From assembly GCF_020567425.1 (NCBI RefSeq), contig NZ_JAJCVJ010000005.1, positions 1 to 64,000 of the forward strand: a stretch of 64,000 bases of DNA, in the 5' to 3' direction. The stretch is from Salinirubrum litoreum (GTDB taxonomy: Archaea > Halobacteriota > Halobacteria > Halobacteriales > Haloferacaceae). The notes beneath the pieces were generated by a model. That model did not search any database. It was not told the DNA's origin and saw nothing but the letters and a program-made list of their open reading frames with translations. Each line of letters begins with the position of its first letter. The stretch's first letter is position 1. Below are positions 1 to 64,000 of this stretch, piece by piece. A program made the position numbers and the translations under genes.

Positions 1-664
1 CAGAGAGGGTTCGGTACTGTTGGACGTCGTCCCACGAGTACTGATCCGCGTTGGGAACGCCTTCGTCTCTGAGGACCTCTTTCGTGAGTTCGTCACGCTG
101 ATCCCACGTTCCCTGATTCTGGTACCATTCCTCGAAGAATGCGACGTCGAGTCGGTTCGAGAGGCCTCGCGCCTGATAGACTGCTTGGAGGATAATCTCA
201 CTGAAGCTTTGTTCCCGGACGCTCTGGTACTTCAGGAGGTTGATCGGGAGGGGGACGAGACGGTACTCGTCGAGCATCGAGGACCATGTCTCGTAGAGGT
301 CGCTGTAGGCGCTATCTGAATCCAACCGATTCCAGACCTCCTTTCTGTCTTCCTCTTCGAGATCTGCAGACGCGGTGAGGAGGTTGAGGACGGTCAGCAG
401 GTGGCTCTTCCCGCTACCGTAGTACCCGTAGAGCCAGTGATTGGCTCCTTTCCGCATCTCCTCGTCGTGGCCGTGAATTCGAGTGAAGAAGTCCCGAAGG
501 AAGTTCTCTGAGGCATCTGTAATGTGGTAGGTGTCGAGGTAGTGGCGGTAGAGCTGATCGCGATGAGCGGCTCTGTCTTCGTCCTCGTCGAACTTCCGGT
601 CGATACGAATCGACTCCTCGAAGGTTGCATCCTGCTTCTCGAACAGGTCGTCCATGGAAGTCAT
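1..664 (-). CDS. brxC: BrxC/PglY-like BREX ATPase, N-terminal part (runs off the left edge)
   Basis: An open frame starts at 664 and runs to base 1 with no stop, giving about 221 residues. A P-loop GYYGSGKS lies near residues 80-87, after a helical N-terminus. Its form and position fit the large BrxC/PglY ATPases of BREX, which are normally over 1,000 residues, so most of the gene is outside the window. The start overlaps the stop of the upstream brxA-like gene (ATGA at 661-664), so the two are translationally coupled. BREX blocks phage replication and marks self DNA by methylation. The P-loop and coupling are seen; the family assignment rests on motif and context. Confidence 0.72.
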   Translation of the reverse strand, partial: MTSMDDLFEKQDATFEESIRIDRKFDEDEDRAAHRDQLYRHYLDTYHITDASENFLRDFFTRIHGHDEEMRKGANHWLYGYYGSGKSHLLTVLNLLTASADLEEEDRKEVWNRLDSDSAYSDLYETWSSMLDEYRLVPLPINLLKYQSVREQSFSEIILQAVYQARGLSNRLDVAFFEEWYQNQGTWDQRDELTKEVLRDEGVPNADQYSWDDVQQYRTLS

Positions 665-1500
665 GCCGACCCCTCCGCGAGCATCGTGTAGAAGTCGTCG
701 ACGGGTTCGAACCAGACGCGACTCCGGGCTTCGTGGTGTGTCCACCCCTCATATCCAGCCAGACGCTTGCTCTGCGGTTCCCAGTACTCTTCGGACTGGA
801 ACAGGTAAAGCCAGCCAATCGGCTTCGTGAGCCACTCGTCGCCGTTCTGAGCCCAGGAGTAGTAGGCCGCAACTTGGAGGGGAACGTCGCCGACTTTTGG
901 AGGTTGACCGGCGGTCTCGGTCTTCCCTTCGAGCACACCGATATCACGAAGGGCAGACCTGAGTCCCTGTATCCATCGCTTCTGTGTTGATTCCGAGTAC
1001 TCTAGCGGCTCGCCAGCTTTGTCGCGAAACTCGTCGAGGATGTTGAGAACAGTATCCGTCTCGAAGTCGAGTGCGGAGGGTCCTTGTTTCATCAGCCGGC
1101 GGAGGTATTCGTGGACGACATAGCGAGCCAGCCCGTCGTGGTTGACGAGATAGAGGAAGAGGACCTGTGCCTGATCGCGTTCGTTTCGACATTGGTCCAA
1201 GATCTCTGGAAGCACCGGGACCGATGGAAGTCCTTCCCCAGCAGACTGAAGCCGTGCCCGAATTGCGATAAGTGGCTTTTCAGCGCTGTTCCGACTGCTT
1301 CGGTTCGCGACCCGTTCGTCGTACCAGATCTCTTTGACCGACGTCCAATCGAGCTCGTCCGCGTAGAGAGATGCGATATCATGCGTTCTCTCGGCTTGGA
1401 GCCCGCAATGAGTCAAATCCGTAGTGATCTTCGATTCGGGGAGTCTCCCAACGAGAGATGGAAGCCATGAGTCCAACTCCCCGTTTCGACCTGTAGCCAT
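661..1500 (-). CDS. brxA: BrxA-like (DUF1819-type) BREX protein
   Basis: 279 residues, soluble. Around residues 165-190 a YSESTQKRW segment followed by a helix ending IGVLEG resembles the C-terminal winged-helix part of BrxA, a small DNA-binding BREX protein. It is longer than typical BrxA (about 200 residues), with an extra N-terminal half. It is the first gene of a minus-strand operon leading into brxC by a 4-nt overlap, and it is divergent from pglX. No brxB lies between them; brxB and pglZ, if present, would be left of the window. The assignment depends largely on context and remote similarity; it could be another BREX accessory protein in the brxA position. Confidence 0.55.
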   Translation of the reverse strand: MATGRNGELDSWLPSLVGRLPESKITTDLTHCGLQAERTHDIASLYADELDWTSVKEIWYDERVANRSSRNSAEKPLIAIRARLQSAGEGLPSVPVLPEILDQCRNERDQAQVLFLYLVNHDGLARYVVHEYLRRLMKQGPSALDFETDTVLNILDEFRDKAGEPLEYSESTQKRWIQGLRSALRDIGVLEGKTETAGQPPKVGDVPLQVAAYYSWAQNGDEWLTKPIGWLYLFQSEEYWEPQSKRLAGYEGWTHHEARSRVWFEPVDDFYTMLAEGSA

Positions 1501-1560
1501 ACTATGACGAGACCGTGGTATCTACTTAGAAGTTCTTGTGACGATGTCGAGGGTAAATCG

Positions 1561-1593
1561 ATGGACCTCAAGGGAACTTTGATGTAGGTCCAT
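1561..1593. promoter_or_regulatory. Inverted repeat in the divergent brxA/pglX promoter region
   Basis: The 122-bp region between the divergent BREX operons holds an exact 8-bp inverted repeat, ATGGACCT (1561-1568) and AGGTCCAT (1586-1593), with a 17-bp spacer. It ends 30 bp before the pglX start. A regulator bound here could control both arms of the locus. The regulator is not identified. Confidence 0.5.
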
Positions 1594-1622
1594 TATGAGG
1601 TAGGAGACAAGAGCGGTACATA

Positions 1623-4600
1623 ATGTCAGGACAATCTTCTCTTGAGACGGAAGCGCAATTGGACAAAGCAGAGCGCGAACACCTCGAAGATGTCGTCGCT
1701 GACCTTCGTGAAACGGTAGAAGCCGACATAAAATATCAACTTGAGCACACATATGAGCTGAGCTACGAAGACGGCGGAGCTAATCTCCACGGGGAGGAGG
1801 TAGATACCCGTGCTGAGCTTGCTAAAGCGGTTGAACGTGAAGATGATGACGAATCTTGGGAAGAAAAGTTCGATCGATATGTGATGGGCGTCGGATATAC
1901 GATTGTAAATCGTCTTACTGCTCTTCGGTGCATGGAAGTTCGTGGATTCATCGACCGCCCAGTCACACAATTCAGTGAGTCGGGAACTACCCCCGCAGCA
2001 GAAAAACTTGAAAATGAGCAGTATCTTGCGCCAGATGAAGCAAAAATAAAAGCATACAATGACGTCTGTCGAAGGCTCACTGACGAAATAGAGATCCTAT
2101 TTGATTTGGATTCTCCCTACAGCATCGTTGATCCGGATGTTGAGGTATTTGAAGAGCTATGTCGAAAGCTCGATGATGTTTCAAGCGAAATCTGGCGAGC
2201 TGATGACGTACTCGGTTGGGTATATGAGTACTACAATTCGTCGAAGCTAGAAGAACTACGAAGGAAAGGAGACTATGAGGGTCTATCTCCGGAAGATGTT
2301 CCTGCAGCGAATCAATTCTATACTCCCCATTGGGTTGTGAGAATGCTCACAGATAACAGTCTCACAAAGATGTATCTAGAGTCCAAAGGGGAGCTTCAGA
2401 ACACACTTGGTCGCCAAAAAGAATTAACGCTAGGAAATCGAAAATCGCGCAGTTCATCACCATCCGAAACGCCAACGATTTCTGATTTTAGCACATATCT
2501 TGTTCCATCCGAAAGCCCTGAAGACAAACCGGATATGAAAGATCCCGAAGAAATCAGGGTAATCGATCCTGCTTGTGGAAGTGGTCATTTTCTACTATAC
2601 GCATTCGATGTATTGGACCGGATATGGCGTCTGGAATATCCAGAGATGGATAGAGCTGAAATCCCAGAAAAAATTCTAAGATATAATCTATTTGGGGTAG
2701 ATTTAGATTTGCGAGCCTGTCAACTTGCGGCATTTAATTTATACCTCAAAGCACGGGGACGTGCAGAAGAGGAGGGCCATTCTGATTTCCAGATGCCAGA
2801 AGTTGGCATTGTTTGTGCAGATGCGAACATTGCAAATCTCGAATCTACAAACGAAGTCTTCGATGAAGTGGCTGGAGGTCAACCAGAGGTTAGATCTGCA
2901 TTAGAAGATATTCTTAGCGCGTTTGAGGATGTACACGGATTGGGCTCTCTGCTTGATGTTAGAGGAACATTGGAAGAGAAGTTTTCAATGGATGAGCAGC
3001 CTACGCTAACAGAGAGTATTAACGGTCCCGGTAGTTTATCCACCTTTCTTGAAAATCTCCACCAAGAAGTTGCCGAAAAGCGAAATGGCGAATCCTTCTT
3101 AGCCCAGGATCTGAAAAGCTTCCTAAGGACACTCGTAATATTATCCCAAGATTATGATGTCGCGCTAATGAATCCCCCATACGGTTCTGGAAATCGGATG
3201 CCGGATTCTGTTCAAGATTACGTTTCTGAACACTATAAGTACAAACCCGAATTTTATATCAATTTCTTTGAGGTTTGCGAAAATCTAGTGAAATCAAACG
3301 GAAGGATTGGGATGATTGTACCGAGAACATTTATGTTCAAGCGTACATTCGAAGATTTCAGAGAGGATTTCATTGGTGGGAAAGGGTCTTTTGATTTCTT
3401 AGCCGAATATGGGCTCGGTGTACTGGATAAGGCAACTGTACGAACAGCTGGAACGGTAGTTAGAGTCGATCAATCGCAAAACAACTCCGCAGACTTCTAC
3501 CGTCTCCATGACATTGAAAAGGGGGAAAAAGAAGAAAAATTCATAAACTCTGCATATTCGAATGACAAGGATAATTCTGGGATTCAAAGGAGATTCCGTC
3601 GAGACATCTCAGAGTTTTCAATCATCCCTGGAGCACCGATCTCTTATTGGGTGCCCCTCGATATTCGTTCGTTATACAACTTGGATACTTGCTTCGATGC
3701 AGGAAATGTGAATGCAGACAAGAAGACGCTAGGTACTGTAAAGGCAGGACTTCAAACCGGAGATAATAATCGATACATCCGGCGATTCTGGGAGGAAAGC
3801 GGTGAAGGATGGGTGCCCTTTGCAAAGGGGGGAAGTGATGCTTGGATTCTCCCCCGAATTACTCGAATGGTGTGGTGGGAACAGAATGGTGCGGATGTAA
3901 AACGGTACGAGGGCTCTTATCCTCGAAGCGAACAATATTATTTCAGTGAAGCACTTACGTATACGAACATCAAAGAAGGCGGTAAACGGTTTGGATATTT
4001 GCATGGATCTTCTATCTTTGGAACTGCTGGGCAAGCCTTATTGCCTGATCGGGCAGTTTGGGAAGTCTTAGCTTATGCAAATAGCAATCTGGTAACATAC
4101 TTAGTGCTCGCACTTACTACCGGCCGTCATTGGCAGGTTGGCGAAGTCTCTAAGGTCCCCTGGGATGTTGACTTGGAGAATTCGGATAGACTAGGTCAAA
4201 TCGCTAAAGAAATTATTGGGTTGCTCATGAGCACACGTCAACACGACTTCATATCTCCGTACTATAATGGACCGCTGATTCTCAATCTCATAGGGACAAC
4301 GGACTCATTGTATGCATCAAACCATCCTCACAGGGCGTTACTATCTGACGTTAATCTTAAAGAACCAGAGACGACGTATGATAAAGAAGCTTCTCTTGAA
4401 GAATTAGGAATTGCAGCAGCAAAATACAAGGCCCGGATCAAATCTCAGCTGCAAGAGAAGGCAGCTGAGATTGACCAACTTTTATTCGATCACTTTGACA
4501 TTGGTGCTGAAAGGCAAAAGGAAATCCTTCAAGAAATTGCCATCAGGACGAACGAAGACCCTCGACAACAATCGGAGTATTCTCCCGAGAAGATCACAGA

Positions 4601-5858
4601 GCCTTCCAGCAACTTCGATAACCTCGCTAAGGATCTAATTCTCCACCTGACGCTAAAAATAGTTCAAGATGATCCGGACGGAATCGTCCCTATTAATTTT
4701 GAAGGCGATGAAGAACTGCCGCTGCTCAAACGAATTGAGGGAGAGTTCCAACAAATATTTGGCCAACACTCAGAAGACCGTTTAGCCGAAGTTGATCAGC
4801 TTCTTGGGGATCAGAAACCTGACGCAGGAGCATATCCAAACCTACAGTCTTGGATTGAGGATGATCTGTTTGAATATCATCTTCGCCAATTCGAGAATGT
4901 GCCCATTGTTTGGAGACTATCAACTGAACGTTTGGTTTCTGACTCTCATGGCGAAGGATTCGGATGCTTCGTTGATTACCATCAGCTTGATGCGAGTCTG
5001 TTCGACCGTCTAGAGTCTAGGTACATTGAGCCCGTGAAATCGGAGCTTCGTGACCGTAGGAATACAGCGGATCAGCGTCGCGCTGATTCTACGCTTTCTA
5101 CAACGGAACAAGCTAACGCATCTGAAGAATATCGGTATTGTGAGAGTGCTTTAGCACAAATAAACGAATTTCAATCTGCACTTTTAGAACTTGGTTCTGT
5201 TCACTCACGAGAGAAGACCGACGACATTCAATCTCTTGCCTTAGAATTGCAGACTCTTGTGTCTAAATTTAGAGAACGCACACAACAGCGACTTGAAACG
5301 CTTGATCAACTTGTCGAAGAGATGGACCCTGATGAGATTGAAGATCTATTTAGTCCGACCTTCCTTGAAAGAGTGAATGACAATCGAACTGAGTGGATTG
5401 ACGCACTAATTGACCTTGAATCTGCATGTGCTGCATATAGCAGAGACTCCTCTGAACCTGTTGCAGCACATCTATACGATCTTTTCCCCTACTTTGAGGA
5501 CCTTGTAGGCTCTACTCATTACGGTAGCAATGGGATCTTCTTTATGAACTATTACTTCAGTAAGGGAGAGGAGTACCTCGAAAATGGTGATCCTCGAGAC
5601 GGGCTTGAAGGCGAGATCCGACTACTCGCAGAGCTAGCCTCGGAAACTGACGAAGACGTAGAATTGGGGAATGAGATTAAAGATAGATGTAAGGACCTTA
5701 GAAAGGCATTGCCCTCCAATTGGGAAGAACGTGCACTCTCTGAGGTGCTTACTGCGGGTTACGACCCGGTCAAAAAGCACGGCGTAGCTATCAACATCCA
5801 ACCTCTTGCCGAAAAGAAGATCGTCCCCGAAGTTGTGGAAGACAAGGTCGTCAACTAG
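1623..5858 (+). CDS. pglX: PglX-type BREX adenine-specific DNA methyltransferase
   Basis: 1,411 residues. Motif I, DPACGSGHF, lies near residue 315 and the catalytic motif IV, NPPYGSG, near residue 517; both are typical of N6-adenine methylases. A long alpha-helical target-recognition and C-terminal region follows. PglX methylates the BREX site on host DNA and is also needed for phage restriction. Only 15 nt separate it from the following helicase gene, so the two are probably one transcript. Codon use is clearly AT-richer (roughly mid-40s % GC by eye) than the helicase behind it, which suggests that the specificity gene was acquired or replaced separately. Type IIG enzymes look alike, but the BREX neighbours favour PglX. 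Confidence 0.85.
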   Translation: MSGQSSLETEAQLDKAEREHLEDVVADLRETVEADIKYQLEHTYELSYEDGGANLHGEEVDTRAELAKAVEREDDDESWEEKFDRYVMGVGYTIVNRLTALRCMEVRGFIDRPVTQFSESGTTPAAEKLENEQYLAPDEAKIKAYNDVCRRLTDEIEILFDLDSPYSIVDPDVEVFEELCRKLDDVSSEIWRADDVLGWVYEYYNSSKLEELRRKGDYEGLSPEDVPAANQFYTPHWVVRMLTDNSLTKMYLESKGELQNTLGRQKELTLGNRKSRSSSPSETPTISDFSTYLVPSESPEDKPDMKDPEEIRVIDPACGSGHFLLYAFDVLDRIWRLEYPEMDRAEIPEKILRYNLFGVDLDLRACQLAAFNLYLKARGRAEEEGHSDFQMPEVGIVCADANIANLESTNEVFDEVAGGQPEVRSALEDILSAFEDVHGLGSLLDVRGTLEEKFSMDEQPTLTESINGPGSLSTFLENLHQEVAEKRNGESFLAQDLKSFLRTLVILSQDYDVALMNPPYGSGNRMPDSVQDYVSEHYKYKPEFYINFFEVCENLVKSNGRIGMIVPRTFMFKRTFEDFREDFIGGKGSFDFLAEYGLGVLDKATVRTAGTVVRVDQSQNNSADFYRLHDIEKGEKEEKFINSAYSNDKDNSGIQRRFRRDISEFSIIPGAPISYWVPLDIRSLYNLDTCFDAGNVNADKKTLGTVKAGLQTGDNNRYIRRFWEESGEGWVPFAKGGSDAWILPRITRMVWWEQNGADVKRYEGSYPRSEQYYFSEALTYTNIKEGGKRFGYLHGSSIFGTAGQALLPDRAVWEVLAYANSNLVTYLVLALTTGRHWQVGEVSKVPWDVDLENSDRLGQIAKEIIGLLMSTRQHDFISPYYNGPLILNLIGTTDSLYASNHPHRALLSDVNLKEPETTYDKEASLEELGIAAAKYKARIKSQLQEKAAEIDQLLFDHFDIGAERQKEILQEIAIRTNEDPRQQSEYSPEKITEPSSNFDNLAKDLILHLTLKIVQDDPDGIVPINFEGDEELPLLKRIEGEFQQIFGQHSEDRLAEVDQLLGDQKPDAGAYPNLQSWIEDDLFEYHLRQFENVPIVWRLSTERLVSDSHGEGFGCFVDYHQLDASLFDRLESRYIEPVKSELRDRRNTADQRRADSTLSTTEQANASEEYRYCESALAQINEFQSALLELGSVHSREKTDDIQSLALELQTLVSKFRERTQQRLETLDQLVEEMDPDEIEDLFSPTFLERVNDNRTEWIDALIDLESACAAYSRDSSEPVAAHLYDLFPYFEDLVGSTHYGSNGIFFMNYYFSKGEEYLENGDPRDGLEGEIRLLAELASETDEDVELGNEIKDRCKDLRKALPSNWEERALSEVLTAGYDPVKKHGVAINIQPLAEKKIVPEVVEDKVVN

Positions 5859-5873
5859 TCAACTTCCAGCTCT

Positions 5874-8783
5874 ATGAGTATCGACTTCAAATCTGGCGAC
5901 CGCATCAGGCTCAACGGCGACCCAGCAGAAGTTATCCGCACCTACGAGGTCGGGAACCTCCCGTACCTCCGGGTCTACGTCGAGGGGGATGGTGCAAAGA
6001 CGGTGTGTCTTGACCACGTCTCCGTCGAACCAAGCAGTGATGCACTCGATACCCTCGAGGATCAAGTAGCAGACCTCCACCCCCGACACGAAGCAGTTTC
6101 GTCAGAGTGGTTCGACCTCCGAACCGAGGCCCTCCACCTCAAGATGGCCCACGAGCAGGGGCAGCTCCTGAGCATCTCGAACTCGCTCGTTCGCCTCGAA
6201 CCATACCAGCTCGCCTGCGTGAATCAGGTGATGCAGAAGCTCCGCCAGCGAGCGCTTATCGCCGACGACGTCGGTCTCGGGAAGACCATCGAGGCAGGCC
6301 TCATCCTCAAAGAACTCGAAGCCCGAAACCGAGCTAACAGCGTCCTCTTCCTCGTTCCCGCACACCTCCAGAAGAAGTGGATCCGGGATATGGAGCGCTT
6401 CTTCGACATCGACCTCACGGTTGCGGACCGCCAGTGGGTCGACGCCGAGCGTCGACGACTCGGCGAGGAGGCGAACATCTGGGACCAGGAGGGCCAGCGT
6501 CTAGTCACCAGCATGGCGTTCCTCCGACAAGACGAGTTCCAGCCCGAGATCGAGAACGCCTTCTGGGACGTCGCCGTCATCGACGAAGCGCACAAGGCCA
6601 GCAAGCGGGGCGAGTCCCCCAGCAAAACCTCGCTTATGGCCGAACGTGTTGCCAACCACTGTGAATCCCTGCTGTTGCTGAGTGCGACACCGCACGACGG
6701 CAAGGGGGAGGCATTCCGGTCCCTCATCAGCTATATCGATCCATTCCTCGTCGCCGAGGACCAGGACCTCACTCGAGAGACGGTGAACCGCGTCATGATT
6801 CGGCGCGGGAAGGAGACCATTTACGACGATAACGGCGAGCGCATCTTCCCCGAACGAGATGTCCAGACGGCCACCGTCTCGATGTCTCCTGCCGAGGAAC
6901 AACTGTACGAGCGCGTGACCGAGTACGTCCGCGAGGTCTACAACCGATCTGACCAATTGAACGAGCCCGCTGTCGGCTTTGCGATGGCGCTCATGCAAAA
7001 GCGGCTTGTGAGCAGCGTAGGCGCGATTCGAGAGACACTCCGGCGTCGCCTTCACGGACTGCTCGAACCCGACGAGCAGGGCCTCTCGACCGATGCGACG
7101 GCCTACCTCGAAGGCGAGGATTTGGAGGACTCTGACCGTGAACAGGCGGAGCAGGAACTCGAACGCCTCACGGTCGCCCAGGGTGATGAGGCGCTCCAGA
7201 AGGAGATCGACACGCTGCAGGAACTCGTCGCGATGGCCGAGGATCTTCCGGTCGACACCAAAGCGCGGAAAGTCAAGCGTTACATCGAGCAACTCTTTGA
7301 GGAGCATCCGGACGAGAAGCTCATTCTGTTCACTGAGTACCGCGATACGTTAGACTATCTCCTCGATCTCTTCGCCGACGAACCGTGGGCAGACGAGATT
7401 CTGACCATCCACGGAGATGTGAGTAAAGACGAGCGAACCCAGATCGAAGACGAATTCAACTACGGGAAGTCGCGATTACTGATGGCGACCGATGCGGCCA
7501 GCGAGGGGATCGACCTCCAGCACAGCTGCCACATCATGGTCAACTACGAACTCCCGTGGAACCCGAACCGCCTCGAACAGCGTATCGGTCGGATCCATCG
7601 CTACGGCCAGGACAAGGAGGTCAAGGTGTGGAACTTCCAGTTCGATGGCACTCGGGAATCCGAAATTTTCGATCTACTCCAAGACAAGGTTGAGGAAATC
7701 CGGTCGAAGGTCGGTGCGACGGCAGACGTCCTCGGGATGCTGGACGACGTCAACATCGACTCCCTCCTGATGAAATCCGTCCAGAGCCAGGAGCCAGCCT
7801 CGGCCACGAAAGAGGAACTTGAGGAGTTGATGGAAGAGCGTGAACAGACACTCCTCGAGTGGTACGAACGGAGCCTCATCGACTGCAGTACGTTCGACGC
7901 CGAGAGTCGACAAGAGATTCAGTCGATCGTCGACGACTCAGAGGACGTCTTCGGAAGTGAACAGGAGATCCGGGAGTTCTTCACTCGAGCGATCGAGGCG
8001 TTCGAGGGCTCTGTCGAGAAACGCGGAAACCAGTTGTACGAGGCGGAAGTCCCACCAGAAGTGACTGACAGCGGTCAGCCTGAGACGCTGGGTCCGTTCA
8101 CCTTCAGTCGAGATTTCGCCCTCGATCACGACGGAATCGAGTACCTCTCCCCTGATGCAGATGTCCTGCAGGCCCTCCGTGATCTGGTTCTCCAGCACGG
8201 ACAACACGCAGGGAAGACCGGAATGAAGCTGCTGCCGTTCGTCGACCAACCCGGCATTACATTTGTCTACAAAGTCGCCTTCGAAGATGCAACCGGCAAG
8301 ACGATTCGTGAGCAACTCATTCCCGTCTACGTCGACCTCGCTGGGCTTGACGCTCAGCGTTCACTCGGCCAGCGCGTCCTTGATGCAGAGACGGTTCACG
8401 CTCGTCCGGATGAGAGTACGGTCTCTCGGCTACTCAAGCAACGAGGCGACCTCGAGGACGCTGCCGAGAGGTACATCAGTAGTATGGTCGCCGACATCCG
8501 GGAAGATCTGCTCGAAAACCGTCAGCAGGACGTTCAGAAAGAACTCTCTGACTTGGAAGCCTATGAGCAAGCAGAACGAGATCGGATCCAGTCGTTCATC
8601 GATTCGTACGAACAAAAAGCAACAACGGGATCGGATATGCGCATCGCGATCCGGAACCAAAAACAACGTCTTGAGCAGCTGGAAACCCGGATAGAGTCAC
8701 GAAAGGCAGAGCTACAGAAGCGAGAACAGGTGATATCCCTTGCGCCAGACATTGAGGCGTACTGTCTAACGCTTCCGGTGTAG
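5874..8783 (+). CDS. brxHII: SNF2/HepA-type helicase, BrxHII-like
   Basis: 969 residues. Helicase motifs are in order: Walker A DDVGLGKTIEAG (about 130), DEAH box VIDEAHKASK (about 235), SATPHDGKGE (about 273) and motif VI QRIGRIHRYGQ (about 568). A long coiled-coil C-terminus is rich in E, Q and R. This is the RapA/HepA branch of SF2 (COG0553-like), the helicase type called BrxHII in BREX. A DrmD helicase of DISARM would look similar, but the BrxC-type ATPase across the promoter argues for BREX. The gene is GC-rich, unlike pglX. It is the last BREX gene on this strand; no pglZ follows it. Confidence 0.8.
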   Translation: MSIDFKSGDRIRLNGDPAEVIRTYEVGNLPYLRVYVEGDGAKTVCLDHVSVEPSSDALDTLEDQVADLHPRHEAVSSEWFDLRTEALHLKMAHEQGQLLSISNSLVRLEPYQLACVNQVMQKLRQRALIADDVGLGKTIEAGLILKELEARNRANSVLFLVPAHLQKKWIRDMERFFDIDLTVADRQWVDAERRRLGEEANIWDQEGQRLVTSMAFLRQDEFQPEIENAFWDVAVIDEAHKASKRGESPSKTSLMAERVANHCESLLLLSATPHDGKGEAFRSLISYIDPFLVAEDQDLTRETVNRVMIRRGKETIYDDNGERIFPERDVQTATVSMSPAEEQLYERVTEYVREVYNRSDQLNEPAVGFAMALMQKRLVSSVGAIRETLRRRLHGLLEPDEQGLSTDATAYLEGEDLEDSDREQAEQELERLTVAQGDEALQKEIDTLQELVAMAEDLPVDTKARKVKRYIEQLFEEHPDEKLILFTEYRDTLDYLLDLFADEPWADEILTIHGDVSKDERTQIEDEFNYGKSRLLMATDAASEGIDLQHSCHIMVNYELPWNPNRLEQRIGRIHRYGQDKEVKVWNFQFDGTRESEIFDLLQDKVEEIRSKVGATADVLGMLDDVNIDSLLMKSVQSQEPASATKEELEELMEEREQTLLEWYERSLIDCSTFDAESRQEIQSIVDDSEDVFGSEQEIREFFTRAIEAFEGSVEKRGNQLYEAEVPPEVTDSGQPETLGPFTFSRDFALDHDGIEYLSPDADVLQALRDLVLQHGQHAGKTGMKLLPFVDQPGITFVYKVAFEDATGKTIREQLIPVYVDLAGLDAQRSLGQRVLDAETVHARPDESTVSRLLKQRGDLEDAAERYISSMVADIREDLLENRQQDVQKELSDLEAYEQAERDRIQSFIDSYEQKATTGSDMRIAIRNQKQRLEQLETRIESRKAELQKREQVISLAPDIEAYCLTLPV

Positions 8784-8860
8784 GCCGGGATGATTTCGAT
8801 GCCTACGAGGTCCTGTAGATTCTACGAAGGTTTACTTGAGAGGAGGAAGGAGTTAGCGAT

Positions 8861-9445
8861 ATGCCAGAGCTACGACGAGGGGTGAGGGTTATGCTCTTCG
8901 CGAGCTCCTACATCCCATTATTCCTGATTCTGGCAGCTATGTCGTATCCTATTCAGCTTACTCTCTATGGATTCGCCATACCCTGGGTTACGGGAGTGTT
9001 TCTTGCTCTCTGTATCATTCCACTCCCGCTCCCATTTCACATTATGCAGGTTCGCTCTACTGGAACCACCGACTACGAACCGGTCGAGGAATTCAGACAG
9101 CGAAATGATTTGGTGACTAGCTACCTCTTAGTATACGTTTTCACTTACCTCGGGCTCAATTACGCCGATTTAGTGAGCTGGCTTTCGTTTCTGATCTTCT
9201 TCAGTGTCGTCGCGATCATCCAGCTGCGCTCCGAGCAACTTCACGTCAATCCACTGCTCGCGCTTGCAGGATATGATGTCTACGAAGTAAAGATGGAGCG
9301 AGGGGTTCGTCTCGTCGTCAGCAAACGAGAATTGGAGGAGCAACTCGTCCCACCGGACGACTCAGACGGCGACCCCGATTACGCATCAGCCGAACGATAC
9401 CTTGAAATGGCTGAACTTGGCAATGGAGTATATATTACGGTGTGA
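8861..9445 (+). CDS. kwaA: KwaA-like membrane protein of a Kiwa defence system
   Basis: 194 residues with four predicted membrane segments (about 10-28, 34-60, 84-100, 103-121) and a cytoplasmic C-terminal tail. Its length, the SSYIPLFLI start of the first segment and the position directly before a DUF4868 gene match KwaA, the membrane partner of Kiwa. Kiwa acts at the membrane against phage infection through KwaB. The stop lies 4 nt before the kwaB start, so the pair is co-translated. It follows the BREX helicase by 77 bp on the same strand. On its own the sequence would only be a small membrane protein; the partner gene decides the call. Confidence 0.75.
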   Translation: MPELRRGVRVMLFASSYIPLFLILAAMSYPIQLTLYGFAIPWVTGVFLALCIIPLPLPFHIMQVRSTGTTDYEPVEEFRQRNDLVTSYLLVYVFTYLGLNYADLVSWLSFLIFFSVVAIIQLRSEQLHVNPLLALAGYDVYEVKMERGVRLVVSKRELEEQLVPPDDSDGDPDYASAERYLEMAELGNGVYITV

Positions 9446-9449
9446 CTGG

Positions 9450-10409
9450 ATGAGTTCAGAGGAACACGTTGACAGACTCGAACGCGCACTCGGCTTTCTC
9501 CGAAACGATCGCCGTACTTCGCAGTACCTTCTCGCTCAACAGGAGGACGACGACTACGAGTTCGGCATCGCCCCTCTCTCGTCGCCAATCCTAGATAAGG
9601 CCGAGATAATTCTGGAGGATACCCTGGAGAAAATGGTTTCGAGTGTGACCGAAGGCCCGAAAGACGTTACCGAGTTCTCCATCGCAAACACGAATCGGAA
9701 CATTACTCCCATTCAGTATCTTCCCGTCGACGATCTCCCAGAAGGTGCACGATTGGACTATCTCCTCACCGATCCAAACCTCAGTGAGAAAACGTACGAT
9801 GATTGGCCGAACCCTGGATTGCAAATCATCCGCATCAAGGAACCTAGTGGTACGCCACTTCTTGGACTACAAGAGTTTACGAACCACCAGGTGGTGGGGA
9901 GTAGCAAACCAATCTTGTTCTCTCGCGGCGAGCAGCAGTACGACGTCGTCGAAGATAGTCTGTTAACGATCCCGTCGAAAGTCAACGCAGTGTGCTTCGA
10001 CGGATTTGTCTACATCTACACGCCGAAGGCTTTTGAGCGGATGTATGATGTCCGGGGACAGTACCAACAACACACCGATGATGTGATCGATGGGCTTGCT
10101 GGGCAAGACATCGAAATCGCCGATCTCTCTATCGTCGATACATTCAAAAACGACATTCGGTGTCTGCGACGCATCCACGAGATCAAACGACACAATATTC
10201 ACGAGACCCTTGAACCGAGCGCCGTCATAGATGTCGTAGATGAGTACGATGTCCCCGTCATTGCGGAACAGCGAAATGGCTCATTGGTGCTTGACATTGA
10301 AGATGGGTCGAAACGTTGGAAGCTGCTCGATCTTCTGAGCGATAGTTATCTGAGATCGGATATGACCGAGAATCAGTACAATGCGCCAAACAAGCGGATG
10401 CTGGATTAA
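9450..10409 (+). CDS. kwaB: KwaB-like DUF4868 protein of Kiwa
   Basis: 319 residues from ATG 9450; an in-frame ATG at 9402 lies inside kwaA and gives an unlikely extension. The C-terminal signature KRWKLLDLLSDSYLRSDMT followed by a lysine-rich end is typical of DUF4868 proteins, and the length matches KwaB (about 315). KwaB is the DNA-binding effector of Kiwa and works with membrane-bound KwaA. No nuclease motif is obvious. The gene lies 4 nt after kwaA, and the region after it is non-coding up to the operator pair at 10510. Confidence 0.8.
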   Translation: MSSEEHVDRLERALGFLRNDRRTSQYLLAQQEDDDYEFGIAPLSSPILDKAEIILEDTLEKMVSSVTEGPKDVTEFSIANTNRNITPIQYLPVDDLPEGARLDYLLTDPNLSEKTYDDWPNPGLQIIRIKEPSGTPLLGLQEFTNHQVVGSSKPILFSRGEQQYDVVEDSLLTIPSKVNAVCFDGFVYIYTPKAFERMYDVRGQYQQHTDDVIDGLAGQDIEIADLSIVDTFKNDIRCLRRIHEIKRHNIHETLEPSAVIDVVDEYDVPVIAEQRNGSLVLDIEDGSKRWKLLDLLSDSYLRSDMTENQYNAPNKRMLD

Positions 10410-10509
10410 ATTCAGTCTCACTCAATTCGTCCACTCCTTCTAGAACCGACGGTATTACCCTCGATTGGAGATTACTGATTGTCAGAATGACAAGTCCGCT
10501 CAAGAAGAC

Positions 10510-10551
10510 TTAACCAACGAATCTCGACGTCTCATCTGTACTGTTGGTTAA
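10510..10551. promoter_or_regulatory. Paired inverted element TTAACCAAC / GTTGGTTAA (copy 1)
   Basis: TTAACCAAC (10510-10518) and GTTGGTTAA (10543-10551) are exact inverted copies 24 bp apart. The pair lies in the otherwise gene-free 10410-10699 stretch, upstream of the conjugation operon. A TATA-like run (atatttatt, 10627-10636) follows, with the first start codon at 10700. It probably binds a regulator shared with six other sites in the window. Confidence 0.6.
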
Positions 10552-10699
10552 GATGGATTCGGTGTCGTCTTCGGGCCAAATTCCCGCGATCTATTCACAG
10601 ATTAGTAACATTCTCCATATCCAGAAAATATTTATTCTCACCCGAATTTTCCGACAATGTGTACCACGACTCCGTTGGTGCATACCCATACTCGCACGT

Positions 10700-10948
10700 A
10701 TGATAACTCGGTCAGTCACCATCGAAGACATCGATGACCTGTACCTGATGTGGAACGACCACATCAACGCTTCCGCCCTCTATCGCCGCGCCCTTCGCAA
10801 GGAAATGGAAGTCCGCGACGTCGATCCCGACGACCTCCGTGACCTCCTCGAACGGGCTCGCGAGCAGGGCTACACGAAAGAAGAAATCGTCGACGAGACC
10901 AATCGGTACGCCGATCTGAAGGCACTCGTCGAAGACGCAGAGGAATAA
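10700..10948 (+). CDS. Small acidic helical protein, first gene of the conjugation operon
   Basis: 82 residues from ATG 10700. The longer frame from 10544 runs through the promoter region and is less likely. It is charged and helical, with no signal peptide or membrane segment. It ends 6 nt before the next gene, so it belongs to the transfer operon. The family is not recognised. As the promoter-proximal gene it could be a regulator or accessory factor of transfer, but nothing in the sequence shows this. Confidence 0.6.
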   Translation: MITRSVTIEDIDDLYLMWNDHINASALYRRALRKEMEVRDVDPDDLRDLLERAREQGYTKEEIVDETNRYADLKALVEDAEE

Positions 10949-10954
10949 CCCGCA

Positions 10955-11377
10955 ATGTCACAGGACAGTACACCCTCCGAGACGTCTGAGAATCGTACTG
11001 ACAGTCAGTCCACGGCAGTGAGCAAAGTCTCCAGACAAGCCGTCCTTACAGTTGCGCTGTTGAGTCTGTTCGCTGTCCAGCCTGTCGCAGCACAAACCAG
11101 CGCCGTTTGCAGCGCGGACAACCTACCGAGCATGATTGAGGGGTTCTTCCAGCTGACCACCGGACTCGGCATCGTCGGCCTTGCCGTGGTCTGGCAGGCC
11201 GACTCCCTCATCGAGATGTTCACCCTGAACCCTGAGCAAAAGAAGGGCCTCAAGCGCCACAAGCGCTCGGCGATGAAGTCCGCAGTCGTCCTCGTAGTTC
11301 TCGGCCCACTGTACACCGTTGCGGGGTCGATGATGGGGCTGCCGCTGGCACAGTGCGTCGACCTCGTCCCCTGGTAA
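10955..11377 (+). CDS. Small secreted or membrane protein, VirB2-pilin-like layout
   Basis: 140 residues. A signal-like hydrophobic stretch at 29-46 ends in PVAAQ, a plausible cleavage site. It is followed by membrane segments near 60-80 and 108-127 separated by a short basic loop (KRHKR). Signal peptide, two membrane helices and a basic loop is the layout of VirB2/TrbC-type pilins, and the gene sits at the head of a VirB4/VirD4 operon. Two cysteines remain in the mature part. No sequence-level similarity to pilins can be shown by eye, so the function is inferred from topology and context. Confidence 0.6.
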   Translation: MSQDSTPSETSENRTDSQSTAVSKVSRQAVLTVALLSLFAVQPVAAQTSAVCSADNLPSMIEGFFQLTTGLGIVGLAVVWQADSLIEMFTLNPEQKKGLKRHKRSAMKSAVVLVVLGPLYTVAGSMMGLPLAQCVDLVPW

Positions 11378-11407
11378 GTTACTCTACCATCCCCGTCGCG
11401 AGCCCCC

Positions 11408-13144
11408 ATGGAACAACGAGAGCTCTCCGTGCTCATGGCCGCCCTGTTCGTGACGAGCCTAGTCACGGGTATCGTCGCAGCCGATCCACCACGCCCGGGT
11501 ACTGAGGGGAACGGCCTTTCTGAGAACGAGTCAGCGACGGTCTGGTCTCGCGATGCGGATAACTATATCAGTCAAGAAGAGTACCGCCAGCGCTACGGAG
11601 AGGACCGCACGTCCGTCCACCAGCTCGCGAATGGGACAGACATCACGTTCAAGCGGCCGCCTGCAACCGCTGCAACGTGGACTCGAAACGATTTCGGCGA
11701 CCTCGAAGCCGGTGGGTCAGATACGTCAGTTCATCCGCCTCACGCATCCCTCGAAGACGGTGTGTTCATCGAAGACGCCCATGCGACAGTGTTTGCGGTT
11801 CAGCCGTCGACTCGTGGTCACCTCGAGTCCGGTGATACCCCACTCTACATCGCACCGAATGGGACGATGCGTGGGTTCGTCGATTACCGGGTCCGTGTTC
11901 CAAACGAGAGTTCCTCCGGGAACAGGACCATCGAGTGGTCGCTTACGGAACACGAGATCGAAGAAGTTCGGCTGCAGAAAGACGGGGAGACCATCGCGAG
12001 GACTGATGGGTCGCACACGCCGGCCATCGACTACCAGATCACCGACGACTGGAGTGCAACCCTCGCCCTCGAAGCAGAGATTCACGTCCGGCTGAAGAAG
12101 ACGATACGGACCGACGTGGGCGGCGGAACCAACGTCGACGTCGTCTACCGTGAAGAGACGCGAAACGTCTCGGACTCAGTTGATGTCGAGATATATGACC
12201 TCTCTGCGTATCCCTACTACGCCGAGTATCCTAACGGCGATGCTGGCGTCGCTATCTTCCAGTCTCGTCCGTGGCAAGGGTACACTCTCACCGACGAGGG
12301 GAACGCGAGCGTACGTGGTGTCTGGCGGTTCTACACGGCCCGCAACACCAACTGGGATACGCTCGTCAGGTCGAACCGAACTGACAGCGCCGAAGTCGAG
12401 TCCGATGCGATCCCCGTGTACGTCCACGCGTATCCCTCCCGAATCGGACCGCGTGCCGAACCCGTCCGGGACGGCCCCAAAATCATCGACACATGGGGAA
12501 CGGAACGCCCCTCCCCGCTGGAGACTATCGGCGAGAACGTCAACGTCGAGATCGTAAATCAGTCCTACGAGACGACGTACGGTGTCGCCGTCCGCGCCGA
12601 GAACGTCGACAGAGAGGCACTCCATGTCGCAGGCATCGTTCGCGGTGTGAACGCGTCTATCGTCGAGCCCGACGCCGGTTCCGAGCGGCAGCTTCGTCGT
12701 AGCAACCTCTCAGTCGAGGTTCTCCAGCAAAACGAATCACAGGCGACGCTTCGGATTGAGCTACGTGACAACAAGACTGGCGCACCGATCGTCCTCAACG
12801 ATAGCGCCCGCCGGTATCCTATCGGTGGCATCTCACGTGATGGCTACATCACCATCGCCAATCGGGAGGTCGAGACCAACGCCTCTGGCGTAGCCATCGT
12901 GACGATCACTGAACCCGGTATCTACACCGCTCGGTATCATCCGGGGTCGTGGCTTGGACACAATCCAGCCTACGTGAGTGATACGGCAACCGCCCGGTGG
13001 CATCCACTCGGAACCATCGACGGCTGGTTCGCGTTCATCTTCGAGGTCGGCTGGCAGTTCATTCCCTTCTTCGTAATGTTCTACGCGGGACGCCGTCTCC
13101 TCCGGATGTTCGGCCCAGAAGACATCTTCCAACAAGATCCATAG
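11408..13144 (+). CDS. Large surface glycoprotein-like protein with C-terminal membrane anchor
   Basis: 578 residues. A signal peptide (about 1-25) precedes a long extracellular part rich in beta strands, with many N-x-S/T sequons (for example NGT, NES, NRT, NAS), as expected for a haloarchaeal surface glycoprotein. One membrane segment lies at about 541-566, followed by a short basic tail. It lies 3 nt before the next gene in the transfer operon. A role as an extracellular part of the mating apparatus or in cell contact is inferred only from position; no known domain is recognised. Confidence 0.65.
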   Translation: MEQRELSVLMAALFVTSLVTGIVAADPPRPGTEGNGLSENESATVWSRDADNYISQEEYRQRYGEDRTSVHQLANGTDITFKRPPATAATWTRNDFGDLEAGGSDTSVHPPHASLEDGVFIEDAHATVFAVQPSTRGHLESGDTPLYIAPNGTMRGFVDYRVRVPNESSSGNRTIEWSLTEHEIEEVRLQKDGETIARTDGSHTPAIDYQITDDWSATLALEAEIHVRLKKTIRTDVGGGTNVDVVYREETRNVSDSVDVEIYDLSAYPYYAEYPNGDAGVAIFQSRPWQGYTLTDEGNASVRGVWRFYTARNTNWDTLVRSNRTDSAEVESDAIPVYVHAYPSRIGPRAEPVRDGPKIIDTWGTERPSPLETIGENVNVEIVNQSYETTYGVAVRAENVDREALHVAGIVRGVNASIVEPDAGSERQLRRSNLSVEVLQQNESQATLRIELRDNKTGAPIVLNDSARRYPIGGISRDGYITIANREVETNASGVAIVTITEPGIYTARYHPGSWLGHNPAYVSDTATARWHPLGTIDGWFAFIFEVGWQFIPFFVMFYAGRRLLRMFGPEDIFQQDP

Positions 13145-13147
13145 CCC

Positions 13148-14011
13148 ATGACACAGAATTACCCACACATCAGTAGTAGGCGAAACGCCCTCCGAACAGT
13201 CGCAGGCGCCGCGCTTGCGAGCGTGGCTGGCTGTCTGAACAACGGTGATAGCTCCGGGACTCCCGGTGACGGGACAACCGATTCAGAGAGCAAGGGGCCA
13301 CTCAAGCGAGTCGCTGTCGACGGGACGACACTCGTCGTCGAGCTCTCGCCCGAAGCCGACGTCGACCAGGTCAACCTCATCCAACCTAATGGAGAGCTGT
13401 TCGGAAAGCGTGACGTGGCCGCAGGGGTCCAACAGATCTCGTTCGAGATCGGAACCGTGTACGAGCCCGGTGACTACCGCGTGATCGCACTGAAAGGTGA
13501 GGAGAGTGTGGTGGAGACTTCTCTTCCCATACAACCGAGCCTCAGCATTGTAGAGATGGGTATTGGAAGGAATCAGCCCGAGAAGATGTGGGACGGTTCG
13601 GGTGACGAAATTACTGAAGAGGCATTCGTGACCGTTGAGAACCAGGGTAGCGGCCCAGATGCAATTACGAAACTTCTCTTCATCGGAGACGTCCCGTATC
13701 CCTCTGACGAGGAAGGAACAAATTATGCCAACAACGAGGATGTTAGCGGAATTTACGATCCTCAGTCTGATTCCGAAGTAAACGAAGTAATCGTTACAGC
13801 AGGGGATCGAATCACGATTTACAGTTCTCGATCTCCCTTTGCGTTCGTTCCCGGCTCAGGCACTTCGTGTAAAGATGAACAACAGAGTGGCGAGTTCGAA
13901 CTCATCCTCGAAACACAAGTTGGGGAAGCTCAGCTAACCAAGAACTACAGCATACAGTATTCCGCCTCAACAGAGGCAGACAACTGTGAAATAACGATTA
14001 GTGATACGTAA
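13148..14011 (+). CDS. Tat-exported lipoprotein of the transfer operon
   Basis: 287 residues. A twin-arginine signal (SRRNALRT, residues 10-17) is followed by a hydrophobic stretch and the lipobox ASVAGC with Cys 29, then a Ser/Gly/Asp-rich linker. This is the standard haloarchaeal Tat lipoprotein start. The rest is a predicted beta-rich extracellular domain with two further cysteines near the C-terminus. It is 2 nt from the next gene. It may be a surface component of the conjugation machine. The second half is AT-richer than the first. Confidence 0.75.
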   Translation: MTQNYPHISSRRNALRTVAGAALASVAGCLNNGDSSGTPGDGTTDSESKGPLKRVAVDGTTLVVELSPEADVDQVNLIQPNGELFGKRDVAAGVQQISFEIGTVYEPGDYRVIALKGEESVVETSLPIQPSLSIVEMGIGRNQPEKMWDGSGDEITEEAFVTVENQGSGPDAITKLLFIGDVPYPSDEEGTNYANNEDVSGIYDPQSDSEVNEVIVTAGDRITIYSSRSPFAFVPGSGTSCKDEQQSGEFELILETQVGEAQLTKNYSIQYSASTEADNCEITISDT

Positions 14012-14013
14012 CT

Positions 14014-15129
14014 ATGGTTGATCTAATCGATGTTGTCCTTGAGGGGTTCAAAGAGGTCGTCGACTGGTTGATCGGCCTCTTCATGGAAGGTCTGCAGACC
14101 GGATATGACACCCTCACGGAGGAAATGTTCGGAACCCCGACGCCACAGACGGATGGGACGTTTGTATTCGGAACTCCATCCAATGCTCCGTGGGCTGCGA
14201 TACAAGACGCCCTGGTTGGCGGCGAGATTATGCTAATCTCGTTACTCCTGTTGCTGATGTGTGTTCAAGGACGGCACACAATCCGTATTTTCAACATCGG
14301 CAGCGCATACGAAGCGAGGCGGACGAAGAAAACCGCCTGGGTCGGAGCATTCCTCATCATCACGTGGTACTGGGTTAGCATCCTATGTCTCTACATCGTC
14401 GACGGGTTCACGATTGCTCTGATGCCGAGTCTTAGTTCGTTAGGAGACGCAATGCTCAATTTCTTAGAAGTCTCTTTGACTAATCCAGCACTCGCATTCG
14501 TATTTGCTCTAGTTGGTGGGCTCTCAATGTGGGCACTCGAGGCCCTCTACTATATTCGAGAAATTCTCCTCTACGTCTACGTGTATGGAATGCCGATAGC
14601 GTTCGCCTTGGGCTACGGTAATATTCCTGTCCTCTCCGATATTGCGATGGGATTCATCAAGCGGTTTGTTCCACTCGCAGTTCTTCCCCTCCCCGCAGCA
14701 GTAGTCTTCAAAGGATACGACCTACTCTACTCTGAAGGCGCGCTTGCTCCGGGTAGCGCGTTCCTGAAATACCTTGTAGCTGCGTCCCTCCCCCTGATCG
14801 CGCTATATCTCACTTGGAAGACGTTCAAGTACGCAACTCCACTAACCGCCAAGGTCGTAGGTGGCGCGACGAAAGGGGCTGCCCTTATCGGTGGTGTCGC
14901 AGCCGGTGCATATGTCGGCGGTGCTGGCGTCGCGACGACGGCTGCACGGTGGGGGCCAAAAGCCGCTGCTGGTCACGCTGTCGCACAGAAAGCAGCTGCT
15001 CGAGGGGGTCACAGCGGCGGGGACAGCGCCCCTCCATCATACCGCCGGACTGAGAACGATCCAAGCGGAGCAACGACAGAGGCATCGAGTACTGATCGTG
15101 GAATGGAGTTTGATCGAGGAATCCACTAA
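14014..15129 (+). CDS. VirB6/TrbL-like polytopic membrane protein
   Basis: 371 residues. About six membrane segments (near 72-90, 109-131, 158-183, 185-203, 214-235, 247-265) are followed by a Gly/Ala-rich segment and a hydrophilic tail. This arrangement, membrane core then Ala/Gly-rich tail, is typical of VirB6/TrbL inner-membrane channel proteins. The next two genes encode a membrane protein and a VirB4-like ATPase, as in conjugation loci. Similarity is in layout, not in diagnostic residues. Confidence 0.65.
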   Translation: MVDLIDVVLEGFKEVVDWLIGLFMEGLQTGYDTLTEEMFGTPTPQTDGTFVFGTPSNAPWAAIQDALVGGEIMLISLLLLLMCVQGRHTIRIFNIGSAYEARRTKKTAWVGAFLIITWYWVSILCLYIVDGFTIALMPSLSSLGDAMLNFLEVSLTNPALAFVFALVGGLSMWALEALYYIREILLYVYVYGMPIAFALGYGNIPVLSDIAMGFIKRFVPLAVLPLPAAVVFKGYDLLYSEGALAPGSAFLKYLVAASLPLIALYLTWKTFKYATPLTAKVVGGATKGAALIGGVAAGAYVGGAGVATTAARWGPKAAAGHAVAQKAAARGGHSGGDSAPPSYRRTENDPSGATTEASSTDRGMEFDRGIH

Positions 15130-15131
15130 CA

Positions 15132-16253
15132 ATGTCGATGGATCAAGACGCAGCCGCACGACGAATCATGGACCAGTTCGGCGAAGAGAGTCGCATACCC
15201 TACCTCAACATCGAGGAGGGAGACGTCGGCGTACTCATCGCCTTCCCGATCATCGGCCTATTCGTCGCTGGCCTCACCGGGATCGAATCACTCGCACTCC
15301 CGTTCGTAGCAGGAGGATTCGGGTTTGGCGTTGCCGTCATCTACGTCTCTCCCGATCACCTGAACGCGTGGACGTGGACGAAAGACGTCTATCGATACGC
15401 CAGGCGACCGCGAGTTACGTTCAGTGCCCCAGAGGAGCCCGACAGTACCACGAACGAGACAGAGCGAACCGAGGGCGGTCTCGCGAACTACACGCCGTTC
15501 AAACCGGACGAGCGAACGCAGGACCTCACGAACGTCAAGCGAGCATGGCCCGGTGCTGGAGCGATTCAACGAGCGGATGGAACGATGGAAGCGTTCATCG
15601 AGATCGACCCGGGGAACATGGACTTCGCCATGTCCGATGACTGGGCCCAGCTCCAGGAGGCGGGCGAAGAGTTCGCCAACAAGGAACTCGATTCAAAGCT
15701 CAAACTCCACGCGACAACCCGGTCATTTCCGGTAGAGCAAATCACCGAGACTATTGAGGAACGGCTCAACGACGAGGACGTCAAACAGAACCCGATCTTT
15801 CGGGAACTCCTCGAGGAGTACCGCGAGACGCGTCCCAAAGAGATGCGTGACCGGGGCATCCAGCAGGTCCGCTACTACATCGGCGTCGAGGTCACGCCGC
15901 TCGAAGTCTACGATAGATACCGAGACGAAGGGACACCCGCCGAGAAACTGACGCAGTTCCCCGTCATTGGGTTCCTGTTCAACCCATTCGTGACTCGTCG
16001 TGAGGACCTCACAGATGTCGAGCGCCGCGCCCAGATGTTCGAAAAGCTGGACAGCCGCGTCAACGACGTTCGCGCCGAGTTCATCCAGCAGGCGTCCGGG
16101 TGGTCTGCTCGCCGGCTCAGTACGGTCGAACTGTTCGTTCTGAATATGGACTTCTGGAACGGTCGCGAGCACGACTACGACGAAGCAGAGCGTGTTGTTC
16201 GCGAACAACCGATCATCGGCCACTCGCGTCGGGAGGATGAGACCAATGCATAA
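15132..16253 (+). CDS. Membrane-anchored transfer protein, VirB3/PrgI-like N-terminus
   Basis: 373 residues. The N-terminus carries two closely spaced membrane segments (about 28-47 and 54-72) after a short acidic leader, the layout of VirB3/PrgI proteins that recruit VirB4. The remaining 300 residues are soluble and resemble the N-terminal half of a VirB4-type protein without a P-loop. The last 8 nt overlap the start of the VirB4-like ATPase (ATGCATAA), so the two are translationally coupled. It may be the split front half of a VirB3-VirB4 fusion; this is inference. Confidence 0.6.
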   Translation: MSMDQDAAARRIMDQFGEESRIPYLNIEEGDVGVLIAFPIIGLFVAGLTGIESLALPFVAGGFGFGVAVIYVSPDHLNAWTWTKDVYRYARRPRVTFSAPEEPDSTTNETERTEGGLANYTPFKPDERTQDLTNVKRAWPGAGAIQRADGTMEAFIEIDPGNMDFAMSDDWAQLQEAGEEFANKELDSKLKLHATTRSFPVEQITETIEERLNDEDVKQNPIFRELLEEYRETRPKEMRDRGIQQVRYYIGVEVTPLEVYDRYRDEGTPAEKLTQFPVIGFLFNPFVTRREDLTDVERRAQMFEKLDSRVNDVRAEFIQQASGWSARRLSTVELFVLNMDFWNGREHDYDEAERVVREQPIIGHSRREDETNA

Positions 16254-18453
16254 CGTCGTCCTCCAGGCGGGTGGCGGGATCTCCACCCAACTCACAGAGT
16301 GGCTACGGAACCCAACGTCACCCGAGGGTGCGGCGATTTACCTTCTGTTGGTTGTAGTCCTCGGAGTCGTCGGGAAACTCCTCTGGGACCGGCACACCGC
16401 CGACGACGAACCTGAAGTCGATTTCTCGGACGTCCTCGACGAGGAGACGCTCGAAGAGGGTCACGCAGAAGGCCAGCTCCTCGACGACATCTCTGAGTCC
16501 CACAAAACGGTGACTGCGCCAGCAGCCATCGAGTGGGAGACACGAGCCGCACGCGTCGGCGATCAGTGGACGACGACGCTGTACATCGCGGACTACGCCG
16601 ATTACCCGAACGACGGGTATCTGAGCGATCTCTTCGAGTTGACCGACGTCGAGTTCGACCTTACAGCGCACATCACCCCAAAGAACCAGCAGCGAGCGCG
16701 GAACGAACTACAGGACATCGCTGACGACCTCCAGGTCGACGCCGATCTTGAACAGAGTGTCCGCAGTGCGTACCTCCAAGAGCGAGCAAACGAGGCCGCT
16801 GCGACCTACAAGGCCGTCGAGAGCGGAGCGAACGTCTTCGACCAGGGGATGTTCGTCACGGTTCGCGCCGACGACAAGGAGGACCTCAGGGACGCAGTCC
16901 AGAAGGTCAAGAGCGCCCTCCGCGACGACCCAGCAAACCTCACGCCGAAGACCGCGATTTGTCGGCAAGACCTTGCCCTACAGTCCGCCGCACCCATTGG
17001 CGACAACGAATTCGGTCGCGAGTCGATCGCCCTTGGGGGTGCCGTCGGAGCCTTACTCTCCTCCCCGCACAACGCAACGATTCTCGAGGAAGGCGGTGTC
17101 GAGTTCGGTATCCACAAGGACAACCAGAGTCCCGTCGTCATCGACCCGTTCGCTCGTGACAACGGGTACGCGATGTTCACTGTCGGCGATACTGGGTCTG
17201 GGAAGTCGTTCGGCTCGAAACAGAACTTCATCCGCTCTATCGAGCAGAGCAAGGACCGCATCGGCATCATCCTCGAACCACTAAACAACTGGGCAGGCGT
17301 TTCTGAAGCACTCGGAGCGAAACGCATCACCGTCGGTGGGACACTCGGGCTGAATCCCCTGGAGATTCGCCAGACACCTGACCACGTCCAGCGAGCGATG
17401 GGCGAGGACGCGAGCCCGTTCAACGAGAAGCTCGACGACGCCATGAGCTTCCTAACGAACTTCTTCGCACTGCGCGGTATCTCACTCGGTGACCGCCGGA
17501 CAACGCTCGAACTCGGCCTCAAACGCGCCTACAAGCGCAACGACATCACCGACGACATCTCAACGCACAGCAACCCCAGTCCGACCATCCGGGACATGAT
17601 GGACGTCTTCGAGGACATGGTCGGCGATCCAGAGTCGTTCGTGGTTCGGTCCGACGAGGAGGCCGGGAAGATCCGCGAAGACGCGACGTGGCTTCTCGAC
17701 CAGCTTCGCCCCTTCGAGGAGGAGGGTCGCCACGCCAATCTCGGGAAGTCCTCGGAGTTCGATATCCGTGACGAGAAGGTCATCTACCTCGACCTTGCAC
17801 AACAGGAGGGCAGCGTCGACAGCAGCACGGCGCTGACGATGCAGTTGCTCATCTCGCTCGTGTACGAGCGGGCGAAAGAGACTGACAAGGAGGTCGTGTT
17901 CGTCATCGACGAGGCGCGGTACATCATGCAAGACGCCGCGAGTCTGGCGTTCCTCGAGACGGTGTTCCGCCATCACCGCCATCACGACCTCTCGATTCGG
18001 CTCGTTACGCAGACCGTCGACGAGTTCTTCGAGCACGCCGAATCCGAGGCCATCCTCGATCAGTGTGCCGTCAAGCAGTTCCATCGTTTGGACGGGATGG
18101 ACGAGGAATGGGCCAACGAGTTCGGGCTGAATTACGCCCAGATGCGCTACGTTCAGGACGCAGTCCCCGGTAACGAGGACGCTGGCTTCTCCGAGGCGCT
18201 CGTCGGTGTTGACGGTGAGTGGCGGGGGATCAAGGTCAAAGCGATGCCCAAGGAGAAGCAAGTCATCGACTTCGAGCCAACCACGCAGGTACGATCTTCA
18301 CTCCCCGGCGCTGGCGAGGAGGCAATCGATACGGACGTACAGCAGTTCCGTGAGGAGCTGGAACAGCAGGCCACGAACGGACAGTCGAAAGAAGCCGAAC
18401 CCGCCTCTGCGAAACCTGATGGCGGGGCGATGGAGGGGGAGGACGATGCGTGA
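16246..18453 (+). CDS. VirB4/TraC-like conjugation ATPase
   Basis: 735 residues from ATG 16246. A membrane segment lies at about 25-43. The Walker A loop GDTGSGKSFGS is near residue 315 and the Walker B VVFVIDEARYIM near 553, followed by HHRHHDLSIRLVTQTVDEF, a typical arginine-finger region of VirB4/HerA-like motors. VirB4 energises assembly of the transfer channel and pilus. It overlaps the previous gene by 8 nt and the next gene by 8 nt (ATGCGTGA), so all three are co-translated. Confidence 0.85.
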   Translation: MHNVVLQAGGGISTQLTEWLRNPTSPEGAAIYLLLVVVLGVVGKLLWDRHTADDEPEVDFSDVLDEETLEEGHAEGQLLDDISESHKTVTAPAAIEWETRAARVGDQWTTTLYIADYADYPNDGYLSDLFELTDVEFDLTAHITPKNQQRARNELQDIADDLQVDADLEQSVRSAYLQERANEAAATYKAVESGANVFDQGMFVTVRADDKEDLRDAVQKVKSALRDDPANLTPKTAICRQDLALQSAAPIGDNEFGRESIALGGAVGALLSSPHNATILEEGGVEFGIHKDNQSPVVIDPFARDNGYAMFTVGDTGSGKSFGSKQNFIRSIEQSKDRIGIILEPLNNWAGVSEALGAKRITVGGTLGLNPLEIRQTPDHVQRAMGEDASPFNEKLDDAMSFLTNFFALRGISLGDRRTTLELGLKRAYKRNDITDDISTHSNPSPTIRDMMDVFEDMVGDPESFVVRSDEEAGKIREDATWLLDQLRPFEEEGRHANLGKSSEFDIRDEKVIYLDLAQQEGSVDSSTALTMQLLISLVYERAKETDKEVVFVIDEARYIMQDAASLAFLETVFRHHRHHDLSIRLVTQTVDEFFEHAESEAILDQCAVKQFHRLDGMDEEWANEFGLNYAQMRYVQDAVPGNEDAGFSEALVGVDGEWRGIKVKAMPKEKQVIDFEPTTQVRSSLPGAGEEAIDTDVQQFREELEQQATNGQSKEAEPASAKPDGGAMEGEDDA

Positions 18454-21400
18454 ATATCTCCGAGTCACGCCGACATCCGAGGAGCTTGAACCCGAGGGAA
18501 TCCCTCGAGTCCTCGAAAGCCTGCACAAACTGACGACGGCAGAGTCGACGGGACTCGCGCAGAAGCTGAACCCGCTCCACAGTAAGACACCGCCGAGGTT
18601 CGAGTTTCTCGCACTGAGTGAGGGAGCAGACGACCCTGTCGAGTTCTTCTACGGCGTCGACGAGCATCGAGATACACTGGAAAAGCGGCTCCGTTCGATC
18701 TATCCCGAGACGTTCGACATCGAGCGTGTCGACGTCGACGTCGCCGCTCGGCTCATCCAGCCAGTCGAATTCACACGAGCAGAGTTCCTCGAACACTACG
18801 AGGCGGGGCAACTACAGTACGAGTTTGGTCCTGACGAACAGCACGAGCTTGTCGATGAAGACCGTAGCCAAGACCAGACACCAGCGGCCGAAGCATCCCC
18901 CTTTGCAGATGGCGGCGCAGCGGTCGAGTCATCTGCTTGTCACTTCGTTGAGGTTGGTGATACCGCCCTTGAGCTGGCACCACCGAGCGAAATACCGGAC
19001 GAGCAGCCACTGACGACGCTCGAAAAGCCAACCGAGACGGACGAGGGAACGATACTCGCTCGGCCAACCATCGACGCAATCTCGCCAGTTGGGGTGCGCT
19101 GGTCCGGTTCGACCACCCGGAAGAACGACTGGATGACGTCATTGACGCCCTTCGCCTCTGGCGATGGCGACGACGCCTTAGTGGCTGTCGACCAGCCCGG
19201 CGCGACGCTCGCGTCACTCGTCGACCACTTGATGGAGGCGGCTTCACCTGTGGCGTTTCAGGTTGTGTTCCAGCGACGGGCGAGCTGGCAGTCCGACGCT
19301 GAGGTCCGAAAAGAGGATCTCGTCGACGGGCGGGACACCTTCTTCCAGGAAGTCGTTGGGTCCTTCCTCGAGGTTGAAGACCAGCGGAGCGATCATGACG
19401 AGAAGCAGCTCAGCGAGTCAGTCGAAAAACGCATTGAGTATATCGACGCGAAGAATCCCAAGCGGTCGTTCACTGCTAACATCCGAGCAGTCGGCGTTCC
19501 GACAGGGGATGAGGCTCGCGACGAACTCGCGGCCCAGATGGACTCACTTCGCCCTGTGTTCGACCCAGTGGACGGGCCCTATTACGAAGTCGAAGGAAAA
19601 CGACTCCGGGCAGACGGTTTTCGTGAAAAGACGAAGGAGAAGAACGCCCAGACAGCCCTCCGACAGTTGCTAGATCGAGAGATTACGACCGGCCGAGGGA
19701 AGACCCGACCGGATTTCGTCCTCAGTGGGACGGAACTCGCGAACTTCGTGCTCGTGCCATCCTCCGAGCAACTCACCGTTGAGGGGACGCGAGGAACTCG
19801 AGCTGAGCAGCAGAGCCGGAACCCGCTCCCGTGGCCCAATCCAGATTTGGTTCAGCAGTTCCAAGAGGGCATGGCTATCGGCTACGCGCTCGACGAGAAC
19901 GGCGAGCCGCGACCGGACCCGATCCGGGTCCCGCCGGATTTGCTGACGACGCACTACGGCCGGTTCGCATCGACTGGCGGCGGAAAATCGAAAGCGATCA
20001 TCAACGACGCGCTCTCGCTCCGCGAGACGACCGGCGGACCCGTCGTGATCGTCGATCCGAAAGGCGATGGGATGTGTGCGAACTACCTTCGCTGCCACTA
20101 CGAACGTTTCAACGGATTGGACGACGTCTACCAGTTCCGCGTCCCAGAGACTGTCCCAGCGTTCTCCTTCTTCGACATTCGTCCTGCACTTGAAGCCGGT
20201 CGACCCCGTGAAGACGCGATTCAGGACAAGGTCGACCATTTCCATGACATCCTGCGGATGATTATGGGCCGCGAGCAGTACGGCCAGGCGTTTGTCGCGA
20301 ACGAGATCCTCAGCTACCTCATCAAGGCACTCTTCGACGAGGAGTACGGGAGCGACGTCTTCGGTTTGAACGACCTTTTCGCGGCAGCTCTCCGGATGCA
20401 ACGAGAGCGAACTGTCCCACCGGTTTCGGCGGACAACAGGAACGTCGAGGAGTCACTCACGCGGCACTTCGCGAAGGACGACCACCGGTTCCAGGTGTCT
20501 ATGGACGCCGTCGGAAACCGTCTGGACAAACTCAGAGAAGACGCGCACCTGCGACGGATCTTCAGTCACGTTCCCGAGCAAGACGATAACGGCAAATACG
20601 TCGACAATCGCTTCGACTTCCGCGAGTTCCTCGACGAAGACGCCACGGTTCTGTTCGACTTGGGCGATCTACGTCCCGAGGCACAACGGGCAATCACACT
20701 CCTCCTGTTGAGTAATCTCTGGGACGCCGTCCAGGTACGCCGACGTGATGGAAAGACAGACTACGAGAACCTCACCAATCTCATCATCGAGGAGGCCGCC
20801 CCCGTGGCCTCGACAAAACTCGTCTCCGAGCAACTGCTTCCACAGGGACGGTCATTCGGCCTGAGCATGGGACTGGTGATGCAGTTCCCCGGCCAAGTTC
20901 GAAATCGAAACGAGCGCGCCTACGACGAGCTCCTCAACAACATCAAGACGAAGCTCATTGGGAACATCTCTATCGAGCGCGACCTCGCCGAGTCGTTGGC
21001 TCACGAAGACCTGAGTCCGACTGACCTTCGAAATCGGGTCAATACGCTCCCCAGTGGAGAGTGGATTGCTCAACTCCCGAGCCCCTCGTTTGGGAAGACA
21101 GGGCCTGCTCCGTTCTCGGTGAAGCCGCTCCCGATAGCAGCGGGCCATCCAGAAAGCGATGAGGCGCTCTCTGTCGAGCAGGAGGACCACTTCGAGTCCG
21201 TAGCTCTTCCACGGCTGTCGGAGCGTACACAGACCCAGTACGGACTTGCTGAGGCCCTAAGCGAATCGGAGACAGCCGACGATGAGGGATGGGGGAGTAG
21301 ACCGAACGCTGGACAGTCCGCATCTGCAGAATCGACTAGCTCTGGAGGCTCGACGGAGTCGTCGTTCATCGGACAGGCAACCAGTGGTTCAGTAGCCGAC

Positions 21401-22261
21401 GAAGAGAAGGAGAAAGACGCGGACACCATTGATTCCCTGTTTGGGAATATGGGATCCGTAGAGTCAGAAGAGTCGGCCACAGAAGAGGAGACGAACGCCG
21501 TCGACGAAAACGGACCTTCGCCAGTACAGGCAGGTGGCGTGACCGTCTCCGATGACGAACTCCGACGGCGCGGACTCACTCACGACGACATCCGGTTCTT
21601 GACTCGCGTCCTCGACGTGATGAACAGGGACGCACCGAATCATGGACTCATGGATTCAATGAGTGTGTTCAAGGACGACTTTGATGACCTAGACGTACAG
21701 CGGCTCATCGACCAGGACCTGCTGGAAGAAGGACGAGCCTGCAGTCGGAAGTACTACACCGCCCTTCCGGCAGGGCGTGAACTCCTCGGCCAGAAGCTCA
21801 AGGTCGGCCCTGGTCAGGGTGATATCGGCGAGAAAACGCCGCACAAGGTCGGTGTGAAGCTGCTCGAACTATGGTTAGAAGCGCGCGACGAGGTCGTACA
21901 GGTCGAACCCTACTACGAATACGACGAGGAGACGGTGTTCGACGTCGCCGCCTTCGACGCTGACGGAGAACTCGTGTGGGTCGGTGAAGCGGAATTCCCG
22001 AGTAATAACAAACACGCGCCTGTCGACGACTACGACAAGCAGAGTGCGGTGGACGCAAACGTTGTCTGGGCGTTCAACAGACGCGAGACAGCTGTCGAGG
22101 TGCTGGATCGACTCGCAGAGGCCGACCGGATAGAAAGCAGTGTGAGTGGGCGTGCAGCCCGTCGATTCTCGGATATTCGGGAAGCCGTCGAATCGTTCGA
22201 CGCAGAAGGGATGACGACGATTCGGAGCTTCAACAAGCTCGATGAGGAGTTCAATCCATGA
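18446..22261 (+). CDS. VirD4/TraG-like coupling ATPase with an extra C-terminal domain
   Basis: 1,271 residues from ATG 18446. Walker A ASTGGGKSKAI is near residue 508, followed by VVIVDPKGDG (about 532), which is typical of TraG/TraD coupling proteins; Walker B NLIIEEAAPV is near 780. After an acidic Ser-rich linker, residues 1030-1271 hold a predicted winged helix and then a segment with FDVAAFD and VGEAEF. That spacing resembles a PD-(D/E)xK nuclease-like fold and is only a suggestion. Coupling proteins bring DNA to the transfer channel. No relaxase is visible nearby. The primase gene that follows overlaps by 4 nt. Confidence 0.82.
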   Translation: MREYLRVTPTSEELEPEGIPRVLESLHKLTTAESTGLAQKLNPLHSKTPPRFEFLALSEGADDPVEFFYGVDEHRDTLEKRLRSIYPETFDIERVDVDVAARLIQPVEFTRAEFLEHYEAGQLQYEFGPDEQHELVDEDRSQDQTPAAEASPFADGGAAVESSACHFVEVGDTALELAPPSEIPDEQPLTTLEKPTETDEGTILARPTIDAISPVGVRWSGSTTRKNDWMTSLTPFASGDGDDALVAVDQPGATLASLVDHLMEAASPVAFQVVFQRRASWQSDAEVRKEDLVDGRDTFFQEVVGSFLEVEDQRSDHDEKQLSESVEKRIEYIDAKNPKRSFTANIRAVGVPTGDEARDELAAQMDSLRPVFDPVDGPYYEVEGKRLRADGFREKTKEKNAQTALRQLLDREITTGRGKTRPDFVLSGTELANFVLVPSSEQLTVEGTRGTRAEQQSRNPLPWPNPDLVQQFQEGMAIGYALDENGEPRPDPIRVPPDLLTTHYGRFASTGGGKSKAIINDALSLRETTGGPVVIVDPKGDGMCANYLRCHYERFNGLDDVYQFRVPETVPAFSFFDIRPALEAGRPREDAIQDKVDHFHDILRMIMGREQYGQAFVANEILSYLIKALFDEEYGSDVFGLNDLFAAALRMQRERTVPPVSADNRNVEESLTRHFAKDDHRFQVSMDAVGNRLDKLREDAHLRRIFSHVPEQDDNGKYVDNRFDFREFLDEDATVLFDLGDLRPEAQRAITLLLLSNLWDAVQVRRRDGKTDYENLTNLIIEEAAPVASTKLVSEQLLPQGRSFGLSMGLVMQFPGQVRNRNERAYDELLNNIKTKLIGNISIERDLAESLAHEDLSPTDLRNRVNTLPSGEWIAQLPSPSFGKTGPAPFSVKPLPIAAGHPESDEALSVEQEDHFESVALPRLSERTQTQYGLAEALSESETADDEGWGSRPNAGQSASAESTSSGGSTESSFIGQATSGSVADEEKEKDADTIDSLFGNMGSVESEESATEEETNAVDENGPSPVQAGGVTVSDDELRRRGLTHDDIRFLTRVLDVMNRDAPNHGLMDSMSVFKDDFDDLDVQRLIDQDLLEEGRACSRKYYTALPAGRELLGQKLKVGPGQGDIGEKTPHKVGVKLLELWLEARDEVVQVEPYYEYDEETVFDVAAFDADGELVWVGEAEFPSNNKHAPVDDYDKQSAVDANVVWAFNRRETAVEVLDRLAEADRIESSVSGRAARRFSDIREAVESFDAEGMTTIRSFNKLDEEFNP

Positions 22262-23142
22262 GTTGGCGACAAGCTACGTGCGAGGAGATTTACAGGTACT
22301 ACACGGAGGAGTTCCCCTCGTACATCGACGAATTCCCGTCGTTCATCACCGCGAAGGGACCAAAGCAGTACGCGCTCGCGTTTCGAGAACCCCACCCGGT
22401 ACGGAAAGACGGAGTCCCAGACAAGGACTTCATCAGACGGGATACCTGGCAGACGAACGCCGCTGGTGATCGGAGCTCAGCAGCATTCCACGACTTCGAC
22501 GACGTCCTCGAGTTCATCCGCCACCCAGCACGGAATGACCCGCTCGGACGGAGCGACTTCGCGCTCGCAGATCCCGATCTGCTCGAGAAACCAGATCCAC
22601 GTCCCGATGCAGTGTACTACGCCCTCGATCATTGGGAACGGCCGTGGGTGCTTCTCGTTGATATCGACGCGAAAACGATAGCTCGGGAGCGAGCAGCGCA
22701 AGCAGTACCGGACGAGGATGTTTCGGGAGACAGCGAGCAACTACTCGATGCTGTGGGAGTTCTCGAAGCGGACCCGGCAGGCTACCCGTATTCCTTCGAG
22801 GATATCGAACAGGCCATCGAGTACGGCTTCGAGGTGCGAGAGATCTTCGAGGACGACTTCAGCGCCGAGGAGACGATGGTGGTGTACAGCGGCCAGGGCG
22901 CTCACGTTTATCTCCTCGATACCGACCCTGCCCATCGATATGACGCCAAGAGTCGAGAAGTGCTGAACGACCTTCTGCAAGACACCTACGAGATTCCCAT
23001 CGATCCAGTGGTTACCGCCGACCGTCGTCGAGTTGCCCGACTCCCCTACTCGTTGCACGCTGACGTCTGCAGTATCGTCACGCCGATAGAGAGCCCGAAC
23101 TTCGACGTTCGGTCTGCAACACCGGAGGTCATCCAGTCATGA
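22258..23142 (+). CDS. PriS-like archaeo-eukaryotic primase catalytic subunit
   Basis: 294 residues. The catalytic metal motif is VLLVDIDAK (Asp 135 and Asp 137), followed by SGQGAHVYLLD (211-221) and RRVARLPYSLH (257-267). These are the three conserved blocks of the AEP/PriS primase fold. It is shorter than cellular PriS (about 380 residues). It overlaps the coupling protein gene (ATGA, 22258-22261) and the next gene by 4 nt, so priming is tied to the transfer operon. The likely role is second-strand synthesis after transfer, or plasmid replication. Confidence 0.82.
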   Translation: MSWRQATCEEIYRYYTEEFPSYIDEFPSFITAKGPKQYALAFREPHPVRKDGVPDKDFIRRDTWQTNAAGDRSSAAFHDFDDVLEFIRHPARNDPLGRSDFALADPDLLEKPDPRPDAVYYALDHWERPWVLLVDIDAKTIARERAAQAVPDEDVSGDSEQLLDAVGVLEADPAGYPYSFEDIEQAIEYGFEVREIFEDDFSAEETMVVYSGQGAHVYLLDTDPAHRYDAKSREVLNDLLQDTYEIPIDPVVTADRRRVARLPYSLHADVCSIVTPIESPNFDVRSATPEVIQS

Positions 23143-24650
23143 GTCAGTCGACTCCAGTTGAGGACGAGCGTACCGCCTATCGCGTTGCGACTCTCCCGCT
23201 TGAATACGGCACGACACGCATTAACCAGCTGTTCACGCGGGGCTACAATCGCTACATCGTCGACGGTGAAGACCAACCAGAAGACCTGTTGAACGACCTC
23301 GAGCGGTTCGGGACGGCGGCGTTCAAAGAAGATGTCAGGGCCAATGCTGCAGAGGACCCCTTTGTCGACGAACCCGGAACACTCGCCGTCCTCGCGACGT
23401 TGAGCGCGATCTGCGTCAAGGCACACCCGAAGTTCGAGCACGCTCCGCCGCGGAAGGTACAGGTTCTCTACGATATTCGCGAGCTGTACGTCAACAATCT
23501 CGCTTCCCTCCTTCAAGAATTCGGTGATGGGAGTCTTCAACAAGATATCGCAGAGGTACTGTACGCGAAAGGTCCCGGAGAGGACGGCCCGCACCCCGGC
23601 CGCGTTTGTACAGGGATCAAGGAGATGCCCGAGTTCGGTGAGGGATTGTATCTCGAAATCCCAATGGCTGCAGCATCGAGAGATTGCCTCGTCCACGCCG
23701 ACACCGAGACAGGAGAGGCCGGAGAACTGCTCACTCACGTTAAGGACAACCGTCTCTACGTGCCGGTCGGTGATTTCGATACGAAATATCGCGAGTACGC
23801 CAGACGCGCGTTCAAGAAGCTCCTGCAAGTCCAGGAGGAGAACCTCTCCGAAGACCAGCTCACGTGGCTAACGACGAATGAGTCGGCCATCACAGACCGC
23901 ATCGACCGATTCATCGAGACGGGACACCACGAACGGATCTGGCGAGACTGGAACCCTGGTGAACGGACTATCCGTGTGCTTCGGGACGCGATTCGAAACG
24001 CTCCAGACGAAGTCACCACGCTGGGGAATTTCTACTCAGCGAAGGAGCTGTTTGAAGCAGTGGAGGCGTACGATCCGGAAGCGGGCTGGAAGCGAGACGT
24101 GTGTAATCGCATCTCGAGTCCACGGAGTCTCGGGAATCTTCTCGCATCCCAGCGCGACCACCGGAGCCTCACTATCCGACAGCACGAAAATACGAACCGC
24201 TATCGGATCCAGGAATCTACGCGTGGCGTCCAGCCCCTCACCGTCGAATCAATCGAGGACCTGTTTGAACTCCCCTGCATGGCGAACATGGCCGAACGCC
24301 TCCACGAGAAGAAACCAGTCCGAAAGGACCTGTACAACTTCGCCCGGATGGTGATGTGGCTGCCACAGTATCAGGACAGCGACCTCGAGACCATTGTCAC
24401 AGATCTCAAGGACGTCTTCTCGCGGTGGCCGTGGTACGATGAACAGGTCACCGACTACCAGATTCGCTACGAGTTCTCGAACACGATTGGAGGCGACACC
24501 CCGCTTCCGATGAACTGCGACAACGACGATATGCAGCGGTACTGCATCGGACAGGATGAGTGTCCATACTCGATCTGGGGGAGTCTCCCCTTCCCGGATG
24601 AGATGTACGATCGGATAAGTGAAACCGAGGGTAAGGGAAACGAGTTCTAA
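23139..24650 (+). CDS. PriL-like primase large subunit
   Basis: 503 residues. The C-terminal part contains four cysteines placed as in the 4Fe-4S domain of PriL (about 380 in PCMANM, 460 in NCDND, 469 in YCIG and 475 in ECPYS), with LPQYQDSDLE between the first and second. PriL supports primer initiation and binds PriS. The gene overlaps the PriS-like gene by 4 nt (ATGA). It is the last gene of the transfer operon; no terminator stands out after it. It is longer than cellular PriL (about 360 residues), with extra N-terminal sequence. Confidence 0.75.
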   Translation: MSQSTPVEDERTAYRVATLPLEYGTTRINQLFTRGYNRYIVDGEDQPEDLLNDLERFGTAAFKEDVRANAAEDPFVDEPGTLAVLATLSAICVKAHPKFEHAPPRKVQVLYDIRELYVNNLASLLQEFGDGSLQQDIAEVLYAKGPGEDGPHPGRVCTGIKEMPEFGEGLYLEIPMAAASRDCLVHADTETGEAGELLTHVKDNRLYVPVGDFDTKYREYARRAFKKLLQVQEENLSEDQLTWLTTNESAITDRIDRFIETGHHERIWRDWNPGERTIRVLRDAIRNAPDEVTTLGNFYSAKELFEAVEAYDPEAGWKRDVCNRISSPRSLGNLLASQRDHRSLTIRQHENTNRYRIQESTRGVQPLTVESIEDLFELPCMANMAERLHEKKPVRKDLYNFARMVMWLPQYQDSDLETIVTDLKDVFSRWPWYDEQVTDYQIRYEFSNTIGGDTPLPMNCDNDDMQRYCIGQDECPYSIWGSLPFPDEMYDRISETEGKGNEF

Positions 24651-25147
24651 CGCAGACAGTCAATTATCTGGAATCACACCATTATTCAGAAGACGGGAGT
24701 GTGACGGATATTAAAATCTCGTCATCCACTTTTCAGGCCTTGTATCGACCAATTTGGACAAGAACGGGTGGGTCACTAGAAGCAACATCACGTAGCCCAT
24801 CATTTGCCGTCAGTCAGTTATGCCAAGTCTCAATTACAATGTGAATCCGATTCTCTCGAATTCGAGGTCCTCACCACTCCGTCGAGCACAATTTCACCCA
24901 ACCATCGTATCTTAGAACTCGTCGAGGACATCAATAACGGCTGAGAACTGCCCGACGGCCCTCTTGCTAAATCTAAAGTTGTTTCATCCCATTCTGTACC
25001 TCCAGATTTGTCCAAAGGAAGGCTAGGGTACAACGGTGCAAGCGCCGCTGGCTCTCTCGGGCCGAAGGGCCATCAAACGACGATCGTCTATAGCCAATAT
25101 ATCAGAATTCACTCAATGAATAGTGATGCGATTCGCAGTGGAGTTTG
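24651..25147. other. About 500 bp without a supported gene
   Basis: This AT-richer stretch separates the primase genes from the next small gene. One minus-strand frame of 67 codons (24830-25033) has no family features and unusual composition. Broken stretches could be a decayed regulator gene, but no frame is convincing. No clear repeat or hairpin was seen. Confidence 0.5.
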
Positions 25148-25176
25148 TCGCCCCCGAAAGGAGCGAGGGGTTGTCG
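25148..25176 (+). ncRNA. Leader hairpin motif (copy 1)
   Basis: Arms CCCC and GGGG enclose the loop CGAAAGGAGCGA. The motif ends about 20 nt before the start at 25197. It is a member of the leader family described in the findings, though this copy has lost part of the GGGTG loop core. Confidence 0.5.
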
Positions 25177-25196
25177 TAAGCGCCCACTCAACAACC

Positions 25197-25640
25197 ATGT
25201 CTTCAGAACACGAGCAACAGCGATCACGACTTCACGGCGAGCAAACTGAGCAACCGAGCGGCGAACCGTGGACAGATCTCGAACTGGCGATTCCCCACAA
25301 CAGAAGTCCGACTGCCGTCGTCTCACTCGTCGAGTGCGCGCTCGTCGAACTCACCCACGAAGACGTCGGAGCCGAGTTCGTTTCGACGAGCGTTGCGGGA
25401 GTGAAGCGGACACAGTACATCGCCACCGACGACGTCGGCCAACGGTTCCAGAAGCGATATTTCGACGAGCGGCTCGGCCGGCAGGAAACGACAGTCAGTC
25501 GTAAAACGGTTCGTGACGAGCTGGTCAGCCGACTCACACACCAGTCGTCACTGGGCAGTGAGGTAGGTCAGAATGACGTTGACGGCGCTCAAGATAGATT
25601 CTGCGTAAAACCAGCTCGAGAACTTCGATTTCAGGAGTGA
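25197..25640 (+). CDS. Hypothetical soluble protein
   Basis: 147 residues from ATG 25197, just after a leader hairpin; upstream in-frame starts read through that hairpin and are unlikely. It has no membrane segment or zinc motif. A central block contains two Thr/Val-rich strands and a basic helix (RFQKRYFDERLGR). It ends just before the operator pair at 25645. The family is not recognised. Confidence 0.55.
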   Translation: MSSEHEQQRSRLHGEQTEQPSGEPWTDLELAIPHNRSPTAVVSLVECALVELTHEDVGAEFVSTSVAGVKRTQYIATDDVGQRFQKRYFDERLGRQETTVSRKTVRDELVSRLTHQSSLGSEVGQNDVDGAQDRFCVKPARELRFQE

Positions 25641-25644
25641 TGTT

Positions 25645-25686
25645 TTAACCAACATCAAGACCAGTAGATCCCCCACTGTTGGTTAA
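25645..25686. promoter_or_regulatory. Paired inverted element TTAACCAAC / GTTGGTTAA (copy 2)
   Basis: Exact arms at 25645-25653 and 25678-25686, 24 bp apart. The pair lies 92 bp upstream of the wHTH gene at 25778 and just after the stop of the previous gene. Confidence 0.6.
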
Positions 25687-25724
25687 GGTGTTGTCAACCG
25701 GTGGATCCCCGCCCAACCAACTTC

Positions 25725-25738
25725 GGGAAATTATTCCC
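25725..25738. promoter_or_regulatory. Palindrome upstream of the wHTH/TumE-like operon
   Basis: GGGAA-ATTA-TTCCC is an exact 5-bp inverted repeat. A TATA-like AACTATATCC follows at about 25747-25756, some 25 bp before the start at 25778, which fits a leaderless transcript. The position suggests an operator, perhaps for the wHTH protein encoded next. Confidence 0.45.
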
Positions 25739-25777
25739 TGAGGTAAGAACTATATCCTTCGGCCTGCAATTCCGAGT

Positions 25778-26311
25778 ATGTCCGAACCAGACGCCACCGA
25801 TGGGCCGCCCCCCTTCGAGGACGCGTTCAGCAGCGATGACGTCGAACAACGCATCTACGGTACCATCCTGCAGACTCGCGAGCCGACAACGGCGAGCGCG
25901 ATCGCCGACAGCGCCGACTGTGACCCCAAGACCGCCCGGAAATATCTGGGCTGGTTCGACGACCTCGGCATCGTCACCCGGCACGACGGCCATCCAGCCA
26001 CCTACGAGCGCAACGACGCGTACTTCGAGTGGCGACGCATCAACCAGCTCGCAGCCGACCACTCCGTCGAGGACCTGCAGGATCGCGTTCGTGAGCTGAC
26101 GACGCGCATCACCGAGTATGAGGAGACGTACGACGCCGCGTCACCGGCCGCCGTCGACGCCGTCGCCGCTGCGGAGGGCAGCGACGAGCGGACCATCGAC
26201 GATGTGTACAGTGACCTCGGTGACTGGGCGACCGCCCGCCAGGATCGGGACCGCTACGAACGCGCCCGCCAGCAACGCACGGGTGGCGAGCGCGAACAGG
26301 CGTCCGGGTAG
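25778..26311 (+). CDS. Winged-helix protein, putative antitoxin (DUF7342-like)
   Basis: 177 residues. An N-terminal winged helix (about 18-75, with SAIADSADCDPKTARKYL as the helix-turn-helix) is followed by a coiled coil. The same two-gene order occurs at 46881-45824 on the other strand: a wHTH plus coiled-coil protein followed by a TumE-like protein. In haloarchaea such regulators often precede TumE-type toxins, so it is a likely antitoxin and autorepressor. The next gene starts 8 nt after the stop. Confidence 0.65.
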   Translation: MSEPDATDGPPPFEDAFSSDDVEQRIYGTILQTREPTTASAIADSADCDPKTARKYLGWFDDLGIVTRHDGHPATYERNDAYFEWRRINQLAADHSVEDLQDRVRELTTRITEYEETYDAASPAAVDAVAAAEGSDERTIDDVYSDLGDWATARQDRDRYERARQQRTGGEREQASG

Positions 26312-26319
26312 CCCGCTCG

Positions 26320-26754
26320 ATGGTGCCACCGACAGGCGATGGCGGAAGCCCTGCCCCCATCGATCGTCCCATCCTCAAGTTCCTCCAGACGCGGCTCCAA
26401 GCGACGAGGCAGATCTCCCGAGCGACCGTCACCGACGCCAGCGGCCATCTGGAACTCCACGTTGTCTTTGCCCCGTCGTACTACCCAGCAGCCGTCGACG
26501 AGGCACAGTTGACGGTCCGTTGGTACACGAACGACGACTTCAAACTCCACTATCGAGAGCAACACTCGGACCATACCTGGGAGTGCCGGTGGGACCGGCA
26601 CCCGAATCCGCACAATACACGGGACCATTTCCACCCCCCGCCCACCGCCCCGACGCCCGGCGAGGACGCATCGTGGCCAGACGACCATCGTGACGTCGTT
26701 GCGCTCGTCCTCGACGAGATCGAAGACCGGATCACGGCCCTCTGGAGCGAGTAA
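26320..26754 (+). CDS. TumE-like (DUF6516-type) putative toxin
   Basis: 144 residues. The central strands LELHVVFAPSYYP and LTVRWYTNDDFKLHY and a His/Pro-rich segment (NPHNTRDHFHPPP) resemble TumE-family toxins. A similar protein is encoded at 45824-46312, where the corresponding part reads ARLEIRFWYP and YRINWVEPD. It forms a pair with the wHTH gene just before it. Toxicity and target are unknown; the call rests on the repeated gene pairing. Confidence 0.5.
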   Translation: MVPPTGDGGSPAPIDRPILKFLQTRLQATRQISRATVTDASGHLELHVVFAPSYYPAAVDEAQLTVRWYTNDDFKLHYREQHSDHTWECRWDRHPNPHNTRDHFHPPPTAPTPGEDASWPDDHRDVVALVLDEIEDRITALWSE

Positions 26755-26776
26755 GGGCTACGGTCTCGCGTGGAGT

Positions 26777-26806
26777 GTTTATCGGCGCCGAAAGGCGTGC
26801 AGCGCG
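26777..26806 (+). ncRNA. Leader hairpin motif (copy 2)
   Basis: Arms GCGC and GCGC enclose a loop with the GAAAGGCGTGCA version of the core, preceded by a short T run. It ends 26 nt before the start at 26833. Confidence 0.5.
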
Positions 26807-26832
26807 CGACAGCGTGCGCGGCGTGACTCACT

Positions 26833-27123
26833 ATGGCTGATCCCGATCCGAACGACGACACGAGTGCCGACTACGAACAGTTCGAGAAAGAGTTGCTCGC
26901 CCAGGACCGCGACGCCGCCAGGGTCGGCACGGCGGACATCGACGACACGATGGCCCGTAGCCTGGTCGACGATCTCGTCGACGCGGACCTCGTCACTCCA
27001 GTTCCCGAGGACCGCGTTCTGGTTCACGAGCCGAGCAGCACCGCATTCGACTCACCAACGCAGCTAGCCGTCTACCATCGTGGCTGGACGGCCGCAAGCG
27101 ACGTCGGCGAGGAGGACGAGTGA
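26833..27123 (+). CDS. Small acidic hypothetical protein
   Basis: 96 residues, very acidic. A possible winged-helix-like core (DIDDTMARSLVDDLVDADLVTP) lacks clear DNA-binding residues. It overlaps or abuts the zinc-binding gene that follows (TGATG junction at 27121-27125), so the two are coupled. The family is not recognised. Confidence 0.6.
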   Translation: MADPDPNDDTSADYEQFEKELLAQDRDAARVGTADIDDTMARSLVDDLVDADLVTPVPEDRVLVHEPSSTAFDSPTQLAVYHRGWTAASDVGEEDE

Positions 27124-27458
27124 TGCAGCAAACGCTCGTTGGCTGTGCCTTCTGCGACGCCCCGCCTGGCACCGAGACTGGCGAGGCGCACACCTGGGGC
27201 CAGGACGAGCGGGTCACCCACCCGATCTGTGTCGGCTGCGCTACCCAGACGCGGCCGGATCCCGATGAGCGCGATCACCACGCCTGCGACAGCTGTGGCC
27301 TCGTCGTCGACACGAACGCGGCGCTGACGCGGTTCCGAGTGGAACTCGGCCACCTAGAAGGCCCGCTCCAACTCTGCGTCCGGTGTAGTCCCGGTGGGCC
27401 AGCTACCTACTGGACGCGCGACCTCGAGGAGCACCTTGTCGCGGCGCCGGCGGAGTGA
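27123..27458 (+). CDS. Zinc-ribbon protein with four CxxC pairs
   Basis: 111 residues from ATG 27123; a GTG at 27120 is the alternative start. Four CxxC knuckles (CAFC, CVGC, CDSC, CVRC) predict two zinc ribbons. It has no other domain. Such small double zinc-ribbon proteins are common in haloarchaeal accessory DNA and may bind nucleic acid or a protein partner; the function is unknown. Confidence 0.65.
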   Translation: MQQTLVGCAFCDAPPGTETGEAHTWGQDERVTHPICVGCATQTRPDPDERDHHACDSCGLVVDTNAALTRFRVELGHLEGPLQLCVRCSPGGPATYWTRDLEEHLVAAPAE

Positions 27459-27475
27459 CCCAAACACTCTCTACT

Positions 27476-27489
27476 GTTTCGCTGGAAAC
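27476..27489. promoter_or_regulatory. Inverted repeat upstream of the wHTH/PIN pair
   Basis: GTTTC-GCTG-GAAAC is an exact 5-bp inverted repeat, 18 bp before the GTG start at 27507. It is a candidate site for autoregulation by the antitoxin. Confidence 0.4.
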
Positions 27490-27506
27490 GGCAATTAGGA
27501 AGACCC

Positions 27507-28103
27507 GTGTCACGCACCTCGAATCGTACTGATGGCGACATCATCCGCGACTTCCTCTCGGTCGCGGACCTCCTCAAGGAGTCGCAGCTTGCCCAACTGT
27601 ACGCGTACCTCGTTCACGAATACGAGGCGACCGTCCAGGACATGATAGACGACCTCGAGCTCGGGCAGGGGACGGCCTACAGCAACGTCAACCGGCTTGT
27701 CGACGCCGGCGTCGTCGAGGTCACCCACGACGAGCAGCCTCGGCGGTACGCCGCCCGCGAGATCGACCTGACCGTGACGACGGCTGCCGGCGACCGCGAG
27801 TACACGATCACGCCGGCGCTGATCGACGCCGTCGGCCGCCGCGAGACGGACGCCGACATCGACACCTACATCGACCGCCACGGCGTCGCCGGCCTCGCGA
27901 CCGCGCTCACCTACGCGGTTGCGCGGGAGCGTGGCGAGGTGACCCACCGCCTGATGGCCGAGGATCTGGACGTCTCGCCGCTGGCTGCGGAGATGATCCT
28001 CCAGGCACTCCGCCCCGTCGTCCACGAACATTACGAGATCGAGGAGTCAGGAGCGGGACTCGACGAGTTGGACATCGACGGCGACGCGGCTGACGACGCG
28101 TGA
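27507..28103 (+). CDS. Winged-helix putative antitoxin of a PIN toxin pair
   Basis: 198 residues from a GTG start. An N-terminal winged helix (about 30-90, helix-turn-helix near TVQDMIDDLELGQGTAYSNV) is followed by a second helical domain with a possible further helix-turn-helix. It overlaps the PIN gene by 4 nt (GTGA, 28100-28103). The arrangement fits an antitoxin that represses its own operon and neutralises the downstream PIN nuclease. Confidence 0.7.
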   Translation: MSRTSNRTDGDIIRDFLSVADLLKESQLAQLYAYLVHEYEATVQDMIDDLELGQGTAYSNVNRLVDAGVVEVTHDEQPRRYAAREIDLTVTTAAGDREYTITPALIDAVGRRETDADIDTYIDRHGVAGLATALTYAVARERGEVTHRLMAEDLDVSPLAAEMILQALRPVVHEHYEIEESGAGLDELDIDGDAADDA

Positions 28104-28609
28104 GCCGGCTCCACATCGCCGACACCGGCCTGTTCGTCGCGATGGGACAGCCCTCGAACAGTCGCTACCAAGCTGTTCGGCGGTTCGCTCGCCGGAATAA
28201 CGTTACTTTCGTCCTGCCCGAACGGGTGTACGAGGAGCTGATCGTCGACGATCCGGATGTCGACAACCCGCCCGTCGACACCGCGATCGACGAGGGCTGG
28301 GCGACGGTTGCTGCGCCGCTGGAGTTCTCCGAGCCGGTCGTCTCACGGGTGATGGACGGGGTCCAGCGGTACATCGCGAACGCCGACGACCGCCCTGCCG
28401 ACGAGGTCGAGCGTGCCGACGCCGCGCTCGCCGCCCTCGCTGCCCAGCATCTCAGTGCGGGGTCGGCGACTAGCGTGTACATCTACACGACCGATATCGC
28501 GGCCGGCGAGGGGGCCGAAACCGCGCTCGCGAGTGAAGGATACGGAGACTCAGTGACGTACGTGAACGGGTTCCGGTTCATCGAGGACCTGATCGCCGGT
28601 AACAGCTGA
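28100..28609 (+). CDS. PIN-domain putative RNase toxin (VapC-like)
   Basis: 169 residues from GTG 28100. Acidic residues lie in PIN positions: DTGLF at the first strand, an early Glu in YEELI, ERADAALAAL in the central helix and YTTDIAAGEGAE near the end. PIN toxins cleave RNA. Coupling to the wHTH gene in front makes a toxin-antitoxin pair. No further gene follows before a gene-poor GC-rich stretch. Confidence 0.7.
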   Translation: MSRLHIADTGLFVAMGQPSNSRYQAVRRFARRNNVTFVLPERVYEELIVDDPDVDNPPVDTAIDEGWATVAAPLEFSEPVVSRVMDGVQRYIANADDRPADEVERADAALAALAAQHLSAGSATSVYIYTTDIAAGEGAETALASEGYGDSVTYVNGFRFIEDLIAGNS

Positions 28610-28908
28610 CTGATTGCTAGTCTGATTCAGTGGGAGAGGACCCTCGAAAGCCCTTGGCCGCTCGACGTCCCGCGACCGCCGCTGCGCGCCTCGTACCTGC
28701 GGTGCTTGCGGGGTCGGGGGACGGCCGAGGCGGCCTCGCCCTTTCTGAGTCCGCCAGGACGGTAGATGCCTCACCGAGCGACGTAGCCGGTTGAACAGGT
28801 GTGTCCGTCACGGCCCGCCCCGCTCGCCGCTGCCGCCCTCCGCGTCGCTCGCGACCGACCAGTCGTAGAGGGTTCGATGTAATCGCCAAGTTGGCGACAG
28901 TTTTTCAC
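28610..28908. other. GC-rich non-coding stretch with a CGCTCGCCG-type repeat at 28811-28860
   Basis: No supported gene. The segment 28811-28860 (CCGCTCGCCG through GCTCGCGACCGACC) recurs at 31851-31885 and 35833-35884, the outer limits and the middle of the cassette array. All three are on the plus strand. Confidence 0.55.
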
Positions 28909-28941
28909 AGCCGTGCTGAATACAGCGCGCAAGTCGGTCAC
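28909..28941 (+). repeat. Cassette repeat copy 1 (right half only)
   Basis: Carries the right arm CGTGCTGAATACAGCGCGC. It marks the left limit of the cassette array. The left arm is missing. Confidence 0.65.
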
Positions 28942-29035
28942 TCAACCCTGCCGGTCTTGATGTTCGGTATAGGCCGTCTTCTGGCCATCGAATTATAAGC
29001 AGAAGTATGATGCCAATACAGAGACAAGACAGTTC

Positions 29036-29392
29036 ATGAGCTCCAGTCCCTCCCTTCGAGATCGAATCCGTCCGAGAGCGTTGTTGTTAATGATACTGCT
29101 TGTTGGGGGAGCGACCTTCGTTGAGTTCGTATATTTGGGGCCACCAAGTCTGTATTCGGTTGTTCTCTGGATAATTGTCGTTCCACTGTTGTTCTCCACG
29201 ACAGTGTACGGTGTTCGAAGTCATCCTCTCTACCAACCGCTCGTGTATGGCAGTTTCATTGCAATCGGCGTCCTTCAGTATCTTGACAGTGACTGGTTCC
29301 TTCTCGCGGGGCTGTTCATACTCGCAGGGCTTGTTGGATTAGTTTCTGAACTTCGTAATCAGTATACTCCCACATCTTCCAGACCACAGTGA
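29036..29392 (+). CDS. Small membrane protein in a repeat-bounded cassette
   Basis: 118 residues with about four membrane segments (roughly 20-35, 38-57, 64-80, 84-102) and short polar ends. No family is recognised. It stands alone between cassette repeats 1 and 2. TATA-like AT-rich sequence (aattataagc) lies about 45 bp before the start. Confidence 0.6.
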   Translation: MSSSPSLRDRIRPRALLLMILLVGGATFVEFVYLGPPSLYSVVLWIIVVPLLFSTTVYGVRSHPLYQPLVYGSFIAIGVLQYLDSDWFLLAGLFILAGLVGLVSELRNQYTPTSSRPQ

Positions 29393-29458
29393 TAAATTCG
29401 TATGCCTACGTCGCTCCACAACAGAACGAGTGAGACGGACGACATCCTTTGCTGAATA

Positions 29459-29533
29459 GACCCTCTGAGTGTTGCATACCGCTACTGACAGTGACTGGGG
29501 AGGTTTCTCCGGTCGTGCTGAATAGAGCGCGCT
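29459..29533 (+). repeat. Cassette repeat copy 2 (full length)
   Basis: Starts ACCCTCTGAGTGTTGCAT and ends CGTGCTGAATAGAGCGCGC; the two ends are imperfect inverted copies. It separates the 29036 gene from the minus-strand gene ending at 29533. Confidence 0.7.
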
Positions 29534-29835
29534 TAGTCATCAGACTGGAACGGGGTCTTTCCTTCTCGATAATAGACGAACCAGTATGCAACAGGCCAGC
29601 AGATGAGCAGCGGTACGACACTCAGCGGAAACGTCGAAATCACATCGGGTGGCAACAACAGTGCGCCACCACCTGCGAGAGCGATAAATACGACGACGGC
29701 GACCAATCCGAGTCTGACCCAATCGTGCACGTATGGAACTACCCTGTTCGATACATATGCCTTGTTCAGGAAGCTGCTTCCGGAGACTGAACCCCCTTGC
29801 TGTTGAGTGAGCGATGCACCCTCTATATTCAGCAC
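29533..29835 (-). CDS. Small membrane protein; start uncertain, possibly inside the repeat
   Basis: Up to 100 residues with two membrane segments (about 41-60 and 66-90) and a short charged tail. The longest frame starts at GTG 29835, inside the half repeat at 29816-29838 (its GTGCTGAATA arm read on the minus strand). A later GTG near 29730 gives a shorter protein. The family is not recognised. The stop touches cassette repeat 2. Confidence 0.45.
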   Translation of the reverse strand: MLNIEGASLTQQQGGSVSGSSFLNKAYVSNRVVPYVHDWVRLGLVAVVVFIALAGGGALLLPPDVISTFPLSVVPLLICWPVAYWFVYYREGKTPFQSDD

Positions 29836-29838
29836 GAG
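29816..29838 (-). repeat. Cassette repeat copy 3 (one arm)
   Basis: ACCCTCTATATTCAGCACG is the complement-strand form of the right arm, so it bounds the minus-strand cassette on its other side. Confidence 0.6.
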
Positions 29839-30006
29839 ATTCTTGTCATAATTTGAGGATTATCAACAGAACCCCTTACTCCAATCTCGCCGATAGAGAG
29901 TTGTTTTTCGCCAGTCAGGGGTACAGGCGTCTCAACAGGCCTGTGACGTAACTTCAGTGACGCAAAATGAACCAGCGTATCCAACGACGTGAGGTGAACC
30001 CGATCA

Positions 30007-30183
30007 ATGTCGGTTGACCTCAACGAGATCGAACAGGCAGAGGTCGACCTCGAAGAGTGGTTAGTCGAACAGGCAGCATCCGGTGTTCCCGAACTCGTCC
30101 TCGTCAATCTCCTCCGTGACTACGCGGACGACGTCGAGGACCTTGGCTACGTTCCACGGACGTGGGGCAACAGCAAGCAGTGA
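30007..30183 (+). CDS. Short acidic protein upstream of tnpB
   Basis: 58 residues, mostly helical and acidic, ending in VPRTWGNSKQ. Codon use is typical of a real gene (GC-rich third positions). It lies 26 bp before the leader hairpin of tnpB. The family is not recognised. Confidence 0.5.
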   Translation: MSVDLNEIEQAEVDLEEWLVEQAASGVPELVLVNLLRDYADDVEDLGYVPRTWGNSKQ

Positions 30184-30208
30184 TGTGAATCCCGTTCGAC
30201 TCGCCGTT

Positions 30209-30240
30209 GTTTTTTCGTGCCCGCGATGGGCGGAGGCGCG
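30209..30240 (+). ncRNA. Leader hairpin motif (copy 3), before tnpB
   Basis: A T6 run is followed by arms GTGCC and GGCGC (one G-T pair) around a loop containing CGATGGGCGGA. It ends 28 nt before the tnpB start. Confidence 0.5.
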
Positions 30241-30268
30241 CGGAAGTGCAGAGCGTGCCTCGACAACC

Positions 30269-31483
30269 ATGCCAGACGAACGAATCCGAACGGTCGTTGC
30301 GTCGCTCGTCGAGCCGACGACCCATAAAGAGCAGAAGCTTCAGAACCTGCAGTCGACCTATCGGGAAGCCCTCTGTGAGGCGTTCGACGCCAACGCAACG
30401 ACGATGACGGCGGTCAACGATATTGTAACGCCCTACGACCTCCCGTACCAAGCGAAGGACGCGTTGAAGCGCCATGTTCCAGGCCTCCTCAAGAGCGGGT
30501 CAGCAGAACTCAGCGAGACCCAACCGATTCGGTTTACCAACCGAGCGGCGGTGTTCGATCATTCCACTGACCGGACGCACGCATTCTGCTGGGAAGTTCC
30601 CCAACCTGGTCGCGGCACCAACTTCTGGATTCCGCTCGCAATCAATCCAGACCAACGCAAGTGGTGGCTCCAGTTGCTTGACGGCGAGGCTACTGCCGGG
30701 CAGTTACAGCTGATCACCCGGCCGCGACAGGCCCACTGGGAACTGCACGTTCCACTCAAACTCCCAACAGCGGAACCTGAGGTCGATTGCGAGACCTGCA
30801 CGCCGGTCGGCTTCGACGTCGGCGAAGCGATTCTCTTGACCGGCTGTGCGCTCCTGGACGGGCGACCAGTCGATCCGTTGCTCGTGGGTGGTGGCAGAGC
30901 CCGACACCTCAATCAGACGTTGCAGACAACACTCCAACGGCTCCAGGAACGCGAGGCCGCAGAGTGGCGAATTGACGAGCAGGCGGCGTACTTCCGGAAC
31001 GCGCTTCGGGACGAGATCGAGACGGCGACGCGAAACGCTGTGGAGTATGCCGCCGGGTTCGATCAGCCGGTAATCGTCCTAGAACAGCTGACGTCAATCC
31101 AAGACGACCTCGACTTCGGCCCACATATGAATCGGCGACTCCATGCGTGGGCTTTCGACCAGCTGCAAACGCGACTCGCGGACAAGGCTGCCGACGCCGG
31201 GATTCCTGTTCGGTACGTCGATCCGGCGTACACGTCCCAGATCTGCCATGCGTGCGGGGAGATTGGAACCCGTCCCAAGCAAGCGGAGTTCCGCTGTCCC
31301 AACGACGACTGCTGGGTGTCGGTCTATCAGGCCGATATCAACGCGGCGGCCAACATCGCTGGTCGCCTCAATCCGTGGGGTGGGAGCTGCCCCTGGGAAC
31401 CGGGCAGCGATGACACGCTACGGAATGGGCGCACCCGTGACAGTGCCACAGGACCTCGTAAGCAGAGCTCGTCACAGCGATGA
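30269..31483 (+). CDS. tnpB: TnpB-type RNA-guided nuclease (IS200/IS605, IS1341-like)
   Basis: 404 residues from ATG 30269. The RuvC catalytic residues are present: Asp in GFDVGEAI (about 182), Glu in VLEQL (about 271) and Asp in YQADINAAANI (about 354). A zinc finger lies at CHACGE (about 326) and CPNDDC (about 341). TnpB enzymes cut DNA guided by an RNA made from the element's right end. No tnpA transposase is present, so the element cannot move alone. Intact catalytic residues suggest that the nuclease may be active. Confidence 0.88.
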   Translation: MPDERIRTVVASLVEPTTHKEQKLQNLQSTYREALCEAFDANATTMTAVNDIVTPYDLPYQAKDALKRHVPGLLKSGSAELSETQPIRFTNRAAVFDHSTDRTHAFCWEVPQPGRGTNFWIPLAINPDQRKWWLQLLDGEATAGQLQLITRPRQAHWELHVPLKLPTAEPEVDCETCTPVGFDVGEAILLTGCALLDGRPVDPLLVGGGRARHLNQTLQTTLQRLQEREAAEWRIDEQAAYFRNALRDEIETATRNAVEYAAGFDQPVIVLEQLTSIQDDLDFGPHMNRRLHAWAFDQLQTRLADKAADAGIPVRYVDPAYTSQICHACGEIGTRPKQAEFRCPNDDCWVSVYQADINAAANIAGRLNPWGGSCPWEPGSDDTLRNGRTRDSATGPRKQSSSQR

Positions 31484-31562
31484 CGCATCAAGGGTTCAGT
31501 CCTGAAACCTCGATACTCCCCTCCTGTGTGGGGGGCCATGAGGCGAGGATGTCACTCCGGGT
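31428..31562 (+). ncRNA. Presumed omega/reRNA at the tnpB 3' end
   Basis: From inside the tnpB end to CACTCCGGGT (31553-31562). Hairpins include AGGGTTCAG with CTGAAACCT and a CCCCTCCTGTGTGGGG hairpin. A degenerate copy with compensating arm changes lies at 31663-31815, and the similarity stops at CGGGT. The guide would therefore begin at 31563 (GGGCTGCCTACGGCC). Confidence 0.6.
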
Positions 31563-31662
31563 GGGCTGCCTACGGCCGTAGGTAGGCAGTCAACACATAT
31601 CGAATCAATGACCTGTGATGAGAGAGCCTGTCTTGAAAACTGAGAGGCGATGACTCGTCGCG

Positions 31663-31815
31663 GGGTGGGTGCACTCGTGATAGTGCCACGATCCACCAGG
31701 AGCCGAGCGAGAAACCCTCGTGGTTGACGTTTCTGGCGCATCTGGATCGAAACCCGTTCACATTCTCCTGTGGAGAATATCGTTCCGTCTCGGAACGTGG
31801 GATATCACTCCGGGT
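31663..31815 (+). ncRNA. Orphan omega-RNA-like relic without its own tnpB
   Basis: Matches the tnpB 3' region: GTGCACTCGTGATAGTGCCA parallels GCGCACCCGTGACAGTGCCA, and it ends GATATCACTCCGGGT against GATGTCACTCCGGGT. The hairpin ATTCTCCTGTGGAGAAT replaces the CCCCTCCTGTGTGGGG hairpin with changed but complementary arms. A different guide-like sequence follows from 31816. Confidence 0.55.
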
Positions 31816-31850
31816 ATGCGGGCACTCCTCGATTAGATGGAGTTCGGACA

Positions 31851-31885
31851 GCACGCCCCGCTCGCCGTTCGCTACCGACCGACCA
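31851..31885 (+). repeat. CGCTCGCCG-type repeat, shortened copy
   Basis: CACGCCCCGCTCGCCG and CTACCGACCGACCA match the longer copies at 28811 and 35833. As at the 28811 copy, a half cassette repeat follows within about 50 bp. Confidence 0.5.
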
Positions 31886-31919
31886 TTTATACAGTGGTCG
31901 TTGCAACTGCCGATCAGAT

Positions 31920-31955
31920 GACAGTTTTCACACTGAATACAGCGCACACGTGTAG
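31920..31955 (+). repeat. Cassette repeat copy 4 (right half only)
   Basis: ACACTGAATACAGCGCACAC, preceded by GACAGTTTTCAC as in copy 1. It borders the minus-strand gene ending at 31974. Confidence 0.55.
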
Positions 31956-31973
31956 CACAAGACGAATCCAAAA

Positions 31974-32333
31974 TCAGTCGAAATGAGCATCCAACGGAGA
32001 CATTGGGCTGTCCCGTTTTCCACCGATTAGAATAAGTAGAACAGCGAGACCAACGAGAGAGTAAATCATCACCCGGTTCTGGATACCCTGACCAGAGAGA
32101 GTTTGGACGGCGAATCCAGCAGTCATAACTGCAAACCCAGTCGCCGTCCATCGGGATTTGTAGACAACCGCGACAAGAGTCCCCCATGCGAGAAAGACGG
32201 TCATAGCTGTTCCAACCGCTGTTGAAGCGGGAAGACCGGCTACTGTTTCTGGGGAGAATATTTGAAGCAGGACGAGAAACCCGATGGTAGGGTATCCAAC
32301 GAGTGCAAGCGGACGATACAACTCTGCGGACAT
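31974..32333 (-). CDS. Small four-helix membrane protein in a cassette
   Basis: 119 residues with about four membrane segments (roughly 9-27, 38-56, 64-80, 87-104) and a polar tail. Topology and length are like the protein at 29036-29392, but the sequences differ. It is alone between cassette repeats 4 and 5. The family is not recognised. Confidence 0.6.
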   Translation of the reverse strand: MSAELYRPLALVGYPTIGFLVLLQIFSPETVAGLPASTAVGTAMTVFLAWGTLVAVVYKSRWTATGFAVMTAGFAVQTLSGQGIQNRVMIYSLVGLAVLLILIGGKRDSPMSPLDAHFD

Positions 32334-32394
32334 TATAGGATAATGACTCCCAACTGTTGTGAAAGTTGCGCGGCATCAAGTCCTCTGCTGAACT

Positions 32395-32471
32395 CACCCT
32401 CTGAGTGTTGCACGTCGCTACTGGCTGTGTTCGGCGAGGCCTCTGTAGTCGTACTGAATACAGCGCGCGAG
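32395..32471 (+). repeat. Cassette repeat copy 5 (full length)
   Basis: CACCCTCTGAGTGTTGCACG at the left and CGTACTGAATACAGCGCGCG at the right, with TTCGGCGAGG inside. Confidence 0.7.
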
Positions 32472-32570
32472 TCTGTCAGTGTCACCGGTCCACTGTTCCG
32501 TCGAATCTCGGATGTTATCCTTTCGATGAAGATATAATTTTTTTCACCAAGATAGCTGCACGCTGGAGAA

Positions 32571-33410
32571 CTATTCCTCGATGTCGTATGAATAATTGAG
32601 GTTAGCACGTAGCCAGTGAAGTGCAGAAACTACTTTTTTCTCTTGCTCACCGCGAGGCAGTCCAATTTGATCCGGTGGAGTAGTTGCTTCGGAATCGAGA
32701 ACCCGCCAGATTGTTCGACGAACTAGTGATTCTTCAGACGTCGATCTCCAATCGAGGTGAAGGGAATTTTCCGAGAATTGAACGACAACGTGTTGCAATC
32801 GCTCCAAGTCATACCCAACGTAAGCATCCTTTCCAGTGTGCCGGTAGAGAGCGTTCCAATCTAGCTTGTAGTCTTTTGCTTCAGCTGTCCACGAGACGAG
32901 TCCATCGAATGGCACAACAGCCGAGCCTCTCACTTGTTCCAGCGCCTCGTTCAGTTTCTGTATCACCCCATCGTGCTCTGTGGCGTTTATTTCTCGGATG
33001 TGAGTCTCATGTGGAACTGAACGGTACACCCACGACCGCCCGTTCAGAATCGCAAATTCGGTTAGGTAGAAGGTGCGGTCAACCCATTCATCGGTCTCAC
33101 AAGCAGAAATTGCCAGTAAGGATTCGACGAGCGCACGGTTTTCTGGAATCGACACCAGATACTCCTGATCAGACCCAATGATGGTTCGCTCCAGCTCTGG
33201 AACCCGTGTGAATTTGTTTTGAACAGTCTTGAATTGACTGTGCTTTGGGTCAAGACAAAGGTGGACGGTAGTGCCATATTCCAACAAAATCGCTATGGCT
33301 TGATTCTCAACGGTTACCCCTCCGGCTTCGTCCCAGTCTTTAACTCCGGAAAGATTCCGAGTAACGAGCCTGTGTGTCGGGTCAACAGCATTGACTGGGT
33401 CAGAGAACAT
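32571..33410 (-). CDS. Hypothetical soluble protein in a cassette
   Basis: 279 residues, mixed alpha/beta, no membrane segment, no recognisable active site. It is AT-richer than the genes outside the array. It is the largest protein in the array apart from TnpB and the only cargo in its cassette. A defence or host-interaction role would fit the context, but nothing in the sequence shows it. Confidence 0.55.
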   Translation of the reverse strand: MFSDPVNAVDPTHRLVTRNLSGVKDWDEAGGVTVENQAIAILLEYGTTVHLCLDPKHSQFKTVQNKFTRVPELERTIIGSDQEYLVSIPENRALVESLLAISACETDEWVDRTFYLTEFAILNGRSWVYRSVPHETHIREINATEHDGVIQKLNEALEQVRGSAVVPFDGLVSWTAEAKDYKLDWNALYRHTGKDAYVGYDLERLQHVVVQFSENSLHLDWRSTSEESLVRRTIWRVLDSEATTPPDQIGLPRGEQEKKVVSALHWLRANLNYSYDIEE

Positions 33411-33560
33411 TGCTACTCAATCACCAATCCTGTTAACCGAGGTTCGTTGCTGTGGAGGAGGGGCATAGGAGAACCGAGTCTACCGCGCCGGTGAAAATAT
33501 ATTCTATGGTGGTTCGAACAAATTTCCTAGTACTCGGATGAGTTGACCATGGCCGATACA

Positions 33561-33626
33561 ACCGCTGAGAGTTGCACGTCGCTATCGACAGCGTTCGGTG
33601 AGGTTTCTGTGGTTGTGCTGAACAGT
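33561..33626 (+). repeat. Cassette repeat copy 6
   Basis: CGCTGAGAGTTGCACGTCGC at the left and TTGTGCTGAACAG at the right; the GCGTTCGGTGAGGTTTCTGT core is preserved. Confidence 0.65.
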
Positions 33627-33676
33627 GGATCGAAATACGGCGACAGAACTAATTTGACTCGGTGGTAACCTTTTGT

Positions 33677-33961
33677 ATGGATTGGTTCAACCTCCTCCCG
33701 TTAGTGTTTCTTGCTGCCGCTTACGTCAGTGCATTCTACCAAGCGTGGAGAGGTAATTGGGGATTCAACCAGAAGGCAGGAGCGGCAATTTTTCTTCTTG
33801 GAGTGACCGCCGCGTTGCTCTTAGACGACTTCCTCGCACCAGAATCGATGTTCATTCCGTGGATAGAGCCGGTCAGTGCTGTGGTTATCATCATTGGGTT
33901 CTACTTTCATTGGTTCCGTCAAGCAGCAGATGACACATCCGAAGCCATCGATCAAGTTTGA
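33677..33961 (+). CDS. Small membrane protein in a cassette
   Basis: 94 residues from ATG 33677; a GTG at 33662 would add five. Three membrane segments (about 5-21, 36-52, 62-79) are followed by an acidic tail. No family is recognised. The start is 51 bp after cassette repeat 6. Confidence 0.55.
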   Translation: MDWFNLLPLVFLAAAYVSAFYQAWRGNWGFNQKAGAAIFLLGVTAALLLDDFLAPESMFIPWIEPVSAVVIIIGFYFHWFRQAADDTSEAIDQV

Positions 33962-33967
33962 TAGATT

Positions 33968-34489
33968 GGCTCTGTTGAAATCCTATTATTCAAATATATT
34001 CTTTCACGGAAAGATCGGTCGCTAACGACTGTGTCCCGAGCAGGGGATATGACTCCACCGTTGTACCCAACATTCTTTTCAGTTTGCCTCAAGCATAGAG
34101 TATGCGAACAAAAGACTTTGCTCAAGATACCGACGTCGTGTTTGACGCTTGTAGGGAAGTGGTCGGATACGTTGGATGGAAGACAGCCGATGTTGACGAT
34201 GAGGAATTGACTCTGAAGGCTCTCACACCGCTTTCTTGGAAGTCTTTTGGCGATAAAATTGAGATCCAAGTGTCCACCAAGGGTGGTAGCACCGTCGTGA
34301 CCGTGTCATCGAAACCAAGATTCTCGCTCATGAATTGGGGGAAAGACCTCGCAAATGAGGGCGTTTTCTTAGAGAAATTGTCACAAGAAATTCACAGGTA
34401 CAATTCCCGCTAACGAGCATTGACAGTTCATGCTGTACTGAGTGATTGAGGGGGAGTAAATATCACTTGCTGAGGATTTCAACAGAGCC
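33968..34489. repeat. 17-bp exact inverted repeats around the 34102-34413 gene
   Basis: GGCTCTGTTGAAATCCT (33968-33984) and AGGATTTCAACAGAGCC (34473-34489) are exact inverted copies about 490 bp apart. They flank one gene just inside cassette repeat 7, like the ends of a small mobile unit. Confidence 0.6.
34102..34413 (+). CDS. Small soluble beta-rich protein
   Basis: 103 residues, no membrane segment. Alternating strands (ELTLKALTPLSWKSFGDKIE, then STVVTVSSKP) suggest a compact alpha/beta fold. It is the only gene between the 17-bp inverted repeats. The family is not recognised. Confidence 0.55.
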   Translation: MRTKDFAQDTDVVFDACREVVGYVGWKTADVDDEELTLKALTPLSWKSFGDKIEIQVSTKGGSTVVTVSSKPRFSLMNWGKDLANEGVFLEKLSQEIHRYNSR

Positions 34490-34497
34490 GATAGATT

Positions 34498-34574
34498 CAC
34501 CCTCTGTCTATGCCACGCGACTTCTGACATTGTTCGGTGAGGTTTCTGTGGTTGTGCTGAGTTCAGAGCACGAG
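34498..34574 (+). repeat. Cassette repeat copy 7 (full length)
   Basis: CACCCTCTGTCTATGCCACG at the left and TTGTGCTGAGTTCAGAGCAC at the right, core TTCGGTGAGGTTTCTGTGG. Confidence 0.68.
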
Positions 34575-34645
34575 TCGGGTACTAGCCACCTGCTATCTGG
34601 AAAACCCGTCCGACTGATTCCAAATCCTGTGCCCTAAAATCTCAG

Positions 34646-35059
34646 TCAAGGCATATTCGCATTAGGTCGCAATCGCGAGGTAACGGTGTTCATCGTCCAC
34701 CCACCAATCCGACCAAACACGAGACCAAAGGCCGGTGCAACGATTAGTGCCAGTCCACTGGCCAAGACCACGAAAGCGACACTCAACATCGATAGTTGTG
34801 TGGTACTGGCGACTTCCACAAGCAGCGTGAGCCCGGCGACGACACCAGCAAGAACACCTGCGCGAAGTCCCGCAGCCCCCGGGTTCGCTGAGCGGGTCTC
34901 AGCGACAATACCCGCAATGAACGCGCCGAATATCATGATACCTCTACCGATAGCCGCCTCCGAATCTGGTAGCCAGTTCACAACGACAGTGATGGGTAGC
35001 GAAGCGAGTGTGCCGACTATCGCGAATCGCCATACTGCAGGAAGAGACGACGAGGACAT
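34646..35059 (-). CDS. DUF5518-like membrane protein
   Basis: 137 residues from ATG 35059; the longer frame to 35224 reads through cassette repeat 8. Four membrane segments are rich in Gly, Ala and Val. The motifs IMIFGAFIAGIVAETRS and GLRAGVLAGVVAGL are characteristic of haloarchaeal DUF5518 proteins. Function unknown. Confidence 0.65.
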   Translation of the reverse strand: MSSSSLPAVWRFAIVGTLASLPITVVVNWLPDSEAAIGRGIMIFGAFIAGIVAETRSANPGAAGLRAGVLAGVVAGLTLLVEVASTTQLSMLSVAFVVLASGLALIVAPAFGLVFGRIGGWTMNTVTSRLRPNANMP

Positions 35060-35139
35060 TCGTGTCAAGAAACCTATTGGAACGATGATATAGCTTTTGT
35101 AGGACCGAGAACAAACATGAGGGCCCCTATCGCAGAATG

Positions 35140-35215
35140 CATCCTCTGTATGTTGCACGCATCTTCTGACAGCGTTCAGTGAGGGCTCTGCGGTCATGCT
35201 GAACAGAGGGCGCGA
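35140..35215 (+). repeat. Cassette repeat copy 8 (best inverted arms)
   Basis: CCTCTGTATGTTGCACGC at the left and TCATGCTGAACAGAGGGCGC at the right pair over most of their length, so a single strand could fold into a long hairpin. Confidence 0.7.
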
Positions 35216-35248
35216 GTTGGTCACCGCCGATAAAACGTGGTCGCGTGG

Positions 35249-35683
35249 TCATCCGAGCCCGATCTCCTTGTGACGCTTGTATAGATATACTACACCTGCC
35301 GGGATCGTGATCAGTTGTACAGCCGAAAACACAAACGAACCCAAGTGCAGTATGGCAACGGCACCCCACAGCACTCGGTTTGGTATCCAATTGCTGTTGT
35401 TCTGACGAAGTGCTCTGACATCGAGATAGAGGCACAACGAGTACAGTGGAGCTAGGAGGCTCCCGATTAGAACTGTCGCTGCTACTGTGAGTATGGAAAA
35501 TAAGAACACCAAGCCAGTCTCTGGACCGGAGGGCACGAGGGTTGGTGGAGAACCGGCCTGTGGTTCGCTCACTAAGTGAAGAATACCATGCGAAACCCAC
35601 ACTACTCCTAAAACTCCGATAAAGAACGCGACGCCATACCACCATCGTGAACTGGAGGACTTACTCGCTGGCTTCCTTGACAT
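35249..35683 (-). CDS. Small four-helix membrane protein in a cassette
   Basis: 144 residues. A basic Ser-rich N-terminus is followed by four membrane segments (about 15-38, 55-76, 78-92, 104-130) and a basic tail. The family is not recognised. It is the last gene of the array. Confidence 0.6.
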   Translation of the reverse strand: MSRKPASKSSSSRWWYGVAFFIGVLGVVWVSHGILHLVSEPQAGSPPTLVPSGPETGLVFLFSILTVAATVLIGSLLAPLYSLCLYLDVRALRQNNSNWIPNRVLWGAVAILHLGSFVFSAVQLITIPAGVVYLYKRHKEIGLG

Positions 35684-35756
35684 AGCCTCTGTGAAAGCGT
35701 GACCGTGTTAGGCTATATAAATAATGGACTGAAAAAACTGCTCAGCAACGGTGCCT

Positions 35757-35790
35757 ACACTCTCTGTATGCTGCACACACTTCCTGTATA
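35757..35790 (+). repeat. Cassette repeat copy 9 (left half)
   Basis: CACTCTCTGTATGCTGCACA, followed by GGTTTCAAATGAGCC, which resembles the cassette-end sequence at 34473. It marks the right limit of the array. Confidence 0.55.
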
Positions 35791-35832
35791 GGTCTGAGGG
35801 TTTCAAATGAGCCCTCTGTTCTTGATTCGTTA

Positions 35833-35884
35833 CGGCACGCACCGCTCGCCGCATTCCGCCCTCCGCATCGCTCGCGACCGACCA
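35833..35884 (+). repeat. CGCTCGCCG-type repeat, third copy
   Basis: GCACGCACCGCTCGCCG followed by CGCTCGCGACCGACCA matches 28811-28860 over about 50 bp. It lies just beyond the last cassette repeat. Confidence 0.55.
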
Positions 35885-36027
35885 TTCCGGGCTGTCGCGG
35901 TCTCGTTCCTTCGTCACTCGACCGCGTTCCGGGCTAAAATGAATCTGGTCTCGACGCCAGCATTAAGCGCGTTTTCGGTTGCGCCCCTCGCGGGCTTTCG
36001 CGTTCCAGCGCTTTGGGCCGTTCCGCG

Positions 36028-36303
36028 CGGCGAGTCACACCACGACTCGCCGTGCTCACGACCGTCGCCCTGGACACGGACCCGCAGTCCGGGCCGGACA
36101 CGAGAAACGGCTTAAAGCTGGCCGCTCGCTCCGGGCGGGTCGGCGCGCGGTGCTGGTTGGGGCCACCTCATGCAGGCGCGCTCTCGCTCGCGCCCGGTAG
36201 GGCGCTCGCGAAGGCGCGAGCGAGAGCGCGCAGATGGTTCTGTCGGTCGGTGTCGTCGGAAAACCGCGATGTAGGAGCATCGCGGTGTCGGCGCGTGAGC
36301 GCC
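36028..36303. other. Hairpin-rich non-coding region upstream of the OB-fold gene
   Basis: Three exact inverted repeats: CGGCGAGTC/GACTCGCCG (36028-36052), a 19-bp pair (36176-36194 and 36213-36231, starting GCGCGCTCTCGC) with an 18-nt loop, and CCGCGATG/CATCGCGG (36264-36285). A short GGCGC/GCGCC dyad follows. The 35885-36329 stretch holds no supported gene. It could be a replication or transfer origin element, or a strong RNA structure. Confidence 0.5.
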
Positions 36304-36329
36304 TTCAGTGGTACCTTGGTGTGATACCG

Positions 36330-37190
36330 ATGTCTAGTAACAACTCGAGTCGCAAGGTCGTTACGGTGGATGAACAGGCATTCGAACGAACCGAGGACGC
36401 CGACGTCGATGAGAACGGCTTCGAAGTCGTCGACGACAAGCCGGAGTTCCGGGCGACGGTGCAGCAGGAAACGCAGGCAAAGGTGGATTCCAACCACCCA
36501 GACGGCATCGTCCAGGACTTCTCGCACCTGCCCCTCGCGCAGGAAGAGAAGATTCGCGCCCGGGAAGCCGAACTGGCCCACATCAGCGCCCAGGCGGAAC
36601 TGGGCACCCAGGAGGGCCGGGCGAAGCGGACTCGCGAGGTCGTCACCGAACGGCGGCAGCGCAAGCGGGAGGAACGCACCCCCGAGCGGACGGATCCGCG
36701 CGAACGCCTCTCCCGGATGGAGCTGGCGAAAGTGAATCAGGAAGCAGACCGGATGGCACAGCGGCTTTCCACCGGTCACAGTCGGGCGGCCGTCTCGCGG
36801 GCGCTCGCAAAGCGGGTCGCCAAGGGGCAGGACATCACCAAAGCAGTGTTCGACACGATGGACGCACTCAAGGCCGCCCCCGGCGCCATCTGCCCAATCG
36901 AGGACGTCCCGGACGTGCAGACCAACGAGGTGAGCATTGAAGGTGAGGTGATCACCCTCTGGGAACCCAGTAGCCCGAAGATAGAACAAGTCGGTCTCAT
37001 CGCCGATGATACTGACCGAATCAAGTTCACCAGCTGGGTGAAATCCGAGCCTCGGATCGTCCGCGAAGGTGAGAAGGTCCGGATGCGCGCGCTCAAGAAG
37101 AACTGGCATCAGGGGCGCTGTTCCCTGGCCGTGACCTACGACAGTATGATCGTCTTCCCAGAGCGCGACCGCCGCTGGTGGGAAGAATAG
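36330..37190 (+). CDS. OB-fold-like DNA-binding protein
   Basis: 286 residues from ATG 36330. A disordered acidic N-terminus is followed by a strongly basic helical segment (about 115-150, rich in R and E) and a C-terminal beta-rich domain (about 200-286, TNEVSIEGEVITLWEPSS, IKFTSWVKSE, KVRMRALK) with the strand pattern of an RPA-type OB fold. It probably binds single-stranded DNA. It sits behind a hairpin-rich region, and a T7 run follows the stop. Confidence 0.65.
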   Translation: MSSNNSSRKVVTVDEQAFERTEDADVDENGFEVVDDKPEFRATVQQETQAKVDSNHPDGIVQDFSHLPLAQEEKIRAREAELAHISAQAELGTQEGRAKRTREVVTERRQRKREERTPERTDPRERLSRMELAKVNQEADRMAQRLSTGHSRAAVSRALAKRVAKGQDITKAVFDTMDALKAAPGAICPIEDVPDVQTNEVSIEGEVITLWEPSSPKIEQVGLIADDTDRIKFTSWVKSEPRIVREGEKVRMRALKKNWHQGRCSLAVTYDSMIVFPERDRRWWEE

Positions 37191-37207
37191 GAGGACCAAG
37201 TGCCCTC

Positions 37208-37214
37208 TTTTTTT
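37208..37214 (+). terminator. T7 run after the OB-fold gene
   Basis: Seven T residues 18 nt after the stop codon. Archaeal termination needs a U-rich tract, so this is a likely terminator. Confidence 0.5.
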
Positions 37215-37311
37215 AGTGAGTGCCGGACCAACCCAAGCCCCGCCGCCCCGCCCACCGCTCCGTGCTCACTCCCTTCGGTCGTTGCGCGCGCAGCCACGAC
37301 CTCAATAAAAA

Positions 37312-38997
37312 TCAAGCCCGTCGCTCCAATCGTATGTCCATCCCTTTCTCTTCAAGACTGTATAACCGCTGGCTGAATTTCTCATACTCTTGGTCGGTCA
37401 TCTGAACGATGTGCTCACCAACATCAGAGCCGTGCATCACACGACCTGCACGCTGAAGCTCCTGTCGGCGAGATCCACCGTGGAATTGGTACTCAATAAC
37501 CCGATCAAGATTCTCAAGAGATACGCCTTCATCAGCAACGCGTGAGCCTATCACTACACGGTTTTCTTCAAAGATCTCCATACGCTCTTCTTTGGGTGTA
37601 TCTCCATATACGAACGGGACATCCAGTTTGTCGGAGAGAGCCTTTCCAGCTTCAATCCCGTCGCAGAAAATTAGTGTCTCCCCGACCCCCTCGTCTACCA
37701 ATTGTACGATGTCTTCTCGCTTGTCTTCTTCCGTTTGATAGAGGAAGACATCAACTTCCGGAAATTCAAGATCACCGTATTCCAGCATTTCACGCCAATC
37801 AATACCTACAGGAATGCCAGTCAGAGCAAAGATGTAGTCTGTTCGTGCATCTTCCCGGTACGGGGTGGCACTACAGCCAATTCGATAGTCGGTATCCAGA
37901 GTGGAAAGGGACGAGTAGGTATCCGCTGGAAGCGTATGGCACTCGTCAAAGATCGTTAGTTTTGGAGAATCCTCCCCCTGATAGTCCTGGAGATTTCCTT
38001 CCCGGGTTAGGTATTGATACGTCCGAACTTCCCACTTCCACGATTTATCACAGTGTTCGCGGATTCGTCTTTCCCACTGAGCTTCGAGAGTAGAGCTCGG
38101 GACAACAACGAGTTTATTCCCATCAATTCGTTCCCCAGCGTAGAGACCAAAGAAGGTCTTCCCAAGCCCTGGTGGCCAGTAGACACCCACCTGCCCTGTC
38201 TCGCGGAACTTCTCCCAAGCACGTCTCTGATATGAACGTAATTCTATGTTCTCTGGCTCCTCAAGGAGCTCACTCTCATCGATGGGCTGAGCAGCGAAAG
38301 GAAGATTTCCATTCTTGATGAGTTTCGCAATGATATCGAACTCTTTGCCGCGTTGAATTTTGATTTTATTATCGTCTACTCTCTCGTGTAATCCACCGTC
38401 TTCACCCCCGAGGTCTCTCCAAGCTCGGTCACGCTCTTCCTGATCGCTAAGTTCGAGGGTCCCATCCTCAACGAGAGCATGATCGTACCGACGCCCCAAA
38501 TCGATTTTATCTCGGATTAGATCGGGTATATCCTCGATCCAGTTGACGTACTTGTTGATGATAAACGTCTGCCAGGCATCGTCCTGTTCGCGAAGATGAC
38601 CAACAGAGAATGGAACAAACCGAGGAACGATAACGTAGTACTCGTTTTCATCTTTAGGGAGTAACTTGTAGGGTTGTCGAGCGAACGCTGCCAGATGTTC
38701 AGTATTCAGTTCAGTTAGATCAAGATACTCTCGGAGCTGATCTACGATTTCTGTCGCAGCTTCGTAATCAGATTGGAACCATACTGCTTGTCGACCCCCG
38801 AGGTCAATTCGCTCCAAATCCCCCTCATCTACTAAAATACTCAGCTTATTTCGAGCGGTCTGACCAGTACAGTTGTACTCTCGAGCAACCATTTTACTCG
38901 TCACGAAGGGGATTTCTAGTTCATCAAAGAGGTCTACTACATCCTCAGGGGTTACTTGTTCTTCTACAGGTGGGGAATCAGAATCTTGCGAGCTCAT
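37312..38997 (-). CDS. XPB/Rad25-like SF2 helicase with N-terminal winged helix
   Basis: 561 residues from ATG 38997. A winged helix lies at about 15-75 (VTSKMVAREYNCTGQTARNK). The helicase motifs are PPGLGKTFFG (about 270), DECHTLPAD (about 347), GCSATPYRED (about 376), a VIGSRVADEGVSLE motif and QELQRAGRVMHG (about 515). The order and the short C-terminus resemble archaeal XPB-type translocases. It is divergent from a five-gene operon of winged-helix proteins across a 282-bp repeat-rich region. The pairing suggests one functional unit in which the small proteins deliver or control the motor on DNA. Base composition is lower in GC than nearby genes. Confidence 0.8.
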   Translation of the reverse strand: MSSQDSDSPPVEEQVTPEDVVDLFDELEIPFVTSKMVAREYNCTGQTARNKLSILVDEGDLERIDLGGRQAVWFQSDYEAATEIVDQLREYLDLTELNTEHLAAFARQPYKLLPKDENEYYVIVPRFVPFSVGHLREQDDAWQTFIINKYVNWIEDIPDLIRDKIDLGRRYDHALVEDGTLELSDQEERDRAWRDLGGEDGGLHERVDDNKIKIQRGKEFDIIAKLIKNGNLPFAAQPIDESELLEEPENIELRSYQRRAWEKFRETGQVGVYWPPGLGKTFFGLYAGERIDGNKLVVVPSSTLEAQWERRIREHCDKSWKWEVRTYQYLTREGNLQDYQGEDSPKLTIFDECHTLPADTYSSLSTLDTDYRIGCSATPYREDARTDYIFALTGIPVGIDWREMLEYGDLEFPEVDVFLYQTEEDKREDIVQLVDEGVGETLIFCDGIEAGKALSDKLDVPFVYGDTPKEERMEIFEENRVVIGSRVADEGVSLENLDRVIEYQFHGGSRRQELQRAGRVMHGSDVGEHIVQMTDQEYEKFSQRLYSLEEKGMDIRLERRA

Positions 38998-39279
38998 TGA
39001 AATCCGCCTATTCTCGCGTTTTTGGCTATAGCAAAATAAGGGTTTGGGTATAGCAAATTGCGAGAGAGACGCGCCAGAGAATCTACCTATCGGATCCACT
39101 ATTCGCGTCCCGAATGGAAGGCCTGCTGACTACGCTATAGCAAGGTCATATAGCGTATTATGCTGCTGCAGATAGGACGGGGGTCAGGCATTATACAAAT
39201 AGGGCAGGCAGATAGAGTTGGAGCATACGCATAAGACGAAGGGCATAATTATTAGTATCAGGGCATAATAAAGTGGCAT
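38998..39279. promoter_or_regulatory. Repeat-rich divergent promoter region
   Basis: Contains TATAGCAA three times (39027, 39049 and 39136), a related ATATAGCGTATTATGC at 39149, and direct repeats GGGCATAAT at 39241 and 39261 just before the start at 39280. TATA-like TATACAAAT lies near 39193. The layout suggests a regulator bound to both sides. Confidence 0.5.
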
Positions 39280-40089
39280 ATGCAGGACAACCTCATCGAG
39301 AAGGCAAGGAAGTACATCGACCTGCAAGAGACTAAGCAAGAAAAACAGAACAAGCTTCGAGATCTCCAGAGTGAGATGTTCGGAGAGGGTTCAGAGGAGA
39401 CAGAAAAGAAAGCTCGTGAGTTCTTCTCCGACGTCGGAGGAGGCGAGCAACAGTCTACCAAAACCCAGGAGATCGACGAGCTTCGGCAAGACCTCTCTGA
39501 GCTTGAGGAGACCTTAGAAACCACACGAGAGGAACTCCAAGAGCTTCTAGTTGATGTCCAATTCCCGTTGAATGAAACAATCGACGTAGAGGATGAGGAA
39601 GTCGTTTTCCCCTACTCTGACGAGATCCCACAGGAGGTTATTGATGCGATTGAGTCCGTGTTAGAGGAAGATCTCAGCAAGGAGGGGGTCATAATTGAGA
39701 CAGACGCAATCCGCGTCGAAACAGCCGATGTTGATGGGGCAATGGATCAGGCCATGAGCCGTATTCAGGAACTTCGGTCTAAAGCCAATATGATGGTCGA
39801 TGTGGAACAGTATGTCGACGATATCAACAGTCGCGATGAAAAAATAGTGAAGACACTATACGTCCTCTACAAATCGGATAACCCACTCAGTAAAAAAGAG
39901 ATTGAGGAACGAATTGGAGTCGACTCCGGGGATCTCCGGGGAACTCTTTACTACGTCTTAGACAACGATCCGTATCTGAAGAAGTCCGACTCTGAGTTCT
40001 CACTAAGTGACATGGGTCGACGGGTCATAGAGGCCTATATCGAGCAGCATGGGTCTCCGGAGGATCTGCCTGAGGGGGTGGAAGCATGA
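39280..40089 (+). CDS. Coiled-coil winged-helix protein, module gene 1
   Basis: 269 residues. Coiled-coil stretches (about 1-40 and 60-100) and a middle domain precede a clear C-terminal winged helix (about 185-255, KIVKTLYVLYKSDNPLSKKE, then PYLKKSDSEFSLSDMGRR). The wing sequence PY-x-K/R followed by xFSLS and G is shared by all five proteins of the operon. This one lacks the middle WLxxxVI block and the acidic tail of the other four, so it is the most distant member. It overlaps the next gene by 4 nt (ATGA). Confidence 0.7.
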   Translation: MQDNLIEKARKYIDLQETKQEKQNKLRDLQSEMFGEGSEETEKKAREFFSDVGGGEQQSTKTQEIDELRQDLSELEETLETTREELQELLVDVQFPLNETIDVEDEEVVFPYSDEIPQEVIDAIESVLEEDLSKEGVIIETDAIRVETADVDGAMDQAMSRIQELRSKANMMVDVEQYVDDINSRDEKIVKTLYVLYKSDNPLSKKEIEERIGVDSGDLRGTLYYVLDNDPYLKKSDSEFSLSDMGRRVIEAYIEQHGSPEDLPEGVEA

Positions 40090-40922
40090 GCGAAAACGCG
40101 TCCGAGAGATCTATCGAGGCTCTTGCTGAGGAATATCTCTCTGCACAGGAGCAGGAAACAAATCCGGAGGATCTCGAGGAAGCAAAGGCGCATCTAACAG
40201 AGCTTCAAGAACGGTACGAACGATTCGAGAACGATTATGCAGAGTCAGACCCAGCAACGCAGCAGTTATCCGACCGAATCAGTGAGACTGAGGAACGAAT
40301 TGCTGAACTTGAGGAAGCACAGCGCATCCCAGAGGAACTCAAGGAGCAAATTCTAGAGGAAGCCACGGGATTCATGCTTACAGAGGAATGGTTGGATCCG
40401 GATGTCATCGAGGCGTTGAATCTGGCCCTCATCGGTGAGCATGACTCCGCATTAGTTATAGAGGAGATCGAAATTTCCGGTCCAGATGACGTCGATGATC
40501 TCGACGATATCACTCGATTCGATATTATCGATGTGGTTCGCAAGCTCGCTCTGGACAAACTTGAGAGAACGAACGAGATCGAAGAAGTCTGGGGATCGAT
40601 AGCGGATACCACCAAGGAAGAACCATTCGAGATCGTCGCTCAGCTCGGTCGAGCAACTCCCGACGAGGTCGTCGAGCGTGTGGACGACGATGAGGTTGAC
40701 CGTGAAACCATCAGTAATCGTTTGAGAAACGCCACCAGGCTTCAAATTAATCCGTATTTCCGTGAAGACGGGGTCTACCAGCTATCTACAGCAGGAAGAC
40801 ACCTCGCGCAGAGATACGCCGAGATTCCTGAAGATGTCGAGGAAAGCGCTCAACAGGAGGGCGAGAGTCAGGCAACTCTCGGACAAAATACCGCTGAGCA
40901 GGGAGGTGATGATGATGACTGA
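40086..40922 (+). CDS. Coiled-coil winged-helix protein, module gene 2 (type A)
   Basis: 278 residues. N-terminal helix with ALAEEYLSAQ, a long coiled coil (about 25-95), a middle helical block with EEWLDPDVIEALNLALIGE and a C-terminal winged helix ending PYFREDGVYQLSTAGRH. The acidic tail contains QATLGQ. It is closest to the protein encoded two genes on (41726-42571). A strong Shine-Dalgarno GGGAGGTG (40901-40908) for the next gene lies in its last codons. Confidence 0.7.
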   Translation: MSENASERSIEALAEEYLSAQEQETNPEDLEEAKAHLTELQERYERFENDYAESDPATQQLSDRISETEERIAELEEAQRIPEELKEQILEEATGFMLTEEWLDPDVIEALNLALIGEHDSALVIEEIEISGPDDVDDLDDITRFDIIDVVRKLALDKLERTNEIEEVWGSIADTTKEEPFEIVAQLGRATPDEVVERVDDDEVDRETISNRLRNATRLQINPYFREDGVYQLSTAGRHLAQRYAEIPEDVEESAQQEGESQATLGQNTAEQGGDDDD

Positions 40923-41733
40923 TGATCTCCCTGAGGGAATCGTGGAACTAGCTAAGGCTTATCTCGAAAGCCACGACAGCGATGATACCATTGACGACGA
41001 GTCAGAGATAGAAGAAAATCTCGAGTACTGGCGAGAGCAGGTCGAAGAGTTCGAGGAAGGAACGCCGATGTACGAGATGGCAGTCGAGGAACGAGACAGC
41101 TACCAAGAAAAGTACGATGAAATCTCTGAACAAGATGAGCGGCGTTCGGAGCTCCGTGACGAGCTTTTGACGCGTGCAAGCTCAGAATTCGCTCCTCAAG
41201 GAGACTGGATGAATGAGACGGTGATTTCCGCTCTTACGCACGCAATCGTCGGGCAGCAACGGGATCGAATCCTGATTGGCGATTATTCGTTACCCAATGA
41301 TGCGGATGAGCTTTCAAAACGTGAGATGGTGACGGTGGCCAAAAATGTCCATGCTGTCGCTGAGGAAATCGTCGTATCGAATGGCTCTCTCGACGAGGTT
41401 TGGGAGATGATGAGTACCGATAAGCGCTCTCCCATTACAAAAGTCCTTGCTGAGGAGAAGGAATTAGTCAGTAGTGGGGATATCAGCGCCCAGCTGGGCG
41501 ACGGCGGAACTGATAATCCTGGTGCCAACCTCCGTTACGTTCTCAACTCTGCAGAATATTATCCTTACTACCGGGAAGACGGGGATTGGAGACTCTCTCT
41601 CCTTGGCGAAGTCGCGTGGCAAACGCGTGGGTTGGATGATGTAGAGGATGATGAGAGTAGCCATGATAGTGAAGAGACGGATCAACAATCCAGCTTAGAT
41701 GAGCTCGATAACGGGGGTGGCTCCGATGAGTGA
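40915..41733 (+). CDS. Coiled-coil winged-helix protein, module gene 3 (type B)
   Basis: 272 residues if the third of three consecutive ATGs (40909, 40912, 40915) is used, 6 nt after GGGAGGTG. It begins LPEGIVELAKAYLES; the middle block is WMNETVISALTHAIVGQ and the wing PYYREDGDWRLSLLGE. The tail ends QSSLDELDNG followed by acidic residues. It is closest to module gene 5. The last codons overlap the next gene by 8 nt. Confidence 0.7.
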   Translation: MTDDLPEGIVELAKAYLESHDSDDTIDDESEIEENLEYWREQVEEFEEGTPMYEMAVEERDSYQEKYDEISEQDERRSELRDELLTRASSEFAPQGDWMNETVISALTHAIVGQQRDRILIGDYSLPNDADELSKREMVTVAKNVHAVAEEIVVSNGSLDEVWEMMSTDKRSPITKVLAEEKELVSSGDISAQLGDGGTDNPGANLRYVLNSAEYYPYYREDGDWRLSLLGEVAWQTRGLDDVEDDESSHDSEETDQQSSLDELDNGGGSDE

Positions 41734-42571
41734 GGATCGCCAGGAGCCGGAATCACTCGCTAAGGAGTATTTGGAGGCCATAGATCAAGAAATCGATGAA
41801 GAGCGACGTAACGAATTAGAAGATACCAAAGAGGAATTACAAGACCGTCGTGAAAAGTACGTCTCACAGCATGGCGAAGATAGCAGAATCGTCCAGCGTG
41901 TAGACCAGAAGATCGAGGATATTGAGGCCGAACTAGATGATCTGAATGAGTCGGCCCAGCAAGTAGACGAGCTTCGAACTCAGCTACTCAAGGCAGCCAA
42001 AGACAGGCTTGAATTTAATCGAGAATGGCTTTCTACGACCGTTTTAGAAGGTCTAACACACGCAATGTATGCAGAGAAGGATGATCACCTGATTCTGGAC
42101 CAGACCCGAATCGAAGGTCCGGGGGATCTGGACGAAATTGAGGATCTCGCACAGTTGGACATGGAGCACACATTCCTACTGCTCGTAGAAGACCGCCTGG
42201 GGGAGACAGATACCGTTAGCGAGCGTTGGGATCGACTTACAGACTCGAAGTATCATAAACCGTTCTTAGTTGTCTCCCGTGAGGGGACTGCATCTCCTGA
42301 TGACGTACTCCCCAACCTCAGCGAAGATGCAGATCGCAAAGATGCCAAAAATTGGTTAGAACGACCTCTCTATAATTGGGACGACCTCGTTCCATACTAC
42401 CGGGCAGGCAACGGTGAATTCGGACTTTCAACCTCTGGTAAATATTTCGCCCATCACTATGCAGGGTCTGCTGAAAGCCTCGCTGAAAAGGGAGACGGAG
42501 GGGATGACAGTGACGATGGGCAAGCAAGTTTGAACGATTTGGGAGGTAACGGGGGTGACTCCGATGAGTGA
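41726..42571 (+). CDS. Coiled-coil winged-helix protein, module gene 4 (type A')
   Basis: 281 residues. It starts with ESLAKEYLEA, matching module gene 2; coiled coil about 20-95, middle block WLSTTVLEGLTHAMYAE, then IEGPGDLDEIEDLAQ, which matches SGPDDVDDLDD of gene 2. The wing is PYYRAGNGEFGLSTSGKY. The tail contains QASLNDLGG. It overlaps both neighbours by 8 nt. Confidence 0.7.
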   Translation: MSEDRQEPESLAKEYLEAIDQEIDEERRNELEDTKEELQDRREKYVSQHGEDSRIVQRVDQKIEDIEAELDDLNESAQQVDELRTQLLKAAKDRLEFNREWLSTTVLEGLTHAMYAEKDDHLILDQTRIEGPGDLDEIEDLAQLDMEHTFLLLVEDRLGETDTVSERWDRLTDSKYHKPFLVVSREGTASPDDVLPNLSEDADRKDAKNWLERPLYNWDDLVPYYRAGNGEFGLSTSGKYFAHHYAGSAESLAEKGDGGDDSDDGQASLNDLGGNGGDSDE

Positions 42572-43427
42572 TGAAGAACAGACTCACCCGAAAGAAGATG
42601 ATGCAATACCTGAGGATATTGTAGAGCTCGCTGAGGAGTATCTGGACCTAATTGTTGGCGAGGAAACTGACACCGAATCAGATGAACGGGATCTGGAGGA
42701 GCTAAAAGAAGAGGTCGAGCAGTGGAACAGAGAACTAGAATCCCTCGATGAAGATGATGAACTCTATGCTATTGGTGTCGAGGAGCGGGACAACCTCAAA
42801 CGACGTATCGAAGAACGCAATCAAACCGAAAAGCGGCGTGAGCAAATACGTCAGGAATTGGTAGAACGAACCGCTTCAGAATTTGTTGCACGCGACCAGT
42901 GGCTCGACACATCCGTAATCAAGGCAATCACACACGAACTCTTGGGCGAAGCACGAGAAGAGATCTTAGTAGACGAATACCGTCTACCAGGTGCAGAATT
43001 AGATAATAAATCACTCTTCGCCGTATCAAGGAATATCCGGGCGGTCGCCAGCCACACGAGTAGCTCTGATGAACGTATCTCGAATCTCTGGGATAGCATC
43101 GATGGAACCCGGCAATATCCGATCGTGAAGGTGTTGTTCGACTCAGCTGAGTTGCTGGGCCCGAGCGGGATTGCCGATGAAATCCAGGATGAGGATCGGG
43201 ACCGAAGGCATATCGGTGACGCTCTTGGAAAGATGAGGGATCGACAGTATCACCCCTATTTCAGAGGGGATGATGGCTATGCGCTGTCACTCGTCGGTGA
43301 ATACGTTTGGAAAGAGTTCGGTCCTGACGTCAAGGAGGATTCGGAGGAAAGTTCCACCGAGGAAAGAGAGGATAATGGAGAAGATGATTCACCCGATTCT
43401 GAATTGACCAATTTCCAAGACGATTGA
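42564..43427 (+). CDS. Coiled-coil winged-helix protein, module gene 5 (type B')
   Basis: 287 residues. It starts IPEDIVELAEEYLDL, matching module gene 3; the middle block is WLDTSVIKAITHELLGE, then LPGAELDNKSLFAVSRNIRA against ELSKREMVTVAKNVHA of gene 3. The wing is PYFRGDDGYALSLVGEY. The tail is acidic and ends SELTNFQDD. It is the last gene of the operon. Confidence 0.7.
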   Translation: MSDEEQTHPKEDDAIPEDIVELAEEYLDLIVGEETDTESDERDLEELKEEVEQWNRELESLDEDDELYAIGVEERDNLKRRIEERNQTEKRREQIRQELVERTASEFVARDQWLDTSVIKAITHELLGEAREEILVDEYRLPGAELDNKSLFAVSRNIRAVASHTSSSDERISNLWDSIDGTRQYPIVKVLFDSAELLGPSGIADEIQDEDRDRRHIGDALGKMRDRQYHPYFRGDDGYALSLVGEYVWKEFGPDVKEDSEESSTEEREDNGEDDSPDSELTNFQDD

Positions 43428-43454
43428 TTTCGAGGAATCTCTCTGAATTGTTGG

Positions 43455-43485
43455 TTTCTTACCCCCCTGAATAGGTGAGGGGCTC
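43455..43485 (+). ncRNA. Leader hairpin motif (copy 4), before TFB
   Basis: Arms CCCC and GGGG enclose a loop with TGAATAGGTGA; TTTCTT precedes. It ends 34 nt before the TFB start at 43520. Confidence 0.5.
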
Positions 43486-43519
43486 GTCGCCAAAGCGAGT
43501 CCTGAAATTGGTGAGAACA

Positions 43520-44440
43520 ATGGCAACCAGAGACATCTACGAAACTGGCTTCGACGAAGACGTCCAAACGGAGTCGAACGCAAACCAGTGTCCCGAGTGC
43601 GACGGACACGTCACTACGAACGCGGTCGAAACGATCTGCGAGGACTGTGGCCTCGTTATCGAGGAACAACGTATCGATCACGGGGCAGAGTGGCGAGCGT
43701 ACGATGCGGACGAGCGCGAGCGAACAGGCGCACCACTGACTGCAGCCCGTCACGATCGGGGTCTCTCAACGGAGATGGGCCGCGGAACCGATGCACACGG
43801 GAACGAACTCTCTGGTCAGAAACGCCGGCGGCTGGCCCGGATGCGGCGCGAACAGACCCGTGGCCGGTGGCGGTCCAAAGCGGAACGGAATCTCGCACAC
43901 GGGTTGGGCGAGGTACGCCGGCTGGCGAGTACGCTCGAACTCTCCGAGTCGATTCGTGACCAAGCCTGTCAGCTCTTCCGGAGCGCTCAGAGCGAGGATC
44001 TGCTTCGTGGCAGATCCATCGAAGCCATCGGTGCAGCGAGCATCTACGGTACCTGCCGATGTAACCAACACCCGCTCCTCCTCGAGGATGTCGTCGACGC
44101 CGCCAGAGTCGAGTCCACTCGTGTCACCAACGCCTACCGAACACTGAATCGCGAATTAGAGCTCCCAGCACCACCAATGCGCCCGACGTCGTTCGTTCCG
44201 CGGCTGATCTCGGAGCTGGAGTTAGACCACGACATTCGCCGACGCGCGAACGAACTCGCAGAATGCGCCGAGGGGACAGCCCTCACGAACGGCTGTCAGC
44301 CATCGGGCGTCGCGGCCGCCTGCGTCTATCTGGCCGCCCAGGAGCAGGGCGCGTTGATTACCCAATCTACCGTCGCGTCGGCAGCAGAGGTGTCAGTCGT
44401 GACGCTCCGAAGCCGGCGAGACGAACTCCAAGCGATCTGA
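43520..44440 (+). CDS. tfb: Transcription initiation factor TFB
   Basis: 306 residues from ATG 43520. An N-terminal zinc ribbon (CPEC and CEDC, about residues 24-45) is followed by the B-finger/linker region and two cyclin repeats (GRSIEAIGAASIYGTCR near 165-185 and QPSGVAAACVYLAAQ near 255-275). TFB recruits RNA polymerase to TATA promoters. Haloarchaea carry several TFBs; a plasmid-borne one could redirect transcription to accessory genes. Compared with chromosomal TFBs the linker looks Arg-rich. Confidence 0.92.
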   Translation: MATRDIYETGFDEDVQTESNANQCPECDGHVTTNAVETICEDCGLVIEEQRIDHGAEWRAYDADERERTGAPLTAARHDRGLSTEMGRGTDAHGNELSGQKRRRLARMRREQTRGRWRSKAERNLAHGLGEVRRLASTLELSESIRDQACQLFRSAQSEDLLRGRSIEAIGAASIYGTCRCNQHPLLLEDVVDAARVESTRVTNAYRTLNRELELPAPPMRPTSFVPRLISELELDHDIRRRANELAECAEGTALTNGCQPSGVAAACVYLAAQEQGALITQSTVASAAEVSVVTLRSRRDELQAI

Positions 44441-44493
44441 GACGCCTTCGGTAGAGGAATACCTACATACAGGCAGGGAGTCTACCAAGAAGT

Positions 44494-44598
44494 ATGGACC
44501 TCGAAGAGACTGTCGAGTATCTGTCGACAGAACTCGATATCGAGCGGAGTGAGCACGTTCGCGAGGTCGGTCGAGCGGTCGCTGAGCTCCGAGACTGA
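44494..44598 (+). CDS. Very short acidic protein downstream of TFB
   Basis: 34 residues (starts MDLEETVEYL, ends RAVAELRD), probably one or two helices. It starts 53 nt after the TFB stop; no signal or metal motif. Codon use is consistent with a gene, but the length leaves doubt. Confidence 0.4.
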   Translation: MDLEETVEYLSTELDIERSEHVREVGRAVAELRD

Positions 44599-44645
44599 CT
44601 CGGTCTCAGGCGACCAGATTTATCCCGTCGTCACCGAATCCGTTC

Positions 44646-44694
44646 CCGCGTTTTCTCACCCTTGAGTTTAAATACCAAACCGGGGGAAACGCGG
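44646..44694. promoter_or_regulatory. Inverted repeat around a TATA box
   Basis: CCGCGTTT (44646-44653) and AAACGCGG (44687-44694) are exact inverted arms centred on TTTAAATA (44667-44674). The promoter faces the gene at 44704. A bound regulator would block the TATA box. Confidence 0.55.
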
Positions 44695-44703
44695 AGCGAA
44701 TCG

Positions 44704-45573
44704 ATGACTGACCACAACTCAGACCGAGAGGCGTTCCAACCTGTCGGGGAGGGCGCTCTGGTGCCGGACCCAGCGCTGGATCAGCCAGCAGACGGCCAGC
44801 CAAGCCGCCAGCGTGAAGCCTCGCATTCGGGTGGGTATCCGGATGGAACAACCGACACAGACCGAGCCTGTGTCTCCTGTGGCGCATCGATCCCGGCGTC
44901 GCAACGAAAATGCCGGTTCTGTCTCGAACACGAACTCGACGCCGCCTCAGCGTCGGATGCTGCGAGTTCCGAGCAATCACTCCGTGGTGTGATCCACTTC
45001 CTCGTCGAATCCGGGACGTTCTATGGTGCTGTCGCGAAAGGGGCAGCTGCAGCGACACTTCTCACGTCAGGTCACGACGAGCCCATTGACAACTGTACGC
45101 TCATCTACGATCTCGACGAGGTGCCCGCACCCCAGCTAACCGAGCGCTGGCCTACGCTCCCCGCTGCTGCCGAGGTGACCGCAGCGGCTGGCGACACGTT
45201 GCTAACAGCGGCCCGTGAGCGGACAGCGTGGGACGAGACGAGCGATCGTTCTCAGACGGAGATTCCACGCGTCTATGATGAGCGTGGCCAGGGAATCCGT
45301 GCTGAGTCGTCACTCGAGCACACGCTCGACGACAGCGATCAGCTGTGGATCGTCCCAGCAATCGCTGTTGAAACAGTACCCCACGAAACGGAGTCCACCA
45401 GTGCCGGAGCCGGAATTCCGACCGTGACAGCCCTCGAGTGCCAGCACTGTACGAGAGAAACAGAACATCGGTTCAGGACACGCGAGTCGCTCCCTGACGA
45501 GACCTGGACGGGCCAACCAATCTGGGAGTGCCAGGTGTGTGGCACAGGTCGCTACGGGCCTGCTCCCGAATAG
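44704..45573 (+). CDS. Two-ribbon zinc protein with a shared LWIVPA domain
   Basis: 289 residues from ATG 44704. One zinc ribbon lies at about 57-75 (CVSCGAS, CRFC) and another at the C-terminus (CQHC, CQVC). The middle domain ends with RVYDERGQGIRAESSLEHTL then LWIVPA, which parallels YTEHGTGIRHRGQLDRLL then LWIVPA at the end of the protein at 50052-50543. The two are paralogues in this part. Function unknown. Confidence 0.6.
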   Translation: MTDHNSDREAFQPVGEGALVPDPALDQPADGQPSRQREASHSGGYPDGTTDTDRACVSCGASIPASQRKCRFCLEHELDAASASDAASSEQSLRGVIHFLVESGTFYGAVAKGAAAATLLTSGHDEPIDNCTLIYDLDEVPAPQLTERWPTLPAAAEVTAAAGDTLLTAARERTAWDETSDRSQTEIPRVYDERGQGIRAESSLEHTLDDSDQLWIVPAIAVETVPHETESTSAGAGIPTVTALECQHCTRETEHRFRTRESLPDETWTGQPIWECQVCGTGRYGPAPE

Positions 45574-45593
45574 GGCAGGAGAAATCCCGTAGA

Positions 45594-45634
45594 TTAACCA
45601 ACGGTCTCCGATAGAGATGGCTTCTGTTGGTTAA
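45594..45634. promoter_or_regulatory. Paired inverted element TTAACCAAC / GTTGGTTAA (copy 3)
   Basis: Exact arms at 45594-45602 and 45626-45634, 23 bp apart. Here the pair lies after the 45573 stop and before the 3' end of a minus-strand gene, so it has no clear downstream gene on the plus strand. Confidence 0.55.
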
Positions 45635-45677
45635 TACGGTGAGTATCCTCAATTCCGACGTCAGTCACGGCGGGCGT

Positions 45678-45797
45678 TCATTCGGCAGGGTTCGCAGCGG
45701 CTTGCCTCCACAAATCGGGGCACGAACAGGGGTAGTGGGTAACGCACCGTGACATCGACGAGTCCGGAACGTCACGCCGACCACGGCACGGACGCAT
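45678..45797 (-). CDS. Possible 39-residue Cys-rich protein
   Basis: ATG at 45797; four cysteines (in PCRG, RCVT, PCSC) and a DLWRQAAANPAE end. It follows the TumE-like gene on the same strand by 26 nt. The cysteine spacing could bind zinc. It is too short for certainty. Confidence 0.4.
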   Translation of the reverse strand: MRPCRGRRDVPDSSMSRCVTHYPCSCPDLWRQAAANPAE

Positions 45798-45823
45798 CAC
45801 CAGAGGCTCGATGAACTCGCAGT

Positions 45824-46312
45824 CTAGACGGGCCAGGTCGGGAGCGAGGGCGCTCCATTCTTCCAGTGAATCGCATCTAGCGCGGGCGGGAACTGTTGTA
45901 GTCGGTCATCGAGGACGGCGAGTGGATGGGCATCGAGAAACGTCGCCTTGTGCCGATCAACCGGCGTGTCTTCGTGATTGAGTTGGATATGACAGGGCCC
46001 AAGGTCCGGATGGTCGGCATCTTGGTGGAATCCGAGCATCAGATTTCGGTCCGGTTCGACCCAGTTTATGCGGTAGTATTCGTGGTCGACGCCGGCGGGG
46101 TACCAGAAGCGAATCTCCAGTCGTGCTGTCGCCGCATCGTAAGAGTCACTCAGGAACGTCGTCGGATCGACATCCGCGATGACGTAGCGGGGTCGGCGTC
46201 GAGACGGGCGATAGCGGACCTCTTCACACCCTGGCTGGTTCGTCAATCGGTCGTGAACGTCGCGGAGGAGGGTCCGCTGTGTATAGCGGTCGCGACCGGC
46301 AAGAAAGATCAT
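45824..46312 (-). CDS. TumE-like (DUF6516-type) putative toxin, second copy
   Basis: 162 residues. The core strands ARLEIRFWYPAGVDHEYYRI and WVEPDRNLMLGFHQD, with a His/Asp-rich segment (DHPDLGPCHIQLNHED), resemble the protein at 26320-26754. It follows a wHTH gene by 17 nt, the same pairing as at 25778-26754. It is probably the toxin of a two-gene toxin-antitoxin unit. Confidence 0.5.
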   Translation of the reverse strand: MIFLAGRDRYTQRTLLRDVHDRLTNQPGCEEVRYRPSRRRPRYVIADVDPTTFLSDSYDAATARLEIRFWYPAGVDHEYYRINWVEPDRNLMLGFHQDADHPDLGPCHIQLNHEDTPVDRHKATFLDAHPLAVLDDRLQQFPPALDAIHWKNGAPSLPTWPV

Positions 46313-46329
46313 TCTGTGAGAGAGGAGGG

Positions 46330-46881
46330 TTAGCTCGTGGCGCGGTCAGCCACGTCGGTCATCTGCTCGCGGGCAGCTTCGACGTCGGAGTAGAGTTCCA
46401 GTGCGTGCTTGATGAGGCGGCGATCCTCCTCGTTCTCACGCCAGAACGCGATGACGTCGCGGCGGTCCCGGAGCTCCGCACTTGCGAGGTCGCCGTCGGC
46501 GAGCGACTGTTCGAGTTCTTCCCACGTCTCGACGTCGTAGGTCGCCTTCCACTCCTCGATCTCCTCGGTGATCGCGGCCAATTCACTCCGCAGCTCCTCG
46601 CGGGTGTTTTCCTCGATGAGCGTGCGGATCTCCTCGAAGAGCAGTCGCGTGTAGTCCGGCTGGTAGCGCGTGGTCTCGCCGGCCTCGACGCGACGCAACT
46701 GGCCCTGGTCGACGAGATCCTGAAGTTCCTCGTTGGTCGTGCTCCAGGCGGCGTCGGCCTGCTCGCTGATCCAGTTAACTGAGCGGGGTTCGCGAAGTGA
46801 CTCGGCGACCGCCCGAATGCGGTCGCGGGCGCTCATCGACTCAGTCCACGATTGGACCCCATCTCGCAGGGATTCGGTCAT
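46330..46881 (-). CDS. wHTH and coiled-coil putative antitoxin (DUF7342-like), second copy
   Basis: 183 residues from ATG 46881. A winged helix (about 22-72, VNWISEQADAAWSTTNEELQ) is followed by a coiled coil with EEIEEWKATYDVETWEELE. Its layout matches the 25778-26311 protein. A TATA-like ATATATGAG lies about 40 bp upstream on the minus strand. It is the likely antitoxin and repressor of the pair. Confidence 0.65.
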   Translation of the reverse strand: MTESLRDGVQSWTESMSARDRIRAVAESLREPRSVNWISEQADAAWSTTNEELQDLVDQGQLRRVEAGETTRYQPDYTRLLFEEIRTLIEENTREELRSELAAITEEIEEWKATYDVETWEELEQSLADGDLASAELRDRRDVIAFWRENEEDRRLIKHALELYSDVEAAREQMTDVADRATS

Positions 46882-47005
46882 GGTTGGCACCTCTTGGGAA
46901 AGTGTTCGCGCCCCGCTCTCATATATGTTTGTACTGTCTCGCATAATCAAGAGTGAGATGCGAGTGAAGGCGTCCGGACGTTGAAATGCGATACCGATAG
47001 AAGTT

Positions 47006-47158
47006 ATGAGCCAACCGATGTACGACCGATATTCTGACTTTGCGGAACTACGGCCTACCGGCGAGGCATCCCACATCCCGGACACGATGCTGGACGACGG
47101 GTGTGAGAGTGACCTCCTGGCGCCAACGCGGTGCGACGAGCACTGGTGGCGACGCTGA
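47006..47158 (+). CDS. Short protein divergent from the antitoxin gene
   Basis: 50 residues, starts MSQPMYDRYSDFAEL and ends CDEHWWRR, with two cysteines and a Trp pair. Codon use is gene-like. It is divergent from the wHTH gene and lies 26 bp before leader hairpin copy 5. The family is not recognised. Confidence 0.42.
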   Translation: MSQPMYDRYSDFAELRPTGEASHIPDTMLDDGCESDLLAPTRCDEHWWRR

Positions 47159-47184
47159 TGCGCCGACGACAGTCTCGTAAGGAG

Positions 47185-47213
47185 TCTTTCTGCGCCGGCG
47201 AGTGGTGAGGCGC
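47185..47213 (+). ncRNA. Leader hairpin motif (copy 5)
   Basis: TCTTTCT then arms GCGCC and GGCGC around GGCGAGTGGTGA. It ends 6 nt before the start at 47219, the closest spacing in the set. Confidence 0.6.
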
Positions 47214-47218
47214 TTCCG

Positions 47219-47407
47219 ATGAATCAGCAAGTCGAACAAGGCTACCGGATGCATTGTGTGCTCAGCAATCTCAGCCGGCTCGATGTCGACCAGTTGGACG
47301 ACGCGGATCGAGAGCGAGTCGAGACTGCAAGAGACCTCCTGGAAGAAGTGAGCCTACTCACGCGACCAGAGGACGGGAGCGGACCAGACGCCCCAACAGA
47401 TGACTGA
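47219..47407 (+). CDS. Small helical protein
   Basis: 62 residues, helical, acidic, one Cys; the tail is rich in Asp and Pro. The leader hairpin directly upstream fixes the start. The family is not recognised. Confidence 0.6.
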   Translation: MNQQVEQGYRMHCVLSNLSRLDVDQLDDADRERVETARDLLEEVSLLTRPEDGSGPDAPTDD

Positions 47408-47445
47408 TCAGCGTCGCCGTCGACGCCAGGGGCACCTCCAGTGTC

Positions 47446-47476
47446 GGTTTATCGCCCCCGAAGAGGGGTGCGGGGC
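47446..47476 (+). ncRNA. Leader hairpin motif (copy 6)
   Basis: GTTTATC then GCCCC and GGGGC around CGAAGAGGGGTGC. It ends 18 nt before the start at 47495. Confidence 0.62.
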
Positions 47477-47494
47477 TTCCCCGCGAGTCCAGAC

Positions 47495-47875
47495 ATGGCG
47501 ACACTGCAAGCTGCGACGACGTCAACCGGCGCGATCGTATCGGACCCACAGGCAGTTCGCGAACTCTGTGAGAGCTACTGCTTCGGAACGCTCAGCTGGG
47601 AGGTCACCGACGAAGGCGAACTCATGATCTGGGGCTACGACGACTTTGAAGTGTACGAGGCGCGGGAGAATGGCCTCCCTGACTACGAGGGCGGCATCGT
47701 GACCCACGAATTCTTGCGAGAACTTGCCGACCACCTCGAAGCTGACGAGGAACTCGACATTCAGACAGCGGGGTTCACTAAGTGTCGCTTCCCAGTGCTG
47801 GCGAGCCGGTACGTCGTTCGCGACGGCGAAGTCCTCCACGCGGACCTCAGTTCCCCCGAGCCGATCGGCGAGTAG
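47495..47875 (+). CDS. Hypothetical acidic protein
   Basis: 126 residues from ATG 47495; the longer frame reads through the leader hairpin. A compact alpha/beta protein with LMIWGYDDFEVYEA and GIVTHEFLRELADHLE. It has two Cys, no zinc pattern and no membrane segment. The family is not recognised. Confidence 0.6.
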   Translation: MATLQAATTSTGAIVSDPQAVRELCESYCFGTLSWEVTDEGELMIWGYDDFEVYEARENGLPDYEGGIVTHEFLRELADHLEADEELDIQTAGFTKCRFPVLASRYVVRDGEVLHADLSSPEPIGE

Positions 47876-47882
47876 CGTTGTT

Positions 47883-47908
47883 CATCCCCCGGGAGGGGTG
47901 CGGGGCGA
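47883..47908 (+). ncRNA. Leader hairpin motif (copy 7)
   Basis: TCCCC and GGGG(C)GA arms around GGGAGGGGTGC. It ends about 36 nt before the start at 47945. Confidence 0.58.
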
Positions 47909-47944
47909 TCCAGTCGTGGGTCGCCCTGCGAGGTGAGTGTTCAA

Positions 47945-48607
47945 ATGGGACACCGCGCACTCGTTGCGTACGAACGCACAGACGGACAGTACACGCTCCA
48001 CTACAGCCATTGGGGCGCAGCCAACCTGAAGCTCAAGCACCGAATCTCGGCTGAGTCGCCATTCGGTGGCGACGACACCGACACCAAGTGGGCGAAACAG
48101 CTCCTCGCAGAGCTTGCCGATGGCCTCGAGGCAGAAGCCGTCGACGGCTACCTCGCTGACGAGGATCGACCGTCGACGGTCGTCGAGCCGAAGCCCCGCG
48201 CCACCGGGCTCACCCTCGACGAGATCGTCGCTGACCATCTCGACTACCTCCACCACGAGGCGTTCTTCGTGGTGTCGACGACGTTCGAGGTGACCGCGTA
48301 TCGGACGCTGTGGTTCGGGCTCCAGTACGACTCGGAGACGGTCGAACAGGGAGAGACGGTCGGGAACGGCGCGCTCGCGACGGTGCGCTGGTACGACGGC
48401 GAGCCGGTCGGCGACGGCCACCTGCAGGGACAGTTCGCGGCCCTCAAAGACGTCGTCGGCGATATGCTCGACAAGGGCGTCTTCACGCCGTCGACGGCGA
48501 GACAGTACCTGAAACGGAAGCTGGCCGAGCGAGTTGGAGACCGACAGGAGCTGCTCATTCCGACCGGAGAGTCACCCTTCGAGAAGGCGAGCCTGAACCA
48601 CTCCTAG
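47945..48607 (+). CDS. DUF6735-like protein
   Basis: 220 residues from ATG 47945. The start MGHRALVAYERTDG followed by YTLHYSHWGAANLKL is characteristic of the haloarchaeal DUF6735 family. A mid-part helix (LDEIVADHLDYLHHEAFFVV) and a beta-rich part with TLWFGLQYDSE follow. Function unknown. Confidence 0.75.
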   Translation: MGHRALVAYERTDGQYTLHYSHWGAANLKLKHRISAESPFGGDDTDTKWAKQLLAELADGLEAEAVDGYLADEDRPSTVVEPKPRATGLTLDEIVADHLDYLHHEAFFVVSTTFEVTAYRTLWFGLQYDSETVEQGETVGNGALATVRWYDGEPVGDGHLQGQFAALKDVVGDMLDKGVFTPSTARQYLKRKLAERVGDRQELLIPTGESPFEKASLNHS

Positions 48608-48631
48608 TTGGCCCTGTAAAATTGACCATTA

Positions 48632-48681
48632 TCTGAGGGTATTCTGAGGCCGTGCTAAATACAGGGCGCGTCTCGGTCACC
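48632..48681 (+). repeat. Cassette repeat copy 10 (right half)
   Basis: TATTCTGAGGCCGTGCTAAA followed by TACAGGGCGCG. With copy 11 it encloses the minus-strand gene 48773-49120: a solitary cassette 13 kb from the main array. Confidence 0.6.
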
Positions 48682-48772
48682 AGCGGGTGGCCGAAAACAA
48701 GCCGACCGGAATCGTTCGATACAGAGCGTGAGTCGATAGGCCAACTGAGAGCAGGTACTGACCGGCTCGTGT

Positions 48773-49120
48773 TCACGGCCAGCCGGCTGGTAACTCGTCT
48801 TGATGCTCGGTCATCAGTTTGATTAGGGGTCGTATCTCGTCGAACCGAGGGCCACGGGTAATCGTCCCGGTCTCCCGATTCCAGTCGATGAAGCCGGCTG
48901 CGTCGAGTTTCGGCAGATGGTTGTGGTACAGTTTCTGTTCGAACACGTCGAGGTTCTCGTCGTCATCTGCGATCCCCTCCGACCGAAGCTCGTCTTCGTC
49001 TCGCGGGTTCCGGTTCGCAACCGCGACGAGAATCCGACGGCGATACGGGCTACTGAGGATGTCGAACTGCTCACTCAGTGAACTTCCGGTATGGCTCTGG
49101 CCATCGCGTGTTTTGGTCAT
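48773..49120 (-). CDS. DUF7344-like winged-helix regulator
   Basis: 115 residues. A winged helix follows the pattern FDILSSPYRRRILVAVANR, then YHNHLPKLDAAGFIDWNRET, typical of haloarchaeal DUF7344 (ArsR-like) regulators. It is alone in a cassette bounded by repeat copies 10 and 11. Target unknown. Confidence 0.7.
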   Translation of the reverse strand: MTKTRDGQSHTGSSLSEQFDILSSPYRRRILVAVANRNPRDEDELRSEGIADDDENLDVFEQKLYHNHLPKLDAAGFIDWNRETGTITRGPRFDEIRPLIKLMTEHQDELPAGWP

Positions 49121-49389
49121 TGCTGGGCGCTGCTGTTGCGGAATAGGGCATCGTGTGATGCGACCCGCGTGACCATCACGCGAAGAGAATTGGGATGCGA
49201 CGCCGACGGTGACCCCGTTTCAAGCGGCCCGTTCGAAGGACGAGCGCACAGTGTATGGCGTACTCCGTGGATTAAGAATCGTGATGCACACACATAAGGC
49301 TGGTGCCACCACTACAAACCATTCGCCACCCTCAATACCGGCTATATCACGGGTCACGCCGTGAAATCATCCCACGACTGGTGCTGCAT

Positions 49390-49420
49390 ACACCCTCTCT
49401 ATTCAGCACGCGACATCTGG
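49390..49420 (+). repeat. Cassette repeat copy 11 (left half)
   Basis: ACACCCTCTCTATTCAGCAC, then CGCGACATCTGGCAAG. The 49121-49389 stretch before it shows no gene. Confidence 0.6.
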
Positions 49421-49477
49421 CAAGTTCTGGAGGCTCCAACAAAGCCCCCTTGTTCGATCTGCTTCGTGGCAGGTCCT

Positions 49478-49509
49478 GTTTTTCAGGGGTCGGAATGGGT
49501 GAGCCCCGC
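49478..49509 (+). ncRNA. Leader hairpin motif (copy 18), arms reversed
   Basis: TTTTTCA then GGGG on the 5' side and CCCC on the 3' side, around CGGAATGGGTGA. All other GC-type copies have C on the 5' side, so this is a full compensatory swap. It ends 17 nt before the start at 49527. Confidence 0.6.
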
Positions 49510-49526
49510 CATAGGCTCGTGATTCG

Positions 49527-49943
49527 ATGACCTCAGACGACGATCCGTTTCACGACTGCGAATTGGATCCCGAGGCGATCCTCGGAACACACACCTTCAA
49601 AGACGTCCTGTTCGCCGACGAGATAGAAACCCCGGTGAACGTCCTCACCGGCGAGACACCAGCACATTCGCAAGCAACCGTCAAGGAAGCGAAGGAGTTC
49701 GCTGCGAGCATCGACACGGAGACGCCCCAGATCGCGCTCCCCGCATCCGTCGAGTCGCAGATCGAAACACAGAGCAAGCCCTACACTGCGGCCGCATTCT
49801 TCCACTTCAAGGCGACTGGCTCGCTCGAACGGCACCGCGCCTACCACGCCGCCTACGAGTCGGAGGCGTTCACCGTCGACTTCGTGGCCGACTACGAATC
49901 GGGCGACCTGACCCTCACTGTCGAACGAGCGGACGACGCCTGA
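49527..49943 (+). CDS. Hypothetical soluble protein
   Basis: 138 residues. Helical middle (ATVKEAKEFAASIDTE) and a C-terminal beta part (AFTVDFVADYESGDLTLTVE). No metal or membrane motif. The leader hairpin upstream fixes the start. The family is not recognised. Confidence 0.6.
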   Translation: MTSDDDPFHDCELDPEAILGTHTFKDVLFADEIETPVNVLTGETPAHSQATVKEAKEFAASIDTETPQIALPASVESQIETQSKPYTAAAFFHFKATGSLERHRAYHAAYESEAFTVDFVADYESGDLTLTVERADDA

Positions 49944-49964
49944 AAATCCGCCGTCACGAGGAGC

Positions 49965-49998
49965 GTTTTTCGAGCGCCGGCGATGGGTGCCGGCGCAG
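49965..49998 (+). ncRNA. Leader hairpin motif (copy 8)
   Basis: TTTTTCGA then the exact arms GCGCCGGC and GCCGGCGC around GATGGGT. It ends about 54 nt before the start at 50052. Confidence 0.62.
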
Positions 49999-50051
49999 TC
50001 GGGGAGAGCGAGCAACGATCTCCGGTGCGTCGGCGTTTCGAGGTGTTAAAG

Positions 50052-50543
50052 ATGCATATGGTGATTTACGCACTGGTAGAGGAATCGACGTACGACGACG
50101 CGCTGGCTACCGGAAAGTCGGTGTTCGACCGTTTGGTCGGCGCGGACCCACACGCCGGCGCCGTCTTCGACTACTACGTCACGTTCGACGAGGAGGACAC
50201 GTCCGTTGCGGGGAAGGCGCGATGGGGAGAGTTGCCGACTGCAGCCCCGGTCGACTCCGACGACGGCCAGGATCTCCTCGAGCGTGGCTGGGAGGCAACG
50301 AAGGAAGAGTTCGAGCGCAACCTCGAGCGGGTGAAGGAAGCCATCGAGGAACTCTCCGCCGAGGAGATCATGCGCGACGAGAACCTCGCCCGGCACGCCT
50401 TCCACAAGGTCGGTGCGTACGATGGCCCGACAATCTTCCTGTACACCGAACACGGAACCGGCATTCGCCACCGTGGACAGCTGGACCGACTCCTCGAGGA
50501 GAGTGAGGAGCTCTGGATCGTGCCCGCTGACGTCCACTTCTGA
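50052..50543 (+). CDS. Hypothetical protein with LWIVPA C-terminus
   Basis: 163 residues from ATG 50052 (MHMVIYALVEEST); ATG 50058 is possible. The N-terminal strand and helix (DDALATGKSVFDRLVG) suggest a ferredoxin-like half. The C-terminus YTEHGTGIRHRGQLDRLL then LWIVPA is shared with the zinc protein at 44704-45573. The next gene follows after 3 nt. Function unknown. Confidence 0.62.
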   Translation: MHMVIYALVEESTYDDALATGKSVFDRLVGADPHAGAVFDYYVTFDEEDTSVAGKARWGELPTAAPVDSDDGQDLLERGWEATKEEFERNLERVKEAIEELSAEEIMRDENLARHAFHKVGAYDGPTIFLYTEHGTGIRHRGQLDRLLEESEELWIVPADVHF

Positions 50544-50546
50544 ACA

Positions 50547-50912
50547 ATGCCCCGCATCACCAATTGGCGACGCGAGAGCCGCTCGCCGACGCTTGCGTAT
50601 CGGAACACCGAGACCGGTGCGCGAGCCGTCCTGCATCGAGCCCCGGACTCCTACCGGTACAAATGGCGTGGGGCGATCCTCGTCGACGGTTACCCGATCT
50701 GGTCGCGCGGCTACGAGACGAAAGACGCGACGGCGTTCCTTGACGAACTCCGGGAGCGGCCGGCTCCGGACCTCAGCTGCCCGGAGTGTCCGAACAACGA
50801 CGTTCGCGTCGGCGAGAAGGCGGCAGACGGGGCGAAAGTCCAGCGGTGGTACGACTGCCCCGACTGTGGGTACGAAGCCCCCTCACGCATCGTCTACGGC
50901 GCCGAACGGTGA
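50547..50912 (+). CDS. Zinc-ribbon protein (DUF7568-like)
   Basis: 121 residues. A beta-rich N-terminal half (YKWRGAILVDGYPIWSRGYE) and a C-terminal zinc ribbon (CPEC and CPDCGYE). The latter resembles the RPA12/TFIIS-type ribbon CxxC...WYDCPDCGY. It is probably co-transcribed with the gene in front. A role in binding nucleic acid or RNA polymerase is possible. Confidence 0.6.
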   Translation: MPRITNWRRESRSPTLAYRNTETGARAVLHRAPDSYRYKWRGAILVDGYPIWSRGYETKDATAFLDELRERPAPDLSCPECPNNDVRVGEKAADGAKVQRWYDCPDCGYEAPSRIVYGAER

Positions 50913-50928
50913 GTGAGTGCTGGACGCT

Positions 50929-50962
50929 GTTTTTCCGCCGGGCACGAGGTGGTGGCCCGGGA
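50929..50962 (+). ncRNA. Leader hairpin motif (copy 9)
   Basis: TTTTTCCG then the exact arms CCGGGC and GCCCGG around ACGAGGTGGTG. It ends 20 nt before the start at 50982. Confidence 0.6.
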
Positions 50963-50981
50963 CAACCGGGTTAGTCAACCA

Positions 50982-51377
50982 ATGAGTCTCGAAGTACTTG
51001 ACCGACACAGTAAGGCGCTGTTCGAGTTCCTCTGGTGCCCCGTCTGCGGGCAGGAAGTCTTCACTCACATCCCCTTCGAGGGGGTATTCTGCAAGAACTG
51101 CAACACCCAAGTCGAACTCCAGGAATCCCGAGAGACACGTGGCTACGAGGAGGCCGTGCTCGCCTGCTTCGATACCACCACGACCTGGAACCTCCACGTC
51201 GACGAGAAACTGCGCCGCGACCTGCCTGATGGGTCGGCGCGCGTGAAGATCCTCGGCGCACCGGGCGCCTACGAGGTCGACTGGTGGAGTCCAGAACCGG
51301 ATGAGGACTGGGAGCCTGTCGAGCACGGCGAGTTCGACGACGTCGAAGAACCATCAGAGGTGTCGCACCTAGCGTAG
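50982..51377 (+). CDS. Zinc-ribbon protein (DUF7567-like)
   Basis: 131 residues from ATG 50982. A zinc ribbon near the N-terminus (CPVCGQE and CKNC, about 19-40) is followed by a beta-rich domain with TTTWNLHVDEKLRRDLPDG and an acidic tail. Small ribbon proteins of this kind recur across the window. Function unknown. Confidence 0.62.
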   Translation: MSLEVLDRHSKALFEFLWCPVCGQEVFTHIPFEGVFCKNCNTQVELQESRETRGYEEAVLACFDTTTTWNLHVDEKLRRDLPDGSARVKILGAPGAYEVDWWSPEPDEDWEPVEHGEFDDVEEPSEVSHLA

Positions 51378-51399
51378 AGCACGCGTTAGGGCGGTGAAT

Positions 51400-52263
51400 T
51401 TACGTCCGACATACGTCGCAGGACCCGCATCCACGAGGCGTTCGCTCGTCGAAGTAGAGACGGCGCCACCGAGCAAACAGATCCGCATACGTGTCCTTGC
51501 TGTACGGGAATTGGTACAGATTGACCCCGTCCGGCAGGTCTGTGATTTCGGGCGCGTCTACGCCGGGGAATCCGTTACGAAACACGAGATCTTCTGTTTT
51601 CGACACCAGCTCAGGGGCAACTGTGGATGGGTTCGAGGCCTTCAAGAAGTAGAGTGATGGGATGAACTCGTTCGGGTCGAAGAATCCGTTTGCGTGAAGA
51701 ATCCACCCACAGAGCCACAGATACGCCTTCTCACTGGAGAAGAAGACTCCGTAGTGGTTGTCCGATTGCCGGCGTTTGTACACGAATACGGGGAGACCAT
51801 AGCTGAAGCCGACCCGCGTTGGTTCTGCGTGGATATAGCAGCCCTCACGGTCGATATAGTGGACCAGCGGAGCTTGACACAGCTTGCCCGGGTGTTCACC
51901 CGTACCGATCTGCTCCCATAGCTCCGAAACGGAGGCCACGTCCGCGCTTTCGTCCTCGAGAGTCGTATCATCGATTGCACGATGGACGGGCGCAGCAGAC
52001 TGAATCTCCTCGGGGAGATCGTCGCTGGATAGCTCCGCTGTCTCTCGGTCAGGGAGTGTCCGATAGAAGTGTTTATAGAAGCCCTCACGACGCCGCTTGT
52101 CGGCGAGCGTTTCGCACCGGGCGCAGTCTTCGATGAACATCGCTGGCACCACCCGGCCCGGATTCTCGGCGGCCTCCTCGTACAGACGACGCTGTCGTTC
52201 GGCCCGCCTGGCAATCTCATCCGGATCGGGGAGCGGTGAGCTCCTCTCAGACTCCGATGACAT
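51400..52263 (-). CDS. Hypothetical Cys-containing protein
   Basis: 287 residues from ATG 52263; ATG 52269 is an alternative. A Cys pair in DCARCE (about 52) and a C-terminal CGSCDVC could form a metal site. The central part has aromatic-rich segments (YGVFFSSEKAYLWLCGWIL). Its promoter region (52330-52370) contains TTTTTAACCGGGTTTAA, a near-palindrome. The family is not recognised. Confidence 0.58.
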   Translation of the reverse strand: MSSESERSSPLPDPDEIARRAERQRRLYEEAAENPGRVVPAMFIEDCARCETLADKRRREGFYKHFYRTLPDRETAELSSDDLPEEIQSAAPVHRAIDDTTLEDESADVASVSELWEQIGTGEHPGKLCQAPLVHYIDREGCYIHAEPTRVGFSYGLPVFVYKRRQSDNHYGVFFSSEKAYLWLCGWILHANGFFDPNEFIPSLYFLKASNPSTVAPELVSKTEDLVFRNGFPGVDAPEITDLPDGVNLYQFPYSKDTYADLFARWRRLYFDERTPRGCGSCDVCRT

Positions 52264-52419
52264 ACGCATACCTTTGGGCTGGAACAGCATCAGTTTCCGA
52301 GCAAGGACCCCACCCGACCGCCTTCTTGCGAATTTCGGAATCCGTTTTTAACCGGGTTTAAGTTGTCCAGTGACAGCCATTCGTCGAGATCCCAGAGACC
52401 TCACTCGATTCAGGAGAAG

Positions 52420-52452
52420 TTGTTTCTGCGCCGGCGATGGGTGCCGGCGCAC
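52420..52452 (+). ncRNA. Leader hairpin motif (copy 10)
   Basis: TGTTTCT then the exact arms GCGCCGGC and GCCGGCGC around GATGGGT, identical in stem and loop to copy 8. It ends about 19 nt before the start at 52471. Confidence 0.62.
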
Positions 52453-52470
52453 ACGCGCCGGCGGTGATCG

Positions 52471-53004
52471 ATGTCGACACGAAGTCAACTCCGATTCATC
52501 CAACGGAGCGAGTCCGCAGACGAACAGGCCGAAACCGACCGCATCGCACAAATCTACCGACACTCGGACGGCTATCCTGACAGCGTCCTCCGTGACCTTG
52601 TCCAGCTGAAGGAGTTGCTCGACGAGACACGGACAGAGCGCGGGCCTGCATACGCCGCTGCCCAGTTCCTGTTCCTCGACACGCTCTCGACGATGACCCT
52701 CTACGTGGACGAAGGGCGTGATCGGAGCATCCACGCTGACCAACCCTCAGATCTCCTCGACCCGGACAATATGGAGCACCTCGACCAGCCGATGTTCCTG
52801 CTCGGACACGGCGTCGAGAACCCAGCCGACGGCATCCACGGCGACGAAGAGTACCTCTACGTCGTTGAACTCCCGACCCGGAACCCGTTCGAGGACCCCT
52901 CCGAGTGGACCGTCAAGGTGAGTGGTCATTCCGCGTTCCCCCGGTGGGATGGTCCGACCGAGGACGCCTTCGAGCGGGCCAGCTGGCAGTTCCACGGCCC
53001 GTAG
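52471..53004 (+). CDS. Hypothetical acidic protein
   Basis: 177 residues. Helical N-terminal half (IYRHSDGYPDSVLRDLVQL, then AYAAAQFLFLDTLSTM), beta-rich C-terminal half. No metal or membrane motif. The convergent Mrr gene ends 52 bp further. The family is not recognised. Confidence 0.6.
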   Translation: MSTRSQLRFIQRSESADEQAETDRIAQIYRHSDGYPDSVLRDLVQLKELLDETRTERGPAYAAAQFLFLDTLSTMTLYVDEGRDRSIHADQPSDLLDPDNMEHLDQPMFLLGHGVENPADGIHGDEEYLYVVELPTRNPFEDPSEWTVKVSGHSAFPRWDGPTEDAFERASWQFHGP

Positions 53005-53055
53005 AGCACGTGCTCGAAGAGCTGGTCGCTAAGCCGACGTGAGAACGCGACCGGT

Positions 53056-54420
53056 CTAAATGATGCCGCCGATGGCGAGCAGGCCGACGACGAGCAGCAG
53101 CGTCGCGACCACACACCCTCCAGCGAGCAACTTGTTCTCCATCGCCTTCTCGTGGAGTGGCATTGCGGCGTATTCCTCGCGGAACGCCTCGAGGTTGTCC
53201 TCGTCGTAGAAGTACTTCGTCTTCAGCGCGAACCGTTTGGTGACCGCACAACCAGTACAAACCGGCTCGCCTTCCAACCGTTCCGTTTTGGTGTGGCTGT
53301 TGCAGGCGATGGCCCCGCAGTTCGGACAGTAGGTGTACGTCCCATCGACGCCGCTCGTGTCACAGTGGACGCACCGATGGATGCCGTCCTCGTCTGTTAC
53401 TCTGGACGGCCCTGCCGCGTAGTACTCGTAGGGGTAGGTGTACTCCTGGAGTTCCGTCGTCTGTCGAACCTCGGGAAGGTACACCGGTTCGATCGACTGG
53501 ACCGAGATATCCGAGCGGTTCGGCTCGCAGGTCTTGTTGTAGGTGACGTTGTTGTCGCCGGTGTAGGTGACCGTCGTCGTGTGGTGCTGCTGGAGCCGCT
53601 CGACGGCCCACTCTTTGTACTCGGTCTGCGTCTGGCCGAACCGGTTCTCCTCAACGTCGTCGAACACCTCCGCGAATTGCTCGGTGTCGAGATCGACCGT
53701 CGCGTGGAGGTTCTCCGTGACCAACGTCGCGACGTCCTCGTCGACGACCTGCGGCTGCCCGCGTTCGGCGCGGGCGACGAATCGAGTCCGGTCGTTGATC
53801 CGGTGGATGACGCCCACCGACGTCTCGAAGACAGCGTTCGTGTCGGCGGTGACCGCGACCACCGGGCGGAACGTCACCGCCGAATGTGGTTCTGGGAGGT
53901 CAGTGGCCTCAATGTTCTCGATGTCGCGGAACGCCTCCGCGACGGCCGCGTCGACGTCGGCGGCCGGGTCGTACGGCCGTAGTGTCTCGTCACAGAGGAT
54001 CTCGATGCGGCCGTTGTAGAGATCGAGACCGATCTCGTCGGCGATCTCCCGGAGGCTCTCGCCGTCGAGCAGCTCGATGGGATGGGGATCATCGTTCTGC
54101 TGGAGACGCTGGGCGTACTCCTGAGCAGGGTTCGTGAACCGGCCGGTCGTCACGACCATGCCGCGTTTCGGGCCGTCGAAGTCGAACGTCGCGATCGCCG
54201 AGTGGAGCTTCTGGACGACCGGCCGCCCCACCGTCCCGGTGTGCTTGCACTCCACGATGATCGCGCGCCGGGTGCCGTCGACGACTTCCTCCATGATGAC
54301 GTCCCGCCCCTCGTCGGCGGTTCGCTCGGCCTGACGGACGTTCTCGTAGCCGAGGTTGCGGAACACGTCCTCCATCACGTCCTCGAACTCGAACCCTGAG
54401 AGATCGTCCAGTACAGCCAT
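53056..54420 (-). CDS. Mrr-type restriction endonuclease with zinc ribbons and a membrane anchor
   Basis: 454 residues from ATG 54420. The N-terminal Mrr_cat fold has GYENVRQAERTADEGRDVI (active-site Asp) and IIVECKHTG (E-x-K), then QKLHSAIATFDFDGPKRGMV. The middle region is beta-rich. A C-terminal zinc region (CVHCDTS, CPNCGAIACNSH, CTGC, about 345-405) precedes a single membrane segment (about 435-452). Mrr enzymes cut methylated DNA. A membrane anchor could place it at the site of DNA entry. Confidence 0.78.
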   Translation of the reverse strand: MAVLDDLSGFEFEDVMEDVFRNLGYENVRQAERTADEGRDVIMEEVVDGTRRAIIVECKHTGTVGRPVVQKLHSAIATFDFDGPKRGMVVTTGRFTNPAQEYAQRLQQNDDPHPIELLDGESLREIADEIGLDLYNGRIEILCDETLRPYDPAADVDAAVAEAFRDIENIEATDLPEPHSAVTFRPVVAVTADTNAVFETSVGVIHRINDRTRFVARAERGQPQVVDEDVATLVTENLHATVDLDTEQFAEVFDDVEENRFGQTQTEYKEWAVERLQQHHTTTVTYTGDNNVTYNKTCEPNRSDISVQSIEPVYLPEVRQTTELQEYTYPYEYYAAGPSRVTDEDGIHRCVHCDTSGVDGTYTYCPNCGAIACNSHTKTERLEGEPVCTGCAVTKRFALKTKYFYDEDNLEAFREEYAAMPLHEKAMENKLLAGGCVVATLLLVVGLLAIGGII

Positions 54421-54482
54421 CCGGATATACCTGGACAGTACGTTGCAACTGTCAAATACGTTGCCGAACACAGCTACGTCCT

Positions 54483-54513
54483 GTTTTTGAACCCCCGAGA
54501 GGGGTGCGGGGGT
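54483..54513 (+). ncRNA. Leader hairpin motif (copy 11)
   Basis: TTTTTGAA then CCCCC and GGGGG around GAGAGGGGTGC. The gene upstream is divergent, so the T run cannot be the terminator of a plus-strand gene. It ends about 30 nt before the start at 54543. Confidence 0.65.
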
Positions 54514-54542
54514 GACCGAACGAGCCTCCCGCGAACCAACCT

Positions 54543-54947
54543 ATGAGTGGAATCAGCAACCCACGCTCACACGTACAGTCACGGACCTCGGCAGATCCCG
54601 ACGTCATCTACGTCGGTTACCGTCGTCGAGGCCGCGCCATCGTCGAGAAGCAATCGGACCAAGAACAGCTCACGCCAGAGCAAAGTCTGGAGTTGGTGAA
54701 TCACAGTCCTTCGGGCTTCGAATGGGGATATAGTGGCAGCGGTCCGGCCCAACTCGCACTCGCCCTTCTGCTCGATTACACTGACGATGAGGAGGTGGCA
54801 CTTGGGGAGTACAAGGCGTTCAAGACCGAAGTGGTGAGCCAGCTAGAGTGTACAGGACCCGACGGCTGCTGGCGACTCACCGGCCGCGATATAGATGCAG
54901 CCCTTCGTGAGATAGTCGACGAGCCAGTCGCACGGTCCGTCAACTAA
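54543..54947 (+). CDS. DUF6166-like protein
   Basis: 134 residues. The segment GFEWGYSGSGPAQLALALL is diagnostic of DUF6166, a small family of accessory DNA. An N-terminal strand (VIYVGYRRRGRAIVE) fits. It may be co-transcribed with the gene 19 nt downstream. Function unknown. Confidence 0.75.
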   Translation: MSGISNPRSHVQSRTSADPDVIYVGYRRRGRAIVEKQSDQEQLTPEQSLELVNHSPSGFEWGYSGSGPAQLALALLLDYTDDEEVALGEYKAFKTEVVSQLECTGPDGCWRLTGRDIDAALREIVDEPVARSVN

Positions 54948-54966
54948 CGATCACAGAGAGGAAACA

Positions 54967-55245
54967 ATGTCAGAACACACCCAGCAGCCTCGTACGGGCG
55001 CAGAATCGCCGCAGAACCGTGAGCGTCAGGCATCAACCGAGTACGTCGAGCGAAGCGATATCGGCGTCTCGCTCACCGTCAAACTCACTCGCGGTACTGG
55101 AACCCGCGATCAAGACAAGATCACGGCCAAAGTGAAGGGCAAGACGCTCGAAGACGCCCGCGAGGATATGGAAACCCTCCGCGAGTATATCCACGACCTC
55201 GCTGAGGACACTCGCCAGATCCAGCCAGGCGACCCACACGAATAG
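54967..55245 (+). CDS. Small acidic protein (DUF7389-like)
   Basis: 92 residues. A disordered N-terminus precedes a beta-strand pair (GVSLTVKLTRGTGTRDQDKI) and a helix (LEDAREDMETLREYIHDLAE). It follows the DUF6166-like gene by 19 nt and is probably in the same transcript. Function unknown. Confidence 0.62.
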   Translation: MSEHTQQPRTGAESPQNRERQASTEYVERSDIGVSLTVKLTRGTGTRDQDKITAKVKGKTLEDAREDMETLREYIHDLAEDTRQIQPGDPHE

Positions 55246-55285
55246 TACTTCTTTTGACTATTGCACAGAATTGTGTAACCACAGG

Positions 55286-55945
55286 ATGTACGAAGTGTGC
55301 GGTGAGAAGGAACTCAAGGTCCTCCTCGCGCTTGACCCGGGCGATTCCATCTCAGGCGTCGCGCGAAAGATCGACGAGAACCGCGAGACGATACGTCGCG
55401 TCGTGAACCGCCTCGAAGAGGCGGGATACGTCGCGTACGATGATGGCCTCCAGCTTGTCGATCAGACGCTCCGAGACGCCGGTCTCGAGTTCCTGACGGC
55501 GTCAGCAAACATCTCGCCGCCATCCATAACGGAGGCGTATGTCCTCCCGCAGTTCGCGGGGATGGAGTATGCATACACTGGCATCGATGCGGTCTACGTC
55601 TGGACCCGCGGTGGCTACCAGGTCGCTCGCGGCCCAGAGGACTATCCGCTGTTCATCGCGGTCCACAAATCCGAACTCGACGCCTGGACGGCGTTCTTCG
55701 ATCGATTCGGAATCCCGACTGCGGAAGAACGCCTGCCCGCTGCCGACCTCAATAGTGCGATTCAGGTGGTACTCAAACCGCGGCCACAGATCGAGGCAGA
55801 GATGGTCGACGGACGGCCCGTTATCTCCCTCCAAGAAACCGTAGCGTTCGCAAACGAGCACTACGCGCACTTCCAGTCAGCACTCGACATGCTCGGCCGC
55901 ATGTACGACAGCGTCGACACTGACGCGAACTACCGTCCCAGCTGA
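55286..55945 (+). CDS. Winged-helix protein with an AbiEi-like layout
   Basis: 219 residues from ATG 55286. The N-terminal winged helix is at about 7-55 (SISGVARKIDENRETIRRVV). A larger alpha/beta domain with YAYTGIDAVYVWTRGGYQVA follows. The wHTH plus alpha/beta layout recalls AbiEi-type antitoxins, but no AbiEii partner lies next to it. A short palindrome, CACAGAATTGTG, lies upstream at about 55264-55275. Confidence 0.6.
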   Translation: MYEVCGEKELKVLLALDPGDSISGVARKIDENRETIRRVVNRLEEAGYVAYDDGLQLVDQTLRDAGLEFLTASANISPPSITEAYVLPQFAGMEYAYTGIDAVYVWTRGGYQVARGPEDYPLFIAVHKSELDAWTAFFDRFGIPTAEERLPAADLNSAIQVVLKPRPQIEAEMVDGRPVISLQETVAFANEHYAHFQSALDMLGRMYDSVDTDANYRPS

Positions 55946-55993
55946 CTTGGAGTTCTGATTAGGAATTTCTTCGACCAGGTATGGCCTGGCAGC

Positions 55994-56024
55994 TGTTTTT
56001 GTCGCCTTGAGAGAGCGGAGGCGA
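55994..56024 (+). ncRNA. Leader hairpin motif (copy 12)
   Basis: TTTTTG then TCGCC and GGCGA around TTGAGAGAGCGGA. It ends 7 nt before the start at 56031. Confidence 0.58.
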
Positions 56025-56030
56025 ACAAAA

Positions 56031-56252
56031 ATGAGCGACTCGTCGAATCTATCCGTCGAATCAGACGGTCTCACACCGGAACAGCGTCTCGAACCACCAA
56101 ATACCCGACTCATCAACGCTGGTATTGCGACGATTCACGACATGGAGACGCTCCGAGCCTGCGTCGCCTACGAGAACGCGAATCAGGGGCGCGTCCAAAT
56201 CCTCCGCCGGCTTGAACAGCGGGCCAGCGAAATCCGCTCACAGGACGACTAA
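56031..56252 (+). CDS. Small helical protein
   Basis: 73 residues from ATG 56031. A possible helix-hairpin-helix-like core (LINAGIATIHDMETLRACVA) has the pattern of a short DNA-contact or protein-contact fold. The tail is charged. The family is not recognised. Confidence 0.58.
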   Translation: MSDSSNLSVESDGLTPEQRLEPPNTRLINAGIATIHDMETLRACVAYENANQGRVQILRRLEQRASEIRSQDD

Positions 56253-56330
56253 CGGAACATTCGGGGATGTCTGTCGGAGCCTTAGTAGATGAAGGATCGA
56301 ATGATTGACCCACCGTATTAGGGTTTGGAA

Positions 56331-56357
56331 TATTATAGTTCAGACTATTATAGTCTG
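56331..56357. promoter_or_regulatory. Palindrome upstream of the DUF234 ATPase
   Basis: CAGACTA-TTA-TAGTCTG (56341-56357) is an exact 7-bp dyad. TATTATAG occurs twice in it (56331 and 56346). It lies about 50 bp before the start, overlapping the likely promoter. Confidence 0.55.
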
Positions 56358-56382
56358 GTTCCTAACTTCGGAGCACATATGT

Positions 56383-56405
56383 ACCTCCCGCTACGACCGG
56401 GAGGT
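56383..56405 (+). promoter_or_regulatory. Hairpin directly before the ATPase start
   Basis: ACCTCCCG and CGGGAGGT are exact 8-bp arms with a 7-nt loop, ending at the base before ATG 56406. The 3' arm contains GGAGG, so folding would hide a Shine-Dalgarno sequence. If translation starts at ATG 56379 instead, the hairpin is inside the coding region. Confidence 0.5.
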
Positions 56406-57821
56406 ATGGACCAGTTCGTCAATCGTATCGATGAACTCGATCGGTTGCAGACCCTCTATGAGAGTGGCACTGCAGAACTCGCAATCATTTATGGGCGCCG
56501 CCAGATCGGCAAGAGCGAACTCGTCCGCCAATCGATTGCCGACCGCGACGATGCCGTGTACTATCAGGCAGTCCAAGGGACAGCGACGACACAGCTCAGG
56601 CGATTCGTCGAGGCAGCAGCGTCGACCTATCCCGACATCACGGCCGTCAAAGAGGAGTGGGAACCGCTCTTAACGTACCTCACCGACAGAGACGCCGTCA
56701 TCGTCATCGACGAATTTCCGTACCTCATCGAATCGAACGAGGGACTTCCCTCGGTCATTCAACATCTGTGGGATACAGCTATCGACGAGAGTCAGGCGAC
56801 GCTCGTCCTCACAGGCTCTGCAATCGGCATGATCCATACCCACGTCCTCGATGGCGGTGCGCCACTCTACGGACGGGTGTCCCAGACACCGAATGGCCGC
56901 CTCGAACTCGCCCAGCTGCCGTTTCGCTCCATCCAAGAGTTCGTGCCGACGTACGATCCCGAAGAACGGGTGTTCGTCTATGGCGTCTTCGGCGGCACAC
57001 CCCGATATCTCAGCCCGCTCGATCCATCACAGAGCCTCGGAGAGAACATCACGCGGCTGCTGTGCGACCCGGATGGTCCACTCCACGACGAGCCCGAAAC
57101 CGTCCTCCAGATGGAACTCAACGAGGTGAACACGTATTTTTCGGTTCTAGAGTCGATGGCCAGCGGGAACCGCAGTCGAAACGAGATCGCTCAGGGAGCC
57201 GGCATCGAGAGCACCAACACGTCGTACTACTTCGACCGGCTGGAAACCCTCCAGATCATCGAGAAACATCATCCGGCACTCGCCGATCCGGCGCGCAGCA
57301 AGCGGACTCGATACAAGATTCGAGATCCCGTATTCCGGTTTTACTTCCGGTATCTCTACGGCCGCGGAGGACAGTACGAACTCTACGGCGAGAACGCCTA
57401 CGCGGATCTCATCGAACCGGAATTGCCCGACTTCGTCAGCGAAACGTTCGAATCGCTCTGTCACCAGGCGGTGCCGGCGCTCTATGCAGACTACCAGCTC
57501 ACACAGGTGCCAAGCCAGTGGTGGTACAAGGGCCAGGAAGTAGATGTCGTCGCACCAACTGACGAGTCAACGCTGATCGCTGGCGAAGCGAAATTTACCA
57601 ACACCCCCCTCGGCTATGACGTGCTCGCGGACCTCGAAGACGACGTGGAGCAAATCGATTGGACACCCACCGGAGGTGGCGAGCCGACGTATGAATTCGC
57701 CTTGTTCAGCCGCTCCGGGTTCAAACGCTCCGTCGAGGAAGCTGCAGACGAGCGTGATGATCTCCGGCTATTCGATCTCTCCGATATCGTTGCCATTCTC
57801 GAGAGTGGAACCACCCATTAA
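56406..57821 (+). CDS. Archaeal ATPase with DUF234 C-terminus
   Basis: 471 residues from ATG 56406 (MDQFVNRIDELDRLQ), the usual start of this family; ATG 56379 would add nine residues. Walker A is IIYGRRQIGKSELV (near 30-45) and Walker B VIVIDEFPYL (near 100). A winged helix follows (NEIAQGAGIESTNTSYYFDR), and the C-terminal DUF234 nuclease-like domain includes WWYKGQEVDVVAP and LIAGEAKFT, which look like the D and E-x-K residues of a PD-(D/E)xK fold. These ATPases are abundant in archaea and linked to mobile DNA. Confidence 0.8.
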   Translation: MDQFVNRIDELDRLQTLYESGTAELAIIYGRRQIGKSELVRQSIADRDDAVYYQAVQGTATTQLRRFVEAAASTYPDITAVKEEWEPLLTYLTDRDAVIVIDEFPYLIESNEGLPSVIQHLWDTAIDESQATLVLTGSAIGMIHTHVLDGGAPLYGRVSQTPNGRLELAQLPFRSIQEFVPTYDPEERVFVYGVFGGTPRYLSPLDPSQSLGENITRLLCDPDGPLHDEPETVLQMELNEVNTYFSVLESMASGNRSRNEIAQGAGIESTNTSYYFDRLETLQIIEKHHPALADPARSKRTRYKIRDPVFRFYFRYLYGRGGQYELYGENAYADLIEPELPDFVSETFESLCHQAVPALYADYQLTQVPSQWWYKGQEVDVVAPTDESTLIAGEAKFTNTPLGYDVLADLEDDVEQIDWTPTGGGEPTYEFALFSRSGFKRSVEEAADERDDLRLFDLSDIVAILESGTTH

Positions 57822-57846
57822 CGCCGGAAGGTAACAGCTGGGGAAA

Positions 57847-57874
57847 GTTTTTCTCCCCCAAAGGGGTGCGGGGG
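57847..57874 (+). ncRNA. Leader hairpin motif (copy 13)
   Basis: TTTTTC then TCCCCC and GGGGGA around AAAGGGGTGC. It ends about 30 nt before the start at 57904. Confidence 0.65.
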
Positions 57875-57903
57875 AATCAAACGTACCCCCAGAGGCGAAC
57901 CAA

Positions 57904-58323
57904 ATGAAAGAAACCAACGAGACGACAGCGTATCGAATAACGATCACTCTCGATAGCGCCGAGCTCCCCGTCGACCAGCAAGCCCGCAACGCGCTTCTCA
58001 CCGAGTTCCGTTCACGAGTCGGCCATCTCGTCGAAGGGCTTCGTGGCATCGACGCTGAGCAAGACGACATCGACATCAGTACGGGCTACCGATATGCGCA
58101 AGTTCCGGCGACGTGCCCACTCTGTAGCGAGCCACTCGATCTCCAAAGCGTCCATCTGGATACAGAGAACGGAGCCCTAGCAAGCGCGGTATGTTCGAGC
58201 GATCAGTGTAACTGGAGCGGTGATGCAGTCTATCGAATCATCGACCTCGAGGGCAGCGAAAGCGACGCCTTCGAGAGCAGCGTACTAACCGGGGATATCG
58301 CTCCGAGCTACCACCCGTACTGA
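57904..58323 (+). CDS. Zinc-binding hypothetical protein
   Basis: 139 residues. A ferredoxin-like N-terminal part is followed by a zinc ribbon (CPLCSE and CSSDQC, about 77-105). Function unknown. It ends before operator pair copy 4. Confidence 0.62.
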   Translation: MKETNETTAYRITITLDSAELPVDQQARNALLTEFRSRVGHLVEGLRGIDAEQDDIDISTGYRYAQVPATCPLCSEPLDLQSVHLDTENGALASAVCSSDQCNWSGDAVYRIIDLEGSESDAFESSVLTGDIAPSYHPY

Positions 58324-58389
58324 ACTGAGATCTGCGAGGTATCCCTGCTGAGCCGACAACGTAGCAGCCCCCACAGGGAACCAGCCCGA

Positions 58390-58431
58390 TTAACCAACAG
58401 GAACCGTACAACAGCAATCGGTGTTGGTTAA
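58390..58431. promoter_or_regulatory. Paired inverted element TTAACCAAC / GTTGGTTAA (copy 4)
   Basis: Exact arms at 58390-58398 and 58423-58431, 24 bp apart. Leader hairpin copy 14 begins 20 bp after it, and the gene starts 70 bp after it. Confidence 0.62.
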
Positions 58432-58450
58432 CGATTAGCCGCCGGTCGCA

Positions 58451-58480
58451 GTTTTTCTCCCCCAGGAGGGGTGCGGGGCG
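58451..58480 (+). ncRNA. Leader hairpin motif (copy 14)
   Basis: TTTTTC then TCCCC and GGGGCGA around CAGGAGGGGTGC. It ends 21 nt before the start at 58501. Confidence 0.64.
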
Positions 58481-58500
58481 AGTTCCCGCGTTGATTCATC

Positions 58501-59502
58501 ATGGCACTCACAGCGAGGACGACCAGCAACGCAGCCAGCGAAATTGCGGCTGCTCGGCAGGCAGACCACGTGGCGTTTCTTCATCGAGTTCCGTTTGCAT
58601 TTGACGCTCTCGGACTCGGTTTTCTCACCGGGTTTCGGGAAGACTGTACCTACCAACAGCAACAATTCAAAGCGTTAGAGTTGCCAGTCGGGATGCTCGA
58701 TAACGATTTTCGAAACCCAGACCTTGATCGGTACGTCGAACACTTTTTCGAATATGAGCCTCAGGTCGGAGTGATTGGTGATGCCTACGGAGTCGAAGAA
58801 GTAGACCGATACGTCGCTGCTGCTCGCGAGATTCAAGGAAGCTACCCAGAATCGGATCTCGTCATCGTCCCCAAATGCCGTGCCGCGATTCGCGCGATCC
58901 CTGATGACCTCGTCGTCGGGTACTCCCGTGGATACGCCGACCGGCTCGCTCACGAGTTTTCAGAACCGAGCGATTGGCGTGGTCGTCGCGTCCATATACT
59001 CGGAGGGAGTCCGCCGAAACAACTGGACGTCATTAAGCAGCTCACCCGTCCCACGCTGACGGGTGACCCACCCGCAGATATCGTCGGCATCGACTGGAAT
59101 GGGCTTCACCGTGGCGCACAGTTCGGCGAGTTCTGGACGGCTAGTGGGTGGGACGACAGCGGTCGCGACGCCGAGCACATGACGATCCGAAAAACCGTCC
59201 GGTGCAGTCTCGCAAAGGTCCGGGAGTTCTGGCAGGCACGAGGCGTTTGGCCCGAATCGACAACGAAGGAAGATGGTGTCGAGTTCGAGTATCGCGGTCC
59301 GTCACCGAGTGATATCGAGAGTGCGGCGTGTACTGAGTGCGATGTGAACGTTTGGACGACTGAACGAGGGCCCTACGTAGCAGAGTACGATACGGGAGAC
59401 ATCTGTGGGTACTGTAGCTACGACTGCTACTTCACGCATCGGCATCGGAACCAGCTCGAAGAGCTAGTCGGCGAACAAAGCGTCTACTTCCCGCCAGCTT
59501 GA
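58501..59502 (+). CDS. DUF6610-like protein
   Basis: 333 residues. The central block VIVPKCRAAIRAIPDDLVVG, then GGSPPKQLDVIKQL and VGIDWNGLHRGAQFGEFW, matches haloarchaeal DUF6610, a probable TIM-barrel-like fold. C-terminal zinc cysteines lie in CTECDVN and CGYCSYDC. It is expressed behind an operator pair and a leader hairpin. A nucleotide- or RNA-related enzymatic role is possible but not shown. Confidence 0.72.
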   Translation: MALTARTTSNAASEIAAARQADHVAFLHRVPFAFDALGLGFLTGFREDCTYQQQQFKALELPVGMLDNDFRNPDLDRYVEHFFEYEPQVGVIGDAYGVEEVDRYVAAAREIQGSYPESDLVIVPKCRAAIRAIPDDLVVGYSRGYADRLAHEFSEPSDWRGRRVHILGGSPPKQLDVIKQLTRPTLTGDPPADIVGIDWNGLHRGAQFGEFWTASGWDDSGRDAEHMTIRKTVRCSLAKVREFWQARGVWPESTTKEDGVEFEYRGPSPSDIESAACTECDVNVWTTERGPYVAEYDTGDICGYCSYDCYFTHRHRNQLEELVGEQSVYFPPA

Positions 59503-59512
59503 GCAGCGAGTC

Positions 59513-59543
59513 GTTTTTTCGCCCCCGGAAGGGGTGAGGGCTC
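59513..59543 (+). ncRNA. Leader hairpin motif (copy 15)
   Basis: TTTTTTC then GCCC and GGGC around CCGGAAGGGGTGA. It ends about 31 nt before the start at 59574. Confidence 0.62.
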
Positions 59544-59573
59544 GAAAGAGAGCGTACAAGAGAGTGATTCTAC

Positions 59574-59921
59574 ATGAGTCAAAAACAGAACCCGAGTGAC
59601 GTCTCAATCGATCAGATTCCAATCAACCTACCGAGCACCCAGACGTCCGAGGTAGATCCAGCAGACGTTCCCGAGGAGATCCAATCGATCACCTGTGGGC
59701 TAGCAAGCGAGCACCCGCCGACGAATCCGCTCGTTGTGCTGAAAGCGGCCCGCTGGTGGTATATCCACGGAAAGGGTGGCACCGACCCCGCATTCCAGTG
59801 GGCCATCGAGTGGGCACGGCACCTCGCGACAGACACGCCCAGCGACGTAGAGCGGTTCGACGAGTATCTCGAGTACCTCGTTACAGTCGGGTTCGCGGAC
59901 GAACCACACGAACTCCGGTGA
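59574..59921 (+). CDS. Hypothetical protein
   Basis: 115 residues. A disordered N-terminus precedes a helical C-terminal part with VVLKAARWWYIHGKGG and WAIEWARHLATDTPSD. No metal or membrane motif. The family is not recognised. It is part of the leader-linked gene set. Confidence 0.6.
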   Translation: MSQKQNPSDVSIDQIPINLPSTQTSEVDPADVPEEIQSITCGLASEHPPTNPLVVLKAARWWYIHGKGGTDPAFQWAIEWARHLATDTPSDVERFDEYLEYLVTVGFADEPHELR

Positions 59922-59935
59922 CACTCAGGGGAGGT

Positions 59936-59967
59936 TGTTTGTGCGCCCCAGAGGGGTGCGGCGCGTT
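59936..59967 (+). ncRNA. Leader hairpin motif (copy 16)
   Basis: TTGTTTGT then GCGCC and GGCGC around CCAGAGGGGTGC. It ends about 42 nt before the start at 60009. Confidence 0.62.
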
Positions 59968-60008
59968 CTAAACTGACGCGGTCGCGGTGAACTCGATTCA
60001 GTGAAATT

Positions 60009-60935
60009 ATGGCTACGACCAGCGACTCGTCGGTCTCCTTCGACGAGACCGACACGCGATCGGACGAGATGAACAGCACCATCGAACAGTGGATCAACGA
60101 CCTCGTCGCCGGCGTCGACGAGGCGCAATCCAGCACGGAGTTCCAGGAGTGGCTCGATGTCCAGAGCCGTTTCCATGACTATTCCTACCGAAATACGCTC
60201 CTGATCAAGCGCCAGTGTCCCGAGGCGACCCGCGTGGCGGGGTATCGGACATGGCAAGAAGACTTTGACCGGCACGTCCAGGAGGGGGAAAGCGCGATCT
60301 GGATCTGGGCACCAATCATTACGAAACAATGCCCAGAGTGCGAGAACTCGCCGAGCTACCACGAGAGTAGTGACTGTGACTACGACGAGACTCCGCCTGA
60401 AGAGTGGTCGAAGGGGCTCGTTGGGTTCAGACCCGCACCGGTGTTCGACATCGACCAGACCGACGGTGAGCCGCTTCCGGAACTTGATACAGAAGCGACC
60501 GGCGACGCCGACGGTCTCGTCACCCAGTTGACTGCCGCCGATGATGACCTTGGGGTGACGGTTCGAATTATCCCCGAGGAGGAATGGTCGCATGGAGAGG
60601 CAAAAGGTGTCTGTGAGCGGGTGAGTCTCGTCGACGTCAAGCCCCTTGTCGAGGCTCGCGACCGCGAGAACAATGCGGATCTCGCCCGGACGCTGATTCA
60701 CGAGTACGCACACGCCTTACTCCACTTCGACGTCGACGACGATACCGAGCGCTCGAAGCGCGAGGTCGAGGCCGAAGCCGTCGCGTACGTGGTCGGGCGG
60801 TACTGCGAGCTCGATACGAGTGGCTCGGCGTTCTACCTCGCGGCGTGGGAATCGGACGATCCCGAAGTCGTTCGCGATCGGCTCGGCCGAATCAGTCGAA
60901 CAGCAGAAGAGATCATCAAGGTCCTCGAGAACTAA
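60009..60935 (+). CDS. ArdC-like antirestriction protein with zinc peptidase
   Basis: 308 residues. The N-terminal part (about 20-125) has the ArdC ssDNA-binding pattern (YSYRNTLLIKRQCPEATRVA, then WIWAPI), interrupted by a Cys-rich insert (CPECENS, CDYD). The C-terminal half has the zinc peptidase motif LIHEYAHALLH (HExxH, about 234) and a downstream EVEAEAVAYVV helix. ArdC proteins protect incoming plasmid DNA from restriction. On a conjugative element next to BREX this is the expected counter-defence. Confidence 0.82.
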   Translation: MATTSDSSVSFDETDTRSDEMNSTIEQWINDLVAGVDEAQSSTEFQEWLDVQSRFHDYSYRNTLLIKRQCPEATRVAGYRTWQEDFDRHVQEGESAIWIWAPIITKQCPECENSPSYHESSDCDYDETPPEEWSKGLVGFRPAPVFDIDQTDGEPLPELDTEATGDADGLVTQLTAADDDLGVTVRIIPEEEWSHGEAKGVCERVSLVDVKPLVEARDRENNADLARTLIHEYAHALLHFDVDDDTERSKREVEAEAVAYVVGRYCELDTSGSAFYLAAWESDDPEVVRDRLGRISRTAEEIIKVLEN

Positions 60936-60947
60936 ATTCTCGGCTGT

Positions 60948-60989
60948 TTAACCAACATACGATACGTGAATCCGCTGACCGTTGGTTAA
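60948..60989. promoter_or_regulatory. Paired inverted element TTAACCAAC / GTTGGTTAA (copy 5)
   Basis: Exact arms at 60948-60956 and 60981-60989, 24 bp apart. The right arm runs directly into the T run of leader hairpin copy 17; the gene starts 53 bp after it. Confidence 0.62.
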
Positions 60990-61022
60990 GTTTTTCAGCG
61001 CCCGCGAGGGGGCGGAGGCGCA
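60990..61022 (+). ncRNA. Leader hairpin motif (copy 17)
   Basis: GTTTTTCA then GCGCC and GGCGC around CGCGAGGGGGCGGA. It ends about 20 nt before the start at 61042. Confidence 0.62.
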
Positions 61023-61041
61023 TTCCACCCTCCACAGAACC

Positions 61042-61872
61042 ATGTCTGATCGGTACCTCACGGCTGTTTTGACAGAGGCGGAGCATGTCGCTAAAAATTA
61101 CGACCAGGTCGCTCAATCCACGGAGTCCCCTACACACGAGTATCTCCAGTATGCTGTTCTCCGGCTTCTCGAAGGGCAGTCGGAAGCGGTAGCCGAACGA
61201 TTCCCGCAGGTCGACGGCGTGACGGTCGGGTATGGACGGGACAAATCGATGTTCGACAGCTGGGGTTCCGACGTTGAGTGGTGGGAGACGGTCTCACCAC
61301 GGGAGGAGTGTACGCGATTTCGGCTGTTCTACCCAGACGACCGCACAATGATCCCCCGAGTCATCATCGATGTAATGGCCGCCCTCGGTGCATGGCGCGT
61401 CTGGGACGGGAATGCTGCCGTCTGTGGGTCCTACGACCATTGTGAGCGGCGTGAAGTCCATTATCTCTGGCCGGACGATCATCCTGTCGAAGAGCTTCTG
61501 CAAGAGCGTCTTCAGCACGCTGACGGTGCCGTCGCTCCGGACGGTGGGCAGACTGGCGATATCCGCGATCGGATGGTCGTTGCCGAGCAGGCGACACAAC
61601 AGGATGCTCTCGAGCCACGAACCAGACGCGCTGTCGACGAACCGATGAACGTCTCGCTGCTCGCGAAAGGCGGCCGGTACGAGGTAGCGTCCGCGTCCGG
61701 GAACCGCTACGACGTCGATATCATCGGCAAGTCGTGTACCTGTCCAGACTGGCAACAACGGACTCCCGAGGGCGGCTGCAAGCATATGCGCCGGGTCGAC
61801 TACGAGATCAAACAGGGACGAGTTCCACGACCAGACGGCCGGCTCCCTACTGAGCTGGATGTTCGTTCTTAA
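61042..61872 (+). CDS. SWIM zinc-finger protein
   Basis: 276 residues from ATG 61042. The C-terminal SWIM motif is SCTCPDWQQRTPEGGCKHM (C-x-C...C-x-H, about 227-245), preceded by YEVASASGNRYDVDIIG. The N-terminal part is alpha/beta without a known domain. SWIM domains bind DNA or proteins. Its stop codon lies inside the left arm of operator copy 6. Confidence 0.72.
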   Translation: MSDRYLTAVLTEAEHVAKNYDQVAQSTESPTHEYLQYAVLRLLEGQSEAVAERFPQVDGVTVGYGRDKSMFDSWGSDVEWWETVSPREECTRFRLFYPDDRTMIPRVIIDVMAALGAWRVWDGNAAVCGSYDHCERREVHYLWPDDHPVEELLQERLQHADGAVAPDGGQTGDIRDRMVVAEQATQQDALEPRTRRAVDEPMNVSLLAKGGRYEVASASGNRYDVDIIGKSCTCPDWQQRTPEGGCKHMRRVDYEIKQGRVPRPDGRLPTELDVRS

Positions 61873-61908
61873 CCAACGGTTCCATCGATCCTGGCTAATG
61901 TTGGGTGA
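61869..61908. promoter_or_regulatory. Paired inverted element (copy 6, degenerate right arm)
   Basis: TTAACCAAC (61869-61877) overlaps the preceding stop codon; the right arm is GTTGGGTGA (61900-61908), with two changes. Convergent genes lie on both sides, so it has no evident promoter role here. Confidence 0.45.
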
Positions 61909-61979
61909 TTCGGACGGAAGAACGTGCCTCGCCCGGACGACGCGTAACTCCTCGAAATCGGCTCGTAATCAGCACTCGA

Positions 61980-62900
61980 TCACTGGTCGATTTCATACTC
62001 AGCCGCGAGCTCCTGGAACTCGTCCCACTCGGGGAAGCGATCATCGTCGACATCACCGTGAGTCTTGAGATACTGGAGCAGGACTTCAATTTCGTCTTCA
62101 AGTCCGTACTTCGCCGCTCGGTCCCGCAGCGTTTTCTCGTCGACGTCGATGCGGCTGAGCAGGAGAAGACAGTACGACCGGTGGCGAGCGCCGTTATCAA
62201 TCAGCAAGGTGTGACAGCAGAGCTCCGCCGGCGAAAGGTCCTCCATATCCTCAGAGTAAATGTAGTAGCGGTGGCGAGTCAGTAGGAACAGGAGATCGAA
62301 GTCCGCGAACAGAGTGAGCCCAGTTTCGTGGAAGTTCTTTACGTCGATTTCCGTCTCGGTCTGAGCGAGAAATTCGTCGTGGTCCTCCCAGAGAATCGTC
62401 CCCTTCGACGCGACCGCTTCGAGGCGTTGTCGATGGAGATGGTGAACCACTTCGCGTGCGAACTCATGTAGTCGGTCGAAGTCGGCGTTGAAATCGTAGC
62501 GGCCGTCGTCCGTGCCGACGAGACCACGGTCGCGGAACCGCTTGAGAACTCGGTTGACCGTATTGCGGTAGTTGTCGCTCAGGTCGGCGATTTCGGCGAC
62601 GGTTCGCGGCTGATCGAGATAGTTCAGCACCTCGAGGGACTTACCGGTCAACAGCTCGGGGAAATCAATGTGGGAGTGCTGGCGGACGAGATCCTGGTAG
62701 ACTTCGACGGCTCGGCTGTCAGAGGGAACAACCCGCTTTCGACGCCCGTCGCGTTCCGTGTACACCAGCCCGGTCTCCCTGAGGTCCGCAACGGCACGGG
62801 AGAGATAACTCTCGCTGTGGTCGAGTTTCGTCGCGAGGTCAGAGATCGTGTCGCCCCGTTCGACGGTGGCGAGGACCTCAAGTTCGATACGCCGAAGCAC
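61980..62900 (-). CDS. Double winged-helix transcription regulator
   Basis: 306 residues. The first winged helix is at about 5-60 (TISDLATKLDHSESYLSRAV), the second at about 85-135 (TVAEIADLSDNYRNTVNRVL). The C-terminal domain has YYIYSEDMEDLSPAELCCHT and SYCLLLLSRI and may sense a signal or bind a partner. A 50-bp dyad covers its own TATA box (62903-62952), so autorepression is likely. It could also be the factor for other sites in the window. Confidence 0.7.
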   Translation of the reverse strand: MLRRIELEVLATVERGDTISDLATKLDHSESYLSRAVADLRETGLVYTERDGRRKRVVPSDSRAVEVYQDLVRQHSHIDFPELLTGKSLEVLNYLDQPRTVAEIADLSDNYRNTVNRVLKRFRDRGLVGTDDGRYDFNADFDRLHEFAREVVHHLHRQRLEAVASKGTILWEDHDEFLAQTETEIDVKNFHETGLTLFADFDLLFLLTRHRYYIYSEDMEDLSPAELCCHTLLIDNGARHRSYCLLLLSRIDVDEKTLRDRAAKYGLEDEIEVLLQYLKTHGDVDDDRFPEWDEFQELAAEYEIDQ

Positions 62901-62902
62901 AA

Positions 62903-62952
62903 TGTAACATAGTACGAAACATGTATATAATAAAGTTTCGAGTAGTGTTACA
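62903..62952. promoter_or_regulatory. Nested dyad over the TATA box of the double-wHTH gene
   Basis: Outer arms TGTAACA (62903-62909) and TGTTACA (62946-62952); inner arms CGAAAC (62915-62920) and GTTTCG (62935-62940). Both are exact and share one centre. The TATA-like TATATAATAAAG lies between the inner arms. The start at 62900 is immediately next to it. Confidence 0.62.
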
Positions 62953-62981
62953 AAATTCGGAAGCGGTCAATCGAGAGTGTT

Positions 62982-63022
62982 TTAACCAACAAAACTATGG
63001 GTCACTGGTTATTGTTGGTTAA
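62982..63022. promoter_or_regulatory. Paired inverted element TTAACCAAC / GTTGGTTAA (copy 7) and Shine-Dalgarno site
   Basis: Exact arms at 62982-62990 and 63014-63022, 23 bp apart. AGGAGGAAA follows directly and the start at 63039 is 17 nt after the right arm. A binding protein here would touch the translation start region. Confidence 0.6.
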
Positions 63023-63038
63023 TAGGAGGAAACTGCCG

Positions 63039-63362
63039 ATGTCCTACGAGCCACCGACCCCGCCTGCAGGCCTCCCGACCGAATTAGTCGAGACTCTCAA
63101 CGAGTCTCCGCCGGAACAGCTCCGGGAGGTATCCCGCTACGCTGAGGAGTTAGCCGAACACATAGAACGGAAGACCCGTCTTGAGGCGGAATCGGACAAG
63201 GACAACGTCGATGATCGTCCCGAAGACCTTCCAGACGACGTCCCTGCAAAGGCGACGATCACGATCAAGGAAATCAACAACAATCGCTACTACTACTGGC
63301 AGTGGCGAGACGGTGAAAAAATCCGATCTCAATATAAAGGCCCCGTCAGTCCCGACGAGTAG
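63039..63362 (+). CDS. DUF6788-like small protein
   Basis: 107 residues from ATG 63039, chosen because AGGAGG lies 11 nt before it; an upstream in-frame ATG (62997) lies inside the operator. The C-terminal block KATITIKEINNNRYYYWQWR is characteristic of DUF6788. An acidic linker (SDKDNVDDRPEDLPDD) precedes it. The N-terminal half is helical. It may bind DNA; function unknown. Confidence 0.7.
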   Translation: MSYEPPTPPAGLPTELVETLNESPPEQLREVSRYAEELAEHIERKTRLEAESDKDNVDDRPEDLPDDVPAKATITIKEINNNRYYYWQWRDGEKIRSQYKGPVSPDE

Positions 63363-63419
63363 ACGAGATTGAACCAGAGCCGAAGGTTTGTTTCAGCACC
63401 ATTGAACCCGTAGTTGACG

Positions 63420-63578
63420 ACACCCCCCAGAGTGTGAATGGGATCGGTTTACCGACACCCCTCAGTGTGAATGGCCTGCCAACCGTCTTTCCTCACCGTT
63501 ACATTACGTCAATAGGAGACGTAGAAATTCGTGGATGGATTATGAATCGATTACTCCCACACCCCTCAGTGTGAATGG
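63420..63578. repeat. Iteron family A, three copies
   Basis: ACACCCCTCAGTGTGAATGG at 63455-63474 and 63559-63578 (identical), and a close variant at 63420-63441. All have the same orientation with unequal spacing (about 35 and 104 bp). No gene is supported between 63363 and 63913. Confidence 0.65.
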
Positions 63579-63697
63579 TCTACCACCAGGGGTGCCGTGA
63601 TTGAGAAGCTCTTAACAGCAGAAGTCCCCGTACGGTAGGAGGTTTCTCCACAACGTCCTCATCGACGACACTGAGGACGATCAAAAATCGTGGGATC

Positions 63698-63890
63698 CAC
63701 CCCCCATTTTCGAGCTGTAAATCGGAGAGGGCAAGGAGACAGCACAGCACATGCTAAAGAACGTCGTATCTCTAAGGTCACCCTCCCCCCGTTTTCGAGT
63801 AGTAACGAGACACCCCGACAAATGACACCCTCCATTTTCGAGCTGTAAGCATCACCCGGGTCGCGAACACCCCCCGTTTTCGAGTAGTAA
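63698..63890. repeat. Iteron family B, four ORB-like copies with a G-string
   Basis: On the minus strand TTAC(AGC or TAC)TCGAAAA followed by T/C and a G run: 63698-63720, 63779-63805, 63825-63848, 63867-63890. Two end variants (AGCTGTAA and AGTAGTAA) alternate. The TCGAAAA core followed by G5-6 recalls haloarchaeal origin recognition boxes. Confidence 0.62.
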
Positions 63891-63913
63891 GTGCGGGGAG
63901 AATTTGAGCGAGA

Positions 63914-64000
63914 TTAGTTCTTACTCCGGAACTGCTTCAGCCGTTCGCGGACAACCGCGCTGATAGTCGCCTCTTCGTGAGCTAGATCTTCGAACCGGGA
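63914..64000 (-). CDS. C-terminal end of an unidentified gene (cut by the right edge)
   Basis: The last 28 codons read SRFEDLAHEEATISAVVRER and end RSKN before TAA at 63914. The helical basic tail is not diagnostic. Because iterons with a G-string lie next to it, an Orc1/Cdc6-type initiator is a reasonable guess; a small DNA-binding antitoxin-like protein is the alternative. Confidence 0.4.
   Translation of the reverse strand, partial: SRFEDLAHEEATISAVVRERLKQFRSKN

What the first reader, a model, noticed from the sequence alone, without database searches (positions are those of the whole stretch)
37312..43427. Candidate new module: XPB-like helicase opposite five coupled coiled-coil/winged-helix proteins
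Seen: a helicase with its own N-terminal winged helix is divergent from five overlapping genes whose products all end in the same wing signature (PY-x-R/K, then a strand, then LS and G). The block has distinct, lower-GC composition and sits among mobile and defence genes. Known: XPB-type motors need partner proteins and nucleases. Inference: the five proteins form a hetero-oligomeric DNA-recognition or clamp assembly for the helicase, in a defence or DNA-repair system I cannot name.
Basis: partly seen in the sequence, partly recalled or inferred. Interest (0 to 1): 0.88.

Follow-up and report, generated by a model that had tools for sequence, protein, structure and literature searches.

The report
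Mobile five-paralogue haloarchaeal coiled-coil operon
A salt-loving archaeon's plasmid carries a compact operon of five related, previously undescribed proteins that travels between genomes as cargo, often beside antiviral genes; the helicase next to it turns out to be a separate passenger, and the operon may be a new kind of archaeal immune module that attaches to the DNA replication clamp.

Summary
The sequence description holds: an XPB-like helicase lies opposite five coupled genes, all paralogues (A, B1-B4) built as coiled-coil hairpin, small middle domain, winged helix. The unity with the helicase does not hold. The A-B operon occurs as A+B+B, A+B+B+B or A+B1-B4 in four other intact haloarchaeal loci without this helicase (one more is a remnant). 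The helicase's closest relatives (42-65% identity) occur without the operon. The two share a cassette only here and in one near-identical relative. The operon is mobile cargo: in Salinigranum it is the only intact gene set in a 5.6-kb tRNA-Gly island; in Halobacterium it lies inside an Hma/Fic/HEC-05 defence island; here it fills a plasmid slot (RPA-like...TFB) that holds DISARM in another plasmid. It matches no family in Pfam, NCBIfam, PADLOC or PHROGs. The B proteins end in acidic disordered tails with a conserved Q-x-[ST]-[LF] or L-x-x-F motif resembling the PCNA-binding tails of the same genome's FEN1 and PolB, though never a canonical PIP box. Best reading: a stand-alone, nuclease-free, hetero-oligomeric defence-type module that may dock on the replication clamp. 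Module independence is well supported; defence is inferred from location; clamp docking is speculative.

The parts
39280..40089 (+). Gene A (269 aa): long coiled-coil hairpin, small alpha/beta middle domain, C-terminal winged helix; first gene of the operon in every locus
   Evidence: model pLDDT 71; orthologues 42-70% identical in four other haloarchaea
40086..40922 (+). Gene B1 (278 aa), 'odd' clade: coil hairpin, middle domain, winged helix, acidic tail with QATLGQN
40915..41733 (+). Gene B2 (about 272 aa), 'even' clade; tail QSSLDEL
   Evidence: upstream ATGs at 40909 and 40912 also possible
41726..42571 (+). Gene B3 (281 aa), 'odd' clade; tail QASLNDL
   Evidence: AlphaFold2 model pLDDT 86, coil 24-93, winged helix about 160-245, disordered 247-280
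42564..43427 (+). Gene B4 (287 aa), 'even' clade; tail SELTNF
39230..39279 (+). Probable operon promoter region (GGGCATAATTATTAG; GCATAAT-type elements also lie close to the A start in Hbt, G291 and Salinigranum)
   Evidence: by eye, not tested statistically
37312..38997 (-). XPB-like helicase (561 aa) with N-terminal HTH-like region; neighbour in the same cassette, probably not part of the A-B module
39021..39144 (.). Three TTTGG[C/G]TATAGCAAA-type repeats, operator-like, on the helicase side of the divergent intergenic region
36330..37190 (+). Left border of the cargo slot: plasmid DNA-binding protein, annotated replication factor A / OB-fold in some relatives
43475..44440 (+). Right border of the cargo slot: TFIIB-family protein (TFB)

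Best explanation
The five genes are one self-standing, horizontally mobile module, separate from the helicase. Subunit A and alternating 'odd' and 'even' B subunits, all paralogues, probably assemble through their coiled-coil hairpins into a hetero-oligomer with several winged helices and no recognisable enzyme. It is carried as cargo in plasmid slots and integrated islands where antiviral systems are kept, so it most likely protects its host or its plasmid from competing mobile DNA. The disordered acidic tails carry a PIP-like motif, so the complex may dock on PCNA and act on replicating DNA, for example by blocking or marking foreign forks. Shown here: the module, its independence, mobility, domain layout and tail motif. 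Inferred: defence role, oligomer. Speculative: PCNA docking and the fork-level action.
For: Independence: A-B operons without this helicase in four other intact loci. Close helicase relatives (E<=1e-50) occur in 4 of 381 genomes and gene A (E<=1e-30) in 6 of 391; the overlap is only G000 and G045, which share one recent cassette. Synonymous divergence between those two copies is 16/375 for the helicase and 45/182 for B3. Mobility: Salinigranum 5.6-kb island with 49-nt tRNA-Gly repeats, broken integrase, four intact A-B genes; integrase next to the operon in L066. Defence setting: inside an Hma-like/SoFic/HEC-05 island; 1.6 kb from KwaA/KwaB-like genes in G291; the window slot holds DISARM (DrmA, DrmC, DrmE) in pHTIA and an LmuB-like ATPase in Haloplanus rallus. 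Subunits: the B tree has two clades and B1-B2-B3-B4 alternate odd, even, odd, even; the minimal QS_9 operon has A plus one of each. Tails: Q-x-[ST]-[LF] in 12 of 17 tails against 0.27 expected after shuffling; the own genome's FEN1 ends QTGLDRWT and its PolB QTGLGSFM.
Against: No tail has the full canonical PIP box Q-x-x-[LIM]-x-x-aromatic-aromatic (0 of 17). Window A has no tail motif. The tails come from related proteins, so counts are not independent. No functional data; genes in defence islands and cargo slots can be anything, and other plasmids fill the same slot with potassium transport or capsule genes. Winged helices are net acidic. Salinigranum has only 'odd' B subunits, so the odd/even pairing is not universal. 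Only about 1-2% of sampled haloarchaea carry the module, so the locus sample is small.
Confidence: 0.45

Rival explanations
1. One reading: helicase and five proteins form one system, the five acting as DNA-recognition or clamp assembly for the XPB-like motor.
For: Divergent neighbours; between the window plasmid and G045 the whole cassette is 90-99% identical while the flanks are about 82%, so both moved together at least once.
Against: Operon without this helicase in four other intact loci and helicase relatives without the operon in three. Helicase and operon differ several-fold in synonymous divergence between the two copies.
Confidence: 0.12
2. A plasmid or island maintenance module: TubR-like winged-helix proteins bind a centromere-like site and hold or partition the element, or cap its replication.
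For: Best solved winged-helix neighbours include TubR (Z 9.8) and a pNOB8 centromere-binding protein (Z 8.3), though tied with MarR proteins. Found on plasmids and integrated elements.
Against: No partition NTPase in the operon. In Salinigranum the operon is intact while the integrase is broken, and it sits in the chromosome where partition is not needed. No shared array of binding sites was seen upstream of A across loci.
Confidence: 0.2
3. A set of transcription regulators controlling host or element genes (MarR/RosR-like winged helices with dimerising coils).
For: Fold matches to MarR, RosR and PhiH1-repressor-like proteins. The N-terminal half (coil plus middle domain) is also fused to REC-HalX response regulators (L048).
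Against: Three to five co-translated paralogous regulators with no conserved target gene beside them is unusual; neighbours differ in every locus. The conserved tail motif is unexplained.
Confidence: 0.15
4. A sub-question to the best explanation: the tails bind something other than PCNA, for example one another's winged helix or another host factor, and the PIP resemblance is coincidental.
For: Aromatic pair missing; tails with Q mostly have L, I or M or no hydrophobic residue where PIP boxes carry aromatics.
Against: Same Q-x-x-L core as host FEN1 and PolB tails; where Q is missing, F is present at L+3, as in PolB L-G-S-F. The H. volcanii PCNA pocket is shallower and thought to tolerate deviations (PMC2737543).
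Confidence: 0.5

Closest known systems
XPB / archaeal XPBII helicase (with Bax1 nuclease)
   Same: Helicase 37312-38997 has the XPB-type motor: ERCC3_RAD25_C 5.9e-13, XPBII best solved relative, RED motif (ATPYREDARTD) present
   Different: 98 bits against the 610-bit cut-off of the XPB equivalog; a different N-terminus shared with haloarchaeal plasmid helicases; no Bax1-like gene recognised beside it
Haloarchaeal plasmid DEAD/DEAH helicases (Haloterrigena, Natronorubrum)
   Same: Roughly 25-29% identity over nearly the whole length
   Different: Located beside ParA and, in one case, Orc1 genes, with no A-B operon
DISARM, BREX, Hma, Kiwa, CBASS
   Same: Share cargo slots or islands with the A-B operon or the helicase
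   Different: No sequence relation of A or B to any component beyond weak coil matches
MarR / RosR / TubR winged-helix proteins
   Same: Winged-helix fold at the C-terminal third (Z 8.5-9.8)
   Different: Extra N-terminal coil hairpin, middle domain and motif-bearing tail; three to five tandem paralogues
PCNA-interacting tails (FEN1, PolB, NreA)
   Same: C-terminal Q-x-x-L core on a flexible tail (PMC4929162)
   Different: Lacks the aromatic pair; located a few to about 20 residues before the C-terminus in several members

Membership tests
XPB DNA repair helicase | Score above NCBIfam XPB equivalog cut-off | tested here: not met
   98 of 610 bits
XPB DNA repair helicase | XPB-type C-terminal motor and RED motif | tested here: met
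   PF16203 above cut-off; RED seen in the translation
XPB DNA repair helicase | Bax1 nuclease partner encoded nearby | tested here: inconclusive
   None recognised among neighbours by family scan and reading; no Bax1 profile search was run
Known anti-phage defence system (PADLOC) | A or B proteins match a system component over their length | tested here: not met
   Only weak partial, mainly coiled-coil matches, E >= 2.9e-4
Known anti-phage defence system (PADLOC) | Located in defence islands or slots | tested here: met
   not in every locus
Known anti-phage defence system (PADLOC) | Protects against virus or plasmid | not testable with these tools
   Needs a challenge assay
PIP-box PCNA-interacting proteins | Q-x-x-[LIM]-x-x-aromatic-aromatic | tested here: not met
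   0 of 17 tails
PIP-box PCNA-interacting proteins | Relaxed core Q-x-x-[LIMF] near a disordered terminus | tested here: met
   12 of 17 tails, 1.82 expected; tail disordered in the B3 model
PIP-box PCNA-interacting proteins | Binds PCNA | not testable with these tools
   Peptide or pull-down assay needed
TubR / MarR winged-helix DNA-binding proteins | Winged-helix fold | tested here: met
   Z 8.5-9.8 over 76-87 residues
TubR / MarR winged-helix DNA-binding proteins | Same family (common descent) | tested here: inconclusive
   Many tied folds; no Foldseek E-value below 0.001

The most novel reading that the evidence does not exclude
A nuclease-free archaeal immune complex of tandem paralogues that docks through several PIP-like tails onto the replication clamp and uses its winged helices to stop foreign replicons at the fork: clamp-directed immunity.
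Probability: 0.2. Interest if true: 0.87.

Novelty: categorically new. Interest (0 to 1): 0.6.

Why it matters
The protein set matches no described family in four libraries, yet it is kept as a unit across haloarchaeal families and moves as cargo with antiviral systems. A 2026 survey found archaeal antiviral defence poorly characterised (PMC12988326). If the operon is defence, it lacks any recognisable enzyme and may work by occupying the replication clamp, a mode not described for archaeal immunity to my knowledge. It gives a clear, testable five-gene (or three-gene) unit for Haloferax genetics, and a marked plasmid slot (RPA-like to TFB) in which to look for more systems.

Tried and rejected
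Profile scans of A and B in Pfam, NCBIfam, PADLOC and PHROGs gave only weak, mainly coiled-coil matches. Sequence search of solved structures gave only coil matches (KIF21A). Foldseek of A and B models: no E below 0.001. Viral contigs, phage and plasmid collections: no relatives found with the A or B queries tried. Alignment A1 was too diverse for the degenerate-pattern scan. Idea that A-B belongs to Hma: rejected, other loci lack Hma. Idea that the helicase is required: rejected on distribution. The PbeA match of the helicase (8e-16) is a shared helicase domain, not evidence of a phosphorothioate system. Papers found on haloarchaeal or archaeal defence gave no description of this operon.

Full report
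WHAT IS THERE. The window is bases 1-64000 of a 97,490-bp contig of a haloarchaeal genome, probably a plasmid. The helicase (37312-38997, minus strand) and five genes (39280-43427, plus strand) are real ORFs. The five overlap by 4, 8, 8 and 8 nt, and the junctions before B3 and B4 share the sequence CTCCGATGAGTGA. All six genes evolve under purifying selection relative to the copy in G045 (pN/pS 0.10-0.18). GC falls to 48-52% in the block.

THE FIVE ARE PARALOGUES. I call them A (first gene) and B1-B4. A and B profiles align collinearly over 216 columns (hhalign probability 96.9, E 1.5e-10). The B3 model is confident (mean pLDDT 86): helical hairpin 24-93, middle domain to about 156, winged helix about 160-245, disordered tail 247-280. 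The A model is weaker (71) but has the same layout. The winged helix resembles TubR, MarR and RosR (Z 8.5-9.8, tied rows). No enzyme-like conserved residue set is evident in the alignments; this is a judgement by eye.

OTHER LOCI. Profile searches over about 390 genomes of the class and 147 relatives found A in G045 (near-identical cassette), Halobacterium sp. TGN-42-S1 (G147, L065), G291 (L064) and MAG QS_9_68_17 (G367, L066), and a truncated A in G342 (L067). B copies revealed Salinigranum salinum (G075, L046). Composition: A+B1-B4 (window, G045, G291), A+B1-B3 (Halobacterium), A+three B (Salinigranum), A+two B (QS_9). The B tree has two supported clades; B1 and B3 are in the 'odd' clade, B2 and B4 in the 'even' clade, and QS_9 has one of each. 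This fits duplication of an odd-even pair after gene A; Salinigranum, with odd members only, is an exception.

THE HELICASE IS A SEPARATE PASSENGER. None of the four other intact operon loci has the helicase beside it; in their genomes the best match is 32% identical and on another contig (G291). Its near relatives, 60% (G338), 65% (Halobacterium pKBTZ01, where the gene is split) and 42% (G034), lack A/B genes nearby. In G338 it lies near a CBASS-type cyclase with a 2TM effector, so the helicase too moves in defence surroundings. Between the window and G045 the cassette is 90-99% identical while its flanks are about 82%, so the two units did travel together once, but their synonymous divergences differ several-fold (16/375 for the helicase, 45/182 for B3), which points to separate exchange.

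MOBILITY AND SURROUNDINGS. In Salinigranum the operon lies between tRNA-Gly and a 49-nt, 96% identical copy of its 3' part, 5.6 kb away; the integrase between them is broken, and a 72-aa ORF looks to me like an Orc1/Cdc6 C-terminal remnant (not tested), while the four A-B genes are intact. In QS_9 an integrase precedes the operon. In Halobacterium it sits between SoFic and HmaC-like genes on one side and HmaB-like and HEC-05 genes on the other. In G291, KwaA/KwaB-like genes start 1.6 kb away and a type IIG enzyme lies within the same stretch. In the window the block fills the interval between an RPA-like gene and TFB. From the coordinates, at least 20 plasmids have both genes in the same order with 1.4 to 14 kb between them; 12 of these intervals were opened. 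Contents differ: DISARM in pHTIA, an LmuB-like ATPase, a restriction endonuclease, TGT plus CARF, a Schlafen-type protein, but also potassium transport and capsule genes. Location therefore suggests, and does not prove, defence.

THE TAILS. Sixteen B tails and the QS_9 A tail share a short motif in an otherwise variable acidic stretch: Q-x-[ST]-[LF] in 12 of 17 (0.27 expected from shuffles of the same tails), and in the other five an L-x-x-F. Among about 300 genes called in the fetched loci, the Q form was found in the last 45 residues of 14, all but one of them in this family, one of those being the wing of an A protein. The host's FEN1 ends QTGLDRWT and its PolB QTGLGSFM, which are PIP-type tails (definition in PMC4929162). 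None of the 17 is a canonical PIP box, so the clamp idea stays a hypothesis. The H. volcanii PCNA pocket is described as shallower and probably tolerant of deviations (PMC2737543).

MECHANISM. Shown: paralogous set, layout, conserved operon, mobility, independence, tail motif. Inferred: a hetero-oligomer (distinct subunits retained, coils) and a protective function (surroundings, intact genes in a decayed island). Speculative: PCNA docking and action on foreign forks.

NOVELTY. No known family or system was matched at family level. I rate the kind as categorically new because nothing described groups these proteins; this says what the protein set is not, and the function is unproven.

Noticed in passing
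window 1623-8783: BREX genes PglX (full-length match, 1980 bits) and BrxHII (1637 bits).
   Followed up: partly
window 8861-10409: KwaA/KwaB-like pair (Kiwa) directly after the BREX genes; the same pair lies near the A-B operon in L064.
   Followed up: partly
window 53059-54471 and 56325-57818: PDC-S02/Mrr-like restriction protein and a PDC-S27-like protein.
   Followed up: no
window 36330-44440 and loci L024-L028, L110-L116: RPA-like to TFB interval is a recurrent cargo slot in haloarchaeal plasmids; in pHTIA it holds DISARM.
   Followed up: partly
L047 4117-4692, L048 8446-9375, L049 9547-10038, L050 13959-14924: The N-terminal half of B (coil plus middle domain) also occurs alone and fused to REC-HalX response regulators, in some cases beside hybrid kinases and type IV pilus genes.
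   Followed up: partly
L118 8819-10210: 60% identical helicase relative in a chromosomal island with a CBASS-type cyclase, 2TM effector, HEC-06-like and MkoA-like genes.
   Followed up: partly
L110 2874-9975: Slot of plasmid pCBA1229 holds a distant XPB-like helicase with several small paralogous HTH-like proteins of unknown function.
   Followed up: no
window 39021-39144: Three TATAGCAA-type repeats with palindromic cores upstream of the helicase, operator-like.
   Followed up: no

Follow-up and report, generated by a model that had tools for sequence, protein, structure and literature searches.

At the right end of the 64,000-nucleotide stretch of Salinirubrum litoreum DNA analysed here (the window), positions 63420-63890 likely form the downstream half of an orc1/cdc6 module on a circular plasmid, marked by the scar of an initiator replacement. 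Judged by sequence comparison, the family B repeats in this stretch would be the origin recognition boxes (ORBs) of OrcB, the Orc1/Cdc6 protein encoded next to them, and the family A repeats would be leftovers of a different initiator, OrcA.

The plasmid and its initiator gene

The window comprises bases 1-64000 of contig C5 (97,490 bp), one of five contigs in a 4.06-Mb genome. As the ends of C5 have 127 bp in common, the contig is circular, and the window is a portion of a circular plasmid of 97.5 kb from a haloarchaeon; the orc/par region of this plasmid has a ParA-family gene ~5.4 kb past the orc gene. Elsewhere in the genome, there are at least five more genes or gene fragments of the Orc type. 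The repeats are located in a gene-free interval of 551 bp (63363-63913), which is preceded by a conserved small backbone gene (62997..63362, plus strand). This gene, which is next to the array in almost all related plasmids, codes for 121 amino acids from the first ATG or 107 from the ATG at 63039, and profile searches gave no match for its product in Pfam or NCBIfam.

On the other side of the interval lies orcB (C5:63914-65413, minus strand, 499 amino acids), of which the 3' end (63914..64000) is inside the window. In profile searches, OrcB scored 351 bits against TIGR02928 (cut-off 181) and contained Cdc6_lid, Cdc6_C (winged-helix) and AAA domains, and PDB matches gave the archaeal Orc1/Cdc6 proteins 2qby and 2v1u as the closest solved structures. 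By these matches, the neighbour truncated at the window edge is an Orc1/Cdc6 initiator, in accordance with an earlier note on this DNA, which had predicted an initiator gene starting past the edge and had proposed to read the next 2 kb for an orc1/cdc6 or rep gene. The repeats thus adjoin a full-length Orc1/Cdc6 gene with AAA+ and winged-helix domains, as haloarchaeal orc/cdc6-adjacent origins do, and a bacterial-type iteron/Rep origin is ruled out by the profiles. OrcB (C5:64001-65413 and relatives) is 95-97% identical in plasmids of ~10 haloarchaeal genera from several families, whereas the small backbone protein is only ~56-93% identical. Judging from these identities, with OrcB more alike than the small backbone protein, the initiator cassette has spread rapidly.

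Family B sites

The four family B sites of the downstream array are all on the minus strand, at 63698-63720, 63783-63805, 63826-63848 and 63868-63890. With at most one mismatch, the B core TTTTCGAGNNGTAA has four matches in the window compared to 0.21 expected, a number reached by none of 100 shuffles. Exact matches to the core number nine in the whole 4.06-Mb genome, every one within C5:63707-66299, that is in the 2.6 kb round orcB, and the reversed-pattern control gave 0 genome matches. Family A has three matches in the window compared to 0.05 expected. The three family A and four family B repeats that had been placed in a gene-free stretch of about 550 bp are therefore where they were reported, and their counts are far above chance. 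The motif strand of family B has the sequence TTACNNCTCGAAAANGGGGGG. The TCGAAAA core and the G string of the original description are retained, but a variable base intervenes between the two, and in the site at 63826-63848 the string, given as five to six G residues, is interrupted (GGAGGG). The end variants (NN) do alternate along the array, as CT, TA, CT, TA in plus strand order, and the suggested likeness to haloarchaeal ORBs is borne out by the G string, which is found in haloarchaeal-type ORBs (PMC3528665).

ORBs with a G string are present in the intergenic regions on both sides of orcB, and those upstream of the gene, past the window, comprise four exact and one degenerate direct copies and one inverted copy. 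The spacing of the in-window B sites is 42, 43 and 85 bp (~4, 4 and 8 helical turns) and is conserved in relatives, and the four sites lie on one helical face. A Halomarina plasmid (L037) has an array with an extra two-ORB unit, which suggests that such arrays may grow by tandem duplication; this would explain the alternating end variants. The same layout is found in plasmids of Natrialbaceae, Haloarculaceae, Haladaptataceae and Haloferacaceae, whose Orc proteins are 83-97% identical to OrcB. We infer that the family B repeats are the ORBs of the adjacent OrcB, that is its predicted binding sites.

Family A sites and the probable exchange of initiator cassettes

The family A sites, putative orphan ORBs of the OrcA type, are located on the minus strand at 63421-63441 (CCATTCACACTCTGGGGGGTG), 63454-63474 and 63558-63578. 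In its own genome, the form CCATTCACACTNNGGGG is confined to these three C5 sites, which rules out a dispersed genomic repeat; one A-related site, at C2:50057, is solitary and has no Orc match nearby. In the nearest relatives (L125, L029 and L123), window positions 63482-63555 are absent through a one-unit deletion between A sites 2 and 3, with A site 3 lost in the nearest one. A motifs were found in 67 of the 391 genomes searched at class level, and the reversed control of the motif gave none among the matches listed. In many genomes, A sites with the same spacing as in the window (33 and 104) are followed by inverted A sites ~1.7 kb further on, and the gene in between codes for OrcA, a protein of 429 amino acids that is ~31% identical to OrcB. 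In Halobacterium pNRC200 and its kin, a fragment (NC_002608.1:159225-159734) matches the C-terminal 40% of OrcA at 95% identity and is probably what is left of an orcA module.

A third type, OrcC, is ~38% identical to OrcA and has the ORBs TTTCACTCTGGACGAGGGGTG, and a fourth, OrcD, is 49% identical to OrcB and has the ORBs TTCATATCGCACACGGGG. With an Orc family defined by at least 80% identity, we compared 69 distinct loci. The upstream motif follows the initiator type, with A at 20 of 21 orcA loci, B at 32 of 34 orcB loci and C at all 13 orcC loci, and there is no cross-occurrence. The B motif is also present downstream at all 34 orcB loci and never occurs with other Orc types. These type-specific upstream motifs rule out family A as a second iteron set of OrcB: of the two iteron families in the earlier note, A is the ORB type of another Orc family. 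Downstream of the gene, A is found beside other initiators at 19 of 34 orcB, 10 of 13 orcC and the single orcD locus, counts which are inflated because some loci had been chosen for their A motifs; when loci were picked solely for orc homology, A is present in 9 of 19 orcB plasmids, and hence absent from 10, and in 2 of 5 orcC plasmids. Where A is missing from loci picked in this way, the adjoining flank is missing too. The only other foreign downstream motif is a single C site at the orcD locus, and A is the sole motif found downstream of all other orc types.

The orcA plasmids and C5 have flanking genes in common: ArdC-like, SWIM and the small gene on one side and, in some plasmids, p124 and p644 on the other. 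Compared to the orcA plasmid G371, C5 is homologous up to 63648 (77%), and the homology resumes at 66576 (98% over 2.9 kb). In between, C5 has a 2.93-kb segment with orcB and all B sites, whereas the corresponding 1.8 kb of G371 contain orcA together with the A sites upstream of it. The left breakpoint zone of the swapped cassette spans 63649..63697, from the end of G371 homology to the first B site, which begins at 63698. On the right, part of C5:66381-66575, between the origin and p124, is common to orcA, orcB and orcC plasmids, which marks the right cassette edge. By eye, this region holds on the minus strand a C-terminal gene fragment, ending in ...VRAVESILSRFDWDYNNIRRELSGTRVVDITDWA*. The foreign ORBs of C5 are thus flanked by DNA homologous to a plasmid that has the cognate initiator at the same place.

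The backbone genealogy is discordant with the initiator type. On each of the ArdC and small-protein trees, which are single-gene trees with many weak branches, the Orc labels A, B and C need at least 14 changes, and the starred branches of the ArdC tree alone force at least four (B) to six (A). By these comparisons, this plasmid family has undergone repeated exchanges among several Orc types, each of which comes with an ORB sequence of its own. As many orcB plasmids have no A sites, the swap may have run either way in a given lineage.

The orcB and orcC modules also occur together, on the single plasmids NZ_CP040331.1, NZ_CP096662.1, NZ_CP034344.1 and CP132293.1 and on two separate plasmids of strain AArc-T1-2, and this co-occurrence agrees with distinct, compatible replicons. 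In orcC and orcD plasmids (L117:7173-7289, L122:6328-6497, L116:6459-6539), the space from the A pair to the orc module contains a further repeat with a G string (TACGACGGAAACGTGGGGTGGGT), which has left traces in some orcB plasmids and possibly represents the ORBs of yet another initiator. In L116, orcC-type sites lie beside orcD.

Proposed model and alternative explanations

We propose that an ancestor plasmid carried orcA at the place now held by orcB, with the A sites as the ORBs of OrcA. A ~2.9-kb cassette (C5:63649-66575) with orcB and its ORBs would have replaced orcA and left the A sites behind, and the A array is best read, from the plasmid comparisons, as the orphan ORB scar of this swap. 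In the present plasmid, OrcB would bind the inverted ORBs upstream of its own gene, open the AT-rich DNA that they enclose and load the helicase there. The four B sites in the window would bind and titrate OrcB and so limit initiation, similar to oriC2D in Haloarcula hispanica.

The orphan A array could instead be kept as a decoy or incompatibility element, which would titrate the OrcA of incoming or co-resident orcA plasmids with the same backbone and thereby favour its own plasmid. In line with this idea, A sites are kept beside three other initiator types, and a chromosomal ORB array has been found to lower plasmid replication in trans (PMC3936714). Among A-retaining plasmids that were picked by orc homology, the pairwise difference is 5.1% for A1 and 3.4% for A2 compared to 26-27% for flank and spacer; a first comparison was biased by loci picked by A, and this repeat on unbiased loci still shows low A divergence. 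However, flank divergence is probably older than the swaps and dates from a time when A was still working for OrcA in orcA plasmids, so that the low divergence does not prove function, and we dropped the conservation of orphan A sites as a proof of it. The closest clade has too few changes for A sites and flanks to be compared. In addition, about half of the orcB plasmids are devoid of A, and the host encodes no close relative of OrcA, with at most 38% identity to OrcA among its other Orc proteins. We therefore regard a decoy function as unlikely, and the relic reading of the A array is simpler. One might also speculate that haloarchaeal plasmids with this backbone change their incompatibility group through the exchange of orthogonal Orc1/Cdc6 cassettes and keep the old ORB array as a decoy against the initiator of sister plasmids, but this more general idea seems to us rather improbable.

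The earlier note had taken 63420-63890 itself for an Orc1/Cdc6-type origin. ORBs are indeed dense there and adjoin the initiator gene, and origins downstream of orc have been predicted for some haloarchaea (PMC3528665). Haloarchaeal origins consist of an orc/cdc6 gene and inverted ORBs with a G string round AT-rich DNA (PMC3528665), and such inverted ORBs round a potential unwinding region are found upstream of orcB, outside the window, and not within 63420-63890. The upstream pair of inverted B sites (C5:65921-65948 and 66286-66313, 28 nt) is 100% complementary and encloses the least stable 100 bp of the whole 97.5-kb contig, located at 66084 (-1.204 kcal/mol per step; contig mean -1.477, sd 0.083). 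In contrast, the B sites in 63420-63890 all point in the same direction, and the stretch has an AT content of 0.48 and no strongly AT-rich segment. GC skew was dropped as a means of siting the origin: the mosaic plasmid shows no clean switch at the orc module. The H. hispanica array of ORBs that follows cdc6E lacks ARS activity and acts as a repressor of its origin, likely via titration of Cdc6E; with two downstream ORBs, the effect is intermediate (PMC3936714). Thus, the part of the earlier claim that concerns an initiator with its ORBs stands, but the canonical origin would lie upstream of orcB (C5:65921-66313), ~1.9-2.3 kb past the window edge, and we consider it quite improbable that 63420-63890 is the origin itself. 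C5 likewise has an array of same-type ORBs directly downstream of its initiator gene, and the one-way B sites, the lack of an AT-rich segment and the H. hispanica precedent suggest that the stretch is probably a control array titrating the initiator rather than a core origin, an analogy drawn from one experimental system with 11 downstream ORBs compared to four in C5.

Finally, that family A is bound by a non-initiator, for example the small conserved protein encoded beside the A array at most loci, is very improbable, as A sites occur upstream of orcA in both orientations and in ORB position at 16 of 21 orcA loci and end in the haloarchaeal G string, and some loci have the small gene without A.

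Significance and comparison with known systems

The replicon type is normally taken as a plasmid's identity. Here, at least four distinct initiator-origin cassettes occupy one and the same site of a single archaeal backbone that is distributed over several haloarchaeal families, and the leftover ORBs would record earlier occupants and thus provide a natural, sequence-readable record of initiator replacement. Sets of near-identical Orc proteins whose ORB sequences are distinct also become available, with which origin recognition, titration and incompatibility could be tested in Archaea. Family-linked ORBs, downstream ORBs and two ORB types near one orc gene have been published (PMC3528665), as has the recruitment of origins into extrachromosomal replicons. 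In the open-access literature, supplementary files aside, we found no account that interprets foreign ORB arrays as scars left by an exchange of initiators.

The downstream array of C5 resembles oriC2D of the oriC2-cdc6E locus in H. hispanica, in which an ORB array also lies directly downstream of the initiator gene and the origin upstream (PMC3936714). C5 differs in its smaller number of sites (four and not 11), its location on a plasmid and the extra foreign ORB type, and negative control is proposed for it by analogy. Two distinct ORB-like families near one orc gene are also known for Hla_3512 and HQ2959A, where they were read as two candidate origins (PMC3528665), whereas the second type in C5 can be attributed to one particular initiator other than OrcB. 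Certain plasmid replicons of Pseudomonas have likewise been described as chimeras of exchangeable modules (PMC5304414), a broad likeness to C5, the initiators of which are archaeal Orc1/Cdc6 proteins. In the origins described by Wu et al. 2012 (PMC3528665), as in C5, family-specific ORBs that end in a G string lie beside an Orc1/Cdc6 gene, with inverted ORBs round AT-rich DNA and, in some cases, ORBs on both sides of the gene. Unlike these origins, C5 keeps a second ORB type that belongs to another Orc family and is traceable to a sister plasmid of the same backbone.
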